Part shown: positions 1 to 64,000 of the stretch, piece after piece
Position numbering within the stretch: the stretch's first letter is position 1
Layout: each line of letters begins with the position of its first letter
DNA from: Chloroflexota bacterium
GTDB lineage: Bacteria; Chloroflexota; Dehalococcoidia; Bin125
Length of the DNA: 64,000 nucleotides
NCBI GenBank assembly: GCA_026707145.1
Contig: JAPOXK010000015.1
Span: forward strand, 62,001 to 126,000
Direction of reading: 5' to 3'
The notes under the pieces: model-generated
Told to the model about the DNA's origin: nothing
What the model saw: only the letters and a program-made list of their open reading frames with translations
Database searches by the model: none
Translations under genes and position numbers: made by a program

Positions 1-1517
1 ACCTCGGCAACACCCACGCCGCCGATCACACCGTGATGGTGCCCGTCTTTTACGATGGCGAGCACATCTTCACCACCTGCGCCAAGGCCCACCTCTCCGA
101 CACGGGCAACGCCATCGCCACCACCTACTCGCCCGAGTCCATCGACGTTTACGCCGAAGGCGCGCTCATCTTCCCCTGTGTCAAGATCCAGGAGCACTAC
201 GCCGATCGCGACGACATCATCCGCATGTGCCGTAAGCGCATCCGCGTCCCCGAGATCTGGTACGGCGACTACCTCGCCATGCTGGCCGCCGCCCGCGTCG
301 GCGAGCGCCGCATCCAGCAGTTCTGCGAGAAGTTCGGCCTCGACACCGTCAAGGCCTTCGTGCGCGAGTGGCTCGACTATTCCGAGCGCATGACCATCGC
401 CGCCATCCGCGACCTGCCCGCCGGCCGGGCCGAAGCCACCAGCACCGTCGACCCCTTCCCCGGCGTCCCCGACGGCATCCCTCTCAACGCCAAAGTCACG
501 GTCGATCCCGCGGCCGCCCGCGTCACCGTCGACTTCCGCGACAACCCGGATTGCACCCCCACCGGCCTCAATCAAAGCCGAGCCACCGCGACCACCGCCG
601 GCATCTCCGGCATCCTGCACATCCTCAACGGCCACCCCGAAGCCAAGTCCGAGATCGCCCCCAACAACGGCGGCAGCTTCCGCCGCTTCGACGTGCTCCT
701 GCGCGAAAACTGCGTCCTCGGCATCCCCGTCCACCCCACCTCCTGCTCAATGGCCACCACCACCGTCTTCGAACGGGCCGTCAGCATGATCTTCTCCGCC
801 TTCGCCAAGCTGGCCGACGGCGTCGGCTTCGGCGAGCCCTGCTGGGGTCTCGCCCCCCTCGACGGCGTGGTCTCCGGCTTCGACCGGCGGCGCGGCGAGC
901 CCTACATCTTCCAGATCTTCAGCGGCACCGCCGGCGGGCCCGCCGGCCCGCGCAACGACGGCTGGCTCACCCTCCTGGGCCCCGGCGCCGCCGGCTGCCT
1001 CTACATCGACTCCGCCGAAGTCATCGAGCAGAAATACCCCATGGCCGTCTACGAGCGGCGCGTGCGCCCCGACTCCGAAGGCGCCGGCCGTACCCGCGGC
1101 GCTCCCGGCAATATCTGCGCCTACGGCCCTCTCCTCGATCCGCAGGTCGTCTACTACTCCCTCGACGGCATGTTCAATCCGCCCCGCGGCGTCCGCGCCG
1201 GCGGCCCGCCCCTCGGTCCCAGCGCCCAGCTCCGCACGGCCGGGAGCGGCGTCCGCGTCCTTCCCAATCTCGTGGGCGAGCAATGGCTCCAGCGCGGCGA
1301 GCAGATCGTCTCCATCTCCGCCGGCGGCGGGGGCTACGGCCACCCCCACCAACGCCCGGCCCAAGCCGTCCTCCGCGACGCGGTCGAGGGCTACATCTCT
1401 CCCGGACGCGCCCGCGCGATCTACGGCGTCGCCCTCGCGGGCGACCTGGACAAGGCCGAAACCCTCCGCATCGACGAAACCGCCACCCGGGCCTTGCGCT
1501 CCGGCTCGGCCGGATAG
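1..1517 (+). CDS. hyuB: Hydantoinase B/oxoprolinase family protein, 5'-partial (paralogue 1)
   Basis: The reading frame is already open at base 3 and ends with a stop at 1517, so the N-terminal region (about 110 residues, judged by the next paralogue) lies outside the window. The protein aligns almost residue by residue with the genes at 2137 and 5086, sharing blocks such as DNPDCTPTGLN, NNGGSFRRF, CSMATTTV, RPDSEGAGR and SAGGGGYG. These are typical of the HyuB subunit of ATP-dependent N-methylhydantoinase, 5-oxoprolinase and acetophenone-carboxylase-like enzymes. HyuB normally works with HyuA, which is not in the window. The substrate cannot be deduced. The ATG at 33 is internal and not the true start. 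Confidence 0.9.
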   Translation, partial: LGNTHAADHTVMVPVFYDGEHIFTTCAKAHLSDTGNAIATTYSPESIDVYAEGALIFPCVKIQEHYADRDDIIRMCRKRIRVPEIWYGDYLAMLAAARVGERRIQQFCEKFGLDTVKAFVREWLDYSERMTIAAIRDLPAGRAEATSTVDPFPGVPDGIPLNAKVTVDPAAARVTVDFRDNPDCTPTGLNQSRATATTAGISGILHILNGHPEAKSEIAPNNGGSFRRFDVLLRENCVLGIPVHPTSCSMATTTVFERAVSMIFSAFAKLADGVGFGEPCWGLAPLDGVVSGFDRRRGEPYIFQIFSGTAGGPAGPRNDGWLTLLGPGAAGCLYIDSAEVIEQKYPMAVYERRVRPDSEGAGRTRGAPGNICAYGPLLDPQVVYYSLDGMFNPPRGVRAGGPPLGPSAQLRTAGSGVRVLPNLVGEQWLQRGEQIVSISAGGGGYGHPHQRPAQAVLRDAVEGYISPGRARAIYGVALAGDLDKAETLRIDETATRALRSGSAG

Positions 1518-1637
1518 CGCGCCCCGCGCCGGCGATCAGCGGCAGGGCGCGATCTGAAGTAGACTCCCGCCGACCAGCCAGCCGACGCGCGCCGCGCCCC
1601 CGCGCGGCGGCGCACCGTCCCGAACGCGAGTAGCTCC

Positions 1638-2051
1638 ATGACCCTCCACGCCCGCTCCGCCATCAACCCCGACGGCCTCCTCAAGTTCCCCGGCCCCGTC
1701 TCCCAAGGGATGCGCGCCAAGGCCGACGAGTACATCTTCGTCGCCGGCCAGGTCGCCCTCGGCCCCGACGGTGCCGTCGTCGCCCCGCACGACATGGACG
1801 GCCAGGCCCGCAAGGTGCTCGAAAACATCGACATCCTCCTCAAGGAGGCTGGCGCCGACTGGGACAACATCGTCGACTTCACCACCTACATCGTCGGCTC
1901 CCAGCACATGACCACCTTCATGCAGGTCCGCAACGAGCTCTTCCCCGCCTACTTCAAGAGCGGCGTCTACCCGCCCAACACGCTCATCTTCGTGAGCGGC
2001 CTCTTCAAGCCCGAGCTCGTGCTGGAGATCCACGTCACCATCGGCGTCTGA
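1638..2051 (+). CDS. RidA/YjgF-family protein (atypical)
   Basis: This 137-residue protein has the RidA/YER057c/UK114 fold pattern: GPVSQGMRA near the N-terminus, YIFVAGQVALGPDG, and a C-terminal LVLEIHVTIGV strand. Classical RidA hydrolyses reactive enamine/imine intermediates and needs an arginine in the segment before the last strand. Here that segment reads PPNTLIFVSGLFKPEL with no arginine, so imine deaminase activity is doubtful. It lies between two hydantoinase B genes on the same strand, 120 bp after the first and 85 bp before the second. A role in the same catabolic pathway (imine hydrolysis or metabolite binding) is an inference from position. Confidence 0.85.
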   Translation: MTLHARSAINPDGLLKFPGPVSQGMRAKADEYIFVAGQVALGPDGAVVAPHDMDGQARKVLENIDILLKEAGADWDNIVDFTTYIVGSQHMTTFMQVRNELFPAYFKSGVYPPNTLIFVSGLFKPELVLEIHVTIGV

Positions 2052-2136
2052 GGAGATATCCGAGGAACCGTCCGGAACGTCCACGAGTCCCACAGCCAAC
2101 CCAGCAAAGCGCGGCGCGTCCACCCGAGGCAGAACC

Positions 2137-3930
2137 ATGTCCACCCGCGATGAGCGAACGATCGACCCGGTGCAGCTCCTGGTCATGGCCAACCGCATCG
2201 ACGGCATCACCCGCGAGATGACCAACACCCTGGTGCGCACCGCCCGATCCGCCACCCTCGTCGCCCGCGACTTCTCCTGCTCGATCGCCGACGCCGACCA
2301 TCAGCTCTTCTCCGCGCCGGAGGGCATCCCCGTCCACGTCTTCGGCACCGGCCTCCTCTGCGAGGCGATGGCCGACCTCCACCCCGACTTCAAGGAGGGC
2401 GACGCCTTCCTCCACAACGACCCCTACCTGGGCAACTCCCACCCCGCCGACCACACCGTCATGGTTCCCGTTTTCGTGGAGGGGGAGCACGTCTTCACCT
2501 GCTGCGTCAAGGCGCACCAGGCCGACATCGGCAACAGCATCCCCACGACCTACACGCCCAAGGCGATCGACGTCTACCAGGAGGGCGCCCTGATCTTCCC
2601 CTGCGTCAAGGTGCAGGAGCGCTACCAGGACGTGGGCGACATCGTCCGCATGTGCCAGAAGCGCATCCGCGTGCCCCAGGTCTGGTACGGCGACTATCTG
2701 GGCATGCTGGCCGCCGCCCGCGTGGGCGAGGAGCGCGTCAAGGACTTCTGCCAGAAGTTCGGGCTCGAAACCGTGCAGCGCTTCATCCAGGAGTGGAAGG
2801 ACTACTGCGAGCGGCTGGCCGACTCCGCCATCCGCCAGCTCCCGGCCGGGCGCGTCCACGCCCAGACGGCCCTCGACCCCTTCCCCAACGTCCCCGACGG
2901 CATCCCCCTCCAGGCCGAGATCGCGATCGAGCCCGACCAGGGCCAGATCACGATCGACATGCGCGACAACCCGGACTGCACCCCCACCGGCCTCAACCTC
3001 TCCCAGTCCACCGCCACCAACGCCGCCATCTCCGGCGTGCTCATGGTGCTCAACTCGGACCGCGACGCGAAAGCGCCGGTCGTCTTCAACAACGCCGGCA
3101 GCTTCCGTCGCTTCAACGTCCTCCTGCGGGAGAACTGCGTGATCGGCATCCCCCGCCATCCCCACTCCTGCTCCATGGCGACCAACACCGTGGCCGACCG
3201 GGCCATGTCGATGATCTACTCGGCCTTCGCCCAGCTCGGCGACGGCTACGGGCTGGCCGAGCCCTGCTTCGGCTCCGGCCCCTTCCAGGGGGTCGTCTCC
3301 GGCTACAACCACAAGCGCCGCGAGCCCTACGTCCTGCAGCTCTTCTCCGGCACGGCCGGCGGGCCCGGCGGCCCCCAGTCCGACGGCTGGCTCACCCTCT
3401 TCATCCCCGCCGGCAACGGCCTCCTCTACATGGACGAAGCCGAGGTGATCGAGCAGAAGTACCCCTTCATGATCTGGGACAACCGCGTCCGCCCCGACTC
3501 GGAGGGCGCCGGCCGCCACCGCGGCGCTCCCGGCAACGTCTGCATCTACGGCACCCTGGACGAGGACATGGAGGTCCACTACTCGCTGGACGGCTCGATC
3601 AACCCGCCCAAGGGCGTCCTGGGCGGCGGCCCCGCCCTGGGTCCCGCGGCTCTGCTGCAGAACCCCGACGGCAGCCACACCGACCTGCCAGAGATCGTGG
3701 GCGAGCAGGTCGTCCCGCCCCGCCACGCCATCGTCAGCCTCTCGGCCGGCGGCGGCGGCTACGGCCCCGCGCGCGAGCGCGACCCCGAAGCCGTCCTCAC
3801 GGACGTGGTCGAGGGCTACATCTCCTATGAGCGGGCGCGCGCGGCCTACGGGGTCGCGCTGGCGGGCGACCCGGCCAAGGTGGAGACGCTGCGGGTGGAT
3901 CAGGCAGAGACCGCTGCGCTGCGTGGCTAA
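2137..3930 (+). CDS. hyuB: Hydantoinase B/oxoprolinase family protein (paralogue 2)
   Basis: This is a complete 597-residue HyuB-family protein, usual length for the family. It starts at ATG 2137; the more conserved part begins with DPVQLLVMANRIDGI, which is shared with the paralogue at 5086. Conserved blocks include GDAFLHNDPYLGNSHPADHT, DNPDCTPTGLNLS, NNAGSFRRFNVLLREN and RPDSEGAGRHRGAPGN, and a C-terminal glycine-rich SAGGGGYG. The known family reaction is ATP-dependent opening of hydantoin-like rings or related carboxylation, in complex with a HyuA-type ATPase. No HyuA is present here, so the partner is probably encoded upstream of the window. Sequence identity with paralogues 1 and 3 is high at DNA level, indicating tandem duplication. 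Confidence 0.93.
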   Translation: MSTRDERTIDPVQLLVMANRIDGITREMTNTLVRTARSATLVARDFSCSIADADHQLFSAPEGIPVHVFGTGLLCEAMADLHPDFKEGDAFLHNDPYLGNSHPADHTVMVPVFVEGEHVFTCCVKAHQADIGNSIPTTYTPKAIDVYQEGALIFPCVKVQERYQDVGDIVRMCQKRIRVPQVWYGDYLGMLAAARVGEERVKDFCQKFGLETVQRFIQEWKDYCERLADSAIRQLPAGRVHAQTALDPFPNVPDGIPLQAEIAIEPDQGQITIDMRDNPDCTPTGLNLSQSTATNAAISGVLMVLNSDRDAKAPVVFNNAGSFRRFNVLLRENCVIGIPRHPHSCSMATNTVADRAMSMIYSAFAQLGDGYGLAEPCFGSGPFQGVVSGYNHKRREPYVLQLFSGTAGGPGGPQSDGWLTLFIPAGNGLLYMDEAEVIEQKYPFMIWDNRVRPDSEGAGRHRGAPGNVCIYGTLDEDMEVHYSLDGSINPPKGVLGGGPALGPAALLQNPDGSHTDLPEIVGEQVVPPRHAIVSLSAGGGGYGPARERDPEAVLTDVVEGYISYERARAAYGVALAGDPAKVETLRVDQAETAALRG

Positions 3931-3942
3931 TATTCCTCGATC

Positions 3943-5037
3943 ATGTCGCGCAAGCGAGCATCGCCGGTGACTGAACTAGCCACACTTATAAAGAAACTGG
4001 CGGGTAGCGAAACCTTGCGGCGCAGCGGCGAGGAGGCTACCCGCCAAGCAGCCGTTCTCCCGGTTCTCGCCGAGCTCGGATGGAACTGGCAGGATTTAGA
4101 TGAGGTTGCGCCAGAGCATGCCGTTGGGAGCGGGCGCGTCGACTACTGCCTCCGCCATGCCAATCAAAGCTTGGTGTTCGTCGAAGTAAAGCGAACCGGA
4201 GCCGAACTCCTCCAACACCAAAAGCAGCTCTTGGGGTATGCATTCGAAGAGGGTGTACCCCTAGCTGCTCTCACGGACGGCCTGATTTGGTGGCTTTACC
4301 TCCCCACCGAACCAGGAAGCTGGGAGCAGCGGAAGTTCTTCACTGTGGATTGCAGGGTGCAGACCCCAGAAAACGCGGCGACCGCTCTGAACCGGTACCT
4401 CCAGCGTGAAGCTGTCATCGACCGCTCGGCGATCGAACGCGCTACCGAAGAGTTGAAAGGTCAGCAGCGTGAGCAGCGCATCCGGGCAGTCCTTCCAACC
4501 GCATGGAACAAGCTCCTAACCGAGCCAGACGATCTGCTTCAAGAACTAGTTGCGGTCGCGGTTGAGGGCGCGTCTGGCCACCGCCCAGATGCCGAAGTTG
4601 TCGCAGAGTTCCTTCTACAAGCGAGTGTGCCCGCATCGCAGCTACGTATAGGTAAGAAACGGCCAGCGGCGAGCGGGACAGTGTCCGTCGTGAAACGGCG
4701 TCGACCTAAGGGTGTGAAAGGCCAGAAGCCAGTCGCATTCTTGCTCGATGGCCAACGCCACGAGGTTTCTACATGGCGGCAAGTGCTAGTGGGCACATGC
4801 AATCTTCTCGCCGCGGAAGCAAGTGGTTCCTTTGTCCAGAAAGTGCTGTCCATTCGAGGCACCAAGCGCTCGTACTTCACAACTGATGCCGAGTCCCTTG
4901 TGAGACCACTGGAACTCAAATCTGGCCTCTTCGTGGAGGGCAATCTAAGCGCAAACGACTGCGTCCGAGTAACGAGCAGAGTCGTGCGGGCGATCCGTGG
5001 TACCGATGAAGCTTTCGACGTCGAGGTAGCAAGCTAG
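3943..5037 (+). CDS. PD-(D/E)XK nuclease, HsdR_N-like restriction-associated protein
   Basis: The 364-residue product has an N-terminal type I restriction R-subunit-like nuclease fold. D67 (GSGRVDYCL) and E81/K83 (VFVEVKR) form the PD-(D/E)XK metal and catalytic signature, with a candidate upstream glutamate at E31. A basic linker (KRRRPKGVKG) leads to a C-terminal domain (about 240-364) of the kind found in similar stand-alone nucleases. It likely cuts or binds DNA in defence or repair; no helicase or methylase accompanies it. It begins 12 bp after the stop of paralogue 2 without a visible Shine-Dalgarno. Its base composition is clearly less GC-rich than the flanking hydantoinase genes, which suggests horizontal insertion. 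Confidence 0.8.
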   Translation: MSRKRASPVTELATLIKKLAGSETLRRSGEEATRQAAVLPVLAELGWNWQDLDEVAPEHAVGSGRVDYCLRHANQSLVFVEVKRTGAELLQHQKQLLGYAFEEGVPLAALTDGLIWWLYLPTEPGSWEQRKFFTVDCRVQTPENAATALNRYLQREAVIDRSAIERATEELKGQQREQRIRAVLPTAWNKLLTEPDDLLQELVAVAVEGASGHRPDAEVVAEFLLQASVPASQLRIGKKRPAASGTVSVVKRRRPKGVKGQKPVAFLLDGQRHEVSTWRQVLVGTCNLLAAEASGSFVQKVLSIRGTKRSYFTTDAESLVRPLELKSGLFVEGNLSANDCVRVTSRVVRAIRGTDEAFDVEVAS

Positions 5038-5070
5038 CTTTTCAGGCACCGACCTTCTCCTCCGACCCGC

Positions 5071-5076
5071 TATCAT
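5071..5076 (+). promoter_or_regulatory. Candidate -10 element for a leaderless hydantoinase B transcript
   Basis: TATCAT ends 9 nt before the ATG at 5086, where no ribosome binding site is visible. A transcript from this -10 would begin within a few bases of the start codon. No convincing -35 is seen 17 bp upstream. Confidence 0.35.
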
Positions 5077-5085
5077 CCCCCGACC

Positions 5086-6867
5086 ATGCCGCTCGACCCC
5101 GTTCAGCTCCTCGTCATGGCCAACCGTCTCGACGGGATCACCCGCGAGATGACCAACACCCTGGTGCGCACGGCCCGATCCACCACCCTCGTCGCCCGCG
5201 ACTTCTCCACCTCCGTCACCGACCACGAGCACCAGCTTCTGGCCGCCCCCGAGGGCATCCCCGTGCACGTCTACGGCTCGGGGCTGGTCTGCGAGTCGAT
5301 GGCCGAGCTGCACCCCGACTTCCAGGAGGGCGACGCCTTCCTCCACAACGACCCCTACCTGGGCAACTCCCACCCGGCCGACCACACCATCCTCGTGCCC
5401 GTCTTCGTCGAGGGCGCGCACATCTTCACCTGCTGCGTCAAAGCGCACCAATCCGACATCGGCAACAGCATCCCCACCACCTACACGCCCAAGGCGATCG
5501 ACGTCTACCAGGAGGGCGCTCTGATCTTCCCCTGCGTCAAGGTGCAGGAGGACTACACGGACGTGGGCGACATCATCCGCATGTGCCTCAAGCGCATCCG
5601 CGTGCCCGAGATCTGGTACGGCGACTACCTGGCCATGATCGCGGCCGCCCGCGTGGGCGAGGAGCGGCTCAAGGACCTCTGCCGCAAGTTCGGCCTCGCC
5701 ACCGTGCGGGACTTTATCCAGGAGTGGAAGGACTACTGCGAGCGGCTGGCCGAGGATGCGATCAAGGAGCTGCCCGCCGGCCGCATCCACGCCACCACGG
5801 CCCTCGACCCCTTCCCCGGCGTTCCCGACGGCATCCCCCTCCAGGCCGACATCGACGTCGATACGGAGCAGGGCCGCGTCACCATCGACCTGCGCGACAA
5901 CCCGGACTGCACCCCCACCGGCCTCAACCTCTCCGAGTCCTGCTCGATCAACGCGGGCATCTCCGGCGTCCTCACCGTGCTCAACTCCAAGCGCGACGCC
6001 ACCCACTCGCTCGTCCCCAACAACGCCGGCAGCTTCCGCCGCATCGAGGTCCTGCTGCGCGAGAACTGCGTGGTCGGCATCCCCCGCCATCCCGCCAGCT
6101 GCTCGATGGCCACCAACACCGTGGCCGACCGCGCCCTGGGAATGATCTACTCCGCCTTCGGCCGCCTGGCCGACGGCATCGGGCTGGCCGAGCCCTGCTG
6201 GGGCTCCCCCGTCTTCGAGGCGGTCGTCTCCGGCTGGAACCGCGCCCGCCGGGAGCCCTTCGTCCTGCAGCTCTTCTCCGGCACCGCCGGCGGCCCCGCC
6301 ACGGCCGAGTCCGACGGCTGGCTGACCTTCTCCATCCCCGCCGGCGGCGGCCTCTCCTACATCGACGAGACCGAGGTGATCGAACAGAAGTACCCCTTCG
6401 TGGTCTGGGAGACCCGCGTCCGCCCCGATTCGGAAGGGGCGGGGCGCACGCGCGGCGCTCCCGGCAACATCGCCGTCTACGGCCCCCTGGCGGACGCCGA
6501 CCCGATCGAGGCCCACTACTCGCTGGACGGATCGTTCAACGTGCCCAAGGGCGTCCAGGGCGGCGGCCCCGCCATCGGCCCCGCCGCCTACCTGATCGGC
6601 CGCGACGGCGCCACCGTCCACCTGCCCGAGATCGTGGGCGAGCAGCGCATTGAGCCGGGGCAGAACATCCTCTCCCACTCGGCCGGCGGCGGCGGCTACG
6701 GTCCTCCGCACCAGCGCCCGGCCCAAGCCGTCCTCAGCGACGTCGTCGAGGGCTACGTCTCCGTCGAGCGCGCCCGCGAGGCCTACCGGGTGGCGCTGAC
6801 GGGCGACCCCGACCGGGTCGAAACCTTGCGGGTGGACGAGGCCGCCACGGCGGCGCTGCGGGCCTAA
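5086..6867 (+). CDS. hyuB: Hydantoinase B/oxoprolinase family protein (paralogue 3)
   Basis: A complete 593-residue HyuB-family protein, very close to the gene at 2137 through its whole length: DPVQLLVMANRLDGI at the start, GDAFLHNDPYLGNSHPADHT, DNPDCTPTGLNLS, NNAGSFRRIEVLLREN, AEPCWGSP and SAGGGGYG near the end. The family acts with HyuA ATPases on cyclic amides or related substrates. No SD sequence precedes the ATG; instead a TATCAT hexamer lies just upstream, compatible with a leaderless mRNA. Together with paralogue 2 it brackets the nuclease gene as a long direct repeat. Substrate unknown; divergence among paralogues suggests different substrates or redundant copies. Confidence 0.93.
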   Translation: MPLDPVQLLVMANRLDGITREMTNTLVRTARSTTLVARDFSTSVTDHEHQLLAAPEGIPVHVYGSGLVCESMAELHPDFQEGDAFLHNDPYLGNSHPADHTILVPVFVEGAHIFTCCVKAHQSDIGNSIPTTYTPKAIDVYQEGALIFPCVKVQEDYTDVGDIIRMCLKRIRVPEIWYGDYLAMIAAARVGEERLKDLCRKFGLATVRDFIQEWKDYCERLAEDAIKELPAGRIHATTALDPFPGVPDGIPLQADIDVDTEQGRVTIDLRDNPDCTPTGLNLSESCSINAGISGVLTVLNSKRDATHSLVPNNAGSFRRIEVLLRENCVVGIPRHPASCSMATNTVADRALGMIYSAFGRLADGIGLAEPCWGSPVFEAVVSGWNRARREPFVLQLFSGTAGGPATAESDGWLTFSIPAGGGLSYIDETEVIEQKYPFVVWETRVRPDSEGAGRTRGAPGNIAVYGPLADADPIEAHYSLDGSFNVPKGVQGGGPAIGPAAYLIGRDGATVHLPEIVGEQRIEPGQNILSHSAGGGGYGPPHQRPAQAVLSDVVEGYVSVERAREAYRVALTGDPDRVETLRVDEAATAALRA

Positions 6868-6988
6868 GAGCGCGACGGGCGCCCGGCCCGTTCGGCGCAC
6901 GATCCCGCCGCGATCTTTCGCGCCGATCCGCGTCCGCGCGCGCTAGTATCGGATCGTCAGCCGCACGCACGAACCGCGGGAGTCCGCC

Positions 6989-8932
6989 ATGACCACCACC
7001 CACCCCGCTCCGGCCCCCATCGCCGCCGCCATCCCCCACCCGCTCGACCCGCTTACCCCGGACGAGATCCGCGCCGCCGCCCGCATCATCCGCGAGGCGC
7101 GGCCCCTGGGCGACTCCGGCCGCTTCGTCACGATCGAGCTGCGCGAGCCCTCCAAGGAGGCGCTCGCCGCGCCCTCCGCGAACGGCGCCATCCCCCGCGA
7201 GGCCTTCGCCATCCTCCTCGACCGCGACTCCAACACAACCTACGAGGCCGTGGCCGACCTCGGCGCCCAGACCCTCCGATCCTGGAGCGAGCGCCCCGGC
7301 ATCCAGCCCTACTTCCTCTTCGAGGAGTTCGGCGACGCCGTCACGATCACCCGCAACCATCCCGAATGGCGCGCCGCCGCCGAACGCCGTGGCGCCGACC
7401 CGGACAATGTCCACCTCGAGTCCCAACCCGCCGGGCTGTACGACAACCCGGACGAGGAAGGCAAGCGCATCCTGCGCGTGATCGCCTACCGCCAGCCCAA
7501 GAAGGACGACGCGCCCTGGGCGCAGCCGATCGAAGGGCTCGTCTGCCTCGTCGACGTGCAGCGGCGCGAAGTCGTGCGCCTCGTCGACGAGGAGAACGCC
7601 CCCATCCCCAAGGGCTCCGGCAACTACGACCTCGACGCCGTCGGCCCCGTCCGCAGCGACCTCAAGCCCCTCGACATCGTCCAGCCCGAGGGCGTGAGCT
7701 TCACCATGAACGGCTACGAGCTCGCCTGGCAGCGCTGGCGCATGCGCGTCGGCTTCACGCCCCGCGAGGGCCTCGTCCTCTACCAGATCGCCTACCAGGA
7801 CCCCGCCCAAGGGCAGGAGGCGGCCCCGCGCTCCGTCTGCTATCGCGCCTCCCTGGGCGAACTCGTGGTCCCCTACGGCAGCACCGGCCCCGGCCAGTAC
7901 TGGCGCAACTTCTTCGACTCCGGTGAGGCCGGCATCGGCCGCTTCGCCAACTCCCTGGAACTCGGCTGCGACTGCCTGGGCTCCATCACCTACCTCGACG
8001 CCGTCTGGACCAACGACCAGGGCGAGCCCGTCACCGTCGGCAACGCCATCTGCATCCACGAGGAGGACTTCGGCGTCCTCTGGAAGCACAACGACATCTT
8101 CCAAGACGGCAACGGTTCCGCCGTGCGCCGCTCCCGCCGCTTCGTCATCTCCTACTTCGCCACCGTCGGCAACTACGACTACGGCTTCTACTGGTACTTC
8201 TACCAAGACGGGTCGATCGAGGTGGAGATCAAGCTCACCGGCGTCGTCCTCACCCAGGGCGTCCCCGACGGCGCCCAGCCCCAGACCGCCACGCTCATCG
8301 ACCAGAATCTCTCCGCTCCCAACCATCAGCATCTCTTCTGCTTCCGCCTCGACCTGGACGTGGACGGTCCCGTCAACACCGTCCACGAGATCCATAGCGA
8401 GCCCCTGCCCGCCGGCCCCGAGAACCCGCACGGCAACGCCTTCTGCAGCGTCGCCACGCCCCTTACCTCCGAGCAGGGCGCCATCCGCGACGCCGATCCC
8501 GCCTGCGCCCGCTACTGGAAGGTGATCAACCCCGCCCGTACCAACGCCGCCGGCCTGCCCACCGGCTACGCGCTCATTCCCGGCGAGACCGTCGCCATGA
8601 TGGCCGCGCCCGACTCCAGCCCCGGCCGCCGCGCCGGCTTCGCTCGTCACCAGCTCTGGGTCACGCCCAACGCCGAGGGCGAGCGCTACCCCGCCGGCGA
8701 CTATCCCAACCTTCACCCCGGCGGCGACGGCCTCCCCCGCTGGACCCAGGCCGACCGCCCGCTCGAAAACCAGGACGTGGTCCTGTGGTACACGGTCGGC
8801 GTCAACCACATCGTCCGTCCCGAGGAATGGCCCGTCTCCCCGGTCCATCGCACCGGCTTCGCCCTCAAGCCCTGGGCCTTCTTCGACCGCAATCCCGCCC
8901 TCGACGTCGCCCCGCCCAGCCACTGCCACTAG
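6989..8932 (+). CDS. Primary-amine oxidase (copper/topaquinone amine oxidase)
   Basis: The 647-residue product matches copper amine oxidases, which oxidise primary amines to aldehydes with release of NH3 and H2O2. The active-site elements are all visible: the NYDY motif with Tyr396 as topaquinone precursor, catalytic-base Asp310 in FFDSGEAG, copper ligands His446 and His448 (NHQHLF) and His607 (VNHIVRPEEW), plus the typical FFDRNPALDV near the C-terminus. No signal peptide is evident, so it is probably cytoplasmic. The start ATG is preceded by GGGAG. It follows the hydantoinase genes on the same strand, and both could feed nitrogen catabolism. The amine substrate is not predictable from sequence. 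Confidence 0.95.
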   Translation: MTTTHPAPAPIAAAIPHPLDPLTPDEIRAAARIIREARPLGDSGRFVTIELREPSKEALAAPSANGAIPREAFAILLDRDSNTTYEAVADLGAQTLRSWSERPGIQPYFLFEEFGDAVTITRNHPEWRAAAERRGADPDNVHLESQPAGLYDNPDEEGKRILRVIAYRQPKKDDAPWAQPIEGLVCLVDVQRREVVRLVDEENAPIPKGSGNYDLDAVGPVRSDLKPLDIVQPEGVSFTMNGYELAWQRWRMRVGFTPREGLVLYQIAYQDPAQGQEAAPRSVCYRASLGELVVPYGSTGPGQYWRNFFDSGEAGIGRFANSLELGCDCLGSITYLDAVWTNDQGEPVTVGNAICIHEEDFGVLWKHNDIFQDGNGSAVRRSRRFVISYFATVGNYDYGFYWYFYQDGSIEVEIKLTGVVLTQGVPDGAQPQTATLIDQNLSAPNHQHLFCFRLDLDVDGPVNTVHEIHSEPLPAGPENPHGNAFCSVATPLTSEQGAIRDADPACARYWKVINPARTNAAGLPTGYALIPGETVAMMAAPDSSPGRRAGFARHQLWVTPNAEGERYPAGDYPNLHPGGDGLPRWTQADRPLENQDVVLWYTVGVNHIVRPEEWPVSPVHRTGFALKPWAFFDRNPALDVAPPSHCH

Positions 8933-8989
8933 TGGTCACGGTAACGGCCCAGGTCCCCACCACATCGTCCCGCATGTAGAGTGCCGTCG

Positions 8990-10090
8990 ATGAACCTGTC
9001 GCTGAAAAACCTCTTGGCGAATAAGAAGTACCTCGTGCTCGGCGGCGGTGTCCTGGCCGTGGCCGTCGCAGTCATCGTGGTCGCCGTGTGGTACTTCGCC
9101 ATCCGCAGCGACGCCCCGCCGCCCGTCAGTCTGGAAGAGGCCGTCACCGTCGCAACAGAGGGCCCTAGTCCGTACGAAGCGGAGACTGTTTCCGAGTCAC
9201 AAGCCCCAGCCGAGTCACAAGCCCCAGCCGAGTCACAAGCCCCAGCCGAGTCACAAGCCCCAGCCGAGTCACAAGCCCCAGCCGAGTCACAAGCCCCAGC
9301 CGAGTCACAAGCCCCAGCCGAATCACAAGCCCCAGCCGAACCACAGACTCCTGTCGATCCGCAGTCCCCGCCCGAACCACAAGCCGCTCCCGAATCACAG
9401 GCCCCGGCCGAGTCGCAAGCCGGCGCCTATTCGGCCTATCCGGACGCCAGCCCGCCGTCCGAGGACGAAGACGTCGCGACCAGCGCCGGCGAGCAGGCGA
9501 GCGAAGATGACACAGCGAGCGACGTTCCGGCCTCCGAGCCAAGCGAGCCTCAAGGCTTCGTCGGAACTTGGACCGTCATCGCCGATGAGCGCTCCTTCGC
9601 CGGCTACCGCGTCCAAGAGGAGCTCGGCGGGATCGGAGCCACCACGGCGGTCGGCCGTACGAGTGATATCAGCGGAAGCCTCACCTTCGACGGCACCGCC
9701 ATCACCGCCGTCGAGATCGAGGTCGACCTCACGACCCTGCGCAGCGACGACAGCCGCCGCGACCGTTCACTGCGCAGACAAGGCATCGAATGGGGCACGT
9801 TCCCCACGGCCAGCTTCGTCCTGACTGAGCCGATCGACATCGGCACGGTGCCCGAAGAGGGCGAGCCGCGCGCATTCATCGCCACCGGCGCCTTCACTCT
9901 CCACGGCGTCACGCAGGAAGTGAACATCGATCTCGAAGGCCAACTCATCGGCGACGTGGTCGCCGTGGTCGGGTCGCTCGACATTCAATTCGCCGATTAC
10001 GACATCACCCCGCCTAGTGCCTTCATCGTCGTCTCCATTGAGGACCACGGCGTGATGGAGTTCCAGATGCTGTTCGAGCGCGCCTTCTAA
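8990..10090 (+). CDS. Membrane-anchored YceI-domain protein with ESQAPA repeat linker
   Basis: Order of parts: a short basic N-terminus and one transmembrane helix (about residues 14-36, YLVLGGGVLAVAVAVIVVAV), an extended acidic/proline linker, then a C-terminal YceI-like lipocalin domain from about residue 180 (GTWTVIADERSFAGYRV through GAFTLHGVTQEVNIDLEGQL). YceI proteins bind isoprenoid or other lipid-like ligands outside the cytoplasm. The linker contains eight exact ESQAPA hexapeptides and several diverged ones, encoded by an 18-bp tandem repeat. Start: ATG 8990 is preferred because it gives a clean signal anchor; GTG 8981 would add three residues. Function is inferred from the fold only. 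Confidence 0.82.
   Translation: MNLSLKNLLANKKYLVLGGGVLAVAVAVIVVAVWYFAIRSDAPPPVSLEEAVTVATEGPSPYEAETVSESQAPAESQAPAESQAPAESQAPAESQAPAESQAPAESQAPAESQAPAEPQTPVDPQSPPEPQAAPESQAPAESQAGAYSAYPDASPPSEDEDVATSAGEQASEDDTASDVPASEPSEPQGFVGTWTVIADERSFAGYRVQEELGGIGATTAVGRTSDISGSLTFDGTAITAVEIEVDLTTLRSDDSRRDRSLRRQGIEWGTFPTASFVLTEPIDIGTVPEEGEPRAFIATGAFTLHGVTQEVNIDLEGQLIGDVVAVVGSLDIQFADYDITPPSAFIVVSIEDHGVMEFQMLFERAF
9194..9337. repeat. 18-bp tandem repeat (8 copies) coding ESQAPA
   Basis: Eight consecutive copies of an 18-bp unit beginning GAGTCACAAGCCCC; the first seven are identical and the eighth has one G-to-A change. Diverged copies continue to about 9420. The unit is a multiple of three, so copy-number change would lengthen or shorten the periplasmic linker without a frameshift. 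Confidence 0.95.
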
Positions 10091-10704
10091 GCCGCCCGCA
10101 GCAAGCCGCCCGCGCTCGCGAAAGTCCCCACAATCACAATGTTGACAGCCGCGACGCGGTGGTCCACGTTGATCCTGCGGCGGCCATCGGCCGCAGGAGG
10201 TCCGCGATGGATTCCGGCCCGCACGGCGACGCACTCGGCGTCCTCGGTACGCAGCGCCCCGCGCTGCGGCATCTGCCCGAGGAACGGAGCGTCTCCGCGC
10301 CACGCGCTCGCTACCTCGCCAAGCTCGAGCGCTCCGGTCGTCCCGGCCCCCGCGCCAGCGATGGCCTTGCCGTACCAAGCCTCGATCGCGGCGCGTTGCC
10401 ACACCCCAACGCCAACCGCGATCGCTGAAAAGGAAAGGGGGCGCCGCATGCTCGACGACAGTCCACCGCGGGACGCAGAAGCCGCGCTCTCCCGGCGCTC
10501 GCGCATCTGTCGCGATCGCCCGTCCCCGCCCACCGGGGAGCGATCCACGTAAGAGCGACCTTACGCTCGGCCACGCCCCGGGGGAGCGCGGCGGCCCCTC
10601 TCAATGGACTTCACATCCGCGCCGCTACCCCTCAAGGCGCAAGCTTACTCGGCGCTGGAGCGATGCCTTGAATGGGGAGCGTCGTCTGAACGCGAGGCAC
10701 CACA
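10091..10704. other. No supported gene
   Basis: About 610 bp with overlapping GC-rich open frames on both strands (up to 153 codons). None has a recognisable motif, a good start context or a sensible composition. It may hold gene debris or regulatory sequence for the following gene. Confidence 0.5.
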
Positions 10705-11298
10705 ATGACCGGCGAAATCCACCTCAGCTTCCACGCCAAGCGCGACAGGCATCCCGGCGGTCCCGGCTCCCAACTCTGCACCTCCACCGCCTGCCTCGCC
10801 GACATCGGCCGCGAGCCTCATAAAATCATGCTCGCCACCGACGACGACCGCGACAAAGACCTCACGCGCATCCGTGCAATGGTCGCCGAAGCCGCCACCG
10901 ACCACGACGCCGCCGTCATCCTCTACGACCTCTCCGAGCCCGCCGTCGCCCAAGACTTCGAGTGCACCGACGACTGGAAGCTACCCGCTACCAAGGAGCG
11001 CCTTGCCGCCCTCGGCCGCGACTTTCTGATCGAGCAGTTCCAAGCCTTCGACGACCACGGCATCGACTGCGCCGCCGTCATCCCTGCCCAGCACGATCTC
11101 GAAACCATGGCTCGCTGGGCCGCCCGGGAAGAAGCCGACCTCATCGTCGTCCCCGGCACCTGGGCCCATCCCTCCATGGCCGACCGGCTGCGCGGCCACG
11201 TCCTCGCCCGCCTCACGGACCACACCCACGTCCCCGTCGCCGTCTACGAAGCCGACGGCTCCTCCTGGCTCGCCAACGCCGCCGCCGTCCACGCCTGA
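10705..11298 (+). CDS. UspA-like (HUP-fold) nucleotide-binding protein
   Basis: A 197-residue protein with a universal-stress-protein-like pattern. IMLATDDDRDKDL forms the first beta strand and loop, AVIPAQHDLETMARWAAREEADLIVVPG corresponds to the conserved ADLIVVG strand, and the remainder (HPSMADRLRGHVLARLTDHTHVPVAVYE) resembles the UspA C-terminal helix and final strand. The usual G-2X-G-9X-G(S/T) ATP signature is not intact, since ...VPGTWAHPSMADRLRGHV replaces it, so ATP binding is uncertain. An N-terminal extension of about 35 residues precedes the domain. A role in stress response is a family-level inference. It stands alone, followed by about 260 bp without a gene. Confidence 0.65.
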   Translation: MTGEIHLSFHAKRDRHPGGPGSQLCTSTACLADIGREPHKIMLATDDDRDKDLTRIRAMVAEAATDHDAAVILYDLSEPAVAQDFECTDDWKLPATKERLAALGRDFLIEQFQAFDDHGIDCAAVIPAQHDLETMARWAAREEADLIVVPGTWAHPSMADRLRGHVLARLTDHTHVPVAVYEADGSSWLANAAAVHA

Positions 11299-11556
11299 CG
11301 GGCGCCCTCTCGGCCTGCGCGGACGGTAGCCATCCAGATCGCGAAATCGGTGCCGCCGTGCAGGGGGGCTAAGCCAAACTCACGCGTTGGCCCGATCTCT
11401 TGATCGAAGACCTCTCGACGAGCACGATCACCGGCGTTCGCCACACGCCCTCTTTCGCATGGGCGCAATACATTCCACTCCTTGTGTCTCAAGAGCGCAG
11501 GGAAGTGTGACGGCGATGGAAACGGCATCCCCTGCAAGTCGCTGACAGGAGCCCCA

Positions 11557-12342
11557 ATGCTTCCTTCAATCGAACCCGTACGGCGGCAGCGTCTATTCGA
11601 GACCGTCGAACGCGTCACCGAGATCCCTATGCTCATACTCGCCGCAGCCATGCTCCCGGTGATCGTCGTCCCACTCGTCATCGATCTCTCGTCCGGTGCT
11701 ACGGTTGCCTTCAATGGCGTGAGCTGGGGTATCTGGGCAGCTTTCGCCGCCGAGCTTGTACTCAAGACCTGCCTCGCACCGGATCGCCGCCGCTATCTCA
11801 TCAGTCACTGGTTCGATGTGCTGATCGTCGTCATTCCGTTCCTGCGGCCGCTGCGTGTGCTCCGAACCGCCCGGCTTCTGCAAGCGCTACGACTTTTCCA
11901 ACTCGCCGTCGTGCTCTCGCGCCTTTCGTTCTCCTGGGCGCGGGTCTTCGGCCGCCACGGGCTCGGCTATGCCTTATTGATCGGCAGCGCAGCCATGATG
12001 GCGATCGCCGCCGGCGTGACTCTGATCGAGCACGTCGAGCCATCCGCCACCATCGACGACTTTCCCACCGCGATCTGGTGGGCGGTAACCACCGTCACAA
12101 CTGTCGGCTATGGCGACACGGCGCCCATCACCGCTACCGGCCGGGTGCTCGGAGTGCTGCTGATGCTGGTCGGCATCGGCGTCTTCGGTCTCTTTACCGC
12201 CAGCGTCGCCTCCTTTTTCGTAGAGTCAGATGCAAGGAAGAGTTCCGACACAAACCTCGCCGATGAGGTTCGCGAACTCCGCTTCCAGATTGCCGACCTC
12301 CGCCGCGAACTGGCCATAGCCCAGGATCAGGCAGACGGCTAG
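11557..12342 (+). CDS. Voltage-gated-type potassium channel
   Basis: A 261-residue membrane protein with six predicted helices in the Kv layout. After an N-terminal cytoplasmic segment come four helices including an arginine-bearing S4-like stretch (RPLRVLRTARLLQALRLFQL). S5, a pore loop with the selectivity filter TVGYGD (T182-D187) and S6 (VLLMLVGIGVFGLFTASVASFF) follow. A short C-terminal helix (EVRELRFQIADLRRELA) is probably a coiled coil for tetramerisation. It should conduct K+ across the cytoplasmic membrane. The open frame extends to GTG 11482, but ATG 11557 has CAGGAG 6 nt upstream and gives the normal family N-terminus. Confidence 0.92.
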   Translation: MLPSIEPVRRQRLFETVERVTEIPMLILAAAMLPVIVVPLVIDLSSGATVAFNGVSWGIWAAFAAELVLKTCLAPDRRRYLISHWFDVLIVVIPFLRPLRVLRTARLLQALRLFQLAVVLSRLSFSWARVFGRHGLGYALLIGSAAMMAIAAGVTLIEHVEPSATIDDFPTAIWWAVTTVTTVGYGDTAPITATGRVLGVLLMLVGIGVFGLFTASVASFFVESDARKSSDTNLADEVRELRFQIADLRRELAIAQDQADG

Positions 12343-12430
12343 CGTCCCGCGAACTCACACAGTCGCAAGTCATCCCTGCTCCTAACTGGAGCGGGGGCTA
12401 GACTCGGATTCCGATGGGCGAGAGCGCACT

Positions 12431-14014
12431 ATGACGGGTTCCGGAGTCGGTTTGCGGCGCCCGCGGCAGCCGCTGCTGGTCTGCCTGGCCGTCCTGGTCG
12501 CGGCGGCCGCGGCGATCGCCCAGCCTTGGCCGTCGCCGGCGGGAAGCGTTGCGCCGTCAGGTGTGTCGGCGCAAGCGATGACGATCACCCTCGACGAGGG
12601 TGGACAGTCCATCACCTGGAGTCTCGGGCCTGCGCAGGCCGCCGACGTCTTCGGCACCGTGACCAGCGCCTGGCTGTTCGAGGAAGCCGAGCAGGAGTGG
12701 ATCTCCTTCATCCCCCAGCTCGGGCGAACGGACTTCCGCATCCAGAACGGCGACCGATTGTGGGTCGTGTCACCGTTCGCCCAGACGATCGGAGGCGGCG
12801 GCCCCTCACCCCCAGTGGCGCAGAGCACCGACGCGCCCGGGCCGTCGTGCGATTTCACCCAGTCCGTCCCGATGGTGTTCGCCTCGGTGTTTGAGGTCGT
12901 CACCGATCACTTGAGAGGCTCGGCCTTCTACATCGGCAACGACGAGTTCCTGACCGACGCGCACGTCGTCGCCGATGCGACCCGCATCCGACTCCGAGGG
13001 AATGGACGGGACTCCGCAGCCACGATCGTGGGGCTCGATAGCGAGGTCGATGTCGCCCTGCTGCGGGCGCCCGGCGCGGGCCTCGCCCCACTCGCCATCG
13101 CCGGCCTCGCGCGTCTTGGTCCAGGTCACGCGCTCGCCGTCGCCGGTTACCCCACTCGGGTCACGGGGTCGCCGTCGGTGACGAGCGGTCTGCTCTCGAA
13201 AATCTTCGAAAGGGATGGCGTCACGCTCATCCAAACCGACGCGGCGATCAATCCCGGCAACAGCGGCGGACCCGTCTTCACGAAGTGCGGCGCGGTGGTC
13301 GCGATGGTGGTATCGAAGCTCGTGGGCGAAGCGATCGAAGGGATCGCTTACGCCGTAACCGCGCCCTCGATCACGGCGATCCTGCCCCAACTGCGGGCGG
13401 AGGCCTTGGATGCGCTGCCGAACGCCGAGACGCTGGTGATCACCGCCTTCTGCAACGGCGATTGGGTGACAGCCGAAGACTGCCGCGCGACAGCGGCGAA
13501 TGGCCTCGACCCCAGCGCACCCTGGGAGATCTGGGCGGACGGCGTCGAGGACTTTGACAATTTGGTCTACAGCCTGGATGGGGGATCCGCCCTCACGAGA
13601 AACTTCAGCTTGAGCGGCCTCGCGCCCGGCGAGCACACCATTCGTATCAACGAACGGCTCGAAGAGGGATGGAGCGGCTGGTCGCCGCCGTATACGTTCA
13701 CGATCCGCGACGCGCCGCTGGTGGTCACCGCCTTCTGCAGCGGCGATTGGGAGACGCCAGAGGATTGCCTCGTAGCGGCGGCCGACGGGTTGGATCCCGC
13801 CGCGCCTTGGCAGATCTGGGTGAGCGGCGCAGAGGACGTAGATAATCTGATCTACCGATTCGACGCGGGGGTCCCCCTCCTCAGGGACGATGTCAGCCTG
13901 AGCGACCTCGCGCCCGGCGAGCACACCGTGCAGGTCAGCGAACGGCGGACGGAGGGATGGAGCGGCTGGTCGGCGCCGCACGCGTTCATAGTCCGCCACG
14001 CACCGTCGCCCTGA
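12431..14014 (+). CDS. Secreted trypsin-like serine protease with two C-terminal repeats
   Basis: The 527-residue product starts with a signal peptide (GLRRPRQPLLVCLAVLVAAAAAIA with processing near the SVAPSG region). The HtrA/trypsin-like protease domain spans about 150-325, with the complete triad His178 (TDAHVV), Asp207 (VDVALL) and Ser278 (GNSGGP). Two consecutive 95-residue repeats (335-429 and 430-524) follow, each starting LV(I/V)TAFC and ending in GWSGWS-P-(Y/H)-(T/A)F. Each repeat carries two cysteines, perhaps a disulfide, and resembles an extracellular beta-sandwich module. No PDZ domain is present, unlike HtrA/DegP. It probably acts on exported or external proteins; the substrate is unknown. 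Upstream lies a K+ channel on the same strand, with no evident functional link. Confidence 0.88.
   Translation: MTGSGVGLRRPRQPLLVCLAVLVAAAAAIAQPWPSPAGSVAPSGVSAQAMTITLDEGGQSITWSLGPAQAADVFGTVTSAWLFEEAEQEWISFIPQLGRTDFRIQNGDRLWVVSPFAQTIGGGGPSPPVAQSTDAPGPSCDFTQSVPMVFASVFEVVTDHLRGSAFYIGNDEFLTDAHVVADATRIRLRGNGRDSAATIVGLDSEVDVALLRAPGAGLAPLAIAGLARLGPGHALAVAGYPTRVTGSPSVTSGLLSKIFERDGVTLIQTDAAINPGNSGGPVFTKCGAVVAMVVSKLVGEAIEGIAYAVTAPSITAILPQLRAEALDALPNAETLVITAFCNGDWVTAEDCRATAANGLDPSAPWEIWADGVEDFDNLVYSLDGGSALTRNFSLSGLAPGEHTIRINERLEEGWSGWSPPYTFTIRDAPLVVTAFCSGDWETPEDCLVAAADGLDPAAPWQIWVSGAEDVDNLIYRFDAGVPLLRDDVSLSDLAPGEHTVQVSERRTEGWSGWSAPHAFIVRHAPSP
13433..14002. repeat. Two tandem 285-bp direct repeats inside the protease gene
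   Basis: Unit 1 begins at 13433 (CTGGTGATCACCGCCTTCTG) and unit 2 at 13718 (CTGGTGGTCACCGCCTTCTG). The copies remain similar at DNA level over their full length, including GCCCGGCGAGCACACC and GGATGGAGCGGCTGGTC. This indicates an in-frame domain duplication. Confidence 0.9.
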
Positions 14015-14176
14015 TCGCGAGGCTCCGGTCGGTGTATTCCCACACCGCTCTCTTCCCTACATATCCACAACTGTCACGGGGCACTCAGCCCTCAACCTGC
14101 ATTCAAAGAACGGCAGTTCAAGCTCCATCTGGATAAGGACCCACCCTCCAATCACAGCTTGTACCCTCGCCCCCGT

Positions 14177-14182
14177 TACTAT
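14177..14182 (+). promoter_or_regulatory. Candidate -10 element for leaderless transcription of hydantoinase B 4
   Basis: TACTAT ends 6 nt before the ATG at 14189, so transcription would start at or very near the A of the start codon. No SD is present. The -35 region is weak. Confidence 0.4.
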
Positions 14183-14188
14183 CCCCCT

Positions 14189-16003
14189 ATGACGACCGAC
14201 GCCGACCGTTCACGCACCGCGCAGACGCCGCCACGGCCGGGCGCGATCACCCACGACCCCGTCGGCTTTGAAGTCCTGCGCAACGCCTTCGTCGCCGTCT
14301 GCAATGAGATGGCGTTGGTCGTCGCCAAGACCGCCTACTCCACACCCGTCAACGAAGGGCGCGACTTCGCCGGCGCCCTCTACGACCGCCACGGCAAGCT
14401 CGTCTCCCAGGGCCAGCACGACGCTCCCTGCTTCGTGGGCCTCACCATGCTCACCGTCCCCGAGGTCATCCGCGCCATCGGCCTCGACAACATGCGCCCC
14501 GGCGACTGCTACCTCATCAACGATCCCTATGTCGCCTCCACCCATTGCAACGACATCCATCAGGTCAAACCCGTCTTCCACGACGGCCGGCTCGCCGCCT
14601 TCGTCACCTCCACCGCCCACTGGTCCGACGTGGGCGGCGTCGCCCCCGGCTCCCTCAACGCCCGCGCCCGCTCCCATTTCGAAGAGGGCATGCGCATCCC
14701 CGCCGTCCGCCTCTATGATCGCGGCGCCCTCAATCACGACATCGTCAACATCCTCCTCCACAACATGCGCCAATCCTGGGAGCGCCTCGGCGACCTTCAC
14801 GCCCAGACTGCGGCGCTCAACGCCGGCGAGGCACGCCTCCTGGCCCTCATCGCCCAACGCGGCCTCGATCCCGTCCTGCAAGCGATGGCCGACGTCCAGG
14901 ACTACTCCGAGACCCTCTGCCGCGCCTCCCTCGCCCGCCTGCCCGACGGCCGCTACGAGGCCGAGGACCACGTCGACCAGGACGTCCACACCGGCCAGCC
15001 CAAGCGCATCGCCCTCACCCTCACCATCAAGGGCGACGGCGCCACTTTCGACCTCACGGAATCCGATGGCCCCGCCCAATCCGGCATCAACGGCACCATC
15101 GCCGCCACCGTCTCCGCTGTCTACATCGCCCTGGCGAGCATCCTGCCCCCCATGCCCATGAACGCCGGCGTCGCCCGCGCGGTCGAGATCCAGGCCAAGC
15201 CCGGCTCCATCGTCTGGGCCCAGCCGCCCGCCGCTATCTCCGGCCTCGCCGCCACCACCATGGAGTGCGTGATCGGCGCCGTCACCCAAGCGCTCTCGCA
15301 AGCCGACCCCGAGCGCGGGGCCGGCACTCCCTTCTCCACGCTCAACACCGTCTTCGCCGGCTCGGACCGGCGCCCCGGATTCCAAACCGACTTCATCGAC
15401 TACGTCTGGTCCTTCGGCGGCCTCGGCGCGACCAAGCACCGCGACGGCGCCTCCAACTGCGCCCCTGCCTACGGCGCCAGCTGCACGAACATCCCCGCCG
15501 AGCTGCAAGAGCGACGCTACCCCGTCATCTGGCGCCGGCACATGTGCCGGCCGGACTCCGGCGGCCCCGGCGCTTCCCGCGGCGGCCTCGCCCTCGACCA
15601 GCTTCTCGAATTCCCCTACGGTCCCGGCACCATCACCGCCGTCGGCGACCGCGAGCAGATCGGTCCGCCCGGCGTCTTCGGCGGCCGGCCCGGCGGCAAC
15701 GCCGGCCTCGTCCTCAACCCCGAAACCGAGAACGCCCGCAGCCTGGGCGTCTTCTGTCTCAACGAGCCGGTCGCTCCCGGCGAAACCCTCGCTCTCTGGT
15801 CCGGAGGAGGCGGGGGCTACGGCGACCCCCTACAGCGCGACCCGCAACGCGTCCTTGCCGATGTCCTCGACGGCTACGTCACCATCCCAGCCGCCCGCGA
15901 TACCTACGGGGTCGTCGTCATCCCCGGCGACCCCCGCACGCTCTCGCACCGGCTGGACCGCGACGCCACCGCCACTCTCCGCGCCCGGCGGCGTCTCGCT
16001 TAG
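14189..16003 (+). CDS. hyuB: Hydantoinase B/oxoprolinase family protein (divergent paralogue 4)
   Basis: A 604-residue HyuB-family member that shares the family core but not the close similarity seen among paralogues 1-3. Blocks visible are GDCYLINDPYVASTHCNDI (equivalent to HNDPYLGNSHPADH), SGINGTIAATVSAVY, RRHMCRPDSGGPGASRGG and SGGGGGYGDPLQRDP. Such members form the B subunit of N-methylhydantoinase or acetone/acetophenone carboxylase-type complexes. The frame is open from TTG 14159, but ATG 14189 with a TACTAT hexamer immediately upstream is the better start. Its stop overlaps by 4 bp, head to head, with the MaoC-like gene. No HyuA partner is nearby, so the complex must be completed in trans. 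Confidence 0.9.
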   Translation: MTTDADRSRTAQTPPRPGAITHDPVGFEVLRNAFVAVCNEMALVVAKTAYSTPVNEGRDFAGALYDRHGKLVSQGQHDAPCFVGLTMLTVPEVIRAIGLDNMRPGDCYLINDPYVASTHCNDIHQVKPVFHDGRLAAFVTSTAHWSDVGGVAPGSLNARARSHFEEGMRIPAVRLYDRGALNHDIVNILLHNMRQSWERLGDLHAQTAALNAGEARLLALIAQRGLDPVLQAMADVQDYSETLCRASLARLPDGRYEAEDHVDQDVHTGQPKRIALTLTIKGDGATFDLTESDGPAQSGINGTIAATVSAVYIALASILPPMPMNAGVARAVEIQAKPGSIVWAQPPAAISGLAATTMECVIGAVTQALSQADPERGAGTPFSTLNTVFAGSDRRPGFQTDFIDYVWSFGGLGATKHRDGASNCAPAYGASCTNIPAELQERRYPVIWRRHMCRPDSGGPGASRGGLALDQLLEFPYGPGTITAVGDREQIGPPGVFGGRPGGNAGLVLNPETENARSLGVFCLNEPVAPGETLALWSGGGGGYGDPLQRDPQRVLADVLDGYVTIPAARDTYGVVVIPGDPRTLSHRLDRDATATLRARRRLA

Positions 16004-16893
16004 GCCCCTTCGACCACCCCACCCGCGATCGCCCGATCTCCCGCATCGTTCAGCGCCTCGAAACGCAGCCGCACGGCCCCGGACGGCCCCTCCCGGCGCT
16101 CCAGACAGCGCACCAGCAGCGGCCGGCCCGGCACCACCAGCGCCCGATACTCTCCCGCCACCCGGCGTACCCGGTCCCCGTTCCCGCCCAACTCGCGGCC
16201 CACCAGCACCCCCACCGCCATGCACAGCGAGGCCGTCCCATGCAGCACGATCCCCGGCAGTCCCGCCGCGATCGCCACGCCCCGCTCCGTGTGGATCGGA
16301 TTCCAGATCCGCGCGCACTCCGTATAGACGTGCGGCGCCGTCGGCGGCACCGCCAGATCCGCCTCCCACAGCGCCGCGCCTTCGCCCGCATCGGCCCGCG
16401 CCTCCCAGTCCGCCCGCCAGCCGTCCGCGTTCCGCTCAGGGCCCTCCACCGCCGCCCCGCGGATGATCGCACTATGTCCGAGCTCGGCCACCACCGCCCC
16501 CTTGCGGTCGCGCATCGTGTAGCGCTGCAGCCATTGCACGCCCGGCTTGATCGCTTGCACCGCCGTCGTCACCCCCTGGCAGGTGAGCACCTCCCCCACC
16601 CGGAACGCACGGCGCATTCGCAGATCCGAACCCGCGTGCAGCAAGTGCCGCCACAACGGCCCGTTCACGTCGTAAGGCCGCCCCGGCGTGTAGTGGCTCT
16701 GCCACTGCATCGCGAACGCCAGCCCCCAATGCGCCGCCAGCCCCCCAGTCGCCGTATCGTCGAAGTAGCGCGCCCCCTCCTCGCCCACTCCCGCCGCGAA
16801 GGCCGTGCAGCGACGCGGCGTCAGTTCGAAGCTCCGCGCGATCCCGTACTCCCCCACCAACGACGACGGAAACCGCACGCGCCCTTCGCTCAC
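16000..16893 (-). CDS. MaoC-like double-hotdog dehydratase/hydratase
   Basis: A 297-residue protein with two hotdog halves. The C-terminal half has the R-specific hydratase motif WNPIHTERGVAIAAGLPGIV followed by LHGTASL, with the NPxH histidine that serves in catalysis in MaoC and (R)-hydratases. The N-terminal half resembles the FAS1-type dehydratase region. Family members hydrate or dehydrate 2-enoyl-CoA or related thioesters such as mesaconyl-CoA. The start ATG at 16893 overlaps the stop of the upstream LysM gene by 4 bp, so the two are probably co-transcribed. The physiological substrate is not evident. Confidence 0.85.
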   Translation of the reverse strand: MSEGRVRFPSSLVGEYGIARSFELTPRRCTAFAAGVGEEGARYFDDTATGGLAAHWGLAFAMQWQSHYTPGRPYDVNGPLWRHLLHAGSDLRMRRAFRVGEVLTCQGVTTAVQAIKPGVQWLQRYTMRDRKGAVVAELGHSAIIRGAAVEGPERNADGWRADWEARADAGEGAALWEADLAVPPTAPHVYTECARIWNPIHTERGVAIAAGLPGIVLHGTASLCMAVGVLVGRELGGNGDRVRRVAGEYRALVVPGRPLLVRCLERREGPSGAVRLRFEALNDAGDRAIAGGVVEGA

Positions 16894-17585
16894 AGATCCT
16901 CTCCTCCCCTTCGGCGCGAGATCTGGAACCCCAGGACTCCAACCCCCAACACCGCCAACGCGATGATCACCAGCGCCACGATCGCATTCGCTCCGCTATT
17001 CTCCGTTGCCTCTCGCGATCGCGGAGCCACGGACCGCGGCCTCGACTGATCGGCCCGTACGCTCTCCTCGCTCCCAGGCAACACGTCCACCCCCACCAAC
17101 TCGCTCCGTGACGGCAGATCCGGCAGGGCCGTCGGCAGGGGCGCCAGGATAATGTACTCCCCCGCCAGCAACCCATCCTCCGTGAACCGCAGCACCCCGC
17201 CCCGCTGCACGATCGTCTGATATTCGAGCTTCGGGTTCAGCGCGATCAGCGCCTCCGGCGTGGTGCTGAACCGCGCCGCGATCGTCGCCAGCGTGTCCTC
17301 CAATCGGATGACGTACAGCTGCCCGGCCTCCGGCACGCAGGGTTCCTCTGCCGTGCAGCGCGCCAGCTGCGGAACGGGCGGAGCACCCTGGGCCTGCGCG
17401 CCCTCCCCCGCCGTAACCGCCGCCACAATCAAGGAGAGAAGCACGACGCCCGCCACCCGCCCTCGCAAGCGCCCACCGGCGCTCGCCGTCCCTCGCAGCG
17501 CGACCGTGCACAGCCGCCGCACGCCCGCCCTCTCCACAGACGACGCGTCCTCTGAGGAGCCCAGCCCATCACCCTCGCATCGCAT
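16890..17585 (-). CDS. LysM-domain protein with C-terminal membrane helix
   Basis: A 231-residue protein with an N-terminal signal or membrane segment (VAGVVLLSLIVAAVTAGEGA) and an extracellular LysM domain (about 95-150: LYVIRLEDTLATIAARF, then TPEALIALNPKL and GGVLRF). A flexible linker with Arg/Ser leads to a C-terminal transmembrane helix (NAIVALVIIALAVLGVGVLG) and a basic cytoplasmic tail. LysM domains bind N-acetylglucosamine polymers such as peptidoglycan. Its position suggests a wall-tethered envelope protein, with unknown activity. The first codon could be one of several; the long N-terminus before the hydrophobic segment (about 40 residues) suggests a possible later start. Confidence 0.8.
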   Translation of the reverse strand: MRCEGDGLGSSEDASSVERAGVRRLCTVALRGTASAGGRLRGRVAGVVLLSLIVAAVTAGEGAQAQGAPPVPQLARCTAEEPCVPEAGQLYVIRLEDTLATIAARFSTTPEALIALNPKLEYQTIVQRGGVLRFTEDGLLAGEYIILAPLPTALPDLPSRSELVGVDVLPGSEESVRADQSRPRSVAPRSREATENSGANAIVALVIIALAVLGVGVLGFQISRRRGGEDL

Positions 17586-17653
17586 TCCCCATGCTAGCGC
17601 CAGCCCGGCGGCGATTGCTCCACGCTTGCAACGACGCGCCCACTACTTAGACC

Positions 17654-17682
17654 TTGCCGCTCTCATCCTAGGCCGGTATCGT
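17654..17682 (+). promoter_or_regulatory. Candidate sucCD promoter
   Basis: TTGCCG and TATCGT separated by 17 bp lie 65 bp upstream of the sucC start, in the divergent gap between the LysM gene and sucC. The -35 and -10 hexamers are partial matches to the sigma-70 consensus. Confidence 0.35.
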
Positions 17683-17747
17683 CCTCCCGGCCCCGGCCAA
17701 TCCAACCCCGCCCGCGCAGATCCGCATAGGGAAGAAGAAGCCGCCGC

Positions 17748-19004
<1,257 letters not shown>

Positions 19005-19087
19005 CCCCAATGCCGCGACCGTCCCAACCTCCTGCCCTCCCTACGGCAGTGCGACCGTAGTGAGCACCAAACCGTAGGGAGCGAACG

Positions 19088-19975
19088 ATGAGCGTTCTGT
19101 TAGACCAGCAAAGCCGCATTCTCATCCAGGGCCTCGGCAATGAAGGCCGCAATCACTGCCAGCGCTCCCTCGCCTACGGCACCAACTTCGTCGCCGGTGT
19201 CCACCCCTCCTTCAAAGGCGGCGATACCTTCGAGAGCATCCCCGTCTTCGACACCGTGGCCGAAGCTGTGGCCAGCACCCGTCCCAACGTCAGCATCATC
19301 TTCGTCCCCGCACCCGGCGCTGCCGACGCCATCGTCGAAAACATCGCCGCCGAAGTTCCCCTCATCATCTGCATCACCGAGGGCGTCCCCGTCCACGACA
19401 TGATCACCGTCAAGGCCGCTCTCGCCCGCAGCCAAAGCCGACTCATCGGCCCCAACTGCCCCGGCGTCATTACCCCCGGCGCCAACTGCCGCGTGGGCAT
19501 CATGCCCGCCCACGTCTTCACGCCGGGGCGCGTCGGCGTCATCTCCCGCTCCGGCACACTCGTCTACGAATCCGTCGACCAACTCAGCAAGCTCGGCATC
19601 GGCCAGTCTACCTGCGTCGGCGTCGGCGGCGACCCCATCATCGGCACGACTCAAGTCGACGTCCTAGACCTGTTCAACAAAGATCAAGAAACCGACGCCG
19701 TCGTGCTCATCGGTGAGATCGGCGGCACCGCCGAGCAAGCGGCCGCCGCCTACATCCGCCGGCACATGACCAAGCCCGTCGTCGCATTCATCGCCGGCGC
19801 CACCGCTCCCCCGGGGCGCCGCATGGGCCACGCCGGCGCCATCATCGAAGGCAAGTCCGGCACCGCCGGCGCCAAGATCGACGCGCTTCAACAGGCCAGC
19901 GCCACCATCAGCCGCAGCCCCGCCACCATTGGCGAAACCATGGACCGCGTTCTGCGCGAAAACGGCCTCCGCTGA
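19088..19975 (+). CDS. sucD: Succinate-CoA ligase alpha subunit
   Basis: A 295-residue SucD of normal length. The CoA-binding Rossmann part contains [25 protein letters not shown] and [12 protein letters not shown] follow. The phosphohistidine loop is seen as [12 protein letters not shown], whose His is transiently phosphorylated during catalysis. It forms a heteromer with SucC encoded just upstream and carries out the TCA-cycle succinyl-CoA/succinate step. The start ATG is preceded by GTAGGGAGCGA. In the glycine-rich CoA loop the usual GxTGxxG reads GLGNEG, a small deviation worth noting when deciding between SucD and MtkB. Confidence 0.93.
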
Positions 19976-20038
19976 CAAACTCAGACGGGTCGGCAGCTGG
20001 AAAGTCGACCGGGGCAGCCATCCCCCGGCAGCAAACAC

Positions 20039-20803
20039 CTAGCGCGCATCCGCCTCCGGCAGAAACTCCTGCATTAGCTCCAGCACTTGCGGCCCGAACT
20101 CCTCGTCCGACGTCAGAGCGTTCCCATGCAGGTTTGTCGGCAACTCCACCAGCTTCGACGGCCCGGCCGCGTCGCGGTGGAACAGCCGCGCGAAGGTCGG
20201 TGCCGAGCGATCATCCACGCCCACGATGATCAGCCGCGGGATCGCCACCGCCGCGTAGGCCGCCAGCGCATCCAGTCCTCGGAACACCGTTGGAGCCGAG
20301 ATCAGGATCATGCCGTCCAGCCGATCGTCCTCAGCCGCTTCCATCGCCGCCGTCACCGCCAAGCTGGTGCCCCCCATGCTCGCCCCCGCGCCGTAGATCC
20401 GCTCCGCCCCGGCCGCTTCGGCGTAATCCAGAGCCGCCCGCCACTCGCGGTGCAACTCCGCCGCCCGCAGCTCCTCCGGGATGTTCGCGAACTGCGGCGT
20501 CTCCCCGTGGCCCCGGAAGTCCCAAGCCAGCACGGAGTAGCCCCGGGCATGAAAATCCTTCGCGATCGGATCCCAAGCCCGCAGGTCCGCCGTAAACATA
20601 TGTCCCAACAGCAGCCACGTCTTCCCGCCCCACCGCACCTCCGCGCGCATCGGCAGCCCGTCGCTGCTCATCAGCTCGATCATCTCCACCGTACCCGCCT
20701 CCGGGCCGTCCTCTCCCCCGCAAGCCGCCCCCGTCCCAGCCGCCGCCAGGACCCCGATCAGGGCCCACGCGCACACGCCCCCAACAACGGATCGCATCCC
20801 CAT
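20039..20803 (-). CDS. Secreted alpha/beta hydrolase (probable lipoprotein)
   Basis: From ATG 20803, which has GGGAGG 8 nt upstream, the product is 254 residues. The N-terminal hydrophobic segment (VCAWALIGVLAAAGTGAACG) ends in a possible lipobox cysteine. The fold pattern is alpha/beta hydrolase: GHMFTADLRAWDPIAKDF near the oxyanion region, DFRGHGET, the nucleophile elbow GASMGG, then VGVDDRSAP and a candidate histidine in NLHGNALTS. It resembles dienelactone-hydrolase or lysophospholipase-type enzymes and probably hydrolyses an ester or amide outside the cytoplasm. A longer open frame reaches 20914 but would bury the signal peptide. It is convergent with sucD. Confidence 0.82.
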   Translation of the reverse strand: MGMRSVVGGVCAWALIGVLAAAGTGAACGGEDGPEAGTVEMIELMSSDGLPMRAEVRWGGKTWLLLGHMFTADLRAWDPIAKDFHARGYSVLAWDFRGHGETPQFANIPEELRAAELHREWRAALDYAEAAGAERIYGAGASMGGTSLAVTAAMEAAEDDRLDGMILISAPTVFRGLDALAAYAAVAIPRLIIVGVDDRSAPTFARLFHRDAAGPSKLVELPTNLHGNALTSDEEFGPQVLELMQEFLPEADAR

Positions 20804-20941
20804 TGAAACGCCTCCCTTCGGCATGATATCCGGAGGCTCCTCTCGAGAACGCCCCTCCACCGCGTCCGTCCGCCCCTTCCGCCATGATCCCGCGATACAG
20901 TGCGCCGACAGCAAGACGCCAACCCCAAGTAAGCTCTTAGT

Positions 20942-21032
20942 GGAGGGTTCGCATAGTTGGCCTAGTGCGCCCGCCTGCTAAGCGGGTTTCGGGGAAACCC
21001 GATCGTGGGTTCGAATCCCACACCCTCCGCCA
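20942..21032 (+). tRNA. tRNA-Ser(GCT)
   Basis: A complete class II tRNA. The acceptor GGAGGGT (20942-20948) pairs with ACCCTCC (21022-21028), followed by discriminator G and an encoded CCA. The anticodon GCT lies in CCGCCTGCTAAGCGG, a long variable arm is built on GGGTTTCGGGGAAACCC, and the T-arm loop is TTCGAATC. It reads AGC/AGU serine codons. Its 3' end is used as the attachment site of the adjoining element. Confidence 0.97.
21019..21032. repeat. attL: tRNA-Ser 3' end
   Basis: These 14 bp (CACACCCTCCGCCA) form the end of the T-arm/acceptor and CCA of tRNA-Ser and recur exactly at 49682-49695. The bases on either side differ between the two sites. Confidence 0.88.
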
Positions 21033-21505
21033 CTCAATGGTCAATATATACTTATTTCATAGGTTAGAGTGATATCTTCACGATCTAGGTTATCACTTTA
21101 CCTATCCCATTTAGGTTGCTGGGCTGGGTAGGGGTGCCCTTAGGAAGCAACGCCGCTACTTCGTCAGAGCGAAGCCGCGCAATCAGCCGTCCGGCCGCAT
21201 ACGGCCTCCTCGCAGTGACGCACCTGGCATAAGCGCAAGCCTTGGGGACGACATCGCAGACCTCAACCGGCCTCACTCGGCCGCGGGATCGACCGCTATG
21301 GCCTAACCCCACTGGCTGGGTCGCCCTGTAGCGGAATTGCCTTCACAAGGCGTGCGCCGGTTGACACGGCCAGCGATACTGCACGCGCCAGAGCTTCATG
21401 TCACTCCGCGTCATGCGCGAGTGCGGGCGTTTCATGCTCCCTCACTGGCGCGTAGTGACAGGTTGCTCTGGCAAGTAGCCCGTTCTTGCCGTGAGGGAGC
21501 ACTCT
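21033..21505. other. Left end of the island, no supported gene
   Basis: An AT-richer stretch follows the tRNA. Short open frames have no recognisable content. GTTATCACTT at 21089-21098 also occurs near the right end at 49529-49538 and might be an integrase arm-type site. Confidence 0.4.
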
Positions 21506-22195
21506 ATGCACTGGCAACAGGCGATCGCTGCGTCACTCATCGTTCTTGCCATTTTCGTAGTCGGTTGCGATAGCGGAGCCGGGAAGAATTCTGACGTAAC
21601 CATCCCATCCGTAAGTGAAGGCCAAACAGAAAGCAGCCAGCCAGGGAGCTTGCGGCGCAGCGATATTTTCGTTGCCTGCGAGATGGTGACGCTGTACAAG
21701 GAGCCGGCTCCGGTCGTCTACGCCGTCGACTCTGACGGAACGCTTTATCCGTTGAACGGCAACGCGAAAGAGGTCTTGCCTCTGGCGAATGTCCCGATTC
21801 GAGAGGCAAGCAAGCTGGTTGTTGGTGATGCCGTAGACAAACACCGGAAAATCGAGAGCATGATCCAAGATGGGCTAGCGAGATGCCCAACGTTTCCAGA
21901 AGAGAACCCAGAAGAGTTGCCAGAAACAAACGCCATCGATGCCTCTCGGCTGACACTGGTTTGCCTGGACGTAGGCGCGGAGTTGAAAAAACCTGGGGCG
22001 AATGCCCTTTTCGCTATGGACAACATCGACGGTGCAATCTATCCCCTTAATTTCATCGCGAGACAATGGTTTTCGCTGCCGCAATGGAGTGGTACCGACG
22101 ATATTCGAGATATCAGCACTCTCAACCGCGGAGATGGTGACGGGTTCAGCCAAGCGGTCAGCGATCTCAAGGATGAGGCGTTTCGCAGTTGTTAG
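21506..22195 (+). CDS. Lipoprotein with two tandem homologous domains
   Basis: A 229-residue protein beginning with a lipoprotein signal (ASLIVLAIFVVGC, lipobox VVGC). Two similar units follow: about 50-115 (IFVACEMVTL..APVVYAVDSDGTLYPLNGNAKEVLPL..IREAS) and about 145-225 (LTLVCLDVGAE..ANALFAMDNIDGAIYPLNFIARQWFSLP..IRDIS). Both share a cysteine and a DGxxYPLN core. The family is not recognised. Start ATG 21506 is preferred over GTG 21491 because GAGGGAG lies 6 nt upstream. It is the first gene inside the island after the tRNA. A surface-exposed protein, perhaps for exclusion or binding, is a guess only. Confidence 0.7.
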   Translation: MHWQQAIAASLIVLAIFVVGCDSGAGKNSDVTIPSVSEGQTESSQPGSLRRSDIFVACEMVTLYKEPAPVVYAVDSDGTLYPLNGNAKEVLPLANVPIREASKLVVGDAVDKHRKIESMIQDGLARCPTFPEENPEELPETNAIDASRLTLVCLDVGAELKKPGANALFAMDNIDGAIYPLNFIARQWFSLPQWSGTDDIRDISTLNRGDGDGFSQAVSDLKDEAFRSC

Positions 22196-22342
22196 CGTGA
22201 CAACATGGGCTGCGACACCGGTTGGTAGTTCCCGCTCTGAAGCAGAAACGCCACAGCCTGCGAGTGGGTAGCCAGTCTTGTGCCAGTCAGCAAGCCACCC
22301 GCGCTCCCGCCCAAGCGCAAGTGTGGAAAGCCCACAAACAAG

Positions 22343-22555
22343 ATGCCCGATCCCATTCCCGACACGCCAAAAAATATCGCTCGTGCGGTTCTGGCGGGAC
22401 CGCCGAAGAAGGAATGGGATTGCCTAAAGAGTAAGGTCAGTCAGCCTATGGAGTCCCCCCGCGGAAGTCGCTCGATGAGCCACCAAGCTGCGAAAAAGAC
22501 GGTTGGAATGGTCGCGATGATGGCTACTACCAGCCACCAGATCTCAAGGTGTTGA
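22343..22555 (+). CDS. Small hypothetical protein (PDPIPDTPKNIARA type)
   Basis: A 70-residue open frame beginning MPDPIPDTPKNIARAVLAG and continuing PPKKEWDCLKSK. I recall similar short proteins with an N-terminus of this kind scattered among unrelated bacteria; I cannot name a function. The frame is open upstream to GTG 22280. The second half overlaps, on the opposite strand, a predicted membrane protein gene, so either the C-terminal part or one of the two genes may be unreal. No clear SD is seen. Confidence 0.4.
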   Translation: MPDPIPDTPKNIARAVLAGPPKKEWDCLKSKVSQPMESPRGSRSMSHQAAKKTVGMVAMMATTSHQISRC

Positions 22556-22776
22556 CTCCATGCCCCCAGAATTTGGAGTGCGAATCCTGAAGATACGATT
22601 GGCAGGCCGAACCTCCCCAGTCTCGACCACCACCTTCGCAGCGTTGAGACGGGCTCATCATCGCTTTCGAGGAGAAGATGTGGCCGCCGTGCATGCACAC
22701 GCGGTCCCGCCAGCAGCAGTGCCACCCCGATGATGTCGAGCGCCAGTCCAACGGTGATGAGGATGCTACCGATCAT
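22441..22776 (-). CDS. Small three-helix membrane protein, unknown function
   Basis: From ATG 22776 the product has 111 residues and three hydrophobic helices: SILITVGLALDIIGVALLLA, FGLPIVSSGFALQILGAWS and WWLVVAIIATIPTVFFAAWW. A basic/acidic cytoplasmic loop (RVHARRPHLLLESDDEP) joins the first two. The frame is open to 22935, but the added sequence is hydrophilic and atypical. No family was recognised. It is convergent with the preceding small gene. Confidence 0.55.
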   Translation of the reverse strand: MIGSILITVGLALDIIGVALLLAGPRVHARRPHLLLESDDEPVSTLRRWWSRLGRFGLPIVSSGFALQILGAWSQHLEIWWLVVAIIATIPTVFFAAWWLIERLPRGDSIG

Positions 22777-24046
22777 CGAGTTCCCAACAGAAGATGGGCT
22801 TACACCTCGCCGGCCACCGGAGTCCGCTGGTAGGTGCTGCGAATGTCCGGTGTATCCCTGCTCCGTACTGGGTAGCGTGATGGGCAGGTGATCCAGTACG
22901 ACCCGGGTACCGAATGAGGGGTACGCCTGGGCCAAGGAAGACTATCGCGTGAACTCTCGAGTTGACAGCCACTTGGGTTCCTACTGAGCACAAGCCGAGT
23001 TTGGATCGAACCACCCTGCTGGAATGTCCCGGAAAGTCGGTAGCGCTGAGGCCACGCTCGATCAATCGTGTCACTGACAATGGTGCTTCCGCCGCGTTCT
23101 CCTTCCCTGTGTTTCCTCGCTGCCGGTGCGACGGCTTCGGCCCGGCGCAGCGTGGGCAAGCTCTACACTGCCACGGCCGCGTTCACGCCTGATCTCTCTC
23201 GACTCTGATATTCCCTCTTTTCGTGAACCCGATTGGACCGCGAAATTTGCGTCCGTAGCGTCCGCAGCGGTCACTCTGCTTGATTTCACATGGCTGGCGG
23301 GGACGCAACGGACGGTTCCGTCCCGCCATGGTCAAGGGAAACTGGAAGCATGCTGGCGTATGGCGAAGCCTGCGCCACCCCGCCTGGAACTCCTTGAAAC
23401 CTCCCACGCACGGCTGACCCACAACTAGGCTCCGGGACCGCCTCCCGCTCTGCGTCGCGTCGGGATATCGCGGCCCGCTGTGTTTCCGCGCACCACTTTC
23501 GCGCGGTCTCGCGCGGCTCTGTTGCAACCCAGGTTTGCCGGACTGTCAGATTGACAATGTGCAGGAGCACCTGCATATCGGCTCGATTCGGTCCGTGGGT
23601 CCTTTGCAACACCTACGGAGAAAACACGCCTTCACGCGGCATTGGTCGCACCAATTGGCGACCGATCGGCTCAAGATGGCTTGGTTTCGGCCCGCGATCG
23701 TACGAGGAACGGAAGGGAAGCGGGCTGACGGAGCTCTCCTTCTGGTGGCGGAGTTAAGTCCGACAAGGACCCGACCGGGAAGGGAACGCTTGGACAGACA
23801 CGGCGCACGAGGGCGCTGATACTGGCGCCGCGCTTGCGCTATTGACCAGTCTGTCGACGTGTGGCGGCTCTTCGGACGACGAACCCGCACCTGCGGTCAG
23901 ATCCCGCTCCACCGACCGCAGTCCAAGGGCCTGCAGCTGCTTGACTTGCCCCTCCACTCCGGGAATCTGCACGGATGCGACGAACCTTCCCGCGCAAGGT
24001 CTTCTGACAGCTTGAATCTCGGCCAGGCAACGGTCCGCTCATCACA
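22777..24046. other. Gene-poor debris region
   Basis: About 1.27 kb in which no intact gene can be supported; many short frames overlap on both strands. It includes the primase/helicase 3'-end remnant near 23.2-23.3 kb, listed separately. The composition alternates, suggesting several decayed insertions. Confidence 0.55.
23212..23330 (-). pseudogene. Remnant of a second element helicase 3' end
   Basis: On the minus strand this encodes DATDANFAVQSGSRKEG, matching the C-terminus DPADANFLIQSSPEKG of the island helicase at 44440. At DNA level GAAATTTGCGTCCG, TAGCGTCCGC and GACGCAACGGACG occur in the same order in both places. No open frame extends upstream into a helicase here, so only a fragment of the gene end survives. 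It implies a second related element once occupied this site. Confidence 0.6.
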
Positions 24047-27000
24047 TCAGGCACCGCTGAAGACGAAAGCCGCCCAGACGGACGGTGCGTTGTAGGATAC
24101 CGACCCGTGCGAAGTCGTGGGGGAACGGCTGGCACTCTGCAGGGCTCGAAGAGGCGCCCGACTTGACGCGTAGGCATCGATCACCGCTTCGTCTGCATCG
24201 CGCATCCAAAGCTGCGCTTCGCGGAGGGCGGTTGCGGGCGCTTTCCTAGCTTCGAAGAGGCCTTCGTAAAACCTGGATACGATGAGGGCAGTTGCGAAGT
24301 CGTCGATGGCCCAGAGAGTGGAGACGACGCCAGCCGTCCCGGCAGCGATGAAAGCCGAGGCGAGGCTGAGTAACTCATCGATTTCCTCGTACCCTTGAGG
24401 CACGCCCGTCTCGCACGCGGAGGTGACCACGAGCCGCGCCGCGATCTCGAGGCGAGCGACTTCGAGGGCAGAGAGTTCCACCTCGCCTGCGAGCGAGAGG
24501 GCAGCGGAGAACAGTGGGTCGAAGAGTCGACCCCTGCCGTGGCAGGCGAAGTGAACGTGCGTCGCGAATGGCAGGACATCCAACACACGTTCCTTCGTAG
24601 CCGACTCTCCCTTCAGCACACGCATTGCGCCTGCTGGCACGAATCTCTCGACTAACGCGATCTCGAATTCGGCACCCTCCAGTGGTTTGGGGTGGGGCTG
24701 CGGATCCGCGATCCCGACGAAACGAACCGGATCGCCAGCGCTCTGGGATGCCCGGCGCATACAATTGAGCTGGAGTCGAGCCGAGGGAGCGAACGCCAAG
24801 TCAAAGTCGTCGATCAGGCTCCGCCGATTTCCGACCGCGTCACTCCACGCGATGGCGTGCAGTGGCATCAGCCCGAGGAGTCCAGCGGGGACTAGCGTGA
24901 CACAAGACGCCCCTCGACTAGCCAGCGATCGGGCGAGAGGGTGAAGAAGTTTCTCACCGATGAGAGGGGAGAGGGCTGTGATCGCTGCATCGAGCAGCTC
25001 TGGCTTCAGCGCTTGGGCTACCAAGTATGCGGCTGAGCCGCCGCGACTCCTGTCTGCATCAAGGCCGATCGCCAAATCAGCGATCACCTGCGAGCCGCAA
25101 TCCGGTGCATGGATCGCTTCGAGCTCCACGCCACCTTCGCTATCTTTATCCACAATGATCGCGAACGAGCCTTTGGGTGCGGAGCCCAGGTAGACAAGCG
25201 GCCGTTCGGGCTGCGCGACCTGGCCGATCTCCTCGAGAGTCGGAGGATTGAGAGCATTCTCGAAAGTCGGCGTTTGTTGCAAGGCGGCGCGGATTCGCGT
25301 GAGCTGCTCCGAACTGTCTGATGCTGAGCGCTCCTCCGAGCCGAGGATGTCTGCCCGTACCGAAGTGGTCACCTCCTCGACATCAGTGCGTAGGCCTGGA
25401 TCGAGGTGAGACAACTTGTCGAGATCGATGCCCTCGGCCAGCGTAAGCAAGCCGAGCTCTCTGGCTCGTCCCAGTTCCAGGGCCACCACGGCCTCTTCCA
25501 AACGATCCGCCCGCGCCAGCGCGCCGGCAGCGAAACGAAAATCCGTGGTCTTTCGTCTGCGGCGTTCGGAGATCCGATCTTCCACACGCGACCGCGCGGA
25601 GATCACCGCTGCCGCAGCTTCGACGAGTCGCGCCGCGGCGTCAGCAGCCAACTCCACGTTGTCTTGCTCTTCTGCGAGCGCGGCGAGGCACCGGCTCGCT
25701 TCTCTGGCTTCTCCCGGCCCTGTGTCGGCTGACAGAGCCGTCAAGGCCGTTTTGTATGCTTCGATCGCGCCGCCCGTGTCCGCCCGTGTCTCGCGGATCT
25801 TCCCGATCAGCAACCACGCTTGACCAAAGCGGAGTGGCGATGCCGTGATCGGACTGAGCCGGGCAGCCTCCACCGCACTTGCTTCGGCACGAGCGTGGAG
25901 TCTGGATCGAGCGTCTCCTGCTGTGTCTGGCAGTTGCGCGAGTTCGAGTTGCTCGTTCGCAAGATTGTGCTCGGCTTGGGCAAGGAGTTGAGTGTCGTCG
26001 ACCGAGCGGGCCGCGTAGCGTGCTTTGGCAGAATGACGGATGGCTTTCTGAAGGTTCGATCGGCGGTCGCCGGAGCTAGTTCGAGAGTAAACAACGCCTA
26101 AATTCAGTTGAGTGAATGCCCAATCGCGAGGACTTCGCCGGAACGATCGGTGAGTCAACGTCAGCTCAAGATGTTCGCGGGCGCGGTCATGGTCACCTTC
26201 CTCTCCGCGATACGTGAAGAGGAGAGCGAGGTTAGTGTGAGCCATGGCCCAGCTGTCGGGATGAACAGCTTGTGGGAACCGATCGAGTGCCTCCGACAGA
26301 TGGGTGATGCCCTGAGTGAGATTCCACGCTGGGTCTCCGCGGGGCCGCATCCCGAACGCCGCACTCAAGTTCGTGGCGATCGCGAGACGGCGTTGCGGGT
26401 GATCGATGTCCGGATGCGTATCCAGAATGGAAATCACCGTCCGGCCTAACTCAATAGCGCGCTCGATCTTCTGATCGCGGTCTGCCCCCTCGTCTTGCAG
26501 GAGAGCCGCGACTGTTGTGGCTGCTACTTCGGCCCTCCGTTCTGGGTAGGTGCCCGGCGGCAAGATGTCCAACAGATCCAACCCGGCCTGAGCGAGTGCT
26601 TTCGGACTCCCTCCTCGCTTCGCATCCTCGAACACACGCTGTCGTGGAATGACCGCCTCTTCCCAAAATCTTTGGATCACCGATTCGCGCACGGCCCAGG
26701 CACTCGGAAAGTCACCCGTCCGACAGAGCTGCACGGTTTGTAGCATCGAGCTGGCAAATCGCCGTTTATTTTCATCCGGAGCAGACTCCGCTTGCTGCGC
26801 AACTCGATCTTCCGCTTCCTGGGTCGTGACCTCTGGCCACTGCTCTACCACTTCGCGGAGTTGCTCCTCGCTCGCGACGAGCGCCAGCTCCTCAAGCCCC
26901 CTATCGATCCGCCGTCTCCTCTGGTTCGTTTTGATCTGCCTCAACAGTCCTCGGTACGCGGGCTCACGACCGCCCGCCTCGCTCGCACCCGCCCTCGGCG

Positions 27001-27403
27001 CCTTGATGTCGACATCTATGTCCTTGGTCACACCCGCCGCGATCTCGTTGAACGTGACGACCGCAGGAGGACCGGGCACCTCGCGGATTGCATCGCCTAA
27101 CTCGCGCTGGACAACGGCAACAACGTCACTAAGACTCTCAAGGGGGTCTCGCTGGTCCTCGGGTGCGTGTGCCGCAATCAGGGGAGCGGCTTTCGCGAGG
27201 CGAAGTACCAGCAATGGCTGGGAGCGTCGCAACACGCGGCCGCAACTGGGGCACGTAGGTTCGATAAGGTCAGAGAGTTGCGCTATTAGATCCGGACGCT
27301 CAACTGCGTCAACCGCAAGCCACGTGAATCGCGAGGTCACTTCACCGCAGTGGGTGCAGCCCCATTCCGCCATTGTCGCTTGGGAGATCGGCACTAGTGA
27401 CAT
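24047..27403 (-). CDS. CpXC-TPR-CHAT protein (caspase-like protease domain)
   Basis: About 1,118 residues from ATG 27403 (the frame is open to 27448; a further ATG lies at 27373). The N-terminal CpXC-like zinc domain has CTHC and CPSC pairs about 40 residues apart. Then comes a long helical region with TPR-like repeats (for example WAMAHTNLALLFTYRGEEGD, WAFTQLNLGVVYSRTS). The C-terminal CHAT domain carries the clan CD protease dyad, His in VHFACHGRG and Cys in VTSACETGV, and ends with the typical SVWAAFVFSGA. CHAT proteins are caspase-related proteases; several act in antiviral defence, cutting a partner protein after activation. No obvious partner such as gasdermin is adjacent. The TPRs probably sense or recruit. 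Confidence 0.88.
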   Translation of the reverse strand: MSLVPISQATMAEWGCTHCGEVTSRFTWLAVDAVERPDLIAQLSDLIEPTCPSCGRVLRRSQPLLVLRLAKAAPLIAAHAPEDQRDPLESLSDVVAVVQRELGDAIREVPGPPAVVTFNEIAAGVTKDIDVDIKAPRAGASEAGGREPAYRGLLRQIKTNQRRRRIDRGLEELALVASEEQLREVVEQWPEVTTQEAEDRVAQQAESAPDENKRRFASSMLQTVQLCRTGDFPSAWAVRESVIQRFWEEAVIPRQRVFEDAKRGGSPKALAQAGLDLLDILPPGTYPERRAEVAATTVAALLQDEGADRDQKIERAIELGRTVISILDTHPDIDHPQRRLAIATNLSAAFGMRPRGDPAWNLTQGITHLSEALDRFPQAVHPDSWAMAHTNLALLFTYRGEEGDHDRAREHLELTLTHRSFRRSPRDWAFTQLNLGVVYSRTSSGDRRSNLQKAIRHSAKARYAARSVDDTQLLAQAEHNLANEQLELAQLPDTAGDARSRLHARAEASAVEAARLSPITASPLRFGQAWLLIGKIRETRADTGGAIEAYKTALTALSADTGPGEAREASRCLAALAEEQDNVELAADAAARLVEAAAAVISARSRVEDRISERRRRKTTDFRFAAGALARADRLEEAVVALELGRARELGLLTLAEGIDLDKLSHLDPGLRTDVEEVTTSVRADILGSEERSASDSSEQLTRIRAALQQTPTFENALNPPTLEEIGQVAQPERPLVYLGSAPKGSFAIIVDKDSEGGVELEAIHAPDCGSQVIADLAIGLDADRSRGGSAAYLVAQALKPELLDAAITALSPLIGEKLLHPLARSLASRGASCVTLVPAGLLGLMPLHAIAWSDAVGNRRSLIDDFDLAFAPSARLQLNCMRRASQSAGDPVRFVGIADPQPHPKPLEGAEFEIALVERFVPAGAMRVLKGESATKERVLDVLPFATHVHFACHGRGRLFDPLFSAALSLAGEVELSALEVARLEIAARLVVTSACETGVPQGYEEIDELLSLASAFIAAGTAGVVSTLWAIDDFATALIVSRFYEGLFEARKAPATALREAQLWMRDADEAVIDAYASSRAPLRALQSASRSPTTSHGSVSYNAPSVWAAFVFSGA

Positions 27404-27884
27404 CCTAGGTTCGGGCAGGTCCAATCCTGCGCACTGCCCAAACCGCATCGCAATCGGGATCCAGCGACACCCCTACCTTGTGGATCCTGCAAGCGCGAGT
27501 GGCTGTCTCTCGCAACGGTCCGCCTTGACCAACACTTTCTGGTAACCCTTCGATCCAGTAGTGGCTCTGATGCACGGAAGAAGCACGTAGCGGCAGCATT
27601 CACTCCTACACACCTACCTGTGGCCGCAGCCCCTAGCGTCCCGCCGGTCGGATCACCTCTTGACCAGCTACAAGCTCCTGCCCCGCCGATCTCTCTGGAC
27701 AATAGTCGGCGGGCACGCCGCTCTTCCCGCACGGAGCTGCGGGAGCGAGCTGGCCCATCGCCCGCCAGCACCCGCGCGGCGAGGAGGGGATAGCCTTCGT
27801 GAGTGCGGATTAGGGTCACCCAGAGCTATCGGAGCCCTAGATACAGCGGTTGCTAGATAGCGAAGCGACTCGCCGTTAGGACTT
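27404..27884. other. No supported gene
   Basis: The gap between the CHAT gene and higA. Short frames here lack recognisable features. Confidence 0.45.
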
Positions 27885-28991
27885 CTAGATCAACTGCACG
27901 CGCCGCTTCAGTGAGTTCAACCGTGATCGCGGAATGTGGCCATCACGCTGGAGCCTACCCACAACAAGGCCAGGCGCGATGTCGATCAGGCGCGCGAAGG
28001 CAATAACGCTGCCCTTCGAAAAGTCCCCGCGTTCCAAGAAACTATGGAACTCCTCTTCAGGGATGAGAGCTCTCCGAGCAAACTCGTCGGCAGTGCGCTC
28101 TGCCTCTTCGGCGAGACCATGACCGTGCCGATCAACCGAATTCAGCGGGAGGTCGATGAAATCTCTCCCTTGAGACTCGATGAGATGGCCTGATTCGTGA
28201 AAGAAAGTGAACCACAATTGATCATCCGATTTATGGCGCAGGCTGAGTTGGATTATCGCCTTCTCTCGGGTCAGCCAGCGAGCGGCTCCGCTGAGAAAGG
28301 TGCCGCTGAATTCAGGGATCAGGACCAAGGCAACTCCCGCCTGGGCGCACATCTTTTGCAGTTCACCAATTGCGAGCGAGATGGGTTGCTTCGTAGTCAG
28401 CTTCCTAGCGTTGGCAACGGTCTTCAGCCAACGTTGCCGTTCGAATGGCTCACACTCGATTTTGTCGGCTTCGATTTCTCCCCACCGCAGCCAAGCGGAT
28501 AGCGGCTCCCGGCTCGTCTCGAACGAAGGACTCGACCGGTACCGCGCGAGTGAGTGTTCCCACTGTTGCTCCCAGCCACGAGGGGAGCTAACCGCAAAGA
28601 ACTTCAAGAGATCCTCAACGGTTTGACTCTTGGTGGTCTGGGCACGAATGAGTCCACGTTTCGCAAGGTCTTTGATCGGAAAACGATCTGCCCACGAGAG
28701 ATGAGCTCGCAGTTCGTCAACAGCTTTTCTTCTGGCGAACTGCGAGCGATAGTTGAGTTCTAGACCGTTCCAGAAATGCGCGCTGATTCCCAGCGTCCGC
28801 TCCAATTGAATCGCTGTCTCAGGGGTGATGGCCGCTTTGGCCTTCACGATCTCATTGACGGTTTTGAGCGGCCGATTCATTCGGCGAGAAAGTTCGGCTT
28901 GGGTCATCGATCGCTCTTCGAGTGCTTCTAGTAACACCTCTCCGGGAGCGACGGTCCAGTCTGGTTGCCAAAGATTCTGATCACTTTCCAT
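27885..28991 (-). CDS. higA: HigA-type antitoxin fused to ImmA/IrrE metallopeptidase
   Basis: A 368-residue protein from ATG 28991. Residues about 14-75 are a HigA/XRE helix-turn-helix (GEVLLEALEERSMTQAELSR, then PLKTVNEIVK and ITPETAIQLE). The C-terminal half is an ImmA/IrrE (COG2856) domain with the zinc motif HESGH (265-269), a downstream ADEFA glutamate (E303) and the closing VGRLQRDG. The HTH should bind the operator upstream of higBA and, with HigB, repress it. ImmA-type peptidases cleave regulators or antitoxins, so this antitoxin may be self-regulated by proteolysis. The gene overlaps higB by 11 bp. Fused HigA-ImmA proteins of this length are known. Confidence 0.9.
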   Translation of the reverse strand: MESDQNLWQPDWTVAPGEVLLEALEERSMTQAELSRRMNRPLKTVNEIVKAKAAITPETAIQLERTLGISAHFWNGLELNYRSQFARRKAVDELRAHLSWADRFPIKDLAKRGLIRAQTTKSQTVEDLLKFFAVSSPRGWEQQWEHSLARYRSSPSFETSREPLSAWLRWGEIEADKIECEPFERQRWLKTVANARKLTTKQPISLAIGELQKMCAQAGVALVLIPEFSGTFLSGAARWLTREKAIIQLSLRHKSDDQLWFTFFHESGHLIESQGRDFIDLPLNSVDRHGHGLAEEAERTADEFARRALIPEEEFHSFLERGDFSKGSVIAFARLIDIAPGLVVGRLQRDGHIPRSRLNSLKRRVQLI

Positions 28992-29319
28992 GGTAGTCAA
29001 CAATCCCATCTATCTTGATCGCCGTCACCGATGCGGTGTCGATCCCCCCGTCGTCAAGGCGAGGGATTGGACTGTGATTTGGCTCGAACACCAGTCGGTA
29101 TGGCCCCCACAGATGAAGGGCGAATTGGCCACGGCGATCACCGTGCAATGCGTGACACCTTCCTGGAACGTTGTCCATATGCCTCAACGTTGGTGCCGCG
29201 GAGAGGGAGGCTAGGCGGCGCTTAAGGAGTGCCCAGCTCTCCGCACCCCATCGCCTCTGACCGCGCGCATCATCCTTACAGATCTTCTCGAGTTTTCGGT
29301 CAGTCCAGTGCAGTTCGAT
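28981..29319 (-). CDS. higB: HigB-type toxin (probable AUC start)
   Basis: The frame matches the HigB/RelE-like mRNA interferase family: RKLEKICKDD near the N-terminus, ESWALLKRRLASLSAAPTL, MDNVPGRCHALHGDRRGQFA, the strand YRLVFEPN and a C-terminal VDYHGK. HigB toxins cut ribosome-bound mRNA. A conventional start exists only at TTG 29187, which would remove the conserved first 45 residues. AAGGAG at 29331-29326 lies 6 nt before an ATC codon at 29319, which gives a 112-residue protein of normal family length. So a rare AUC start (or a sequence error from ATG) is proposed. higA overlaps the 3' end. Confidence 0.78.
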   Translation of the reverse strand: MELHWTDRKLEKICKDDARGQRRWGAESWALLKRRLASLSAAPTLRHMDNVPGRCHALHGDRRGQFALHLWGPYRLVFEPNHSPIPRLDDGGIDTASVTAIKIDGIVDYHGK

Positions 29320-29329
29320 AAGGATCTCC

Positions 29330-29358
29330 TTGACAGCATTAACCCTAAGGGTTAATGA
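29330..29358 (+). promoter_or_regulatory. Candidate promoter of the beta-family gene
   Basis: TTGACA at 29330-29335 is followed after 17 bp by TAATGA at 29353-29358. The ATG is at 29390. The spacer is filled by the palindromic operator described next. Confidence 0.45.
29337..29357. promoter_or_regulatory. 21-bp perfect inverted repeat, probable HigA operator
   Basis: The arms CATTAACCCT and AGGGTTAATG are perfect 10-bp complements around one central A. The repeat sits between the divergent higBA pair (minus) and the beta-family gene (plus) and covers the -35/-10 spacer of the latter. It is also only 6 bp from the SD of higB. A HigA dimer is the likely ligand, by proximity. Confidence 0.7.
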
Positions 29359-29389
29359 TCAACTTATCAATGCGCCGACGAGACGACGA

Positions 29390-30517
29390 ATGACTCAGGC
29401 ACCGATCCAGCCCCAACTCTTCGACAAGTGCGCGAACCCGCTTCGGCATGGGGCAGCGCACTATGTCCCAGTTGTTCAGAACAAGAAAGGTGAGCTGGAC
29501 GCACTGATTCACACACCCGAGACGATATGGGATCGGCTCACACCGCTGGTCAGCTTCCTAGGTCCGAGAGACCAGACCGGGCCGCTCAAGCCCGGGACTG
29601 TCTCGGGTTGGGTGAGGCGTGTCCACAAGGCGGTCGGACAGCACGCCTGCTACGTCGATCTGCTACGCCTCAAGCCAAATCGGGAGGTTGCAACCACGCA
29701 ACCCAAAACCGTTCTCTCCTACATGTACGACCGATGCCACTCCCGAGGAATCAACTTCATCCCAGTAGCGCCCATCGATGGGTCGGCAGAACACTTGGAT
29801 CAAGTTGCGGGCGCGCTACATCGTGAGATGAGGGGCGTCGCGCTGCGAGTTCCCCTCTTGAGGATCGTGCCCACAACTGGCAGCGGGTTCCCCACTACTG
29901 TGAAAAATGCGCTTGAGAGACTCAGAGCGCGGCCAGAGAGCGTCGACCTGCTGCTCGATCTCGAGTACCTCGACTGTGCTCTCCGTGCGGACGACATCGC
30001 GCCGCTTGTCAGGGAACTCGCAGAGATGCACAACTGGAGGAATGTCATTCTCGTGGGTACGTCTATTCCCATGACCCTGAGCGGTGTGCCGGAAGGGAAG
30101 CTAGGTTGGCTCCCGAGGTATGAGTGGCAGCTGTGGCGGGAGTTCAACTCGAACCAGAAGATCGTCTTTGGCGACTATTGTGTGCAGCACCCGAAACCCC
30201 CACAGGAAAAAGCGGGACTGGGCATGCGAGCCAATATCCGATACACAACTGATAGCGGAGTGCTCGTGGCGCGGGGATGGGGTCCGGTTACGCTCAGCGG
30301 CAATGGTGAATACGTCACCCTCTGTCGAGGCCTTGTTGCTAAAGACGAGTTCGCAGGGGAGTCATACAGTTGGGGCGACGAAACGATCGCTAAGTGTGCA
30401 CGAGGGGAATTGGACCCTGGATCGCAGGAAATGTGGCGTGGCGCTGGTACCTCTCACCACATCACGTTCGTCACCAAACAGATTGCGCAACTCCCGCGCA
30501 CTGCCTATAGCGTTTAG
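29390..30517 (+). CDS. Beta family protein (T4 beta-like, sce7725-type)
   Basis: A 375-residue protein resembling the beta protein family (named from a phage T4 protein). Features are YVPVVQNKKGELDAL near the N-terminus, VDLLLDLEYLD in the middle, WQLWREF and a C-terminal HHITFVTKQIAQL. The family is seen in phages and in mobile or defence islands, often next to sce7726-family proteins, as here. Its biochemical activity is not established. Start ATG 29390 is chosen because TTG 29330 coincides with the candidate -35 box. Its 3' end overlaps the convergent sce7726-like gene by 47 bp. Confidence 0.78.
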   Translation: MTQAPIQPQLFDKCANPLRHGAAHYVPVVQNKKGELDALIHTPETIWDRLTPLVSFLGPRDQTGPLKPGTVSGWVRRVHKAVGQHACYVDLLRLKPNREVATTQPKTVLSYMYDRCHSRGINFIPVAPIDGSAEHLDQVAGALHREMRGVALRVPLLRIVPTTGSGFPTTVKNALERLRARPESVDLLLDLEYLDCALRADDIAPLVRELAEMHNWRNVILVGTSIPMTLSGVPEGKLGWLPRYEWQLWREFNSNQKIVFGDYCVQHPKPPQEKAGLGMRANIRYTTDSGVLVARGWGPVTLSGNGEYVTLCRGLVAKDEFAGESYSWGDETIAKCARGELDPGSQEMWRGAGTSHHITFVTKQIAQLPRTAYSV

Positions 30518-31097
30518 TTGGGATCTTAGCCCTTGTTGGATCCCTTCCAACTAGGGCACTTCGAACGAGCTGCCTGAGCTGACTCACGCTAGTCCGGGAT
30601 TGTAGCTGTTCCCACATCCACGATCGGCCTCGATTCGCTTCCACGCTCATCCCTAGGTTGGATAAGGCGTTCCTCGCTTCCTCTTTCCAAAGGAGGCGAA
30701 CAAGAGCAGAGGCGTCAACAGAGGGGTTGCTGCGCGGAGCACGAACTACTTCAAGAGAGCCGTTTGGGAAGTGTGGAAGACGAACGAGTCCCCACCACGC
30801 AGGTAATAGGCCGTCCGCGCTGTCCAAGTGCCGCTCGGCGGCAACAAGGGTGCACTTGTCGAAGACAGAGCCGTATGCCTCCGCTTGCTTAGAAAGACGT
30901 TTGAGGTTGTCGCGGTGCGTCTTCAATTCGATTCCTTCTATTGAGGATCCAAGAAGAGCTACATCCGCCCGTCGGTTTGAAGGAGGAAGCCAAAACTCCT
31001 CAACGATCATGTCTGGAGGTGCTGACCTCGAGAGCGCTTGGAAACGAACGAGAGCTCTGGCATCTGCTTCTGAGAGATTGGTGCATTGCATTGGCAT
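30471..31097 (-). CDS. sce7726 family protein, PD-(D/E)XK nuclease-like
   Basis: A 208-residue protein from ATG 31097 (the frame is open to 31220). The core RRADVALLGSSIEGIELKT gives D45, E57 and K59 of a PD-(D/E)XK nuclease. It is followed by RLSKQAEAYGSVFDKCTLVA and PAWWGLVRL, which are characteristic of the sce7726 family. Such proteins are generally found with beta/sce7725-type proteins, matching the neighbour here. Usual pairs are co-directional as I recall; in this element the two genes converge and overlap. DNA cleavage in phage defence is plausible but unproven. Confidence 0.75.
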   Translation of the reverse strand: MPMQCTNLSEADARALVRFQALSRSAPPDMIVEEFWLPPSNRRADVALLGSSIEGIELKTHRDNLKRLSKQAEAYGSVFDKCTLVAAERHLDSADGLLPAWWGLVRLPHFPNGSLEVVRAPRSNPSVDASALVRLLWKEEARNALSNLGMSVEANRGRSWMWEQLQSRTSVSQLRQLVRSALVGRDPTRAKIPTKRYRQCAGVAQSVW

Positions 31098-31874
31098 CGG
31101 CCTGTCCGCCAGAGAGAACTTGATCGAGACTGACGACTCTCTTGGGGGCGCCACTCTACCGGCGTAAACTCGCGCGGTCGAGTCACACCACAGCGTTCTA
31201 GATCCACTAGAAATCAACATGAACGTCGCTCTTCTCCAGCGACTTCATGGCGAGCTCCCGCACGGACTGCACGAGCGCAGCCAGCTCTCGCCGCCGCTGG
31301 ATCGGCGCGCCGTTATAGCGGCCGTACTTGAGGGCATTCTTACTCTTCTGTGGCCAGGAGGGAACGGTCTTCGTGACGATCGCGGGTGAGAATAGGGAGG
31401 CGCAGTTCGTGCTGTGGCCGCGGGTCTTCGCCCGCTATCGTCACGCGCTGCGCGGGCCGATGCTCCTGATGACGGGGACGGTGGCGCGCTACTGCCCGAC
31501 GATGTCATTAGACACTTGCCCTACCCGACATGATGGAAACCTTAAGCCCCTTTGATGCTGATCATCTGAGTGAATCCGCTATTCGAATTGAGGCTGGGAA
31601 ACGGGATCGGGGCCGGTGGCGGCCGAGGAGATCTGTCGCATGGCGGTCAGCGAGGCGTGCGAAAAGATAGCCGCGTGGCGCCCGAGGGACGGCGACTGGA
31701 TAACGTCGATCGGGTCGCTTGGGGGAGGGAGGACCAAGGGTAGAGCACGAGTGCAGCCCCGGCGCCGGAATCACCATCCGCGAGGAAGGCTCGGGCGATG
31801 GTCTCGCCTTTGTTGGTTCGGCATGACCCTCAGAATGAGTTGAGGTTCGTGTTGCCCTCCAGCATCATGCATAC
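31098..31874. other. Debris region between sce7726 and exonuclease genes
   Basis: No intact gene. It holds a dnaE2-like fragment (31355-31492, plus). Abutting it on the minus strand is an open frame of about 45 codons ending at 31207 (YGRYNGAPIQRRRELAALVQ) that looks like the C-terminus of an unidentified protein. Confidence 0.5.
31355..31492 (+). pseudogene. Fragment of error-prone DNA polymerase DnaE2 (OB-fold region)
   Basis: The translated segment GTVFVTIAGENREAQFVLWP followed by RVFARYRHALRGPMLL and MTGTVARY matches the nucleic-acid-binding OB domain near the C-terminus of DnaE/DnaE2 polymerases. The typical pattern there is FVTLEDETG...VVWPxVFxRYR...LLxVxGxVxR. Nothing upstream encodes polymerase domains and the frame decays soon after, so this is a small relic of a lost or truncated gene. 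Confidence 0.6.
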
Positions 31875-32429
31875 ATGGTCCATCCATTCGTCGTCATTGA
31901 CTGCGAGACGACTGGCCTTGGCCGGAACGACCGGATCGTCGAGATCGCGGCGGTAACGCTGGATGCCTCCACGAAAGAGGTCACCAGTGAATACACCACC
32001 CTCTTGAATCCGCAATGCGATGTTGGCCCAGTCGATATCCATGGGGTCACCTCGGCGATGGTGGAAACGGCGCCCGTGTTCGAAGAGATTGCTGGAGCTC
32101 TGGCCACCCGCTTAGACGGTGCGGTCCTTGTGGCGCACAATTTGCCGTTCGACTCCAGAATGATTGCCCAGGAGTTCGAGCGTTTGGGAACGCAGTTTGC
32201 TCCAGGGAAGGGGATCTGCACGCTCAAGGCTACATCTGCAAAGCTTTCCGTTGCCTGTGCACGCTACGGCATTGAACTCACAGCACATCACTGCGCGCTT
32301 GCGGATGCCCGCGCCACGGCTGCATTGATGAAGCGCTGCATCAAGACTCGACCCGTAACGATGCCGGCCTCCATCGGTCGGGTGCCGTGGGTCGCGAACT
32401 CCAGGACACTGTCAAGAGAGCGACGATGA
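31875..32429 (+). CDS. DEDDh 3'-5' exonuclease (DnaQ/RNase T type)
   Basis: A 184-residue exonuclease domain protein with all four metal ligands and the general-base histidine. ExoI has D9 and E11 (VVIDCETTGL), ExoII has D93 (AHNLPFDSRM), and ExoIII has H139 and D144 (HHCALADARAT). It is a stand-alone DnaQ-type exonuclease, active on DNA or RNA 3' ends, rather than a replicative epsilon subunit, since it lacks an obvious polymerase-binding tail. No SD is visible before the ATG. It lies alone in the island with a convergent membrane-protein gene downstream. A role in defence or element maintenance is inferred from the setting. Confidence 0.87.
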   Translation: MVHPFVVIDCETTGLGRNDRIVEIAAVTLDASTKEVTSEYTTLLNPQCDVGPVDIHGVTSAMVETAPVFEEIAGALATRLDGAVLVAHNLPFDSRMIAQEFERLGTQFAPGKGICTLKATSAKLSVACARYGIELTAHHCALADARATAALMKRCIKTRPVTMPASIGRVPWVANSRTLSRERR

Positions 32430-32532
32430 AGACCGTGAAACGATCTTTTCCACCTGTTCCATCTTCGAACGGGACTGATCCTCGGATGAAGCGCTCTAGT
32501 GGCCAGCGCTGGTCAACCCCGAGGGCCTGCGA

Positions 32533-33837
32533 TTAGTCCCAGTTCACGGAGTGCTCGCCGCCTCCCCAATGATCCCATTCCGCTTCGTCTGGGAAACCAG
32601 AGGGCCTGGCCGGTCCGTCAAACAACCACTGGTCGGAAGGCGGCCCGGCGGCGCCAATGGCGAACCAGTGGCCCGTGATGGTCTGCCGCTCCCCGTACCA
32701 ACTTTGGCCATCGGAGGCCACGTACATCGAGATGCGACTCGGCTGCTGGAGCCCCTTCCGGGCGAAGACAGGCTCTAGGATCTCTATTAGGTCCGCGCGG
32801 TATTTACCTCCAGCGTTTCGGTAGTGTCCCATTTGAGATATGGCTAGGTCGCGGAGCGACGCCTGCGTCTCTACGAATTCTCGTTGGTCGAGTTGTCGCC
32901 CGAACTCGTCCACGCCGACGCGGCCGGCGTTGTCGACTAGCCGACGCTTCGCAGCAGCCTCCGCTTCAGCGCGTTCACGATCCTCCTTCAAAATTTGTCC
33001 GGCTACTGCCCAGGCCTCACGGAATCCCTCCGCTCTGGCGATACGGAAGGCCCCGTGCCCTCCGATGACTCGCAAGTGCGGAAGCCAAATGTTGGTCCTC
33101 AGCACCAGGGCGAGACGCTTTCCGGCAAGCGACTGGTCACTCGTGGCGATCCGCATGCGTACAAAGGCGGACTCGTACGCTGCCCAGACCGCATAGATAT
33201 AGACAAGGAACAGGGCCAAGGGAGTCAGCCATATCGGTACGAGGAGTTCTTTGACCAGCATCCCGTGGTCGATCTCGGACCAGTTACCGATCAGGTGCCA
33301 AGTACTCCATGCGAGAGCAAGCAGCCCGAGCAGACCGAGGTAGACATGCGCCGTCCGCCGCAACACTGGCTGTTTGGCCACGCCGGTCGTGACAACAGCA
33401 ATAAAGGCCACCCCCTGCCCCAGAATCTCGGCCCAGAGTGCGAACGATTCGAGGCCGACGATGAATTCCACGACTGCCGCGGCAGTCACCGTCCGCAAGA
33501 GGGCTTGCCGAAAGAAATCAGGATTCGCTATGGCTTGGTTGAGACTAAAGAGGAGGCGGAGCCCGGCGACGACTAGCCAGACCACCGTGATCTTCCAGAG
33601 CGCAGGCTCCCAAAGCCCCACGTGACATGCCAGGATGAGAGCCCCAAGAAGGGCGACAACGTACAGGACCGTCGGGACCAGGAGCTTGGGCGTCGCTAGC
33701 GTCAGGAGGACGACACCCACGGAGCGGAGCGCGGCCGCCCGGCCGCTCGATGCCAGCACGAATACGATCAGGGCCGATAGAAGGATGAGGGAAGCGAGCT
33801 CGCGATTAGTGAGAAATGGCTCTTCGATCATGGACAC
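32533..33837 (-). CDS. Polytopic membrane protein with soluble C-terminal domain
   Basis: A 434-residue protein. Roughly the first 240 residues form seven to eight transmembrane helices (for example LASLILLSALIVFVLASSG, VLYVVALLGALILACHVGLW, VYLGLLGLLALAWSTW, LTPLALFLVYIYAVWAAY). The following about 190 residues are cytosolic, with an alpha-helical stretch rich in Arg/Glu (EDRERAEAEAAAKRRL) and a tail with many Trp/Gly. I do not recognise the family. Within a defence-rich island, an N-terminal membrane part with a cytosolic sensor-like domain fits an abortive-infection effector, but this is inference. It is convergent with the exonuclease gene. Confidence 0.75.
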   Translation of the reverse strand: MSMIEEPFLTNRELASLILLSALIVFVLASSGRAAALRSVGVVLLTLATPKLLVPTVLYVVALLGALILACHVGLWEPALWKITVVWLVVAGLRLLFSLNQAIANPDFFRQALLRTVTAAAVVEFIVGLESFALWAEILGQGVAFIAVVTTGVAKQPVLRRTAHVYLGLLGLLALAWSTWHLIGNWSEIDHGMLVKELLVPIWLTPLALFLVYIYAVWAAYESAFVRMRIATSDQSLAGKRLALVLRTNIWLPHLRVIGGHGAFRIARAEGFREAWAVAGQILKEDRERAEAEAAAKRRLVDNAGRVGVDEFGRQLDQREFVETQASLRDLAISQMGHYRNAGGKYRADLIEILEPVFARKGLQQPSRISMYVASDGQSWYGERQTITGHWFAIGAAGPPSDQWLFDGPARPSGFPDEAEWDHWGGGEHSVNWD

Positions 33838-34255
33838 TCTGCAGAGAGGTGCCCGACGGCAGAATGGATGAGCCTCACCAATTCACGAATCTCTAAGGTG
33901 GCACGCGTCGCCTAAGGCCTAATCCTTCACTGAGCAACTGTACTACCAACCTTCGCACTGACTGTCTCGCTGCAGGCAAGACGAATGGCCCAAGGACAGT
34001 CCGCACCTCGCCCTGCAACTCTCGCAACTAACGGAGGCTTGGGCACAGGCATAGACTCTTAGTTGCGCCTTATGACGCTGCTTCATGGGTGTCCCACCTG
34101 TCTACGTGGAACCTTCCTGAAAGTGCCAAGAAATCGTTGCGCCGCAAGGCATCGCTGCGGGGAACTTGTAGCCAACATGCGCCGACGCACAGCGCTCCCA
34201 AGCTTGCTCGCTGGTACCCTTTGCGCCGCCGCCGCATCTTACCTCCGGAGGAACC
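33838..34255. other. No supported gene; upstream region of the type ISP enzyme
   Basis: A gap of 418 bp between divergent genes. The downstream end holds the strong ribosome binding site CCGGAGGA before the GTG at 34256. Confidence 0.45.
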
Positions 34256-37200
34256 GTGGCAACGACGTTCGGAGATGTCTATCAGCGTTTGAGTGACTGC
34301 TACCCCGACCCACGGGAGCGTGGGCGGCGATTCGAGCCGCTCATGGAGAAGGTGCTGCGAACGGACCGCGCCTTCCGGGCACGGTTCGCGAAGGTCTGGC
34401 CCTGGTCCGAATGGCCCGGCCGGGACGGCCACGACAACTGGTGCGACATCGTCGCCGAGCGCCATGACGGCGGGCTGACCGCCATCCAATGCAAGTGCTA
34501 CGACCCCGAACGCACGCTCTACCAAGGCGACCTCGAATCCTTCCTCGGCCGGGACGACGCCCGTTTCGACGAACTGGTCGTCGTCAGCACGACGCCGAAC
34601 TGGAGCCCGAACCTCCTGCGCACGCTCAGCAACCGGAAGACGCCTGTGCAGCGCCTCGATCTCTTTGGCCTTGAAGCCACGACGATCGACTGGGACGCCT
34701 ACCTGGAGGACGAGGCGGCCCCGCTCAGGGAGCGGCCTCGTAAGGAAATCCTCGATCATCAAAAGCAGGCCCTGGCGGACGTGTTCACCGGCCTTGGGGC
34801 GCACGACCGGGGCCGGCTGATCATGGCTTGCGGCACCGGCAAGACCTTCACGGCGCTGCGCGCCGCCGAGGAGATCGCCGGGTCGGGCGGCCGCGTGCTG
34901 TTCGCCGCGCCCTCGATCTCGCTCGTGGCGCAGGCGCTGCGCGAGTGGGGCCAGGACGCCGTGCTGCCGATCCGCGCCTTCGCGGTTTGCTCAGACGCCA
35001 GGGTCGCCGGCGACGATACCGGCGCCCACCCCTACGACCTGCCGATCCCGCCAACCACCGATCCCAGGCGCTTGGCCGCCGCCGGAGCCGAAGACGCGCC
35101 CGACCGTCTGACCGTGGTCTTCAGCACCTACCAGTCGATGGCGGTGATCCGCGATGCTCAGGCCCAAGGCCTGCCACCCTTCGACCTCGTCATCTGCGAC
35201 GAGGCCCACCGGACCACCGGACACACGCTCACCGGCGAGGAGCGTTCGGCCTTTCTTCTGGTCCATGACTCAGAGGCGATCCACGCTCGCAAGCGGCTCT
35301 ATATGACCGCCACGCCGCGCATCTACGGGGACGCCGGCAAGGCGAAGGCCGAGAAACACAACGTCTATCTCGCCTCGATGGACGACGAGGCCACCTACGG
35401 CCCCGAACTGCACCGCCTCGGCTTCGCCTCATCGGTGGAGCAGGGGTTGCTCTCGGACTACCGCGTGCTGGTGCTGGTGATCAACGAACGGACGATCGCG
35501 CGCGACTTCCAGCGGCATCTCGGCGACGCCGACATCGCCCTCGACGACCTGGGCCGCGTGCTCGGCTGCCTCAACGGCCTCGCCAAGCGCGACCCCGGCA
35601 GCGACCGATTCAAGGACGACCCGGCGCCGATGCGGCGGGCGGTGGCCTTCTCGAACACGATCAAGAAATCCAAATACTTCACCGAGTTGGTCGCGGCGGT
35701 GCAGGACGAGACGGGCGTGGCGGAACGGGCGATCGCGGTGGAGACGCGGCACGTGGACGGCAAGAGCGGCGTGCTGCGGCGCTCCCGCGAACTCGACTGG
35801 CTGCGCACCGAGACTGGGATCATGGGCGATCGCTGCCACGTGCTCAGCAACGCCCGCTGCCTGACCGAGGGGATCGACGTACCCGCCCTCGACGCGGTGC
35901 TGTTCCTGCAGCCGCGCAAGTCGCAGATCGACGTCGTGCAGGCGGTGGGGCGGGTGATGCGCCGCGCCCAGGACAAGCGCTACGGCTACGTGATCCTGCC
36001 GGTGGTCGTCCCCGAGGGCATGGATCCCTCCGCGGCGCTCGACCGCAACGAGGTCTACGGGCACGTCTGGGAGGTGCTGCAGGCGCTGCGCTCGCACGAC
36101 GAGCGCTTCGACGCCGAGAGCAACCAGATCGATCTCGACGGCAAGGACAGCAAGCGGATCGGGATCATCGGGATCGGGTCACCCGACGGCGACAAAAAAG
36201 ACGGTACGGCCGTGGCGGCCGTGGCGGCCGTACAGGCAGGCCTCGCCTTCGGGTGGGGCGAGCACCAGGATGCGATCCTGGCCCGCATCGTCCTGCGCTG
36301 CGGCGACCGCAAATACTGGGCGCAATGGGCCGAGTCGGTGGCCGGGATCGCCAGCGCCCACCGCACCCGCATCGACGCCCTGATCGAGGGGGCGGATCCC
36401 GCACTCGCCCAGCGCTTCGACGAGTTCGTGACGGCCCTCCAGGACAACCTCAATGACTCGATCTCCCGGGAGGACGCGGCCGCGCTGCTCTCACAGCACC
36501 TGATCACCGAGCCCGTCTTCGAGGCCCTCTTCGGCGGCTCGGAGTTCACCGCCCGCAACCCGGTTTCGCAGGCGATGCAGCGCATGATCCGGGAGTTGGA
36601 AGAGCACGGGCTAGAGGCGGAGACGCGGGAGCTTGAAGACTTCTACGCCTCGGTGCGCCGCCGGGTGAAGGGCATCGACAGCGCCGAGGGCCGCCAGCGC
36701 GTCGCGGCCGAGCTCTACGACCGTTTCTTCCGGGTGGCGTTCCCGCGCGACGCCGAGCGGCTGGGCATCGTCTACACCCCGGTCGAGATCGTCGATTTCA
36801 TCAACCGCTCGGTGGCGGAGCTGCTGCGGGAGCACTTCGGGGCGTCGCTGGGCGACGAGGGCGTGCACATCCTCGACCCCTTCACGGGGACGGGCACCTT
36901 CATCGTGCGGCTGCTCCAATCCGGAGTGATCGGCCCCGACGACCTGCTACGCAAGTACAGCCGGGAGCTACATGCCAACGAGATCCTGCTGCTGGCCTAC
37001 TACATCGCCGCCGTCAACATCGAGAACGCCTACGGCGACCTCCTGGCCGCCCAGCAGCGGGAGACGGAGTACGAGCCCTTCGGCGGGATCGTCCTCACCG
37101 ACACCTTTCAGTCCTCCGAAGCCGGCGACCGGCGGGATACGGCGATGTTTCCCCGCAACAACGCCCGCATTGAGCGCCAGCTGGCCCTCGATATTCGCGT

Positions 37201-38596
37201 GATCATCGGGAACCCGCCCTACTCGCGCATGCAGGGAAGCCACGAGGACGACAACCGCAACCAGTCCTACCCGACGCTGGACGCGCGGATCGCCGAGAGC
37301 TACATCGCCCGCTCGGACTCCAAGGGACTCAAGAACCCTCTCTACGACGATTACGTGCGGGCGATCCGCTGGGCATCCGACCGCGTGCGGGACGGCGACG
37401 GCGGGATCATCGGCTTCGTCACCAACGGCGGCTTTCTCGACAGCAAGAGCTTCGACGGCTTCCGCAAGACCGTGGCCGCCGAGTTCCACGAGGTCTACGT
37501 CTACAACCTTCGGGGGAATCAACGGACATCGGGTGAAACGTCCAGGCGTGAGGGCGGCAAGATCTTCGGGAGCGGCAGCCGCGCCGGCGTCGCGATCCTG
37601 CTGCTGGTGAAGCGACCCGAGGCGGTGACCGAGCCCGCGACGATCCGCTACCACGACATCGGCGACTCCCTCTCGCGCGACGAGAAGCTGGCGATCATCG
37701 CTGATTCCAAGCTCAAGGAGATAGCTTGGGAAGAGATCACACCGAACGCAGCCAGCGACTGGATCAACCAGCGCAGCCCCGCCTTTCTGGCTTTGCGGCC
37801 GGTAGCCTTGGTCCAGAGCGAGGCCTCTGCACTCAATGCGCTACAGCCTCTGTTCGGGGTGTCCTCACGCGGGCTAACAACCGCGCGCGATGCTTGGGTA
37901 TTCAATTCCTCCAGCTCGAAACTGCGCGAAACGGTCGATCGGCAGGTGAAGTTCTATAACGCACAGGTTGAGACCCTAAAGCGTGGAGCAACAGCGCCGG
38001 AGCGGGACCCTCGGCGCTTCAAATGGGACGGCTCTGCCGAAAAACGCGCGCGACGGGGACTACGAGCCAAAGTCCGTGCTAGCGGATTTCACACCGCTGC
38101 CTATCGCCCTTTTTTCCAGCAACACTTCTACATGGACCGCGTGCTCAATAACTCGGTCTATCAACTGCCGCGTCTCTTCCCCACGCCAGATACGCGAACC
38201 CCCTGCATCATTGTGGAAATAGGCCTCCGTGCGCCAGGCCGCGCACCAGCCGTGCTTGCAATTGATGCCGTCCCAGACATCGGGATCGGGGCGGGGGCCT
38301 CCGGCCTCGCCTGCCAGGTCCTGCCCCGCTACGCGTACGACCTGCCACAGGAAGCCCTTGTAGGAGCCTCCCCGGCACCGTCCGAGATGCAGCGCCGCGA
38401 CAACATCAGCCCTGCCACACTGGCAGCCTACTGCGCCCGCTACGGCGAAGACGTCACAGCGGATCACGTCCTTCGCCTATGTCTACGGCCTCCTGCACTC
38501 CCCCGAGTACCGCGAGCGCTACGCCGCCGACTTGGCCAAGCTGTTGCCCCGCATCCCCGAGGTGGCCACCGCCGAGGCCTTCCACGCCTTCGCTGA
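34256..38596 (+). CDS. Type ISP restriction-modification enzyme, frameshifted
   Basis: A single-polypeptide R-M enzyme (LlaBIII-like): nuclease, SF2 translocase, methyltransferase and target recognition in one chain. Visible parts are an Mrr-like nuclease with D64 and Q78/K80 (CDIVAE, AIQCKCY), Walker A ACGTGKTF (191-198), DEAH box ICDEAHRTTG (about 313), methyltransferase motif I DPFTGTGTF (about 874) and catalytic NPPYS (about 985). The GTG start has CGGAGGA 5 nt upstream. At 38470-38471 an extra C shifts the frame, so the last about 42 residues of this frame are out of register. The proper C-terminus continues in the next feature. The enzyme may be inactive, or the base may be a sequencing error. 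Confidence 0.92.
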   Translation: MATTFGDVYQRLSDCYPDPRERGRRFEPLMEKVLRTDRAFRARFAKVWPWSEWPGRDGHDNWCDIVAERHDGGLTAIQCKCYDPERTLYQGDLESFLGRDDARFDELVVVSTTPNWSPNLLRTLSNRKTPVQRLDLFGLEATTIDWDAYLEDEAAPLRERPRKEILDHQKQALADVFTGLGAHDRGRLIMACGTGKTFTALRAAEEIAGSGGRVLFAAPSISLVAQALREWGQDAVLPIRAFAVCSDARVAGDDTGAHPYDLPIPPTTDPRRLAAAGAEDAPDRLTVVFSTYQSMAVIRDAQAQGLPPFDLVICDEAHRTTGHTLTGEERSAFLLVHDSEAIHARKRLYMTATPRIYGDAGKAKAEKHNVYLASMDDEATYGPELHRLGFASSVEQGLLSDYRVLVLVINERTIARDFQRHLGDADIALDDLGRVLGCLNGLAKRDPGSDRFKDDPAPMRRAVAFSNTIKKSKYFTELVAAVQDETGVAERAIAVETRHVDGKSGVLRRSRELDWLRTETGIMGDRCHVLSNARCLTEGIDVPALDAVLFLQPRKSQIDVVQAVGRVMRRAQDKRYGYVILPVVVPEGMDPSAALDRNEVYGHVWEVLQALRSHDERFDAESNQIDLDGKDSKRIGIIGIGSPDGDKKDGTAVAAVAAVQAGLAFGWGEHQDAILARIVLRCGDRKYWAQWAESVAGIASAHRTRIDALIEGADPALAQRFDEFVTALQDNLNDSISREDAAALLSQHLITEPVFEALFGGSEFTARNPVSQAMQRMIRELEEHGLEAETRELEDFYASVRRRVKGIDSAEGRQRVAAELYDRFFRVAFPRDAERLGIVYTPVEIVDFINRSVAELLREHFGASLGDEGVHILDPFTGTGTFIVRLLQSGVIGPDDLLRKYSRELHANEILLLAYYIAAVNIENAYGDLLAAQQRETEYEPFGGIVLTDTFQSSEAGDRRDTAMFPRNNARIERQLALDIRVIIGNPPYSRMQGSHEDDNRNQSYPTLDARIAESYIARSDSKGLKNPLYDDYVRAIRWASDRVRDGDGGIIGFVTNGGFLDSKSFDGFRKTVAAEFHEVYVYNLRGNQRTSGETSRREGGKIFGSGSRAGVAILLLVKRPEAVTEPATIRYHDIGDSLSRDEKLAIIADSKLKEIAWEEITPNAASDWINQRSPAFLALRPVALVQSEASALNALQPLFGVSSRGLTTARDAWVFNSSSSKLRETVDRQVKFYNAQVETLKRGATAPERDPRRFKWDGSAEKRARRGLRAKVRASGFHTAAYRPFFQQHFYMDRVLNNSVYQLPRLFPTPDTRTPCIIVEIGLRAPGRAPAVLAIDAVPDIGIGAGASGLACQVLPRYAYDLPQEALVGASPAPSEMQRRDNISPATLAAYCARYGEDVTADHVLRLCLRPPALPRVPRALRRRLGQAVAPHPRGGHRRGLPRLR

Positions 38597-39026
38597 CGCT
38601 GGCCAGAGGCTGCTCGATCTGCACATCGGCTACGAAGATGCCGACCTCTACCCACTGGACGAGCAGGTCGCACTCGGCGTGCCGCCGGAGCCGGAACGCT
38701 ACCGCGTCACGAAGATGCGCTGGGCTGGTCCGGCCCGCGACCCCGATCGCTCGCGGATCGTGGTCAACGACTGGATCACCCTTGCCGGCATTCCCGACCA
38801 AGCACACGAGTACGTCGTCGGGCCGCGCTCAGCCCTGGCCTGGCTGATCGACCGCTACCAGGTCAAAACCGACAAGGCATCCGGGATCGTCAACGACGTG
38901 AACGATTGGGGACTGGAGCGGGGCGATCCGCGCTACATCCTCGACCTCGTGAAGCGCATCGTCACGGTGAGCGTGGAGACGGTGCACATTGTCCGCGGGC
39001 TCCCAGAACTGCGGGAGGCGGAATAA
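38472..39026 (+). CDS. C-terminal fragment of the type ISP enzyme (after the frameshift)
   Basis: The in-register continuation starts FAYVYGLLHSPEYRERYAAD and runs to the stop at 39026 (184 residues). This motif normally lies near the end of type ISP enzymes, in the target-recognition/C-terminal part. Deleting one C at 38470/38471 joins it to the preceding frame as a protein of about 1,589 residues, the expected family size. An internal ATG at 38532 is unlikely to be a real start. Confidence 0.85.
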   Translation, partial: FAYVYGLLHSPEYRERYAADLAKLLPRIPEVATAEAFHAFADAGQRLLDLHIGYEDADLYPLDEQVALGVPPEPERYRVTKMRWAGPARDPDRSRIVVNDWITLAGIPDQAHEYVVGPRSALAWLIDRYQVKTDKASGIVNDVNDWGLERGDPRYILDLVKRIVTVSVETVHIVRGLPELREAE

Positions 39027-39328
39027 GGGCATCTCGATACCGCCCCTTATTTGACACGAACCCCCATGAGTGAAAGCGAAGGCAGAGTTGCAGACCTGCA
39101 TCGGCTAATGATCTAGAGGAAGTACGAAGCTGGCGACCCCACCCTTATGGAAGTGAGCAAGTAGGGGAAGAAGGGGGAACGCGGTCGGAGCGGACACCAT
39201 CTGCGCGGCGAGGCGGCACTGTGCACGGCCGTCTTCCACTGGTGAATCGGCCTAGGGGATTGAGGGACTGGACAGCGGTTGAGCGTTCACCACCCCTAGA
39301 TGGCGCCTCAACCCCGCGGGCCTGCCAA
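39027..39328. other. No supported gene
   Basis: The interval between the type ISP 3' end and the convergent zincin-like gene. No convincing terminator or gene is visible. Confidence 0.4.
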
Positions 39329-40333
39329 CTAACGCGAAGGAGCCTCGACGGAGATGTACACACCTTCAGGGATGGTCTGGAAGCCGAGACCGCAGTTACG
39401 GAATATTCCTTCTATGGCATGCGAAACGACCTGAACAGACTTCTCAAGTGGCAGTTCAGGGTCACCGAACTGGCCCAGGAGGGTATCGAGATGTTCCGCA
39501 AGAAAGCGCTCCGAGGCCTCCGTCTCCTTGATGTCCTTGATGATGTCCAACCAGCGCTCGGTCCCCATGTACATCGACGCAGTGTGGCTCAACACGACGA
39601 GAATGTCTTTGATGCCCGGGAGCACCACCCTGGCGAAATCATCAATCCCTATCTGTCTGGTTTGAAACTCCCAGACCTTCTCCTCAAGGAAGTGTGGCAT
39701 CTGGTGAAGCTCGTTTCGCAACTCCCGCACCCAATCTACCCCCTGCGCCTCCTCCAACTCGTGTAGCGACCAAGGCCGTCCCTCATCATTTGTAGATAAC
39801 CTACGAAGGAAAACGTCGACAAGACGGTCCACATCGAACTCGTCGATAAGCAGCCTGGCCCAGCCGTCTAGCAACCGCTCTCGTGTGTCGGAAGCGGCAA
39901 CGTATTCTTCCTCTCCCAGCCTCCGAAGGTGGCGCTCCTCGTAGAGAACGTGACTCAATTCGTGGAGGACGGTTGTCAGGCAACGGGGATTATTGAATCC
40001 CCATGAACCCATTTGATTTGCATCAATGACCACTGCAAACCCAAGATCTCCATCCTGGGAGCGAGTCCAAAGGGTCTTCCCAATCGCCTGCACATGCCTT
40101 CGGACAGCGTCATACTCCGCAAGACCTGAGTGCTCTTGGAGTAATCGATTCACTTCTTCTTCGAAACAGTCAGTCACGCAAATTCTTTGCAGCAGGAATT
40201 GTTTCCCCTGTGCGTCAGCGACGGCCGCTACTGCGTCTATCAGTCGCCCGAGATCCTGCTTTGCCAGGGATTGCTGTCCTACAGGTATCCCTGGAACATC
40301 GACGGTATATCGGCGACCTTCGATGTTGGTCAT
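39329..40333 (-). CDS. Zincin-like (HExxH) metallopeptidase-type protein, unknown family
   Basis: A 334-residue protein with a zinc-peptidase motif HELSH at 124-128 in CLTTVLHELSHVLYEE. It is preceded by a VVIDANQMGSWGFNNPRC segment that could form the edge strand. The remainder is helical and acidic with many tryptophans, and no transmembrane segment is apparent. The third zinc ligand is probably one of the glutamates downstream (GEEEYVAASDTRERLLDGWA). I do not recognise the family; similar ImmA-like or M78-like peptidases occur in mobile elements. It is one of several unexplained cargo genes beside a type ISP enzyme. Confidence 0.7.
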   Translation of the reverse strand: MTNIEGRRYTVDVPGIPVGQQSLAKQDLGRLIDAVAAVADAQGKQFLLQRICVTDCFEEEVNRLLQEHSGLAEYDAVRRHVQAIGKTLWTRSQDGDLGFAVVIDANQMGSWGFNNPRCLTTVLHELSHVLYEERHLRRLGEEEYVAASDTRERLLDGWARLLIDEFDVDRLVDVFLRRLSTNDEGRPWSLHELEEAQGVDWVRELRNELHQMPHFLEEKVWEFQTRQIGIDDFARVVLPGIKDILVVLSHTASMYMGTERWLDIIKDIKETEASERFLAEHLDTLLGQFGDPELPLEKSVQVVSHAIEGIFRNCGLGFQTIPEGVYISVEAPSR

Positions 40334-40595
40334 CGAGTTTTCTTCACGGGAACTGTGCGTCCACGTGCCCAGCGAGCGGCGACTGACCTACATAGGCAAC
40401 CCTTGCTGCGCCCACGCGGGAAGCTTCGACTGGAGCGGCAGCGCCTAGGCGCCCAAGCGGTCTGTAAAGCGAATTGACGTAAGCGGTTCATCAAAGAAAG
40501 AGAGACCGGTAGACTCGGCTCAACTGAAGTCCGCTCATCATCTCGGTGAGCAACGAGCCGATAAACGGTCGTAGCGTGGGAAACAGGAAGACCAG

Positions 40596-41069
40596 ATGGC
40601 GGATTCAATAGATGTGGGCTTTCTTTGTGAACGCCACGCGATGGTGCAAGACATGCTGATCCTTCATCAACTCACTGGACATGAACAGGGGATTTTTCTT
40701 CCTGTCCTATCGCTGAGCGTTCCAATGGAGGAAGGGTATGTCGGGAAAGATCTTTGGCTCGACTTGACACCGCATGCTGGAGGGAAAGCTTACCCTGGGG
40801 CAAGCATTATGGTCATTGAGGGCAATCAGCGAGATCCGGAAAAATGGGCGTTCACCGAGCATCATCCAGTACGCGTGGAGCGTAACGCAATCGTAGGAAT
40901 CCGGTCGGAACATGGCACCGATGAGCTCTTGGCCGTTGAGTGGTATATGCATGCTCTAGTGGACAAGGGATACGGACTCACTGACGATCACCGGACGCTT
41001 CGAAAGCAAATCATTCGTGTGGTCACAGCAGAGGGTTGGGAAAACTGGATGCGTTTCGGTACCGCCTAG
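40596..41069 (+). CDS. Hypothetical protein
   Basis: A 157-residue soluble protein with normal amino-acid usage and a clean start: ATG at 40596 with GGAAACAGGAAGA upstream. It has no recognised motif. Notable are VGFLCERHAMVQDMLI near the start and a C-terminal VDKGYGLTDDHRTLRKQI. It is coded divergently from the zincin-like gene. No function is suggested. Confidence 0.6.
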   Translation: MADSIDVGFLCERHAMVQDMLILHQLTGHEQGIFLPVLSLSVPMEEGYVGKDLWLDLTPHAGGKAYPGASIMVIEGNQRDPEKWAFTEHHPVRVERNAIVGIRSEHGTDELLAVEWYMHALVDKGYGLTDDHRTLRKQIIRVVTAEGWENWMRFGTA

Positions 41070-41662
41070 CGATAGAAGAAAACCTAGCTTTGCCCAACCT
41101 GATGAATCCCGCGGAATCCCACATAGAGTTACGGACCTGCTTTGCCGGATAGGCCGCGGCCGCACTCTAGGTAGGAAAGCCCGAGTGTGGCATCAGCTTG
41201 ATTGTGACCAAAGACGAAGGTTTGGTTGAAGAGGGCTCACGAATTTGCTGACGCGCTGCCAGCAACTCGACAGGAACAGCAGGTCGGCGCGGAACCAGAA
41301 AGTCCTCCGTTATCTCGCACAGAAGGCTCACCTTGACGGATCTCGCCATCATGCCGCCATACGCTTGAGCGCTCAGGCAATAGCGCAGGGCCGTCAAGAC
41401 CAGCGGTAGTAGCGGAAGCGGGTAGGCCACGAGGGATCGATGAGCCCTAAGACCGCAAGGTCGTGATGTTGAAATTCCTCCACTGGGCGCTGGAACTTTG
41501 GTTGAGGTGCGACGCCAATGCTCGACACGCATTGGGGAAAAGACTCGTATTGTGGGAAAGAGAGCCAGCATCCTCAGTAACGCGTACGGTAATGCGAACT
41601 AGCTTGCGCCTACGCGGAGGTGATAGGAGTGCCCCGCCCTTGGACATCGCGAGTGATGAGGG
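41070..41662. other. No supported gene
   Basis: About 590 bp with only overlapping short frames on both strands (up to 134 codons) and no motif. It follows the hypothetical gene and precedes the convergent abiE operon end. Confidence 0.45.
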
Positions 41663-43033
41663 CTAATCGATAGGCTCGATGTAGCCCGATCTCGCTCGGC
41701 AGTCCCACACACCGTCAGGTTCCTTGTGAGGTCTAAGCCTCGCGCTCCGGCGAACGCGCGGGAAGCGCTTATCGCATGCGGGGCACACAACGACGTAGCG
41801 TGGCTGAGAACGGTCACCCGTTCGGCTGCCTATGTTCCTTCGGCTTGCTGAAGGCGGAGCGGGGATTTCTCCTTCTGCAGGAAACTCAATGTCATACCTT
41901 GGGGAATAGGGGCGGCTTGTTACAGTGACGGATTGAATACGATCGAGTCGATAGGAACGGGATCCAGAACCGTCCTCGCGGACGGCGTGGAGCAGGATAT
42001 CCCCGGCCCTCGTCTGCCTCAGGGAATACGGTTCGATTAGGCGCTGCGTCCCGTCATAACCAAGCTCGACGAGCAGGTGGTTGACAGCAGCAAACCGGAC
42101 GGGCTCTAGGCGGCTCCCTTCGCCAGATTCCCAGAAGGTCGCAGGTGGCGTCCAGGGTACCTCCCCATCCCGTAGAGGCATGGGCTCAATGGGTTGGACG
42201 GGCCCCTCGCCATTGAGCCACGCGAAGATGCGTGGAACTTCCGCCCAAAATTGCTCAAAGTCAGGGAGAACTTGCAGCTGGTGTGCCAGCATGTTGTCCC
42301 ATTCCGTTCGGAGTTCCGCGAACATCGGCGAGGCGCGGATGCTCTCGGCTGACGGGACAGGGACATCCTTTGCCTTGCACTTCTGCTCAAGGACCTCACG
42401 TACCAGCTCGGCGTGAGGACGGAAGTCCGGGCGCCGGAAGAGATTGACGATGTCGTACAGGTCTCGTGGGCGGGAACGTTCTCCCATCGCGCGTAGCTTT
42501 TCCGCGAAGACTTCTTCGAATCCGTAACAGCGGACTTCGGATGGTCCAGGGAGAACCTCCGGGTAGTCGTGGCTGATTGGTCGCAAGACCGGCGGCCGCG
42601 CGACGAATTCATCCTTGGTGAGGTCGAGTTTGATACGTGAAGGAGTGGGGGCGTCCCGGGGTCCTCGGTAGTAGATGCGGCCCTCGGTGGAACGTCCCGA
42701 CGGTCGACTTTGGTAAACAGGGGTCCGCACCGTGAAGTCGATGCCAGATTCTTGGCCTACGCGATCAAGTACGAGGGACATTACCTCATCTACCTCTTCG
42801 GGTTCGATCGGGCCGTCCTCACGGACCGTGAAATCAAGATCCTCGGAAAAACGGTAGGTCTCGATGTAACACTTCTTTAGACATGTCCCGCCTTTGAACA
42901 CCCAGGTAGCATCGAGCTGCGGATCAGTACCGATCCCCCACAGGACCCACCCGAGTGCGTAGTCCTTTTCGACGACATCGTCTCGCAGTCCCCAGCGGCG
43001 AGCACGATCGTTGAGGTCGGCGCGGCCAATCAA
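41663..43033 (-). CDS. abiEii: AbiEii-type nucleotidyltransferase toxin with WYL and zinc-finger-like extensions
   Basis: A 456-residue protein. Residues about 20-230 are the AbiEii/AbiGii nucleotidyltransferase: GGT at 48-50 (WVFKGGTCLKKC), SEDLDF at 63-68 with the catalytic Asp pair, KLDLT at 135-139 and AEKLRAMGERSRPRDLYD at 177-194. AbiEii toxins modify tRNA or other targets with nucleotides and are neutralised by AbiEi. Unusually, residues 311-384 form a WYL-like domain (LLVELGYDG, RLIEPYSL, SRSYRLDRIQ). A C-terminal C417-C420...H436...C445 cluster could bind zinc. The ATG overlaps the abiEi stop by 4 bp, so translation is probably coupled. Confidence 0.88.
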   Translation of the reverse strand: MIGRADLNDRARRWGLRDDVVEKDYALGWVLWGIGTDPQLDATWVFKGGTCLKKCYIETYRFSEDLDFTVREDGPIEPEEVDEVMSLVLDRVGQESGIDFTVRTPVYQSRPSGRSTEGRIYYRGPRDAPTPSRIKLDLTKDEFVARPPVLRPISHDYPEVLPGPSEVRCYGFEEVFAEKLRAMGERSRPRDLYDIVNLFRRPDFRPHAELVREVLEQKCKAKDVPVPSAESIRASPMFAELRTEWDNMLAHQLQVLPDFEQFWAEVPRIFAWLNGEGPVQPIEPMPLRDGEVPWTPPATFWESGEGSRLEPVRFAAVNHLLVELGYDGTQRLIEPYSLRQTRAGDILLHAVREDGSGSRSYRLDRIQSVTVTSRPYSPRYDIEFPAEGEIPAPPSASRRNIGSRTGDRSQPRYVVVCPACDKRFPRVRRSARLRPHKEPDGVWDCRARSGYIEPID

Positions 43034-43920
43034 GGCCCATCCCCGTGATCGGGAGCGAGACTTGGCGCGTTCACCCGTAGATTCCAGCGAGAGACGATCT
43101 GTCCCTCTAGCGGCCCGTCGGGGTCGAGCTGGCTCAACCCTTTAGTGATCCGACTGTGGCATGTTTCGATGAATTCAGCGTCGGTGAGGTTCCATCGCTC
43201 GGCTAGGTATCCAAGTCGCTTGAATACCGTTCCCCGCCCGAGGCGGTTGCCGTATGCCAACAGCTTTTGCTGATCAACGTGCTCGCCTTCGAAATACGAC
43301 CGCAAGACCTCAGACATGTGCAGTGCTCCTCCAGCCGCCGCCGGAACATCAAGGATGTCCACCACTGTGCGGTGAGGATCGGACACGTTAACCGCAACCC
43401 TTTGTCGCCACACTCGCCGCGTCCCGAACAAGTCCTTCTCTGGCACGGTCCGGATCAAGTAGTCGGTTCCCTGCACAGTCTGTCTGGTTGGTGCGACCTT
43501 CCTGCCGGCAACGACGTAAATGACCGCGAATATCTGGTCTGTCAGTCCCCAATGCTCGATGGCGCTCCATCCCCCGATATAGCTGGGAGCAAAGATCGTC
43601 GCCGAAACTATCCACGGGTCCTCTCGCCACTCGCTTGGCTCAGATGCATCGAGCGGTGCGACGACGTACCAACCCCTTCGCACGCGAGCCAGCCACCCAC
43701 TGTCGGCGAGAGCCGCGAGCAGGCTACGGGTGTGATCGAGATCGATATCAAGCGCCTCTGCCGCCCGCTGAGCGTTGAACGGACCCGGGAACACACGGTG
43801 GAGCGTGGTCAGGTGCCTTCGTCGTCCGCCAGAGAGCCCTGCGAACGGAACTCTCTGGCGAGCCAGGGGAACTACAGCGCCTTCCGCTGCGGCAGAGTCC
43901 ACGTTCTCAGCGTACATCAT
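43030..43920 (-). CDS. abiEi: AbiEi-family antitoxin (type IV toxin-antitoxin)
   Basis: A 296-residue protein matching AbiEi: an N-terminal winged-helix part (FNAQRAAEALDIDLDHTRSL and LADSGWLARVRRGWYVVAPL) and the AbiEi core (YIGGWSAIEHWGL, RVAVNVSDPHRTVVDILDVP). The family binds DNA through the winged helix to autoregulate the operon and counteracts AbiEii without direct toxin binding (type IV). Two adjacent ATG codons at 43920 and 43917 are possible starts. It is upstream of abiEii in the same transcript with a 4-bp overlap. Confidence 0.9.
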   Translation of the reverse strand: MMYAENVDSAAAEGAVVPLARQRVPFAGLSGGRRRHLTTLHRVFPGPFNAQRAAEALDIDLDHTRSLLAALADSGWLARVRRGWYVVAPLDASEPSEWREDPWIVSATIFAPSYIGGWSAIEHWGLTDQIFAVIYVVAGRKVAPTRQTVQGTDYLIRTVPEKDLFGTRRVWRQRVAVNVSDPHRTVVDILDVPAAAGGALHMSEVLRSYFEGEHVDQQKLLAYGNRLGRGTVFKRLGYLAERWNLTDAEFIETCHSRITKGLSQLDPDGPLEGQIVSRWNLRVNAPSLAPDHGDGP

Positions 43921-44439
43921 TGAGGTATATCGAAGGTGGTTTATTTCATGGCTGGTATGTGAAACTCTACTCGCAATGTACCTATGTTGAAATCTAAACG
44001 CGACATCGGATGTTAGAAATCCCAGAATCTGATGCCCGAGAGTAACACTCGTAGCTACCTAACGCGGGAAGGCCCGAGGTGTTCTTCGGCATCCCAAACG
44101 TCCACATCTTCGGTAGCGTAGTCACAGTGCGGGATGAGCCGGAAAACTCACTCGTCCACAACAGAGCCAGTGAGCTCATAGGTCACGTTGGTGAGGAGAC
44201 CTTAGCGAGCACGAGTCCTTCGTGTCTCGGGGTCTGTCGTCCGTCCCATTGCGAATTGCTCTGAAGGCAGCGACATCGCAAGTGCCGCGCCGTGCCAGCG
44301 AAAGAGGAAGTCAGCCGAGAGAGTAGTCCCTACGCCCCTTTGTCGGCCTTCCCTGAAGCGCTGTACGGAAAAGAGCAGCGCAGGATCTTCACTCCCACGA
44401 CTCTTGCTCACAGCTGATCCTCCTTCTGAACCCTGACAT
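43921..44439. other. No supported gene
   Basis: About 520 bp of AT-richer sequence between abiEi (its upstream region) and the helicase 3' end. It should contain the abiE promoter, but no clear operator was identified by eye. Confidence 0.4.
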
Positions 44440-46296
44440 TCACCCTTTTTCCGGACTCGATTGGATCAGGAAATTTGCGTCCGCAGGGTCGGGTAGCGTC
44501 CGCTGGGTGCCGACCTCGAGCGCCATTTCTGATCGGGACGTTCCCTGGGGCGCTGACGCAACGGACGCAACAGGCAGTTCCGGCCCGTCATTTTCTGGTC
44601 CCGGCGTATTCGTAGTCTTCGTGATGCGGATGATGCGGGTTCCCGCCTGCCCTCGGCGAGAGCGGTCTATCCCGATCCCAATCTCACGCAGGAAAGGTGC
44701 GACACGGTCCAGCCGTCCCGACAGCGCGCGAGCATTGCCCGGCCAGACCTTGGACTTGGCGATGTACTCACCCGCTGCTCGCGCAAGGGTGTCGAGCAGT
44801 TCAGTGGCTGTCCCCGTCCATGTTGTCTCCTTGGTCATGAGGGCGCGCACTGCGGCGGCCACAGGGTCGGCGTCGATCGCGCGGTCCACTGCTGCGTCGC
44901 GGTTGCCGGAGTACGCCGACACGAAGGTACCGGGAGGCCAGATCGCCGTCTCGCAGGCGGTCGCCCATACGGCAAAGTCAGCCAGACGCGGTAGGTTCGG
45001 CAGGTAAGTCTCAGAAAGACGCCGGAGACCCGTCACCACGGCGTCAAGCAATGCACCGAGGATTCGGGGACGTTCCGCCTCAAATTCTGCCCACAGATCC
45101 GCAGCCGGGCGGCGCTCGTCTGCGGGAATCGGCTTCAGAGTCAAGAACAGGGCTCGATCGGCGAGATCGGGCCGGGTCACGATTTCTTCGATCCCGTTCA
45201 GGATCACGGGTCGAACGGCATCGAACAGGATCTCGTCTTGGTCGGTGTAGAGCTGGCGCACCGCGAAGCCGCCGCCGGTCGCCAGCCGACAGAAGGCATC
45301 TGAGATCCACGGAGACACGCCCGACACGTTGTCGAAGACCTGTAGATGGCCGTTGCTAGCCGCGATGAAGAGCTCGCGTTCTTCCCGCGGCAACGCCCGC
45401 AACGGCGCCGTGTTGGGATCGAGCAGCGCCCGCAGGATAGTGGAGAAGGTAGACTTCGCCGATCCCTGCTCCCCCGACAACGCCAGCAAAGGATAGGGAC
45501 CGCAATCGCGCAGGCAGGCCAGCGCCCAGGCGACCACCAGCACCAGGTCATCGTTGGACTGCACGTTGAGGAAGGACCGCAAGGGCTTCACCGATCCGCC
45601 TCGCTTGGGTTCCGGCAGAGCTTGCATGCCGGCCGCGCGCCGGAAGCGCACCGGGGGATCGGCGGTCACCCGCCAGCCCGCCGTGTCGATCTCCACCGCT
45701 CGCCACGCAGCATCGCTGAGGTCGAGGTAGAGACGTCCTTCGTGGCTGCCGACACGCGTGGACACGGACTGCTCAGTTCCTCCAAAGCGTGCCCTCGCTT
45801 CCGCGAGGTTGATGGTCGCTTGCAGTGCCTCGGAGTTCGGAGCTCCGGCCGTCTCCTCGAAGTACCGCCGCGCCAGCCATTGGCGGAAGCCTTTGGCGCG
45901 GACGGGCCAGGTTTCGCGATGGCCATCGACCACGATGTCGGCGAAAGGGGTATCGTCGGGCGCATAGAACAGATCTGCCTCGCCTACCAACTCGACCAAG
46001 ATGTCTGTCTGCGTTGGGCCCCGCCCATTAGTCCCGCTCCTCTCGGCGATTGCCTTGTCGAGCTCCGTCACCCGTACGGGAGTTTCTTTCTTGAGCCTGG
46101 CCCGCAGGCTCTCCCAAGAGGCGGGGTCGTCCTTCTTGAGGGCTACCAATCGCTCCAGCACGTCAGGAACAAAAGCTGGGCCGGGATCGTCCTTGCATCG
46201 CTCGACCAGCCCTTGCAGCGGATCGACAAGCTCCTCGGCCGCGGCGATGGCGGCGCGAACTTGGTCTGCATTCACCTTGTCGATTGCTGTCGTCAT
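44440..46296 (-). CDS. Element replication helicase/ATPase (primase-associated)
   Basis: A 618-residue protein with a P-loop ATPase around residue 275 (SGEQGSAKSTFSTILRALL), Walker B-like FDNVSG and ARFGG earlier in the chain. The arrangement matches the helicase halves of phage/plasmid-type replication proteins that follow a Toprim primase. It should unwind the element's DNA during replication. Its start overlaps the primase stop by 4 bp (ATGA). The C-terminus DPADANFLIQSSPEKG is repeated in a remnant at 23.2 kb. No origin sequence could be picked out. Confidence 0.83.
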   Translation of the reverse strand: MTTAIDKVNADQVRAAIAAAEELVDPLQGLVERCKDDPGPAFVPDVLERLVALKKDDPASWESLRARLKKETPVRVTELDKAIAERSGTNGRGPTQTDILVELVGEADLFYAPDDTPFADIVVDGHRETWPVRAKGFRQWLARRYFEETAGAPNSEALQATINLAEARARFGGTEQSVSTRVGSHEGRLYLDLSDAAWRAVEIDTAGWRVTADPPVRFRRAAGMQALPEPKRGGSVKPLRSFLNVQSNDDLVLVVAWALACLRDCGPYPLLALSGEQGSAKSTFSTILRALLDPNTAPLRALPREERELFIAASNGHLQVFDNVSGVSPWISDAFCRLATGGGFAVRQLYTDQDEILFDAVRPVILNGIEEIVTRPDLADRALFLTLKPIPADERRPAADLWAEFEAERPRILGALLDAVVTGLRRLSETYLPNLPRLADFAVWATACETAIWPPGTFVSAYSGNRDAAVDRAIDADPVAAAVRALMTKETTWTGTATELLDTLARAAGEYIAKSKVWPGNARALSGRLDRVAPFLREIGIGIDRSRRGQAGTRIIRITKTTNTPGPENDGPELPVASVASAPQGTSRSEMALEVGTQRTLPDPADANFLIQSSPEKG

Positions 46297-47183
46297 CGTT
46301 CCCTCTCCTCAGAGTCGGGCCTATGGCCGAGCAATAAATCGTTGAAATCCATCCCGCGCGGCGCGCGGGCGAGGCGGACGCGAGTGCCTTGTGCCTTCCA
46401 GCGCAGGGCACTCGCGTCCGCCGCCGCTTCGCCCGGATCATCACCATCGACGAGCACGATCACTTCGCGCACGGTGTCAGGCAACTCCAGTGCCCGGAGC
46501 CCGGAGGTGGAGAGCGCCGCCCAAGCGGGTTGCCCGGTCGCCTGCATGGCCGCCAGACAGGTTTCGATCCCCTCGCCGATGAGGAGCGCCCCTTTGGGCT
46601 CCCCCAGATGGACGGCACCACCTCGGCAGGGGCCGAGCATCATCCGTTGGGGATCGACAGGGGCCTTGCCGCTCCCGTCCCGGGCCAGGAAGGTGCGATG
46701 GATCGCGAGGGACTCCTCGTCCGCGAACCGGGTCACCCGCGCCACCATGCAGGGCCAGAAGCTTCCTGACGCGTGTTTGATGCCGCGATGAAAGCGAATG
46801 GACGGCGGGATCGGCCCGATCAAGCCGCGTCCCGCGAGGTACGCCTCGACCGGCGTGCCTGTCGCCGGCACGGTCGACTGCCAGATAGCGCGCGCGGCGG
46901 TGCTGGGTTGGTTTCGCTGTCCCCGGCCCCGCGTGTGAGGAATCCTGCGGCGGATCGGATGGCGACGGCCCCGCCAGCCATTGCCATTCCAAAGGCCGCG
47001 TTGTTGCAGTGCCTGGATGACGCCGCGCTGGTTACAGCCTGCGTGACAGTGCACCAGCGTCTTGCCGTCGGCATCGCGCACCGCAAGGCTGGGTCGGCAG
47101 TCGTCATGCGTGGGGCAGCGGGCGATCCAGCCGCTCCCGACTTGGTGGCCGTCCAGCGCCTTCGCTATGGTCTCAGCAGTCAT
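46293..47183 (-). CDS. Toprim-domain primase with CHC2-like zinc finger
   Basis: A 296-residue protein. The N-terminal zinc-binding motif CPTHDDCRPSLAV...HCHAGC (CHC2-like) is followed by an Arg-rich linker. A central segment (VEAYLAGRGL, IRFHRGI) precedes the Toprim domain with GEGIETCLA (catalytic Glu) and VLVDGDDPGE (Asp pair). It probably synthesises primers for the element's own replication together with the downstream helicase (4-bp overlap). AlpA is encoded about 110 bp upstream on the same strand. This primase/helicase pair is typical of satellite-like and P4-like elements. Confidence 0.88.
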   Translation of the reverse strand: MTAETIAKALDGHQVGSGWIARCPTHDDCRPSLAVRDADGKTLVHCHAGCNQRGVIQALQQRGLWNGNGWRGRRHPIRRRIPHTRGRGQRNQPSTAARAIWQSTVPATGTPVEAYLAGRGLIGPIPPSIRFHRGIKHASGSFWPCMVARVTRFADEESLAIHRTFLARDGSGKAPVDPQRMMLGPCRGGAVHLGEPKGALLIGEGIETCLAAMQATGQPAWAALSTSGLRALELPDTVREVIVLVDGDDPGEAAADASALRWKAQGTRVRLARAPRGMDFNDLLLGHRPDSEERER

Positions 47184-47296
47184 GCGCTATCCCTTTTCGT
47201 CGTCGAAGCCGCGAGCGAGCGCTGAGCAGCTGTGGACCGGCGCACGTTGCCTAGGCCGGCCGTGTGGGCGCGCGTGTCCTTGCGAGGCATGAAGCA

Positions 47297-47518
47297 TCAA
47301 GCCGTCGAGGGGACGGGTATGTGAGGATCAGCGGGTTCAGCGATGGGACGCTGTGCGATCCAACGCTCGATCGCTTCTTCCGACCACGCCACGGCACGAC
47401 GGCCAATCCGGACCGGACGGGGGAACATCCCCTCGTCCATCATGCGGTAAAGCGTGGAGCGGGCTAAGCCTGTACGGGCCTCGACTTCTGGACGACGGAG
47501 CAGACGGTTGTTCGACAT
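47297..47518 (-). CDS. AlpA-family helix-turn-helix regulator
   Basis: A 73-residue protein starting MSNNRLLRRPEVEARTGLAR, then STLYRMMDEGMFPRPVRIG and AVAWSEEAIERWI. This is the canonical MerR-like AlpA/excisionase fold, which regulates integrase or acts in excision of tyrosine-integrase elements. ATG 47518 is preferred over the longer frame (to 47623) because GGAGG precedes it by 10 nt and it gives the standard family start. It is encoded between the unknown gene and the primase, the usual position in satellite elements. Confidence 0.9.
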   Translation of the reverse strand: MSNNRLLRRPEVEARTGLARSTLYRMMDEGMFPRPVRIGRRAVAWSEEAIERWIAQRPIAEPADPHIPVPSTA

Positions 47519-47606
47519 GTCATGCAGACCTCCAAAACTGCTAGCCCAAGCATGCCAAAGGGGTCCGCAAAATTCATACTGAACAAATGTGAAGGGCTCG
47601 GATCTG

Positions 47607-48344
47607 CTAAGGGGGCCGTCCAATATCCCTTAGCCTGCCTCGCTGATCTGTCCATACCGTGGCAACGGCGTTATAGGACAAGACCAGCACGTCAGCCACG
47701 ATGCCGCAGCCGGACGGCGTTCTGTCCTTGCCGTCATCTAATGTCGGGCTGAAACCCAAGTGTTGAAGTACGAGCACAGCTGCGAAAATGCGAAGATCGC
47801 GCTCCGTCTCCTTGGGGCGACCTCTAGGGCCCTTCGGTTTCTTGCCTTGAAGCGCACCGCCGATCCATGAGCGCAGAACGCCGTCCAACGGCTCTCCTGT
47901 CTTCAATTGGTCACTAGCGATCAATCTGACCGCCTCATAGAAGGCGGGATGCCGGGCCGCTAGTGCCAGGAAGAAAGCGAGCATCTCCAATTTATCCGGG
48001 TCCGTTGGTGGGAGCATGGCCCAGAACTGAGCCAGCCGTTGACCGGAGAGCCTTGGCGCGGTGCGGGTAGGATCGAGCAGCGGGCCGACGATGATGCGTG
48101 CTTCTTCAAGGGTAATGACGGCGTCGGGGTCGGCCTCACGACGGGCTAGGCACTGCGCGTGCACCGCTCCGGCTTCGGTTGCGACGTAGGCGCGCCACGC
48201 GGCCCGGCTCTCATTCGTTTGCGTGCGTTGTGACGCCGGCAGGAAAGAGGCTATGAGTGGTAGAAACTCAAGAATGTGCTCCTCGAACACGGCTCCCTGG
48301 AGAAAGCGTTCGCGAAACGCTTGGAGTCCGGCCGCCTCATCCAT
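47607..48344 (-). CDS. Hypothetical protein overlapping the integrase gene
   Basis: A 245-residue protein from ATG 48344, inside the last codons of the integrase gene (8-bp overlap), suggesting translational coupling. The sequence has an alpha-helical N-terminal half and a basic stretch (GKKPKGPRGRPKETERDLR). The C-terminus contains a predicted hydrophobic segment (CGIVADVLVLSYNAVATVW). I do not recognise the family. Its position between integrase and alpA suggests a role in excision or replication control of the element, by context only. The open frame extends upstream to 48641, but that part runs opposite to integrase coding and is a shadow. Confidence 0.65.
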   Translation of the reverse strand: MDEAAGLQAFRERFLQGAVFEEHILEFLPLIASFLPASQRTQTNESRAAWRAYVATEAGAVHAQCLARREADPDAVITLEEARIIVGPLLDPTRTAPRLSGQRLAQFWAMLPPTDPDKLEMLAFFLALAARHPAFYEAVRLIASDQLKTGEPLDGVLRSWIGGALQGKKPKGPRGRPKETERDLRIFAAVLVLQHLGFSPTLDDGKDRTPSGCGIVADVLVLSYNAVATVWTDQRGRLRDIGRPP

Positions 48345-49515
48345 GGGAGCACTCGGCCGGGTTGCAGTAGGCGGCCCATTCCTCCATGAGCTGGCGGCGG
48401 CGCTCGAAGAAGTCCGACCGACGATAGGCCGCCTCGACGCGGTCACTGTCGACGTGGGCGAGGGCGAGTTCGCACACCTCGCGCGGCGCATTCGTACACT
48501 CGGCCGCCCAGTCGCGGAAGCTGGAGCGGAACCCGTGCGGCACAGCGGGAATACCCAACTCGCGCAGCAGCTTGGACAGCGTGTTATCGGAGAGTTCTGA
48601 CCCGCGCACGCTCGGGAACACCAGCCCTGAGCCGTTCGCAAGCTCCCGCGCGGCGTCCAGAATCGCGAGCGCGCGCGCCGAGAGGGGAACCCTATGCGCG
48701 AGGCTCGCCTTCATGCGTGCAGCCGGGATGGTCCATGTCGCGGTCTGGTCATCGATCTCCTCCCAGAGAGCGCCCCGGACCTCGCCCGATCGGCAGGCGG
48801 TCAGCACCAAGAACTCGAAGGCCAGCTTCGTCGCCGGCCAGGCCTCGGACGCACGCACCGTGGCAAGTGCGGCTCCGACCTCGGCATGTGGGAGCGCGCG
48901 GTGATGTTCCTGGCGCCCGCTGTTCTTTGGCAGCGCTGCGCCGATCGCCTCGCCGGCCGGGTTGTCGTCGCGGTACCCCTCGGCGATGGCCCACAGCATC
49001 ACGGCGCTGATCCGCTGCCGCACCCGCTTTGCGGTCTCGCGCTTCGTACTCCAGATTGGGACGAGCACGGCCAGCACGTCCGCCGTCGTAATCCGGTCCA
49101 CCGGCGTGCGCCCCAGCTTGGGCATGGCGTAATCGCGTAGGCTGGCGCGCCACTGCTTCTCGCTCTTGCCGCCATCCTTCCAGCCGGCGGCGCGGATCGC
49201 GAGGACGCTATCGACCGCCCCGGCGAAGGTGGGGACGCCGCCGCTGCGCGGGTCCCGGCCGCGGGCGACCGCCCGACGATTCTCCAGCGCCGCCTGGCGA
49301 GCCTCGGCCAAGGTCACGATCGGATACGCACCAAGCCCGATGCTGGACAGCTTCCCGGCGATGCGCAGCCGCTGGCTCCAGGTTTTCGAGAGCCGGCCCG
49401 TAGAGGTCGGCTTGACGAGGAGCGAGAGCCCATACCCGCCGCGACCGTCGCCATAGCGGCCTGGTACAGTGATGGTCTTGACGAAGGCCGCCGAGAGAGT
49501 CTTGGGACGCTTCAT
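48337..49515 (-). CDS. int: Tyrosine integrase (P4-type)
   Basis: A 392-residue site-specific recombinase. The N-terminal DUF4102-like arm-binding part (GDGRGGYGLSLLVKPTSTG) is followed by a core-binding region. The catalytic domain shows the Arg of TACRSGEV, the HxxR box HGFRSSFRD, a later HV box (LALAHVDSD) and the Tyr in EAAYRRSDFFE. It mediates integration and excision at the tRNA-Ser 3' end. ATG 49515 with AAAAGG 6 nt upstream is preferred over ATG 49536. It reads away from attR into the element. It is followed by the hypothetical gene at 47607-48344. Confidence 0.95.
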   Translation of the reverse strand: MKRPKTLSAAFVKTITVPGRYGDGRGGYGLSLLVKPTSTGRLSKTWSQRLRIAGKLSSIGLGAYPIVTLAEARQAALENRRAVARGRDPRSGGVPTFAGAVDSVLAIRAAGWKDGGKSEKQWRASLRDYAMPKLGRTPVDRITTADVLAVLVPIWSTKRETAKRVRQRISAVMLWAIAEGYRDDNPAGEAIGAALPKNSGRQEHHRALPHAEVGAALATVRASEAWPATKLAFEFLVLTACRSGEVRGALWEEIDDQTATWTIPAARMKASLAHRVPLSARALAILDAARELANGSGLVFPSVRGSELSDNTLSKLLRELGIPAVPHGFRSSFRDWAAECTNAPREVCELALAHVDSDRVEAAYRRSDFFERRRQLMEEWAAYCNPAECSHG

Positions 49516-49681
49516 GAGTACCTTTTCCGTTATCACTTATGAAGTGAGAATAGGCTGGAAAACCAGGGAATGTCAAGGAACGGCGATCGCTGCTGAGAAG
49601 CCATTACAGTCTATAAATACAGGACATTACTGAAAACAATGGGTCAGCGTGAGACCGTTGGAGCAATGAGGCATTGGCGGA

Positions 49682-49695
49682 CACACCCTCCGCCA
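49682..49695. repeat. attR: copy of the tRNA-Ser 3' end
   Basis: CACACCCTCCGCCA, an exact 14-bp copy of the tRNA-Ser 3' terminus at 21019-21032. It is located 167 bp upstream of the integrase start and 57 bp before miaB. Confidence 0.88.
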
Positions 49696-49751
49696 TCGCA
49701 CCCCGCGCTCCCCCGGCAACCGGTACCCTGACTGCTCATGAGGAGATCGCA

Positions 49752-51143
49752 GTGAGCGCCTATCACCTCTGGACCGTCGGTTGCCAGGTCAACCAAGCCG
49801 ACTCCGGCAAGCTCGCCGCCGGCCTCCGCCGCCTCGGCTGGGATCCCACCGATCATCCCGCCGACGCCGACTTCATCGTCCTCAACACCTGCGCCGTCCG
49901 CGAGCACGCCGAGGAACGCGCCGCGTCCAAGCTCGGGGCGCTCGCCCATCTCAAGCGCAAAAACCCCGCCCTCAAGATCGCCGTGATGGGCTGCATGGTC
50001 GGATCCAAGGACAACGCTCTCCGCCGCCGCTTCCCCTACGTGGACATCTTCGCCCGCCCCCAACATTTCGACGAGGTTCTCTCGGTCCTGGGCCTTCCCT
50101 CGGACGACCTCGGCGGCGAGTTCTGGCCATCGGTCTTCCCGCAGAGCGATGGCCATCCCACCGCCTTCGTTCCCGTCATCGAAGGCTGTGACAAATTCTG
50201 CACCTACTGCATCGTCCCCCTCCGGCGCGGCCGCGAGCGCAGCCGCCCGATCGCCGCGGTGGTCCAGGAGGTTCGCGCGCACGTCGCCCGCGGCGTCCGC
50301 GAGGTCACCCTCCTCGGACAAACCGTCGAGGCCTACGGCAAGGACCAGCCCCCGGTCGATCCCGCCACGGTCCACGCCGACCTCTTCGATCTCATGGCCG
50401 CCTGCCAGGCAATCTCCGGCCTGCACCGCATCCGCGCTCTCACCTCGTATCCCCCCGACATGAGCGACCGCATCCTGGAAGGGATGGCCGCCCTCCCGAA
50501 GGTCTGTGAGTCTTTCTCGCTCCCCGTCCAATCCGGTGACGACCCGCTCCTCGCCAGCATGCGCCGCGGCTACACCGTCGACCGCTTCCGCGACCGCATC
50601 CAGAAGGTCCGCGACTGCATGCCCGCAGTCGGCATCAGCACCGACGTCATCGTCGGCTTCCCCGGCGAGAGCGACGCCCAGTTCCAGAACACCTACGACC
50701 TCCTCGCCGAGCTGCGCTTCGACAAGGTCCACGTCGCCGCCTACAGCCCCCGGCCCGGCACCTTCGCCGCGCGCAAGCAACCCAACACCGTCCCCGATCC
50801 CGTCAAGGCCGAGCGCCTCCAAGCCGTCGAAGCCCTGCAAGCCGCCATCGCCGCCCAGATCAACCGGCGCCTCGAAGGCCACACCCTGCAAGTGCTCGTC
50901 GAGGAGATCAAGCGCGGTGGAAGCCAAGGCCAAGACGCCTCACCAACCAGGCGCTGCAGCGGCCGCACCCGGACCAACAAGCTCGTCCATTTCGACGCGC
51001 CCTCTCCGGCCTCTCCCGCCGGGGACGGCCCGTCCGACGTGGCCGCGGGCGACCTCGTCGAGGTGGCCATCACCGGCTCCGGGCCCTGGTCCCTTCGCGG
51101 CGCGCTCGTACCCGACAGACGGCCCAGCGCCATGCGGACCTAA
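49752..51143 (+). CDS. miaB: tRNA-2-methylthio-N6-dimethylallyladenosine synthase
   Basis: A 463-residue MiaB-type methylthiotransferase. The N-terminal UPF0004 domain has cysteines in VGCQVNQ, NTCAVRE and GCMVG, which bind the auxiliary 4Fe-4S cluster. The radical SAM motif is CDKFCTYC (C146, C150, C153). The C-terminal TRAM-like part is basic with an insertion of low complexity. It inserts a methylthio group at i6A37 of tRNAs that read UNN codons. The start is GTG 49752 with AGGAG upstream; a longer frame from 49674 would run through attR and is not credible. An NrtR-like gene follows 14 bp later. Confidence 0.9.
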   Translation: MSAYHLWTVGCQVNQADSGKLAAGLRRLGWDPTDHPADADFIVLNTCAVREHAEERAASKLGALAHLKRKNPALKIAVMGCMVGSKDNALRRRFPYVDIFARPQHFDEVLSVLGLPSDDLGGEFWPSVFPQSDGHPTAFVPVIEGCDKFCTYCIVPLRRGRERSRPIAAVVQEVRAHVARGVREVTLLGQTVEAYGKDQPPVDPATVHADLFDLMAACQAISGLHRIRALTSYPPDMSDRILEGMAALPKVCESFSLPVQSGDDPLLASMRRGYTVDRFRDRIQKVRDCMPAVGISTDVIVGFPGESDAQFQNTYDLLAELRFDKVHVAAYSPRPGTFAARKQPNTVPDPVKAERLQAVEALQAAIAAQINRRLEGHTLQVLVEEIKRGGSQGQDASPTRRCSGRTRTNKLVHFDAPSPASPAGDGPSDVAAGDLVEVAITGSGPWSLRGALVPDRRPSAMRT

Positions 51144-51157
51144 TCTCGCAGAGGGAA

Positions 51158-51811
51158 ATGCCCCCCACCCAACCCACCGACCGCACCGTCGCCGTCCTCG
51201 TCGTCATCTTCACCGTCGCCGACGGCGCCCTTCAAGTCCTCCTCATCCAGCGCTCGGCGCCGCCCGACGAGGGCCGCTGGGCCATCCCCGGCGGCGCTCT
51301 CCGCCCCGACGAGGCGCTCGACGCCGCCGCCGTCCGCAAGCTCGCCGACGAGACCGGCGTCACCGACGTCTTCCTCGAACAGCTCTACACCTTCGACGGC
51401 CTCGACCCCACCACTCCCACGACCACCGCCATCACCCACTTCGCCCTCGTCGACCATGCCCGCGTGCGCCTCCCCGAACGCTCCGCCTGGCGGCCCGCTT
51501 GGTTCCCCATGGCCGCCCTCCCCATCCTCGCCCTCCACAACGACCGCGTCCTCGAAGTCGCCCGCCGCCGCCTCATCAACAAGCTCGAATACACCAACGC
51601 CGCCTACAGCCTCCTGCCCGAGCACTTCCCCCTCTCCGACCTCCAAGCCGTCTACGAGAGCATCCTCGGTCGCCAACTCGACAAGCGGAACTTCCGCCGC
51701 CGCATGCTCGCCTCCGGCCTCCTCGTGGCGACCAGCCGCACCGCGCAAGCCGGACGCCACCGCCCCGCCCGCCTCTACCGTTTCGCCAGCCGCCTCCCCA
51801 CCGAACTCTAA
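51158..51811 (+). CDS. nrtR: NrtR-type regulator: Nudix domain plus winged helix
   Basis: A 217-residue protein. The N-terminal Nudix fold (about 8-140) carries the Nudix box GGALRPDEALDAAAVRKLADETG, with lysine where the catalytic REUXEE motif has its first Glu. The C-terminal winged helix (about 145-217: YSLLPEHFPLSDLQAVYESI, NFRRRMLASGLLV) is typical of NrtR. NrtR represses NAD biosynthesis or salvage genes and is released by ADP-ribose or a related metabolite. The degenerate box fits a ligand-binding rather than hydrolytic role. nadABC and two palindromic sites lie about 1 kb downstream, supporting the assignment. AGAGGGAA precedes the ATG. Confidence 0.82.
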   Translation: MPPTQPTDRTVAVLVVIFTVADGALQVLLIQRSAPPDEGRWAIPGGALRPDEALDAAAVRKLADETGVTDVFLEQLYTFDGLDPTTPTTTAITHFALVDHARVRLPERSAWRPAWFPMAALPILALHNDRVLEVARRRLINKLEYTNAAYSLLPEHFPLSDLQAVYESILGRQLDKRNFRRRMLASGLLVATSRTAQAGRHRPARLYRFASRLPTEL

Positions 51812-51875
51812 CCTCCCGGCAGCAACGTCCGGCGAGAGTCCCCTGCACCACCGGCCATGGCGTCGGCGCCCGCGA

Positions 51876-52649
51876 TCAGCGGTTCTTCAGCCTCGGGGGC
51901 CGCTTCTCCAGGAACGCTTGGATCCGCTCCTGGGCGTCGTACGACTGCGACGATCCGGCCATCACCTCCACCGCGTGCGCATACGCCTTGGGCTGCTCCA
52001 TGTCGATCGAGGCATAGAAGGCCGCCTTCCCCAAGCCCTTGGAGAAAGCGCTGCCGCGCGTGGCCCGCTTCAGCAGCGCCTCGCTCTCCGCCTCCAGATC
52101 CTCCAGCGGCACCACGTAGTTCACCAAGCCCCACTGCAAGGCCGTCTCTGCGTCGATCGGGTCGCCCGTCATCAGCATCTCCAGCGCCCGCTTGCGGCCC
52201 ACGTTGCGGCTCAGCGGCACCATCGGCGTGAAGCAAAACCATCCCCCCGCGCCGCCCGGCGTCTGGAAGCGCGCGTTGCTGGAGGCCACCGCCAGGTCCG
52301 CGCTCCCCACCAGCTGGCACCCAGCCGCCGTCGCCAGCCCCTGCACCCGCGCCAGCAGCGGCTGCGGCGCTCGCTGCATCGCGCCGTGCAACTCGGCGGA
52401 CAGCAGCAGCAGATCGCGCACGTCCTTCAGATCGTGCCCGGCGATCTCGTGAAAGTCGTGCCCCGCCGAAAACACCGGCCCGTTCCCCGCGAGGATGATG
52501 CCGCGCGCGTCGCTGATCGCCGTCTCGTGCAGCGCCTCCGTCATCTCCCGCATCATCGCGCTGGAGAGCGCATTGCGGCGCTCCGGCCGGTTCATCGTGA
52601 TCGTGACGAAATCGTCCTCGCGTGCAACCAGGATCTCCCGATAGGCCAT
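51876..52649 (-). CDS. Enoyl-CoA hydratase/isomerase-family protein (ECHDC3-like)
   Basis: A 257-residue crotonase-fold protein. The oxyanion-hole region is seen as PVFSAGHDFHEI and GLATAAGCQLVGSADLAVAS. The two catalytic glutamates of classical enoyl-CoA hydratase are replaced, by Gln in GCQL and Gly in the TPGGAGG segment, so water addition is unlikely. The pattern FCFTPMVPLSRNVGRKRALEM is very close to mitochondrial ECHDC3-type proteins. A thioester-binding role is likely; the reaction is uncertain. Its start faces the nadA promoter region, so the NrtR-like operators may regulate both directions. Confidence 0.87.
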   Translation of the reverse strand: MAYREILVAREDDFVTITMNRPERRNALSSAMMREMTEALHETAISDARGIILAGNGPVFSAGHDFHEIAGHDLKDVRDLLLLSAELHGAMQRAPQPLLARVQGLATAAGCQLVGSADLAVASSNARFQTPGGAGGWFCFTPMVPLSRNVGRKRALEMLMTGDPIDAETALQWGLVNYVVPLEDLEAESEALLKRATRGSAFSKGLGKAAFYASIDMEQPKAYAHAVEVMAGSSQSYDAQERIQAFLEKRPPRLKNR

Positions 52650-52709
52650 GCCGCGCTCCCCCTTCGAACTACGCGCGCATCATAGCCCGCGCTCCGCCGG
52701 ACGCCCGAC

Positions 52710-52730
52710 TTCGTGTCGGCTTGACACGAA
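52710..52730. promoter_or_regulatory. Palindromic operator 1 (nad control region)
   Basis: TTCGTGTC and GACACGAA are perfect 8-bp arms separated by 5 bp. It shares the left half GACTTCGTGTC with operator 2, centres 52 bp apart. The right half overlaps TTGACA at 52721-52726, a candidate -35 hexamer with CACACT 18 bp later as a weak -10. Probable NrtR site by context. Confidence 0.65.
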
Positions 52731-52758
52731 CTCCTGCGATCGGCCACACTGATCGCCC

Positions 52759-52785
52759 GACTTCGTGTCATTTTGACACGAAGTC
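52759..52785. promoter_or_regulatory. Palindromic operator 2 (nad control region)
   Basis: The arms GACTTCGTGTC and GACACGAAGTC are perfect 11-bp complements around a 5-bp ATTTT spacer. It would lie at about +1 of a transcript from the upstream promoter candidate, or over another TTGACA (52773-52778). Being more perfect than operator 1, it may be the higher-affinity site. Confidence 0.75.
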
Positions 52786-52876
52786 ATGAGCGCTTCTCCC
52801 GGATCCGCCGGCGCCGAACGGCCCGCTGCCGATCCCGGCCGCGAAGAGGCGTCGCAAGCGAGAGGGACGCACGAGC

Positions 52877-54097
52877 ATGCGAGCACCGCTCGAAGAGCTG
52901 ACCACCAGCTTCCAACCCCAGCGCCTTCCCCCCGACCTTCCCGACGCGGACTGCGAGAGCGGCATCGCCACAGTCCCCCTCGTCGAAGAGCCCCACCGTC
53001 CCGCCTGGCAGCCCGACATCCCGAATCTCTACCTCGACCTTCCTCCTGAAGAGCTCGTCGCCCGCATCAGCCGCGCCCGCGGCATCCTCGGCGACCGGCT
53101 CGTCATTCTGGGCCACCACTATCAGCGTGACGACGTCATCCAGTTCGCCGATTTCCGTGGCGATTCCTTCAAGCTCTGCCGGGAAGCTGCCGCCCGCGAC
53201 GGCGCCGAGTTCATCGTCTTCTGCGGCGTCCACTTCATGGCCGAGGGCGCCGACATCCTCACCCGCCCAGAGCAAACCGTCATCCTGCCCAATCTCGCCG
53301 CCGGCTGCTCCATGGCCGACATGGCCGACCCCGGCGACGTCTACGCCGCCTGGGAGGATCTTGGAGAGGCCGTCCCCGGCGAGAGCACGATCCCCATCAC
53401 CTACATGAACTCCGCCGCCTCCCTGAAAAGCTTCGTGGGCCGCAACGGCGGCACCGTGTGCACCTCCTCCAACGCCACCGCCGCCCTCCGCTGGGCCCTG
53501 GCTCGCGCCGACCGCGTTTTCTTCTTCCCGGACCAGCACCTCGGTCGCAACACCGCCAAGAAGCTCGGCATCGACATCGCCACAGAAACCGCCATCTGGA
53601 ATCCGCGCAAGCGCTGCGGCGGCCTCCACCGCGATCAGATCGCCCGCGCCAAGGTCCTGCTCTGGCAGGGCCATTGCTCGGTGCACATCCGCTTCAAGGT
53701 CGAGCAGATCGAAAAGGCGCGCGCGGAATACCCCGGCGTGCGCGTGGTCGTTCACCCCGAGTGCACGCAGGCGGTCGTCGACGCCGCCGACGCCGACGGA
53801 TCTACCGAGCAGATCATCCGCTACGTGCAGGACGGCCCGCCCGGCGTTTACGCCATCGGCACCGAGATCAACCTCGTCCATCGCCTCGCCCAAGAAGTCC
53901 GCGACCACGGCAAGCAGGTCTTCTGCCTCGATCCCGTGGTCTGTCCTTGCTCCACGATGTACCGCATCCATCCCGCCTACCTCGCCTGGGTCACCGAGGC
54001 CCTCGTCGACGGCCACGTGCCCAACCGCATCCGCGTCGACGACGAGACGCGCGCCCACGCTCTCGTCGCCCTCGAGCGCATGCTGGCGATCACCTAG
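52877..54097 (+). CDS. nadA: Quinolinate synthase A
   Basis: A 406-residue NadA, the long form. It condenses iminoaspartate with dihydroxyacetone phosphate to make quinolinate using a 4Fe-4S cluster. Cluster cysteines are probably C116 (VFCGVHFMAE), C247 (NPRKRCGGLH) and C356 (DPVVCPCST). The conserved GHHYQ at 79-83, AAGCSMADM and YMNSAA are seen. The ATG at 52877 has GAGAGGGA about 11 nt upstream. The first 40 residues are poorly conserved, so a later start is possible. It is followed by nadB (14 bp gap) and nadC in an operon behind two palindromic operators. Confidence 0.95.
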   Translation: MRAPLEELTTSFQPQRLPPDLPDADCESGIATVPLVEEPHRPAWQPDIPNLYLDLPPEELVARISRARGILGDRLVILGHHYQRDDVIQFADFRGDSFKLCREAAARDGAEFIVFCGVHFMAEGADILTRPEQTVILPNLAAGCSMADMADPGDVYAAWEDLGEAVPGESTIPITYMNSAASLKSFVGRNGGTVCTSSNATAALRWALARADRVFFFPDQHLGRNTAKKLGIDIATETAIWNPRKRCGGLHRDQIARAKVLLWQGHCSVHIRFKVEQIEKARAEYPGVRVVVHPECTQAVVDAADADGSTEQIIRYVQDGPPGVYAIGTEINLVHRLAQEVRDHGKQVFCLDPVVCPCSTMYRIHPAYLAWVTEALVDGHVPNRIRVDDETRAHALVALERMLAIT

Positions 54098-54111
54098 CCC
54101 CGCGGACCGGC

Positions 54112-55632
54112 ATGCCGTACGACTACCTCGTCCTGGGCTCCGGGATCGCCGGCCTGTACGCCGCCCTCCTCGCGGCGAAGCACGGATCCGTCTGCGTCCT
54201 GAGCAAGGGTTCGATCACCGAATCAAACAGCGCCCGCGCCCAGGGCGGCATCGCCGCCGCCATCGGCCCCGGCGACAGTCCCGCCCAGCACCGCGAAGAC
54301 ACCCTCCGCGCCGGCGCCGGCCTCTGCGACCCCGCCGCTGTCGAGGTGCTCGTCCAAGAAGCCCCTTCCCACATCCGGGCCCTCATTGAACTTGGCGTCC
54401 CCTTCGACACGACCCACGGCGCCGTCGCCCTCGGGCGGGAGGGCGCGCACAGCGCTCCCCGAATCCTCCACGCGGGCGGCGACCGCACCGGCGCCGCCAT
54501 TGAGCGCGTCATGGTCGAGCGTGCCACCGAAGCCGGCGTCACTCTCCTCGACAACCACGCCGTTACCGCCTTATTCGTCGAGCAGGGCCGCTGCCGCGGC
54601 GCGCACGCCCGCTCCGTCGCCGGCGAGCACCGCACCGTCGCCGCGACCCGGACCATTCTCGCCACCGGCGGCGCCGGCCAGCTCTACACCCTGACCACAA
54701 ACTCGCCCCTCGCGACCGGGGACGGCATCGCCCTCGCCTTCCAGGCCGGCGCCGTGGTCCGCGATATGGAATTCGTCCAGTTCCACCCCACCGCACTGGC
54801 CCTCCCCAGCGCACGCGCCTTCCTCATCTCCGAGGCCTTGCGCGGCGAAGGCGCGCGGCTCCTGGCCAGCGACGGTCGCCGCTTCATGCCCCACTATCAC
54901 CCAGACGCCGAGCTCGCCCCCCGAGACATCGTCGCCCGCGCCATCATCGCCGAGATGCAGCGCACTCAAAGCGACCACGTCCTCCTCGACATCACCCACC
55001 GCGACCCTGCCTTCGTCGCCGCCCGCTTCCCAGGTATCTACCAGCACTGCCTCAGCCACGAACTCGATATCACCCGCACGCCCGCTCCCGTGGCCCCCGC
55101 CGCCCACTACCTCATGGGCGGCGTTCTCACCGATACCTGGGGACGCACCACAATGCCGGGCCTGCTGGCCTGCGGCGAGGTCGCCAACACCGGCATCCAC
55201 GGCGCCAATCGCCTCGCCTCCAACTCGCTCTTGGAAACCGTCGTCTTCTCCCAGCGCGCCGTGGCAGGCACGCTCGACCAGGAGAGCGCCGCGCTTCCCG
55301 TCCCGGCCGACGCGCGGCCACTCGCTCCGCACGACACTGCTCCGCCCGACCGCGCCACGCTGCAGGCCCTGCTCGGCGACCACGCCGGCATCATCCGCGA
55401 CGGCCACGGTCTCCGCGCCGCCGCCGCCGTGATCGATTCCTGGCCCACTGCCAGCGGCCAACCCGCTACGCTCACCGCCATGGAACTCCGCAATATGGCG
55501 ACCGTCGCTCGCCTGATCCTGCACGCCGCGCTCGACCGGCGCGAAAGTCGCGGCGCGCATTACCGTCGCGATTATCCGCAGCTCGCAGCGCAGTGGCGAC
55601 GGCGCCTCAGCTACCGCCGCTCCTCCTCCTAA
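54112..55632 (+). CDS. nadB: L-aspartate oxidase
   Basis: A 506-residue flavoprotein that oxidises L-aspartate to iminoaspartate for NadA. The FAD Rossmann motif GSGIAGL is at 9-15, SNSARAQGGIAAAIG is the succinate-dehydrogenase/NadB signature, and the active-site region EFVQFHPTAL and the C-terminal HGANRLASNSLLE are all present. Start ATG 54112 is clear: it follows the nadA stop by 14 bp and begins with the FAD-binding strand. A longer open frame upstream is a shadow of nadA. nadC starts 7 bp after its stop. The three genes make de novo NAD from aspartate. Confidence 0.96.
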   Translation: MPYDYLVLGSGIAGLYAALLAAKHGSVCVLSKGSITESNSARAQGGIAAAIGPGDSPAQHREDTLRAGAGLCDPAAVEVLVQEAPSHIRALIELGVPFDTTHGAVALGREGAHSAPRILHAGGDRTGAAIERVMVERATEAGVTLLDNHAVTALFVEQGRCRGAHARSVAGEHRTVAATRTILATGGAGQLYTLTTNSPLATGDGIALAFQAGAVVRDMEFVQFHPTALALPSARAFLISEALRGEGARLLASDGRRFMPHYHPDAELAPRDIVARAIIAEMQRTQSDHVLLDITHRDPAFVAARFPGIYQHCLSHELDITRTPAPVAPAAHYLMGGVLTDTWGRTTMPGLLACGEVANTGIHGANRLASNSLLETVVFSQRAVAGTLDQESAALPVPADARPLAPHDTAPPDRATLQALLGDHAGIIRDGHGLRAAAAVIDSWPTASGQPATLTAMELRNMATVARLILHAALDRRESRGAHYRRDYPQLAAQWRRRLSYRRSSS

Positions 55633-55639
55633 TACGCTC

Positions 55640-56554
55640 ATGTCCAACCCCGATCCCGTCCCGCCCGAACCCGCCACACTCGACCGCATCACCCTGCGGC
55701 GGCTCGTTCAGATCGCCTTGGACGAGGATGGCGCCAACCAAGACCTCACCACCAACGCGCTCGTCCCCCCGACCCAGCTTGGCCGCGCTCGCATCATCGC
55801 CAAGCAGGCGGGCGTGATCTGTGGTCTCAGCTTCGGCCAAGAGACCTATCACGTCGTCGAGCCCCGGGTGCAATGGATGGCCGCGGTGATCGAAGGGATG
55901 GAGGTCGCCCCCGGCGCGACGATCGCGCACCTGGCTGGCCCCATCCACCCCATGCTGCGCGGCGAGCGCACCGCCCTCAACTTCCTCCAACGCCTTTCCG
56001 GCATCGCGACACTGACGCGCGAAGCGGTCGCGCGCATCGCCCACACCGACGCCAAGATCCTGGACACCCGCAAGACCAGTCCCGGCCTGCGCGTCGCCGA
56101 GCGCTACGCCGTTCGCGTCGGCGGCGGCCTCAACCACCGGTTCAATCTCACCGCCGGCCTGCTCGTGAAAGACAATCACCTCGCCGCCTGGCACGCCCGC
56201 GGCGGCTCCCTCGCCGCGGCGACCCGCGCCGCCGTCGCGGCAGCGGGCCCCGCCACCGCAGTGGAGATCGAGGTCACGACCCTCGGCGAAGTTGAGGAGG
56301 CTCTCGCCGCCGGCGCGCCCGCGCTCCTGCTCGACAACCTCGATCCCGGTACCATGGCGCAAGCAGTCGCGCGCGCCAAGCAAGCCGGCGCGCTCACCGA
56401 GGCCAGCGGCAACGTCACCTTGGAAAACGTCGCCGCCGTCGCCGAGTCCGGCGTCGACTTTATCTCGCTAGGCGCTCTCACCCACTCCGTCCCGGCGCTG
56501 GACCTTTCCTTCCAGCTCGATCCGGACGCCGACCAAGACATCCGCCCGGGCTAA
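55640..56554 (+). CDS. nadC: Nicotinate-nucleotide pyrophosphorylase (carboxylating)
   Basis: A 304-residue quinolinate phosphoribosyltransferase converting quinolinate and PRPP to nicotinate mononucleotide. Signatures are [40 protein letters not shown] and KDNHL, with a C-terminal [17 protein letters not shown]. It is the third gene of nadABC, 7 bp after nadB, sharing control by the upstream operators. Its stop overlaps the convergent dtd gene by 4 bp. Confidence 0.96.
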
Positions 56555-57021
56555 CCCCCGCCACGCCGCGGCCGTTCCAGATCCGCGGAGTCCAGTACGA
56601 TCGTCACCGGCCCATCGTTCGCCAGCCGCACCAACATCTTGGCGCCGAACCGCCCCCGCGCCACAGGCACGCCGCGCTCCTCCAGCGCGGCCGCATAGCG
56701 CTTCACCAGCCCCGCCGCGATCACGGGATCCGCCGCTTTCGTAAAAGAGGGACGCCGCCCCTTTCGGACGTCCGCCAGCAGCGTGAACTGGCTGATCACC
56801 ATCGTCTCGCCGCCCAGATCCAACAGCGACCGGTTGAACTTGCCCGCCGCGTCGGCGAATACCCGCAGTTCCGCCGTCTTCGCCGCCAAGGCCTCCGCTT
56901 GCTCGGGCCCGTCGCCCGCACCCACTCCCACCAGCGCCACGAACCCTTGCCGGATGGCGCCCGCCACCACCCCCTCCACTGAAACCGAGGCCTCGGTGAC
57001 GCGCTGCAACACGATCCGCAT
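56551..57021 (-). CDS. dtd: D-aminoacyl-tRNA deacylase
   Basis: A 156-residue DTD that hydrolyses D-aminoacyl-tRNAs such as D-Tyr-tRNA. It starts [17 protein letters not shown], the family N-terminus, and has the SQFTLLAD motif and NDGPVTI close to the C-terminus, corresponding to the cross-subunit Gly-cisPro-type active-site segment. The extra Asp in NDGPVT is common in the family. It is encoded opposite nadC with overlapping 3' ends. The fmdB-like gene upstream on the same strand may share its transcript. Confidence 0.94.
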
Positions 57022-57079
57022 AGCCGGAGCCTACCGGCGCGCAGGTCCCGCTGCACGCCGCACGACCAAGCCGACCCAA

Positions 57080-57418
57080 CTAGCCCTTCGACTTGCCTTT
57101 GGACGTACTCGCCGCCGAGCTCTTCGCCCGACCCGACGATCCACCCTTCGACGCGACCGGCTCCGCTTTTGGCTTCGTCTCAGGCGCCTTCACCTCCGGT
57201 GACGACTTTCCGTCCTCGGATTTGCTGCCCGAGCCGTGCTGCTTGGTCCGGCTATCCGTCTTATAGAAGCCCGTCCCCTTGAAAACGATCGCCGGCGCCA
57301 CTGGAATCCGGCGGGCCGGTCCCTCGCACTCCCGGCAGGCTTGCTCCACCGGGGCATCGAACCCTTCCGCCTTCTCATATACGTGCCCAGCGGTGCACTC
57401 GTAGGTATAGCGCGGCAC
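57080..57418 (-). CDS. FmdB-type zinc-ribbon protein
   Basis: A 112-residue protein starting PRYTYECTAGHVYEKAEGF with a second cysteine pair ACRECEG, the FmdB/putative regulatory zinc ribbon. VFKGTGFYKTD ends the conserved part. The C-terminal half is low-complexity, rich in Lys/Ser/Pro/Glu, and likely disordered. Start GTG 57418 with CAGGAG 7 nt upstream is chosen; the long frame to 57781 has no support. The function of these proteins is not settled; a regulator of amidase-type genes is the classical suggestion. It lies just upstream of dtd on the same strand. Confidence 0.87.
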   Translation of the reverse strand: MPRYTYECTAGHVYEKAEGFDAPVEQACRECEGPARRIPVAPAIVFKGTGFYKTDSRTKQHGSGSKSEDGKSSPEVKAPETKPKAEPVASKGGSSGRAKSSAASTSKGKSKG

Positions 57419-57529
57419 TCGTGGCTCCTGCGTGCGTCCGAATCCCGGGGCGACCAGCCTAACAACAGCTTCCGCACACCAGCAATAACGCCGGAAACGG
57501 CCGCGGCGCGTCCGCCTCGCGTCCCTTGA

Positions 57530-57559
57530 TTGCTTGCCTCCGCACGCCCTGCCTATACT
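57530..57559 (+). promoter_or_regulatory. Candidate promoter of the rpsB operon
   Basis: TTGCTT (57530-57535) and TATACT (57554-57559) with an 18-bp spacer, about 107 bp upstream of the rpsB start codon. This leaves a leader of about 100 nt that holds the hairpin. Confidence 0.55.
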
Positions 57560-57592
57560 GGCCTCTCGGAGAGGGTCCCTGGTCCGTGGCGC

Positions 57593-57615
57593 GCGGCCGG
57601 TGACGGCCGCTTTTT
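57593..57615 (+). terminator. Attenuator-like intrinsic terminator in the rpsB leader
   Basis: The stem GCGGCCG/CGGCCGC closed by a GTGA (GNRA-type) tetraloop is immediately followed by TTTTT. It stands between the candidate promoter and rpsB, so it would act on the rpsB transcript itself. No gene ends here on this strand. Premature termination as a control of ribosomal protein S2 and the operon is an inference. Confidence 0.65.
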
Positions 57616-57665
57616 CTTGCGCGAGAGCGCTCATCGGGGAACGCTGCAGCGCACGCAGGAGGGCA

Positions 57666-58418
57666 ATGGCTGACCTACCAACCATGAAGGAACTCTTGGA
57701 GGCCGGCGTCCACTTTGGACACCAGACCCAGCGCTGGAATCCCAAGATGAAGCCCTTCATCCACTCCGCTCGCAACGGCATTCATATCCTCGACCTCGCT
57801 CAAACCGTTCAGCTCCTCCACAGCGCCGTCAACTTCGTCCGCCAGACCGCCGCCGAGGGCGACGACATCCTCTTCGTCGGCACCAAGAAGCAGGCGCAGG
57901 AGCTCATCAAAGCTGAGGCCGAGCGCTGCCAGATGCCCTACGTCATCAACCGCTGGCTTGGCGGCACGCTCACCAACTGGCAAACGATCCAGACACGCAT
58001 CAGCTACATGCAGCGACTCGAGCGCCTGGAGTTCGCCGACGGCTTCGAGACGCTGCCCAAGAAAGAAGCCCTGCGCCGCCGCGATGAGCTCCGCCGTCTC
58101 CGCCGCTATCTCGGCGGGCTCCATGACATGACCCGTCTGCCCGGCGCCCTCTTCATCGTCGACGTCCCGCGAGAGAACATCGCCGTCCTTGAGGCAAACC
58201 GCCTCGACATCCCCATCGTCGCCGTCTGCGACACCAACTGCGACCCCACTCCAATCGCCTACCCCGTCCCCTCCAATGACGACGCCTTCCGCGCTATCGG
58301 CATGATCACCACCCAGATCGCCGATGCCGCCTTAGAGGGGCGCGCCGCGGCCGAGTCCGCGCAGGTCGATGACACCGCCACCGAGATAGCCGAGCCCGTC
58401 ACCGCCGGTTCCGCCTAG
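57666..58418 (+). CDS. rpsB: 30S ribosomal protein S2
   Basis: A 250-residue S2 protein with the conserved [20 protein letters not shown] start, [26 protein letters not shown] and [16 protein letters not shown]. It binds the 30S subunit and helps to anchor S1 and the translation start region. Start ATG 57666 has CAGGAGG 4 nt upstream; the longer open frame is the leader. Its leader contains an attenuator-like hairpin. tsf follows after 15 bp, the universal arrangement. Confidence 0.97.
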
Positions 58419-58433
58419 TCAGAGGGAGTCGCA

Positions 58434-58934
58434 GTGGTCATCAACATCGACGCCATCAAAACCCTGCGCGAACGGACGCAGGCCGGCGTTATGGACTGCC
58501 GCCAAGCGCTGGAGGAGGCCGGCGGCGACATGGATCAAGCCACCGCCATCCTCCGTGACAAAGGCCTCGCCACCGCGAGCAAGCGTGCCGACCGCGAGAC
58601 CAACCACGGCCTCGTCGAGGCTTATATCCACGGCGGCCGCATCGGCGCCTTGGTGGAGCTCAACTGCGAAACGGACTTCGTCGCTCGGACGGATCTCTTC
58701 AAGACGCTCGCGCACGACATCGCCATGCAGGTCGCCTCAATGCAGCCTACGGTGATCTGCCCCGAAGACCTCGACCCGGATGCTGCCGGCTCGCCCGAGC
58801 AGCTCGCCCTCCTCGCCCAGCCCTTCATTAAGGACCAGTCCAAGTCCGTGCAGGACCGTATCAACGAAACCGTTGCCAGCACCGGCGAGAAGATCAAGGT
58901 GCGCCGCATGATGCGCTACAGTCTGGGCGAGTAG
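58434..58934 (+). CDS. tsf: Elongation factor Ts (short form)
   Basis: A 166-residue EF-Ts that exchanges nucleotides on EF-Tu. It starts VINIDAIKTLRERTQAGVMD (GTG start) and continues CRQALEEAGGDMDQATAILR, ELNCETDFVARTDLF and a C-terminal KVRRMMRYSLGE. The dimerisation subdomain found in E. coli EF-Ts (283 residues) is largely absent; short forms occur in some phyla including Chloroflexota. AGAGGGAG is located 6 nt upstream. Confidence 0.95.
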   Translation: MVINIDAIKTLRERTQAGVMDCRQALEEAGGDMDQATAILRDKGLATASKRADRETNHGLVEAYIHGGRIGALVELNCETDFVARTDLFKTLAHDIAMQVASMQPTVICPEDLDPDAAGSPEQLALLAQPFIKDQSKSVQDRINETVASTGEKIKVRRMMRYSLGE

Positions 58935-58962
58935 CGGCTGCAACCACTGCGAAGGAGCCCGC

Positions 58963-59712
58963 ATGGCTGCCGCGCGCAAAGAGCGCGTCCTGCTCAAGCT
59001 CAGCGGCGCGGCCTTGCTGGGCCAGCGCCCCTTCGGGCTTGACCCCCCCACCCTCCGCAACATCGCCCGTCAGCTGCAGCGCTGCCACGAGGCCGGCTTC
59101 GAAATGGCCGTCGTCGTCGGAGGCGGCAACCTCTTCCGTGGGGCCACCGCCGCCGAAGCCGGCTTCAATCGCGCCACCGCCGACTACGCCGGCATGCTCG
59201 CCACCGTCATCAACGCGCTCGCGCTGCAGGATGCCATTGAAGCGGAGGGGGTCCAAGTCCGCACCATGTCAGCCCTCAGCCTGGCCCAGGTCGCGGAGCC
59301 CTATATCCGCCGCCGCGCCATCCGCCACCTGGAGAAAGGCCGCCTCGTCCTCTTCGCCGCCGGCACCGGCAATCCTTACGTCACCACCGACACCGCCGCC
59401 GCCCTGCGCGGCGTCGAAGTCGGCGCCCAGCGCCTGCTGATGGCCAAAACCGGCGTCGACGGCGTCTACACCGCCGATCCCGCTATCGATCCCACCGCCG
59501 CGCGCTACGACACGCTCAGCTACCGCGACGCAATCACCAAACGCGTGCAGATCATGGACACCGCCGCCCTCTCTCTGTGCGAAGAGAACCATCTCCCCAT
59601 CGTGGTCTTTGATATCGCCCCGCCGGACGCTATCGTGCGGGCGGTGATCGATGGCTCCGCCGGGACACTGGTCGGTACCATACCGACTAAACTGACCCGG
59701 GAGGCGAGCTAA
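58963..59712 (+). CDS. pyrH: UMP kinase
   Basis: A 249-residue UMP kinase of the amino-acid-kinase family that phosphorylates UMP to UDP. It shows VLLKLSGAALLG at the start, VVVGGGNLFRG, ADYAGMLATVINALALQD, GTGNPYVTTDTAAALR and TGVDGVYTADP. It starts with an AAGGAG SD and lies between tsf and frr, a conserved gene order. Confidence 0.96.
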   Translation: MAAARKERVLLKLSGAALLGQRPFGLDPPTLRNIARQLQRCHEAGFEMAVVVGGGNLFRGATAAEAGFNRATADYAGMLATVINALALQDAIEAEGVQVRTMSALSLAQVAEPYIRRRAIRHLEKGRLVLFAAGTGNPYVTTDTAAALRGVEVGAQRLLMAKTGVDGVYTADPAIDPTAARYDTLSYRDAITKRVQIMDTAALSLCEENHLPIVVFDIAPPDAIVRAVIDGSAGTLVGTIPTKLTREAS

Positions 59713-59740
59713 TCGAGGCGGCGCGCCCCGCTGAGGGATC

Positions 59741-60313
59741 ATGCCGGACGACGACCTCACCACCCTCGCCCTAGAAGACGCCGAGAGCCGCATGCGCGGG
59801 GCCATTGAAGCGCTCAAGCGCGAACTCGCGACCGTGCGCACCGGGCGTGCGCACCCCGCGCTGGTCGAGCATCTGCCGATCGATTACTTCGGTACGACCA
59901 TGCCACTCAACCAACTCGCTACGATCACCGCCCCCGAGGCACGCCTCATCGTTATCCAACCTTGGGACAAGAACGCCATTGATCCCATCACCAAAAGCAT
60001 CCAGCGTTCGGATCTCGGACTGAATCCCCAGAACGATGGGGTCGTCGTGCGCCTCGCCATCCCCGAGCTCACCGAGGAACGGCGGCGCGCCTTGGTCAAG
60101 CAAGTCGCCCAAAAAAACGAGGCCGCCCGTATCGCCATCCGCAACGTCCGCCGCCACACACAGGATGATCTGCGCGGTCTGCTCAAAGACAAAGAGATCT
60201 CCAAGGACGCCGAGCGCAGCGCGCACGAAGAGCTGGAGAAACTCACCCATCGCTTCGTGGAGCAGGCGGACAGAGATGGCGCCGAAAAGGGAAAGGAGCT
60301 GTTGGAGGTCTAG
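59741..60313 (+). CDS. frr: Ribosome recycling factor
   Basis: A 190-residue RRF that splits post-termination ribosomes with EF-G. Conserved features are the ALKRELATVRTGRAHPALVE helix, TIPLNQLATITAPEARLIVI-like strand (here TTMPLNQLATITAPEARL), LNPQNDGVVVRLAIPELTEE and a C-terminal charged helix. It follows pyrH after 28 bp and precedes uppS by 14 bp in the operon. Confidence 0.96.
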   Translation: MPDDDLTTLALEDAESRMRGAIEALKRELATVRTGRAHPALVEHLPIDYFGTTMPLNQLATITAPEARLIVIQPWDKNAIDPITKSIQRSDLGLNPQNDGVVVRLAIPELTEERRRALVKQVAQKNEAARIAIRNVRRHTQDDLRGLLKDKEISKDAERSAHEELEKLTHRFVEQADRDGAEKGKELLEV

Positions 60314-60327
60314 CCTCCCCGCAGCCC

Positions 60328-61101
60328 ATGGCCCAACCCGAACAGCCCTCCGTTCCCCGCCATGTCGCGCTCATCATGGACGGCAACGGGCGCTGGGCGG
60401 AAGCGCGCGGCCTCCCCCGTACCGCCGGTCACCGCGCCGGCACCGAGAACATCCGCAGCGTCATTGAAACCTTCGGTGAACGCGGCGTCGAATGCCTCAC
60501 GCTCTACGCCTTTAGCACGGAAAACTGGGGGCGCCCGAAATGGGAAGTGGATTCCCTCATGCGCATCCTCGCGCGCACCATCCGTAAAGAAGTACGCCCC
60601 CTCCACGAGGCGGGCGTCCGGCTGCGTTGGATCGGCCGCATCGACGTGCTCCCCGCGCGGCTGCAGCGGCAGATCGAGGATGCCGTCGAGTTGACCCGCC
60701 ACAATGACAAGATGACCGTCTGCGCCGCCTTCAACTACGGCGCGCGCGCGGAGATCGTCGAGGCCGTACAACGCATCGCCAGCGAGGGCGTCCCGCCCGA
60801 CGCCATCGACGAGGCCCTCGTCGCCAGCCGCCTCTACACGGCCGGCCTCCCCGACCCCGACCTCATTGTCCGCACCGGCGGCGAGTGGCGCCTCTCCAAC
60901 TTTCTTCTCTGGCAAGCCGCCTACGCGGAGTACCACAGTACCCCGACCTACTGGCCCGACTTCTCCAAAGCAGACATCGACGAGGCCCTCGCCGTCTACC
61001 AGCGACGCGTGCGCAAATTCGGCGCGCTGGTCGACGATGGCCGTGGCAACGGCCCCACCCCTGCGCGCGCCGCCGCGCAGCCTGGCGGGAACGGCGCCTG
61101 A
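60328..61101 (+). CDS. uppS: Isoprenyl (undecaprenyl) diphosphate synthase
   Basis: A 257-residue cis-prenyltransferase that extends farnesyl diphosphate with IPP to make the C55 lipid carrier. The family signatures are HVALIMDGNGRWA (catalytic Asp), LYAFSTENWGRP and DLIVRTGGEWRLSNFLLWQ. The sequence following YAEY is canonical. The Pro/Ala-rich C-terminal tail is extra. cdsA begins 3 bp later, so translation is probably coupled. Confidence 0.95.
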   Translation: MAQPEQPSVPRHVALIMDGNGRWAEARGLPRTAGHRAGTENIRSVIETFGERGVECLTLYAFSTENWGRPKWEVDSLMRILARTIRKEVRPLHEAGVRLRWIGRIDVLPARLQRQIEDAVELTRHNDKMTVCAAFNYGARAEIVEAVQRIASEGVPPDAIDEALVASRLYTAGLPDPDLIVRTGGEWRLSNFLLWQAAYAEYHSTPTYWPDFSKADIDEALAVYQRRVRKFGALVDDGRGNGPTPARAAAQPGGNGA

Positions 61102-61104
61102 TTC

Positions 61105-61986
61105 ATGCCAGTCGCCTCCCAGATCTGGAATCGGGGACGGCGGCTTTTCGTCTCCTCCCCCCTGTTTCTGCGCGTGGTGACCGCCGCGCCGACCGTGCCG
61201 ATCGTCGTTGTCGCGATCCTGGAGGGCGGCGGACTCTGGGCCGCTATCGTCGCGCTCACGCTCGTCGTCGCGATGATCGAGTTCGGCGCTGCGGTGGGAA
61301 TATCCCGGCGCGACCCGCTGCTCGCCATCTTGGCCGCCGCCGCCGCCGCCATCCCGGCCGTCGCCCTCCTCAGTGACATTCCCCGCACCTGGCCCTTGAC
61401 CGCAGCACTACTCGCTCTCGCCGCGTTTCCGATCGCCGCCGGCACCGGCCTGCGCCTCGGCGGCCTGATCGAGCCGACCGACATCCGCGCCCTCGCCCCC
61501 CGCCTAGCCTATGCCGTCTTCGCGCTGATCTATTTCGCCTGGCTGGGCAGCTTCCTCGTCGCCTTGCGAGAACTGCCCCAAGGCGAGGAGTGGACCCTGC
61601 TGGCCCTCTTCGCCGTCATGGCCGCCGACACGGGCGCCTTCGTCGTGGGCAAGCTCGGCGGACGCCGCTTGCTCGTGCCACAGCTCAGCCCCAACAAGAC
61701 CGTTGAAGGCGCGCTCGGTGGCTTCGCCGCTGGCTTCGCCACCGTCCTACTGATCAACCTCCTGCCCGATCTCAACGTCCCGCTAGAGAAGATGGTCATC
61801 TTGGCGTTCGTCCTCCCCCTCATGGCCGGGATCGGAGATCTGGCCGAATCCACGCTGAAGCGATCACTGAACGTGAAGGATCTCGGCGGCATGCTCCCCG
61901 GCCACGGTGGCGTACCCGACCGCCTCGACAGCCTGCTCTTCGGCGTGCCGACGGTATACTTTTTCGTACTATGGGCCGTGATCTGA
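61105..61986 (+). CDS. cdsA: Phosphatidate cytidylyltransferase
   Basis: A 293-residue integral membrane enzyme that makes CDP-diacylglycerol from phosphatidate and CTP. It has about eight transmembrane helices and the C-terminal CDS signature STLKRSLNVKDLGG followed by LPGHGGVPDRLD. Its last 16 bases overlap the start of dxr. It is encoded with uppS, dxr and rseP in the usual envelope segment. Confidence 0.95.
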   Translation: MPVASQIWNRGRRLFVSSPLFLRVVTAAPTVPIVVVAILEGGGLWAAIVALTLVVAMIEFGAAVGISRRDPLLAILAAAAAAIPAVALLSDIPRTWPLTAALLALAAFPIAAGTGLRLGGLIEPTDIRALAPRLAYAVFALIYFAWLGSFLVALRELPQGEEWTLLALFAVMAADTGAFVVGKLGGRRLLVPQLSPNKTVEGALGGFAAGFATVLLINLLPDLNVPLEKMVILAFVLPLMAGIGDLAESTLKRSLNVKDLGGMLPGHGGVPDRLDSLLFGVPTVYFFVLWAVI

Positions 61987-63125
61987 CTCGCGTCCTCGTC
62001 CTCGGCAGCACCGGCAGCATCGGCACCCAAACGCTCGACGTCATCCGTTCCCTTCCCACGCACTTCCAGGTGGTAGGCCTGGCGGCCGGCAGCAATCTCG
62101 ATCTGCTCGCCCAGCAGGCGCGGGAGTTCCATCCCCAGCTCCTCTGGTGTGAGCGCGCCGCGCCCCCAGCGCTGGCCGACTTGGCTTCCCAGATAGGAGC
62201 GGCGGTGATCCCGCTGGAGGAGATGGTTTCCGCCGTCGACCTCGACGTGGTGGCCGTCGGCACCGCGGGGCGCGCCGGTCTTGAACCGACCTTGAGCGCT
62301 CTCCAGCAAGGCCGCGCAGTCGCCCTCGCGAATAAAGAGGTGATCGTCATGGCCGGCCACTTAGTACGGCGCGCGGCCGACGAAGGCGGGGGGCAGTTGC
62401 GGCCCGTCGACTCGGAGCACTCGGCGATCTGGCAGTGCCTCTGGGGCGAAGAGGGCAACGACATTCGACGCATCATCCTCACCGCCTCCGGCGGCGCCCT
62501 GCGCAATCTGCCCGCCCGCTCCCTTGCCCAAGTCACCCCCGAGCAGGCGCTCGCCCATCCCACTTGGAAGATGGGGGCCAAGATCACCGTCGACTCCGCC
62601 ACCCTCCTCAACAAAGGGCTGGAAACGATCGAGGCGCGCTGGCTCTTCGACGTGCCCTATGACCGCGTGGAGGTGGTGCAGCACGCCGAGTCGATCGTGC
62701 ACTCCCTCGTCGAGTTCGGCGATGGCTCGGTCAAGGCCCAACTCGGCAATCCAGACATGCGCCTGCCAATTCAGTGCGCACTCAGCTATCCCAGGCGCCT
62801 GCAGCCCACCGTCGCCCCCTTGGACCTCCCCGCGATCGGCGCGCTCACCTTCGAAACGCCCGACTTGGACCGCTACCCCTGCCTGCGCCTCGCCATGGAG
62901 GCCGGCCACCAAGGCGGTACCTATCCCACCGTCCTCGCCGCCGCCGACGAGATCGCCGTCGGCGCCTTCCTCAACGGAGCGATCCGCTTCACGCAGATCC
63001 CAACCGCGATCGCGTCTGCCCTCGACGCCCACACCTCCACCCCAGACCCCACGCTCGGCGAGATCGACGAAGCCGACCGTTGGGCACGCGACTTCGCCAC
63101 CCACTGGCTGGCGGCGCGAGTCTAG
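61971..63125 (+). CDS. dxr: 1-deoxy-D-xylulose-5-phosphate reductoisomerase
   Basis: A 384-residue DXR, the second step of the MEP isoprenoid pathway, with NADPH and a divalent metal. It begins with the Rossmann motif VLVLGSTGSIGTQTLDVI and has ALANKEVIVMAGHLV, the metal/substrate motif VDSEHSAIWQCL, TASGGALRNL and HPTWKMGAKITVDSATLLNK. Its start lies inside the cdsA 3' end (16-bp overlap), implying coupled translation. rseP begins 2 bp after its stop. Confidence 0.97.
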   Translation: MGRDLTRVLVLGSTGSIGTQTLDVIRSLPTHFQVVGLAAGSNLDLLAQQAREFHPQLLWCERAAPPALADLASQIGAAVIPLEEMVSAVDLDVVAVGTAGRAGLEPTLSALQQGRAVALANKEVIVMAGHLVRRAADEGGGQLRPVDSEHSAIWQCLWGEEGNDIRRIILTASGGALRNLPARSLAQVTPEQALAHPTWKMGAKITVDSATLLNKGLETIEARWLFDVPYDRVEVVQHAESIVHSLVEFGDGSVKAQLGNPDMRLPIQCALSYPRRLQPTVAPLDLPAIGALTFETPDLDRYPCLRLAMEAGHQGGTYPTVLAAADEIAVGAFLNGAIRFTQIPTAIASALDAHTSTPDPTLGEIDEADRWARDFATHWLAARV

Positions 63126-63127
63126 CC

Positions 63128-64000
63128 GTGCTCGACACCATCCTCCCCTTCATCGGCATCCTGCTCGGACTCGTGATCCTGCACGAGCTCGGCCACTTCG
63201 TCGTCGCCAAGCTCGCGGGCGTGCGCGTCGAAGAGTTCGGTATCGGCATGCCCCCGCGGATCGCCGGCATCCGCTTTGGCGAAACCCTCTACTCGATCAA
63301 CTGGCTGCCCCTGGGCGGCTTCGTACGTCTCACCGGAGAGGAAAGCGCGCGCGTCTTCGTCGCCGCCGTCAACGCCCAGAGCGCCGCCGCCCGCGCCGGA
63401 CTGCGCGCAGGCGACGTCATCCTGAAAGTCGACGGCACGCCCGTCCACAGCGATGAGCAGCTCGCCAAACAACTCCGCCTGGCCGCCGCCGACGGTGGCC
63501 CGATCCCGATCGAGATCGAGCGCGAGCAGCAGGGGGCGCGGGGGGCCGAACTGGGACGGCGCGCCCTTCTGCTGGAGCCGCAGACCGTTCCCACCACAGC
63601 AACCGCTGCGGGGGCGCATCCCGCCAGGCCCGCTGCGGAGATCGGCAGCATCACCGGCATCCAAACCAGTCCGGACCCTCGCTCCCTCGCCACCAAGCCA
63701 CGCCCCGTGCGCATCGCCGTGATGGCGGCCGGCGCCGTCACCAACTTCCTCGTCCCGATCGTGCTCTTCGCCGTCGCTGCGCTCATCCCCCAAGCCGCGC
63801 CCGAGGGCCCTGCGGTCATCACCTCCGTCGTCGAAGGCGCTCCCGCCGAACGCGCCGGACTGCGGGCCGGCGATCGCGTGGTCAGCATCAACGGCGAGCC
63901 GATCCAACACGCCGGCGACCTTTCCCTCGCCATTCAGTTGAACGTGGGCAACCAAGTGGCGTTCGTTGTCGAGCGGGAGGTCCACGTGGAGGGCACTGCC
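63128..64000 (+). CDS. rseP: Site-2-type intramembrane zinc protease RseP, 3'-partial
   Basis: The frame from GTG 63128 is open to the window edge (291 codons). The first helix contains the zinc motif HELGH in LVILHELGHFVVAKLAGV, followed by EFGIGMPPRIAGIRFGETLY and LPLGGFVRLTGEE, diagnostic of S2P/RseP. Two PDZ-like segments are seen (about 80-145 and 230-290, each with AGLRAGD) around a second hydrophobic helix (VMAAGAVTNFLVPIVLF). RseP cleaves anti-sigma factors or signal-peptide remnants in the membrane. The third zinc ligand lies beyond the window. Confidence 0.93.
   Translation, partial: MLDTILPFIGILLGLVILHELGHFVVAKLAGVRVEEFGIGMPPRIAGIRFGETLYSINWLPLGGFVRLTGEESARVFVAAVNAQSAAARAGLRAGDVILKVDGTPVHSDEQLAKQLRLAAADGGPIPIEIEREQQGARGAELGRRALLLEPQTVPTTATAAGAHPARPAAEIGSITGIQTSPDPRSLATKPRPVRIAVMAAGAVTNFLVPIVLFAVAALIPQAAPEGPAVITSVVEGAPAERAGLRAGDRVVSINGEPIQHAGDLSLAIQLNVGNQVAFVVEREVHVEGTA

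Follow-up and report, generated by a model that had tools for sequence, protein, structure and literature searches.

We analysed a stretch of 64,000 nucleotides from a Chloroflexota genome, referred to here as the window, in which one long gene on the minus strand encodes a protein that combines three parts in a single chain. Residues are numbered according to the 1118-aa form throughout. The gene and its parts are:

24047..27403 (-): CpXC-TPR-CHAT protein, 1118 aa; open frame, orthologues begin here, dN/dS about 0.2
27143..27358 (-): CpXC zinc-ribbon-like domain, residues 16-87, C16-x2-C19 ... C51-P-x-C54; below the Pfam cut-off, detected by an Anaerolineae-only profile, conserved cysteines
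25589..26959 (-): TPR-type alpha-solenoid, residues about 149-605; AlphaFold and Foldseek
24053..24961 (-): CHAT caspase-like protease domain, residues 815-1117; PF12770, aligned to Csx29 / TPR-CHAT structures
24539..24541 (-): predicted catalytic His955 codon (HFACHG), conserved in CpXC-CHAT relatives, aligns with the histidine of Csx29 ILCHG
24413..24415 (-): predicted catalytic Cys997 codon (SACETG), conserved in CpXC-CHAT relatives, aligns with the cysteine of Csx29 GACET

The frame is open without interruption over 24047-27448 on the minus strand, its longest form starting at 27448. Since the alignment with both full-length orthologues begins only at about residue 18 of this longest form, the start at 27403 is preferred as the most likely one. 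Comparison with the 62% orthologue gave a dN/dS of about 0.2 in every segment including the CpXC part, conservation being lowest between CpXC and the TPR core (100-330). The 1118-aa protein is under purifying selection. The chain of CpXC zinc ribbon, TPR-type solenoid and intact CHAT domain described in the initial annotation is present and is borne out by the Pfam match of CHAT, an Anaerolineae CpXC profile and AlphaFold with Foldseek.

The two Pfam families named in the initial annotation fared differently. PF12770 (CHAT) matched at E 7e-47 and 160.7 bits, far above its cut-off of 24, whereas PF14353 (CpXC) reached only E 4.7e-4 and 20.6 bits, under the curated threshold of 25.4. Both dyad residues align with those of Csx29, and His955 and Cys997 are kept in every CpXC-CHAT relative with a readable site, so that the dyad which had been read as intact is also a conserved one. 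Such retention is not automatic, since in L078, a TPR-CHAT relative that has no CpXC, both residues have been lost. The window protein belongs to the CHAT family, has an intact predicted dyad and is a putative active protease.

Pfam TPR models gave no match in the window protein. In the AlphaFold model the middle section, residues about 149-605, folds into a solenoid of helical hairpins (pLDDT mostly 70-94), and Foldseek matched this solenoid to the TPR domains of LGN/Pins (E about 1e-7). As modelled, the middle section is a helical-hairpin solenoid of the TPR type. The proposed TPR-like section is thus supported by structure prediction, whereas the model is unreliable for the CpXC and CHAT parts because the input consisted of three sequences only; for the CHAT part alone, three sequences gave a mean pLDDT of 37.9.

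The N-terminal head of both orthologues also scores under the PF14353 cut-off (23.9 for G016, 13.8 for G019). A profile made from Anaerolineae CpXC domains only (nine proteins, four of them demonstrated above the Pfam cut-off) was run against 803 translated frames, where it matched the window protein at E 1.5e-15; the window protein and the two orthologues were its sole matches, at 1e-15 to 1e-13. Cys16, Cys19, Cys51 and Cys54 are invariant across these three proteins, and the first three of them in 12 of 12 CpXC rows. From these profile matches and cysteines we regard the head as homologous to bona fide CpXC domains, with the motif C-x2-C ... C-P-x-C present, and as likely to bind zinc.

The gene lies within an integrated element, for which we mapped the following features:

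21019..21032 (+): attachment repeat, left copy, at the 3' end of tRNA-Ser (20942-21032); exact 14-bp repeat
49682..49695 (+): attachment repeat, right copy; exact 14-bp repeat
48337..49536 (-): tyrosine integrase of the carrying element; Phage_integrase, Phage_int_M, Arm-DNA-bind_3
27885..29009 (-): neighbouring Xre-HTH plus ImmA/IrrE-type peptidase, PD-lambda-2_B; PADLOC 1.1e-30, Pfam HTH_3 and Peptidase_M78
28981 to about 29310 (-): HigB-like frame of the PD-lambda-2-like locus
29330..30517 (+): neighbouring Beta protein, PD-lambda-2_C; PADLOC 5.3e-48, PF14350 2e-65
34256..38596 (+): type ISP / IIG restriction-modification enzyme; PADLOC E 0, Pfam
41663..43920 (-): AbiEii and AbiEi; PADLOC 4.6e-129 and 5.4e-78

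The 14-bp direct repeat CACACCCTCCGCCA has exactly two occurrences, with 0 expected by chance. Its right copy was not matched when the 19-nt tail of the tRNA was used as the att query, and was found with the 14-bp core. Together with the integrase the repeats define an integrated element of about 28.7 kb at tRNA-Ser, and the CHAT gene is part of its cargo and lies among defence genes, which agrees with the location first assigned to it. A protein matching 'cll' is also carried. The specificity part at the C-terminus of the ISP/IIG enzyme (34256-39026) runs on in another frame (38532-39026), possibly owing to a frameshift. Near the CHAT gene, a 111-bp stretch (23157-23262) shares ~73% identity with the 3'-terminal part of the element's replication gene (44380-44490). 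This suggests that an older element left a remnant here and that the island grew by accretion.

What the earlier reading of this cargo did not mention is the immediate neighbour, a PD-lambda-2-like toxin-antitoxin defence locus (27885-30517). Its third component, the Beta protein, lies on the opposite strand, and its HigB-like frame is without an ATG, GTG or TTG start ahead of the conserved part. PD-lambda-2_B is the next gene upstream of the CHAT gene, on the same strand and only 0.48 kb off, as might be expected if the CHAT protein were an accessory component of this locus. We consider this highly improbable: PD-lambda-2 genes are missing next to the G016 orthologue, for which reason identity as a PD-lambda-2 subunit was rejected, and the described system comprises three components, none of them a protease of the CpXC-TPR-CHAT type (PMC9519451).

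Two full-length orthologues (62% and 48%) were found in the same Chloroflexota family. Their contigs belong to the Chloroflexota MAGs IRC2_bin_8 and RHO2_bin_60, as named in the genome collection, which from these labels we take to be sponge samples. The gene is present in 3 of 20 family genomes and absent from well-assembled relatives. Flanks are readable for one of the two orthologues (G016), the third copy lying on a 3.8-kb contig. Around the G016 orthologue we found GajA/GajB (Gabija), type I restriction genes, a PDC-S37/Hhe-like helicase-nuclease and a PDC-S20 P-loop protein; tblastn of the tested neighbours against the window found none in common. Since the tested neighbours differ, the two readable contexts represent different defence islands, and no housekeeping context is apparent around the near orthologues.

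We also searched for more distant copies. With the window protein alone as query, neither the genome-contig nor the viral-contig sequence scans returned relatives, and the viral-contig scan with alignment did not either. In plasmids and phages, tblastn gave matches at the level of CHAT and TPR only and none for the N-terminal 350 aa. A literature search on CpXC yielded no paper that we recognised as describing the CpXC-TPR-CHAT fusion. To our knowledge there are no experimentally known defence proteins of this kind in sponge-associated Chloroflexota, the lineage from which the window comes.

The CpXC-TPR-CHAT fusion recurs in Chloroflexota of Anaerolineae type (L068, L070, L071, L072 and L073), with split or broken copies at L069, L074 and L075; the class Anaerolineae for these relatives is our assumption. 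At L069 (7584-11000, G219) a frame change separates the CpXC part from the TPR-CHAT part at a break inside a near-identical TPR array; phase variation driven by the repeats, decay of the gene or an error in the sequence could account for it. Like the window protein, L068, L070, L071 and L072 show the same domain order and the conserved dyad. They differ in their more typical Pfam TPR arrays, in an abutting second CHAT or CHAT-like protein of ~600-680 aa, and in the position of their CHAT domains, the window protein and its orthologues forming a tight clade (100/100) separate from the Anaerolineae set. On the CHAT tree, which includes some rows with incomplete N-termini and a long branch for L073, the CpXC label needs five changes, at least four of them on well-supported branches. 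A single origin of the CpXC-CHAT fusion is therefore not supported, and the tree suggests that the CpXC head was repeatedly gained or lost. An NB-ARC plus TPR protein with an N-terminal CpXC, cut by the contig end, was seen at L081:9674-12541, so sensors of more than one type carry CpXC. Recurrence of the fusion together with this protein is as expected of a swappable sensor module.

The second protein adjoins the (CpXC-)TPR-CHAT gene in six loci:

L068:12824-14803
L069:5604-7583
L070:2334-4286
L071:12277-14256
L072:6415-8214
L076:302-2332 (own TPR-CHAT N-terminus cut off, CpXC not seen)

It has 599-676 aa and abuts or overlaps the TPR-CHAT gene with a gap of 3 to -43 nt. A recognisable CHAT dyad (THG / NACHVG) is found in five of the six, L070 being divergent. 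Downstream sequence could be read for seven CpXC-CHAT relatives other than the sponge trio. Five of them are directly followed by a second CHAT or CHAT-like gene; L073 and L075 have no second CHAT gene in the readable sequence. It is possible that the Anaerolineae pair constitutes a two-protease cascade. The description of the protein as stand-alone consequently applies to the sponge lineage as far as seen and does not extend to these distant relatives.

These pairs raise the question whether the window protein also acts with a partner, unlinked or unrecognised, such as a membrane effector, in the manner of the gasdermin-type CHAT proteases or the Anaerolineae cassette. In both readable loci a small membrane protein is encoded downstream on the same strand, of 164 aa in the window (22441-22935, without a Pfam or PADLOC family) and at L010:10799-11569 in G016. 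The two are dissimilar, however, as the G016 protein had no tblastn match in the window. The downstream gene of the window is separated from the CHAT gene by 1.1 kb of apparently non-coding DNA, and CHAT searches of the genome gave a single match and no second CHAT gene. Neither the window nor the G016 locus shows a conserved partner linked to the gene, in line with the absence of an adjacent partner noted at the outset, and we regard dependence on an unlinked or unrecognised partner as unlikely.

Among solved structures, the best sequence match of the window protein (E 4e-5) is Csx29 of Craspase, which likewise has a TPR solenoid ahead of its CHAT protease and shares the His/Cys dyad. The NCBIfam model of Csx29 (NF041237) matches the window protein weakly and over CHAT, with 42.9 bits against a cut-off of 300, and the N-terminal CpXC ribbon sets the window protein apart. 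RAMP Cas genes, to which the Cas7-11 partner belongs, were not found in the 92.6% complete genome (no PF03787 match). Identity with Csx29 was rejected on account of the score and the missing RAMP Cas gene. The initial annotation had considered CHAT defence proteins to act with gasdermin or in Craspase, a list that is incomplete, since Borvo is an anti-phage system listed as CHAT-protease type (PMC10952713). BovA of Borvo shares the CHAT protease domain; its PADLOC match (E 0.038, 10.5 bits) covers 57 CHAT residues only, with no sign of a common architecture, and BovA identity was rejected on this short and weak match. Gasdermin-associated CHAT proteases, which are predicted to act in cell-death defence (PMC9729208), share the CHAT protease, whereas no gasdermin-like match was obtained among the neighbouring cargo genes in the general Pfam/PADLOC annotation. 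CATRA and other caspase-dependent conflict systems, compared from the literature, have no defining domain in common with it by Pfam. Judged by sequence, the window protein could be placed in none of the named defence systems tested here. Our best reading is that it works like a TPR-CHAT protease and represents a variant not filed under known systems.

A role in signalling or stress response unrelated to phage, with the gene present in the cargo by chance, would fit the abundance and variety of CHAT proteins in Chloroflexota (the full profile matches 129 of 400 genomes, mostly via CHAT) and the fact that some Anaerolineae copies adjoin metabolic genes, e.g. a nitrogenase-type oxidoreductase. 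The close orthologues speak against it, being patchily distributed and located in two separate defence islands, and we give this explanation slightly less credit than the partner hypothesis. A function in defence appears likely from the patchy distribution, purifying selection, conserved dyad and two unrelated defence-island surroundings. Counted against it are the absence of a linked substrate (a single CHAT match and no RAMP Cas match genome-wide), the sampled neighbours of the Anaerolineae relatives, which include no strong defence family, and the readable flanks of just one orthologue out of two.

In summary, the window protein is probably a single-chain defence protease carried as cargo of a mobile element, an autoinhibited sensor of infection whose CHAT domain would cleave its target or targets and thereby halt phage production or the infected cell. 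While the TPR-CHAT subunit of Craspase is kept inactive, its two dyad residues lie about 7 A from each other; an RNA-induced rearrangement closes this distance to about 3 A and switches the subunit on (PMC9729208). Control there depends on what binds beside the TPR domain (PMC9729208), a precedent on which we base the switch model. By this analogy, autoinhibition, allosteric activation and proteolysis would proceed as follows. The CpXC zinc ribbon and TPR solenoid would hold CHAT inactive and serve as receptor. Binding of an infection signal, conjecturally a phage protein or a ligand bound by the zinc ribbon or the TPR section, would rearrange the solenoid and bring His955 and Cys997 together. 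Activated CHAT might then cleave one or a few target proteins, with a stop of phage production or of the infected cell as the presumed abortive outcome.

More tentatively, and with appreciable doubt, the protein may represent a new class of autonomous caspase-like immune sensor-protease, in which a receptor of zinc ribbon and TPR gates CHAT and which evolved in Anaerolineae into a two-protease cascade with the second CHAT downstream. If true, the caspase-like arm of bacterial immunity would gain an uncharacterised architecture, in which a CHAT protease has its sensor in the same chain and does without a CRISPR guide or linked gasdermin. The Anaerolineae two-protease cassette is the part most deserving attention, as the paired version would make a protease-activates-protease step testable in a two-gene bacterial system.
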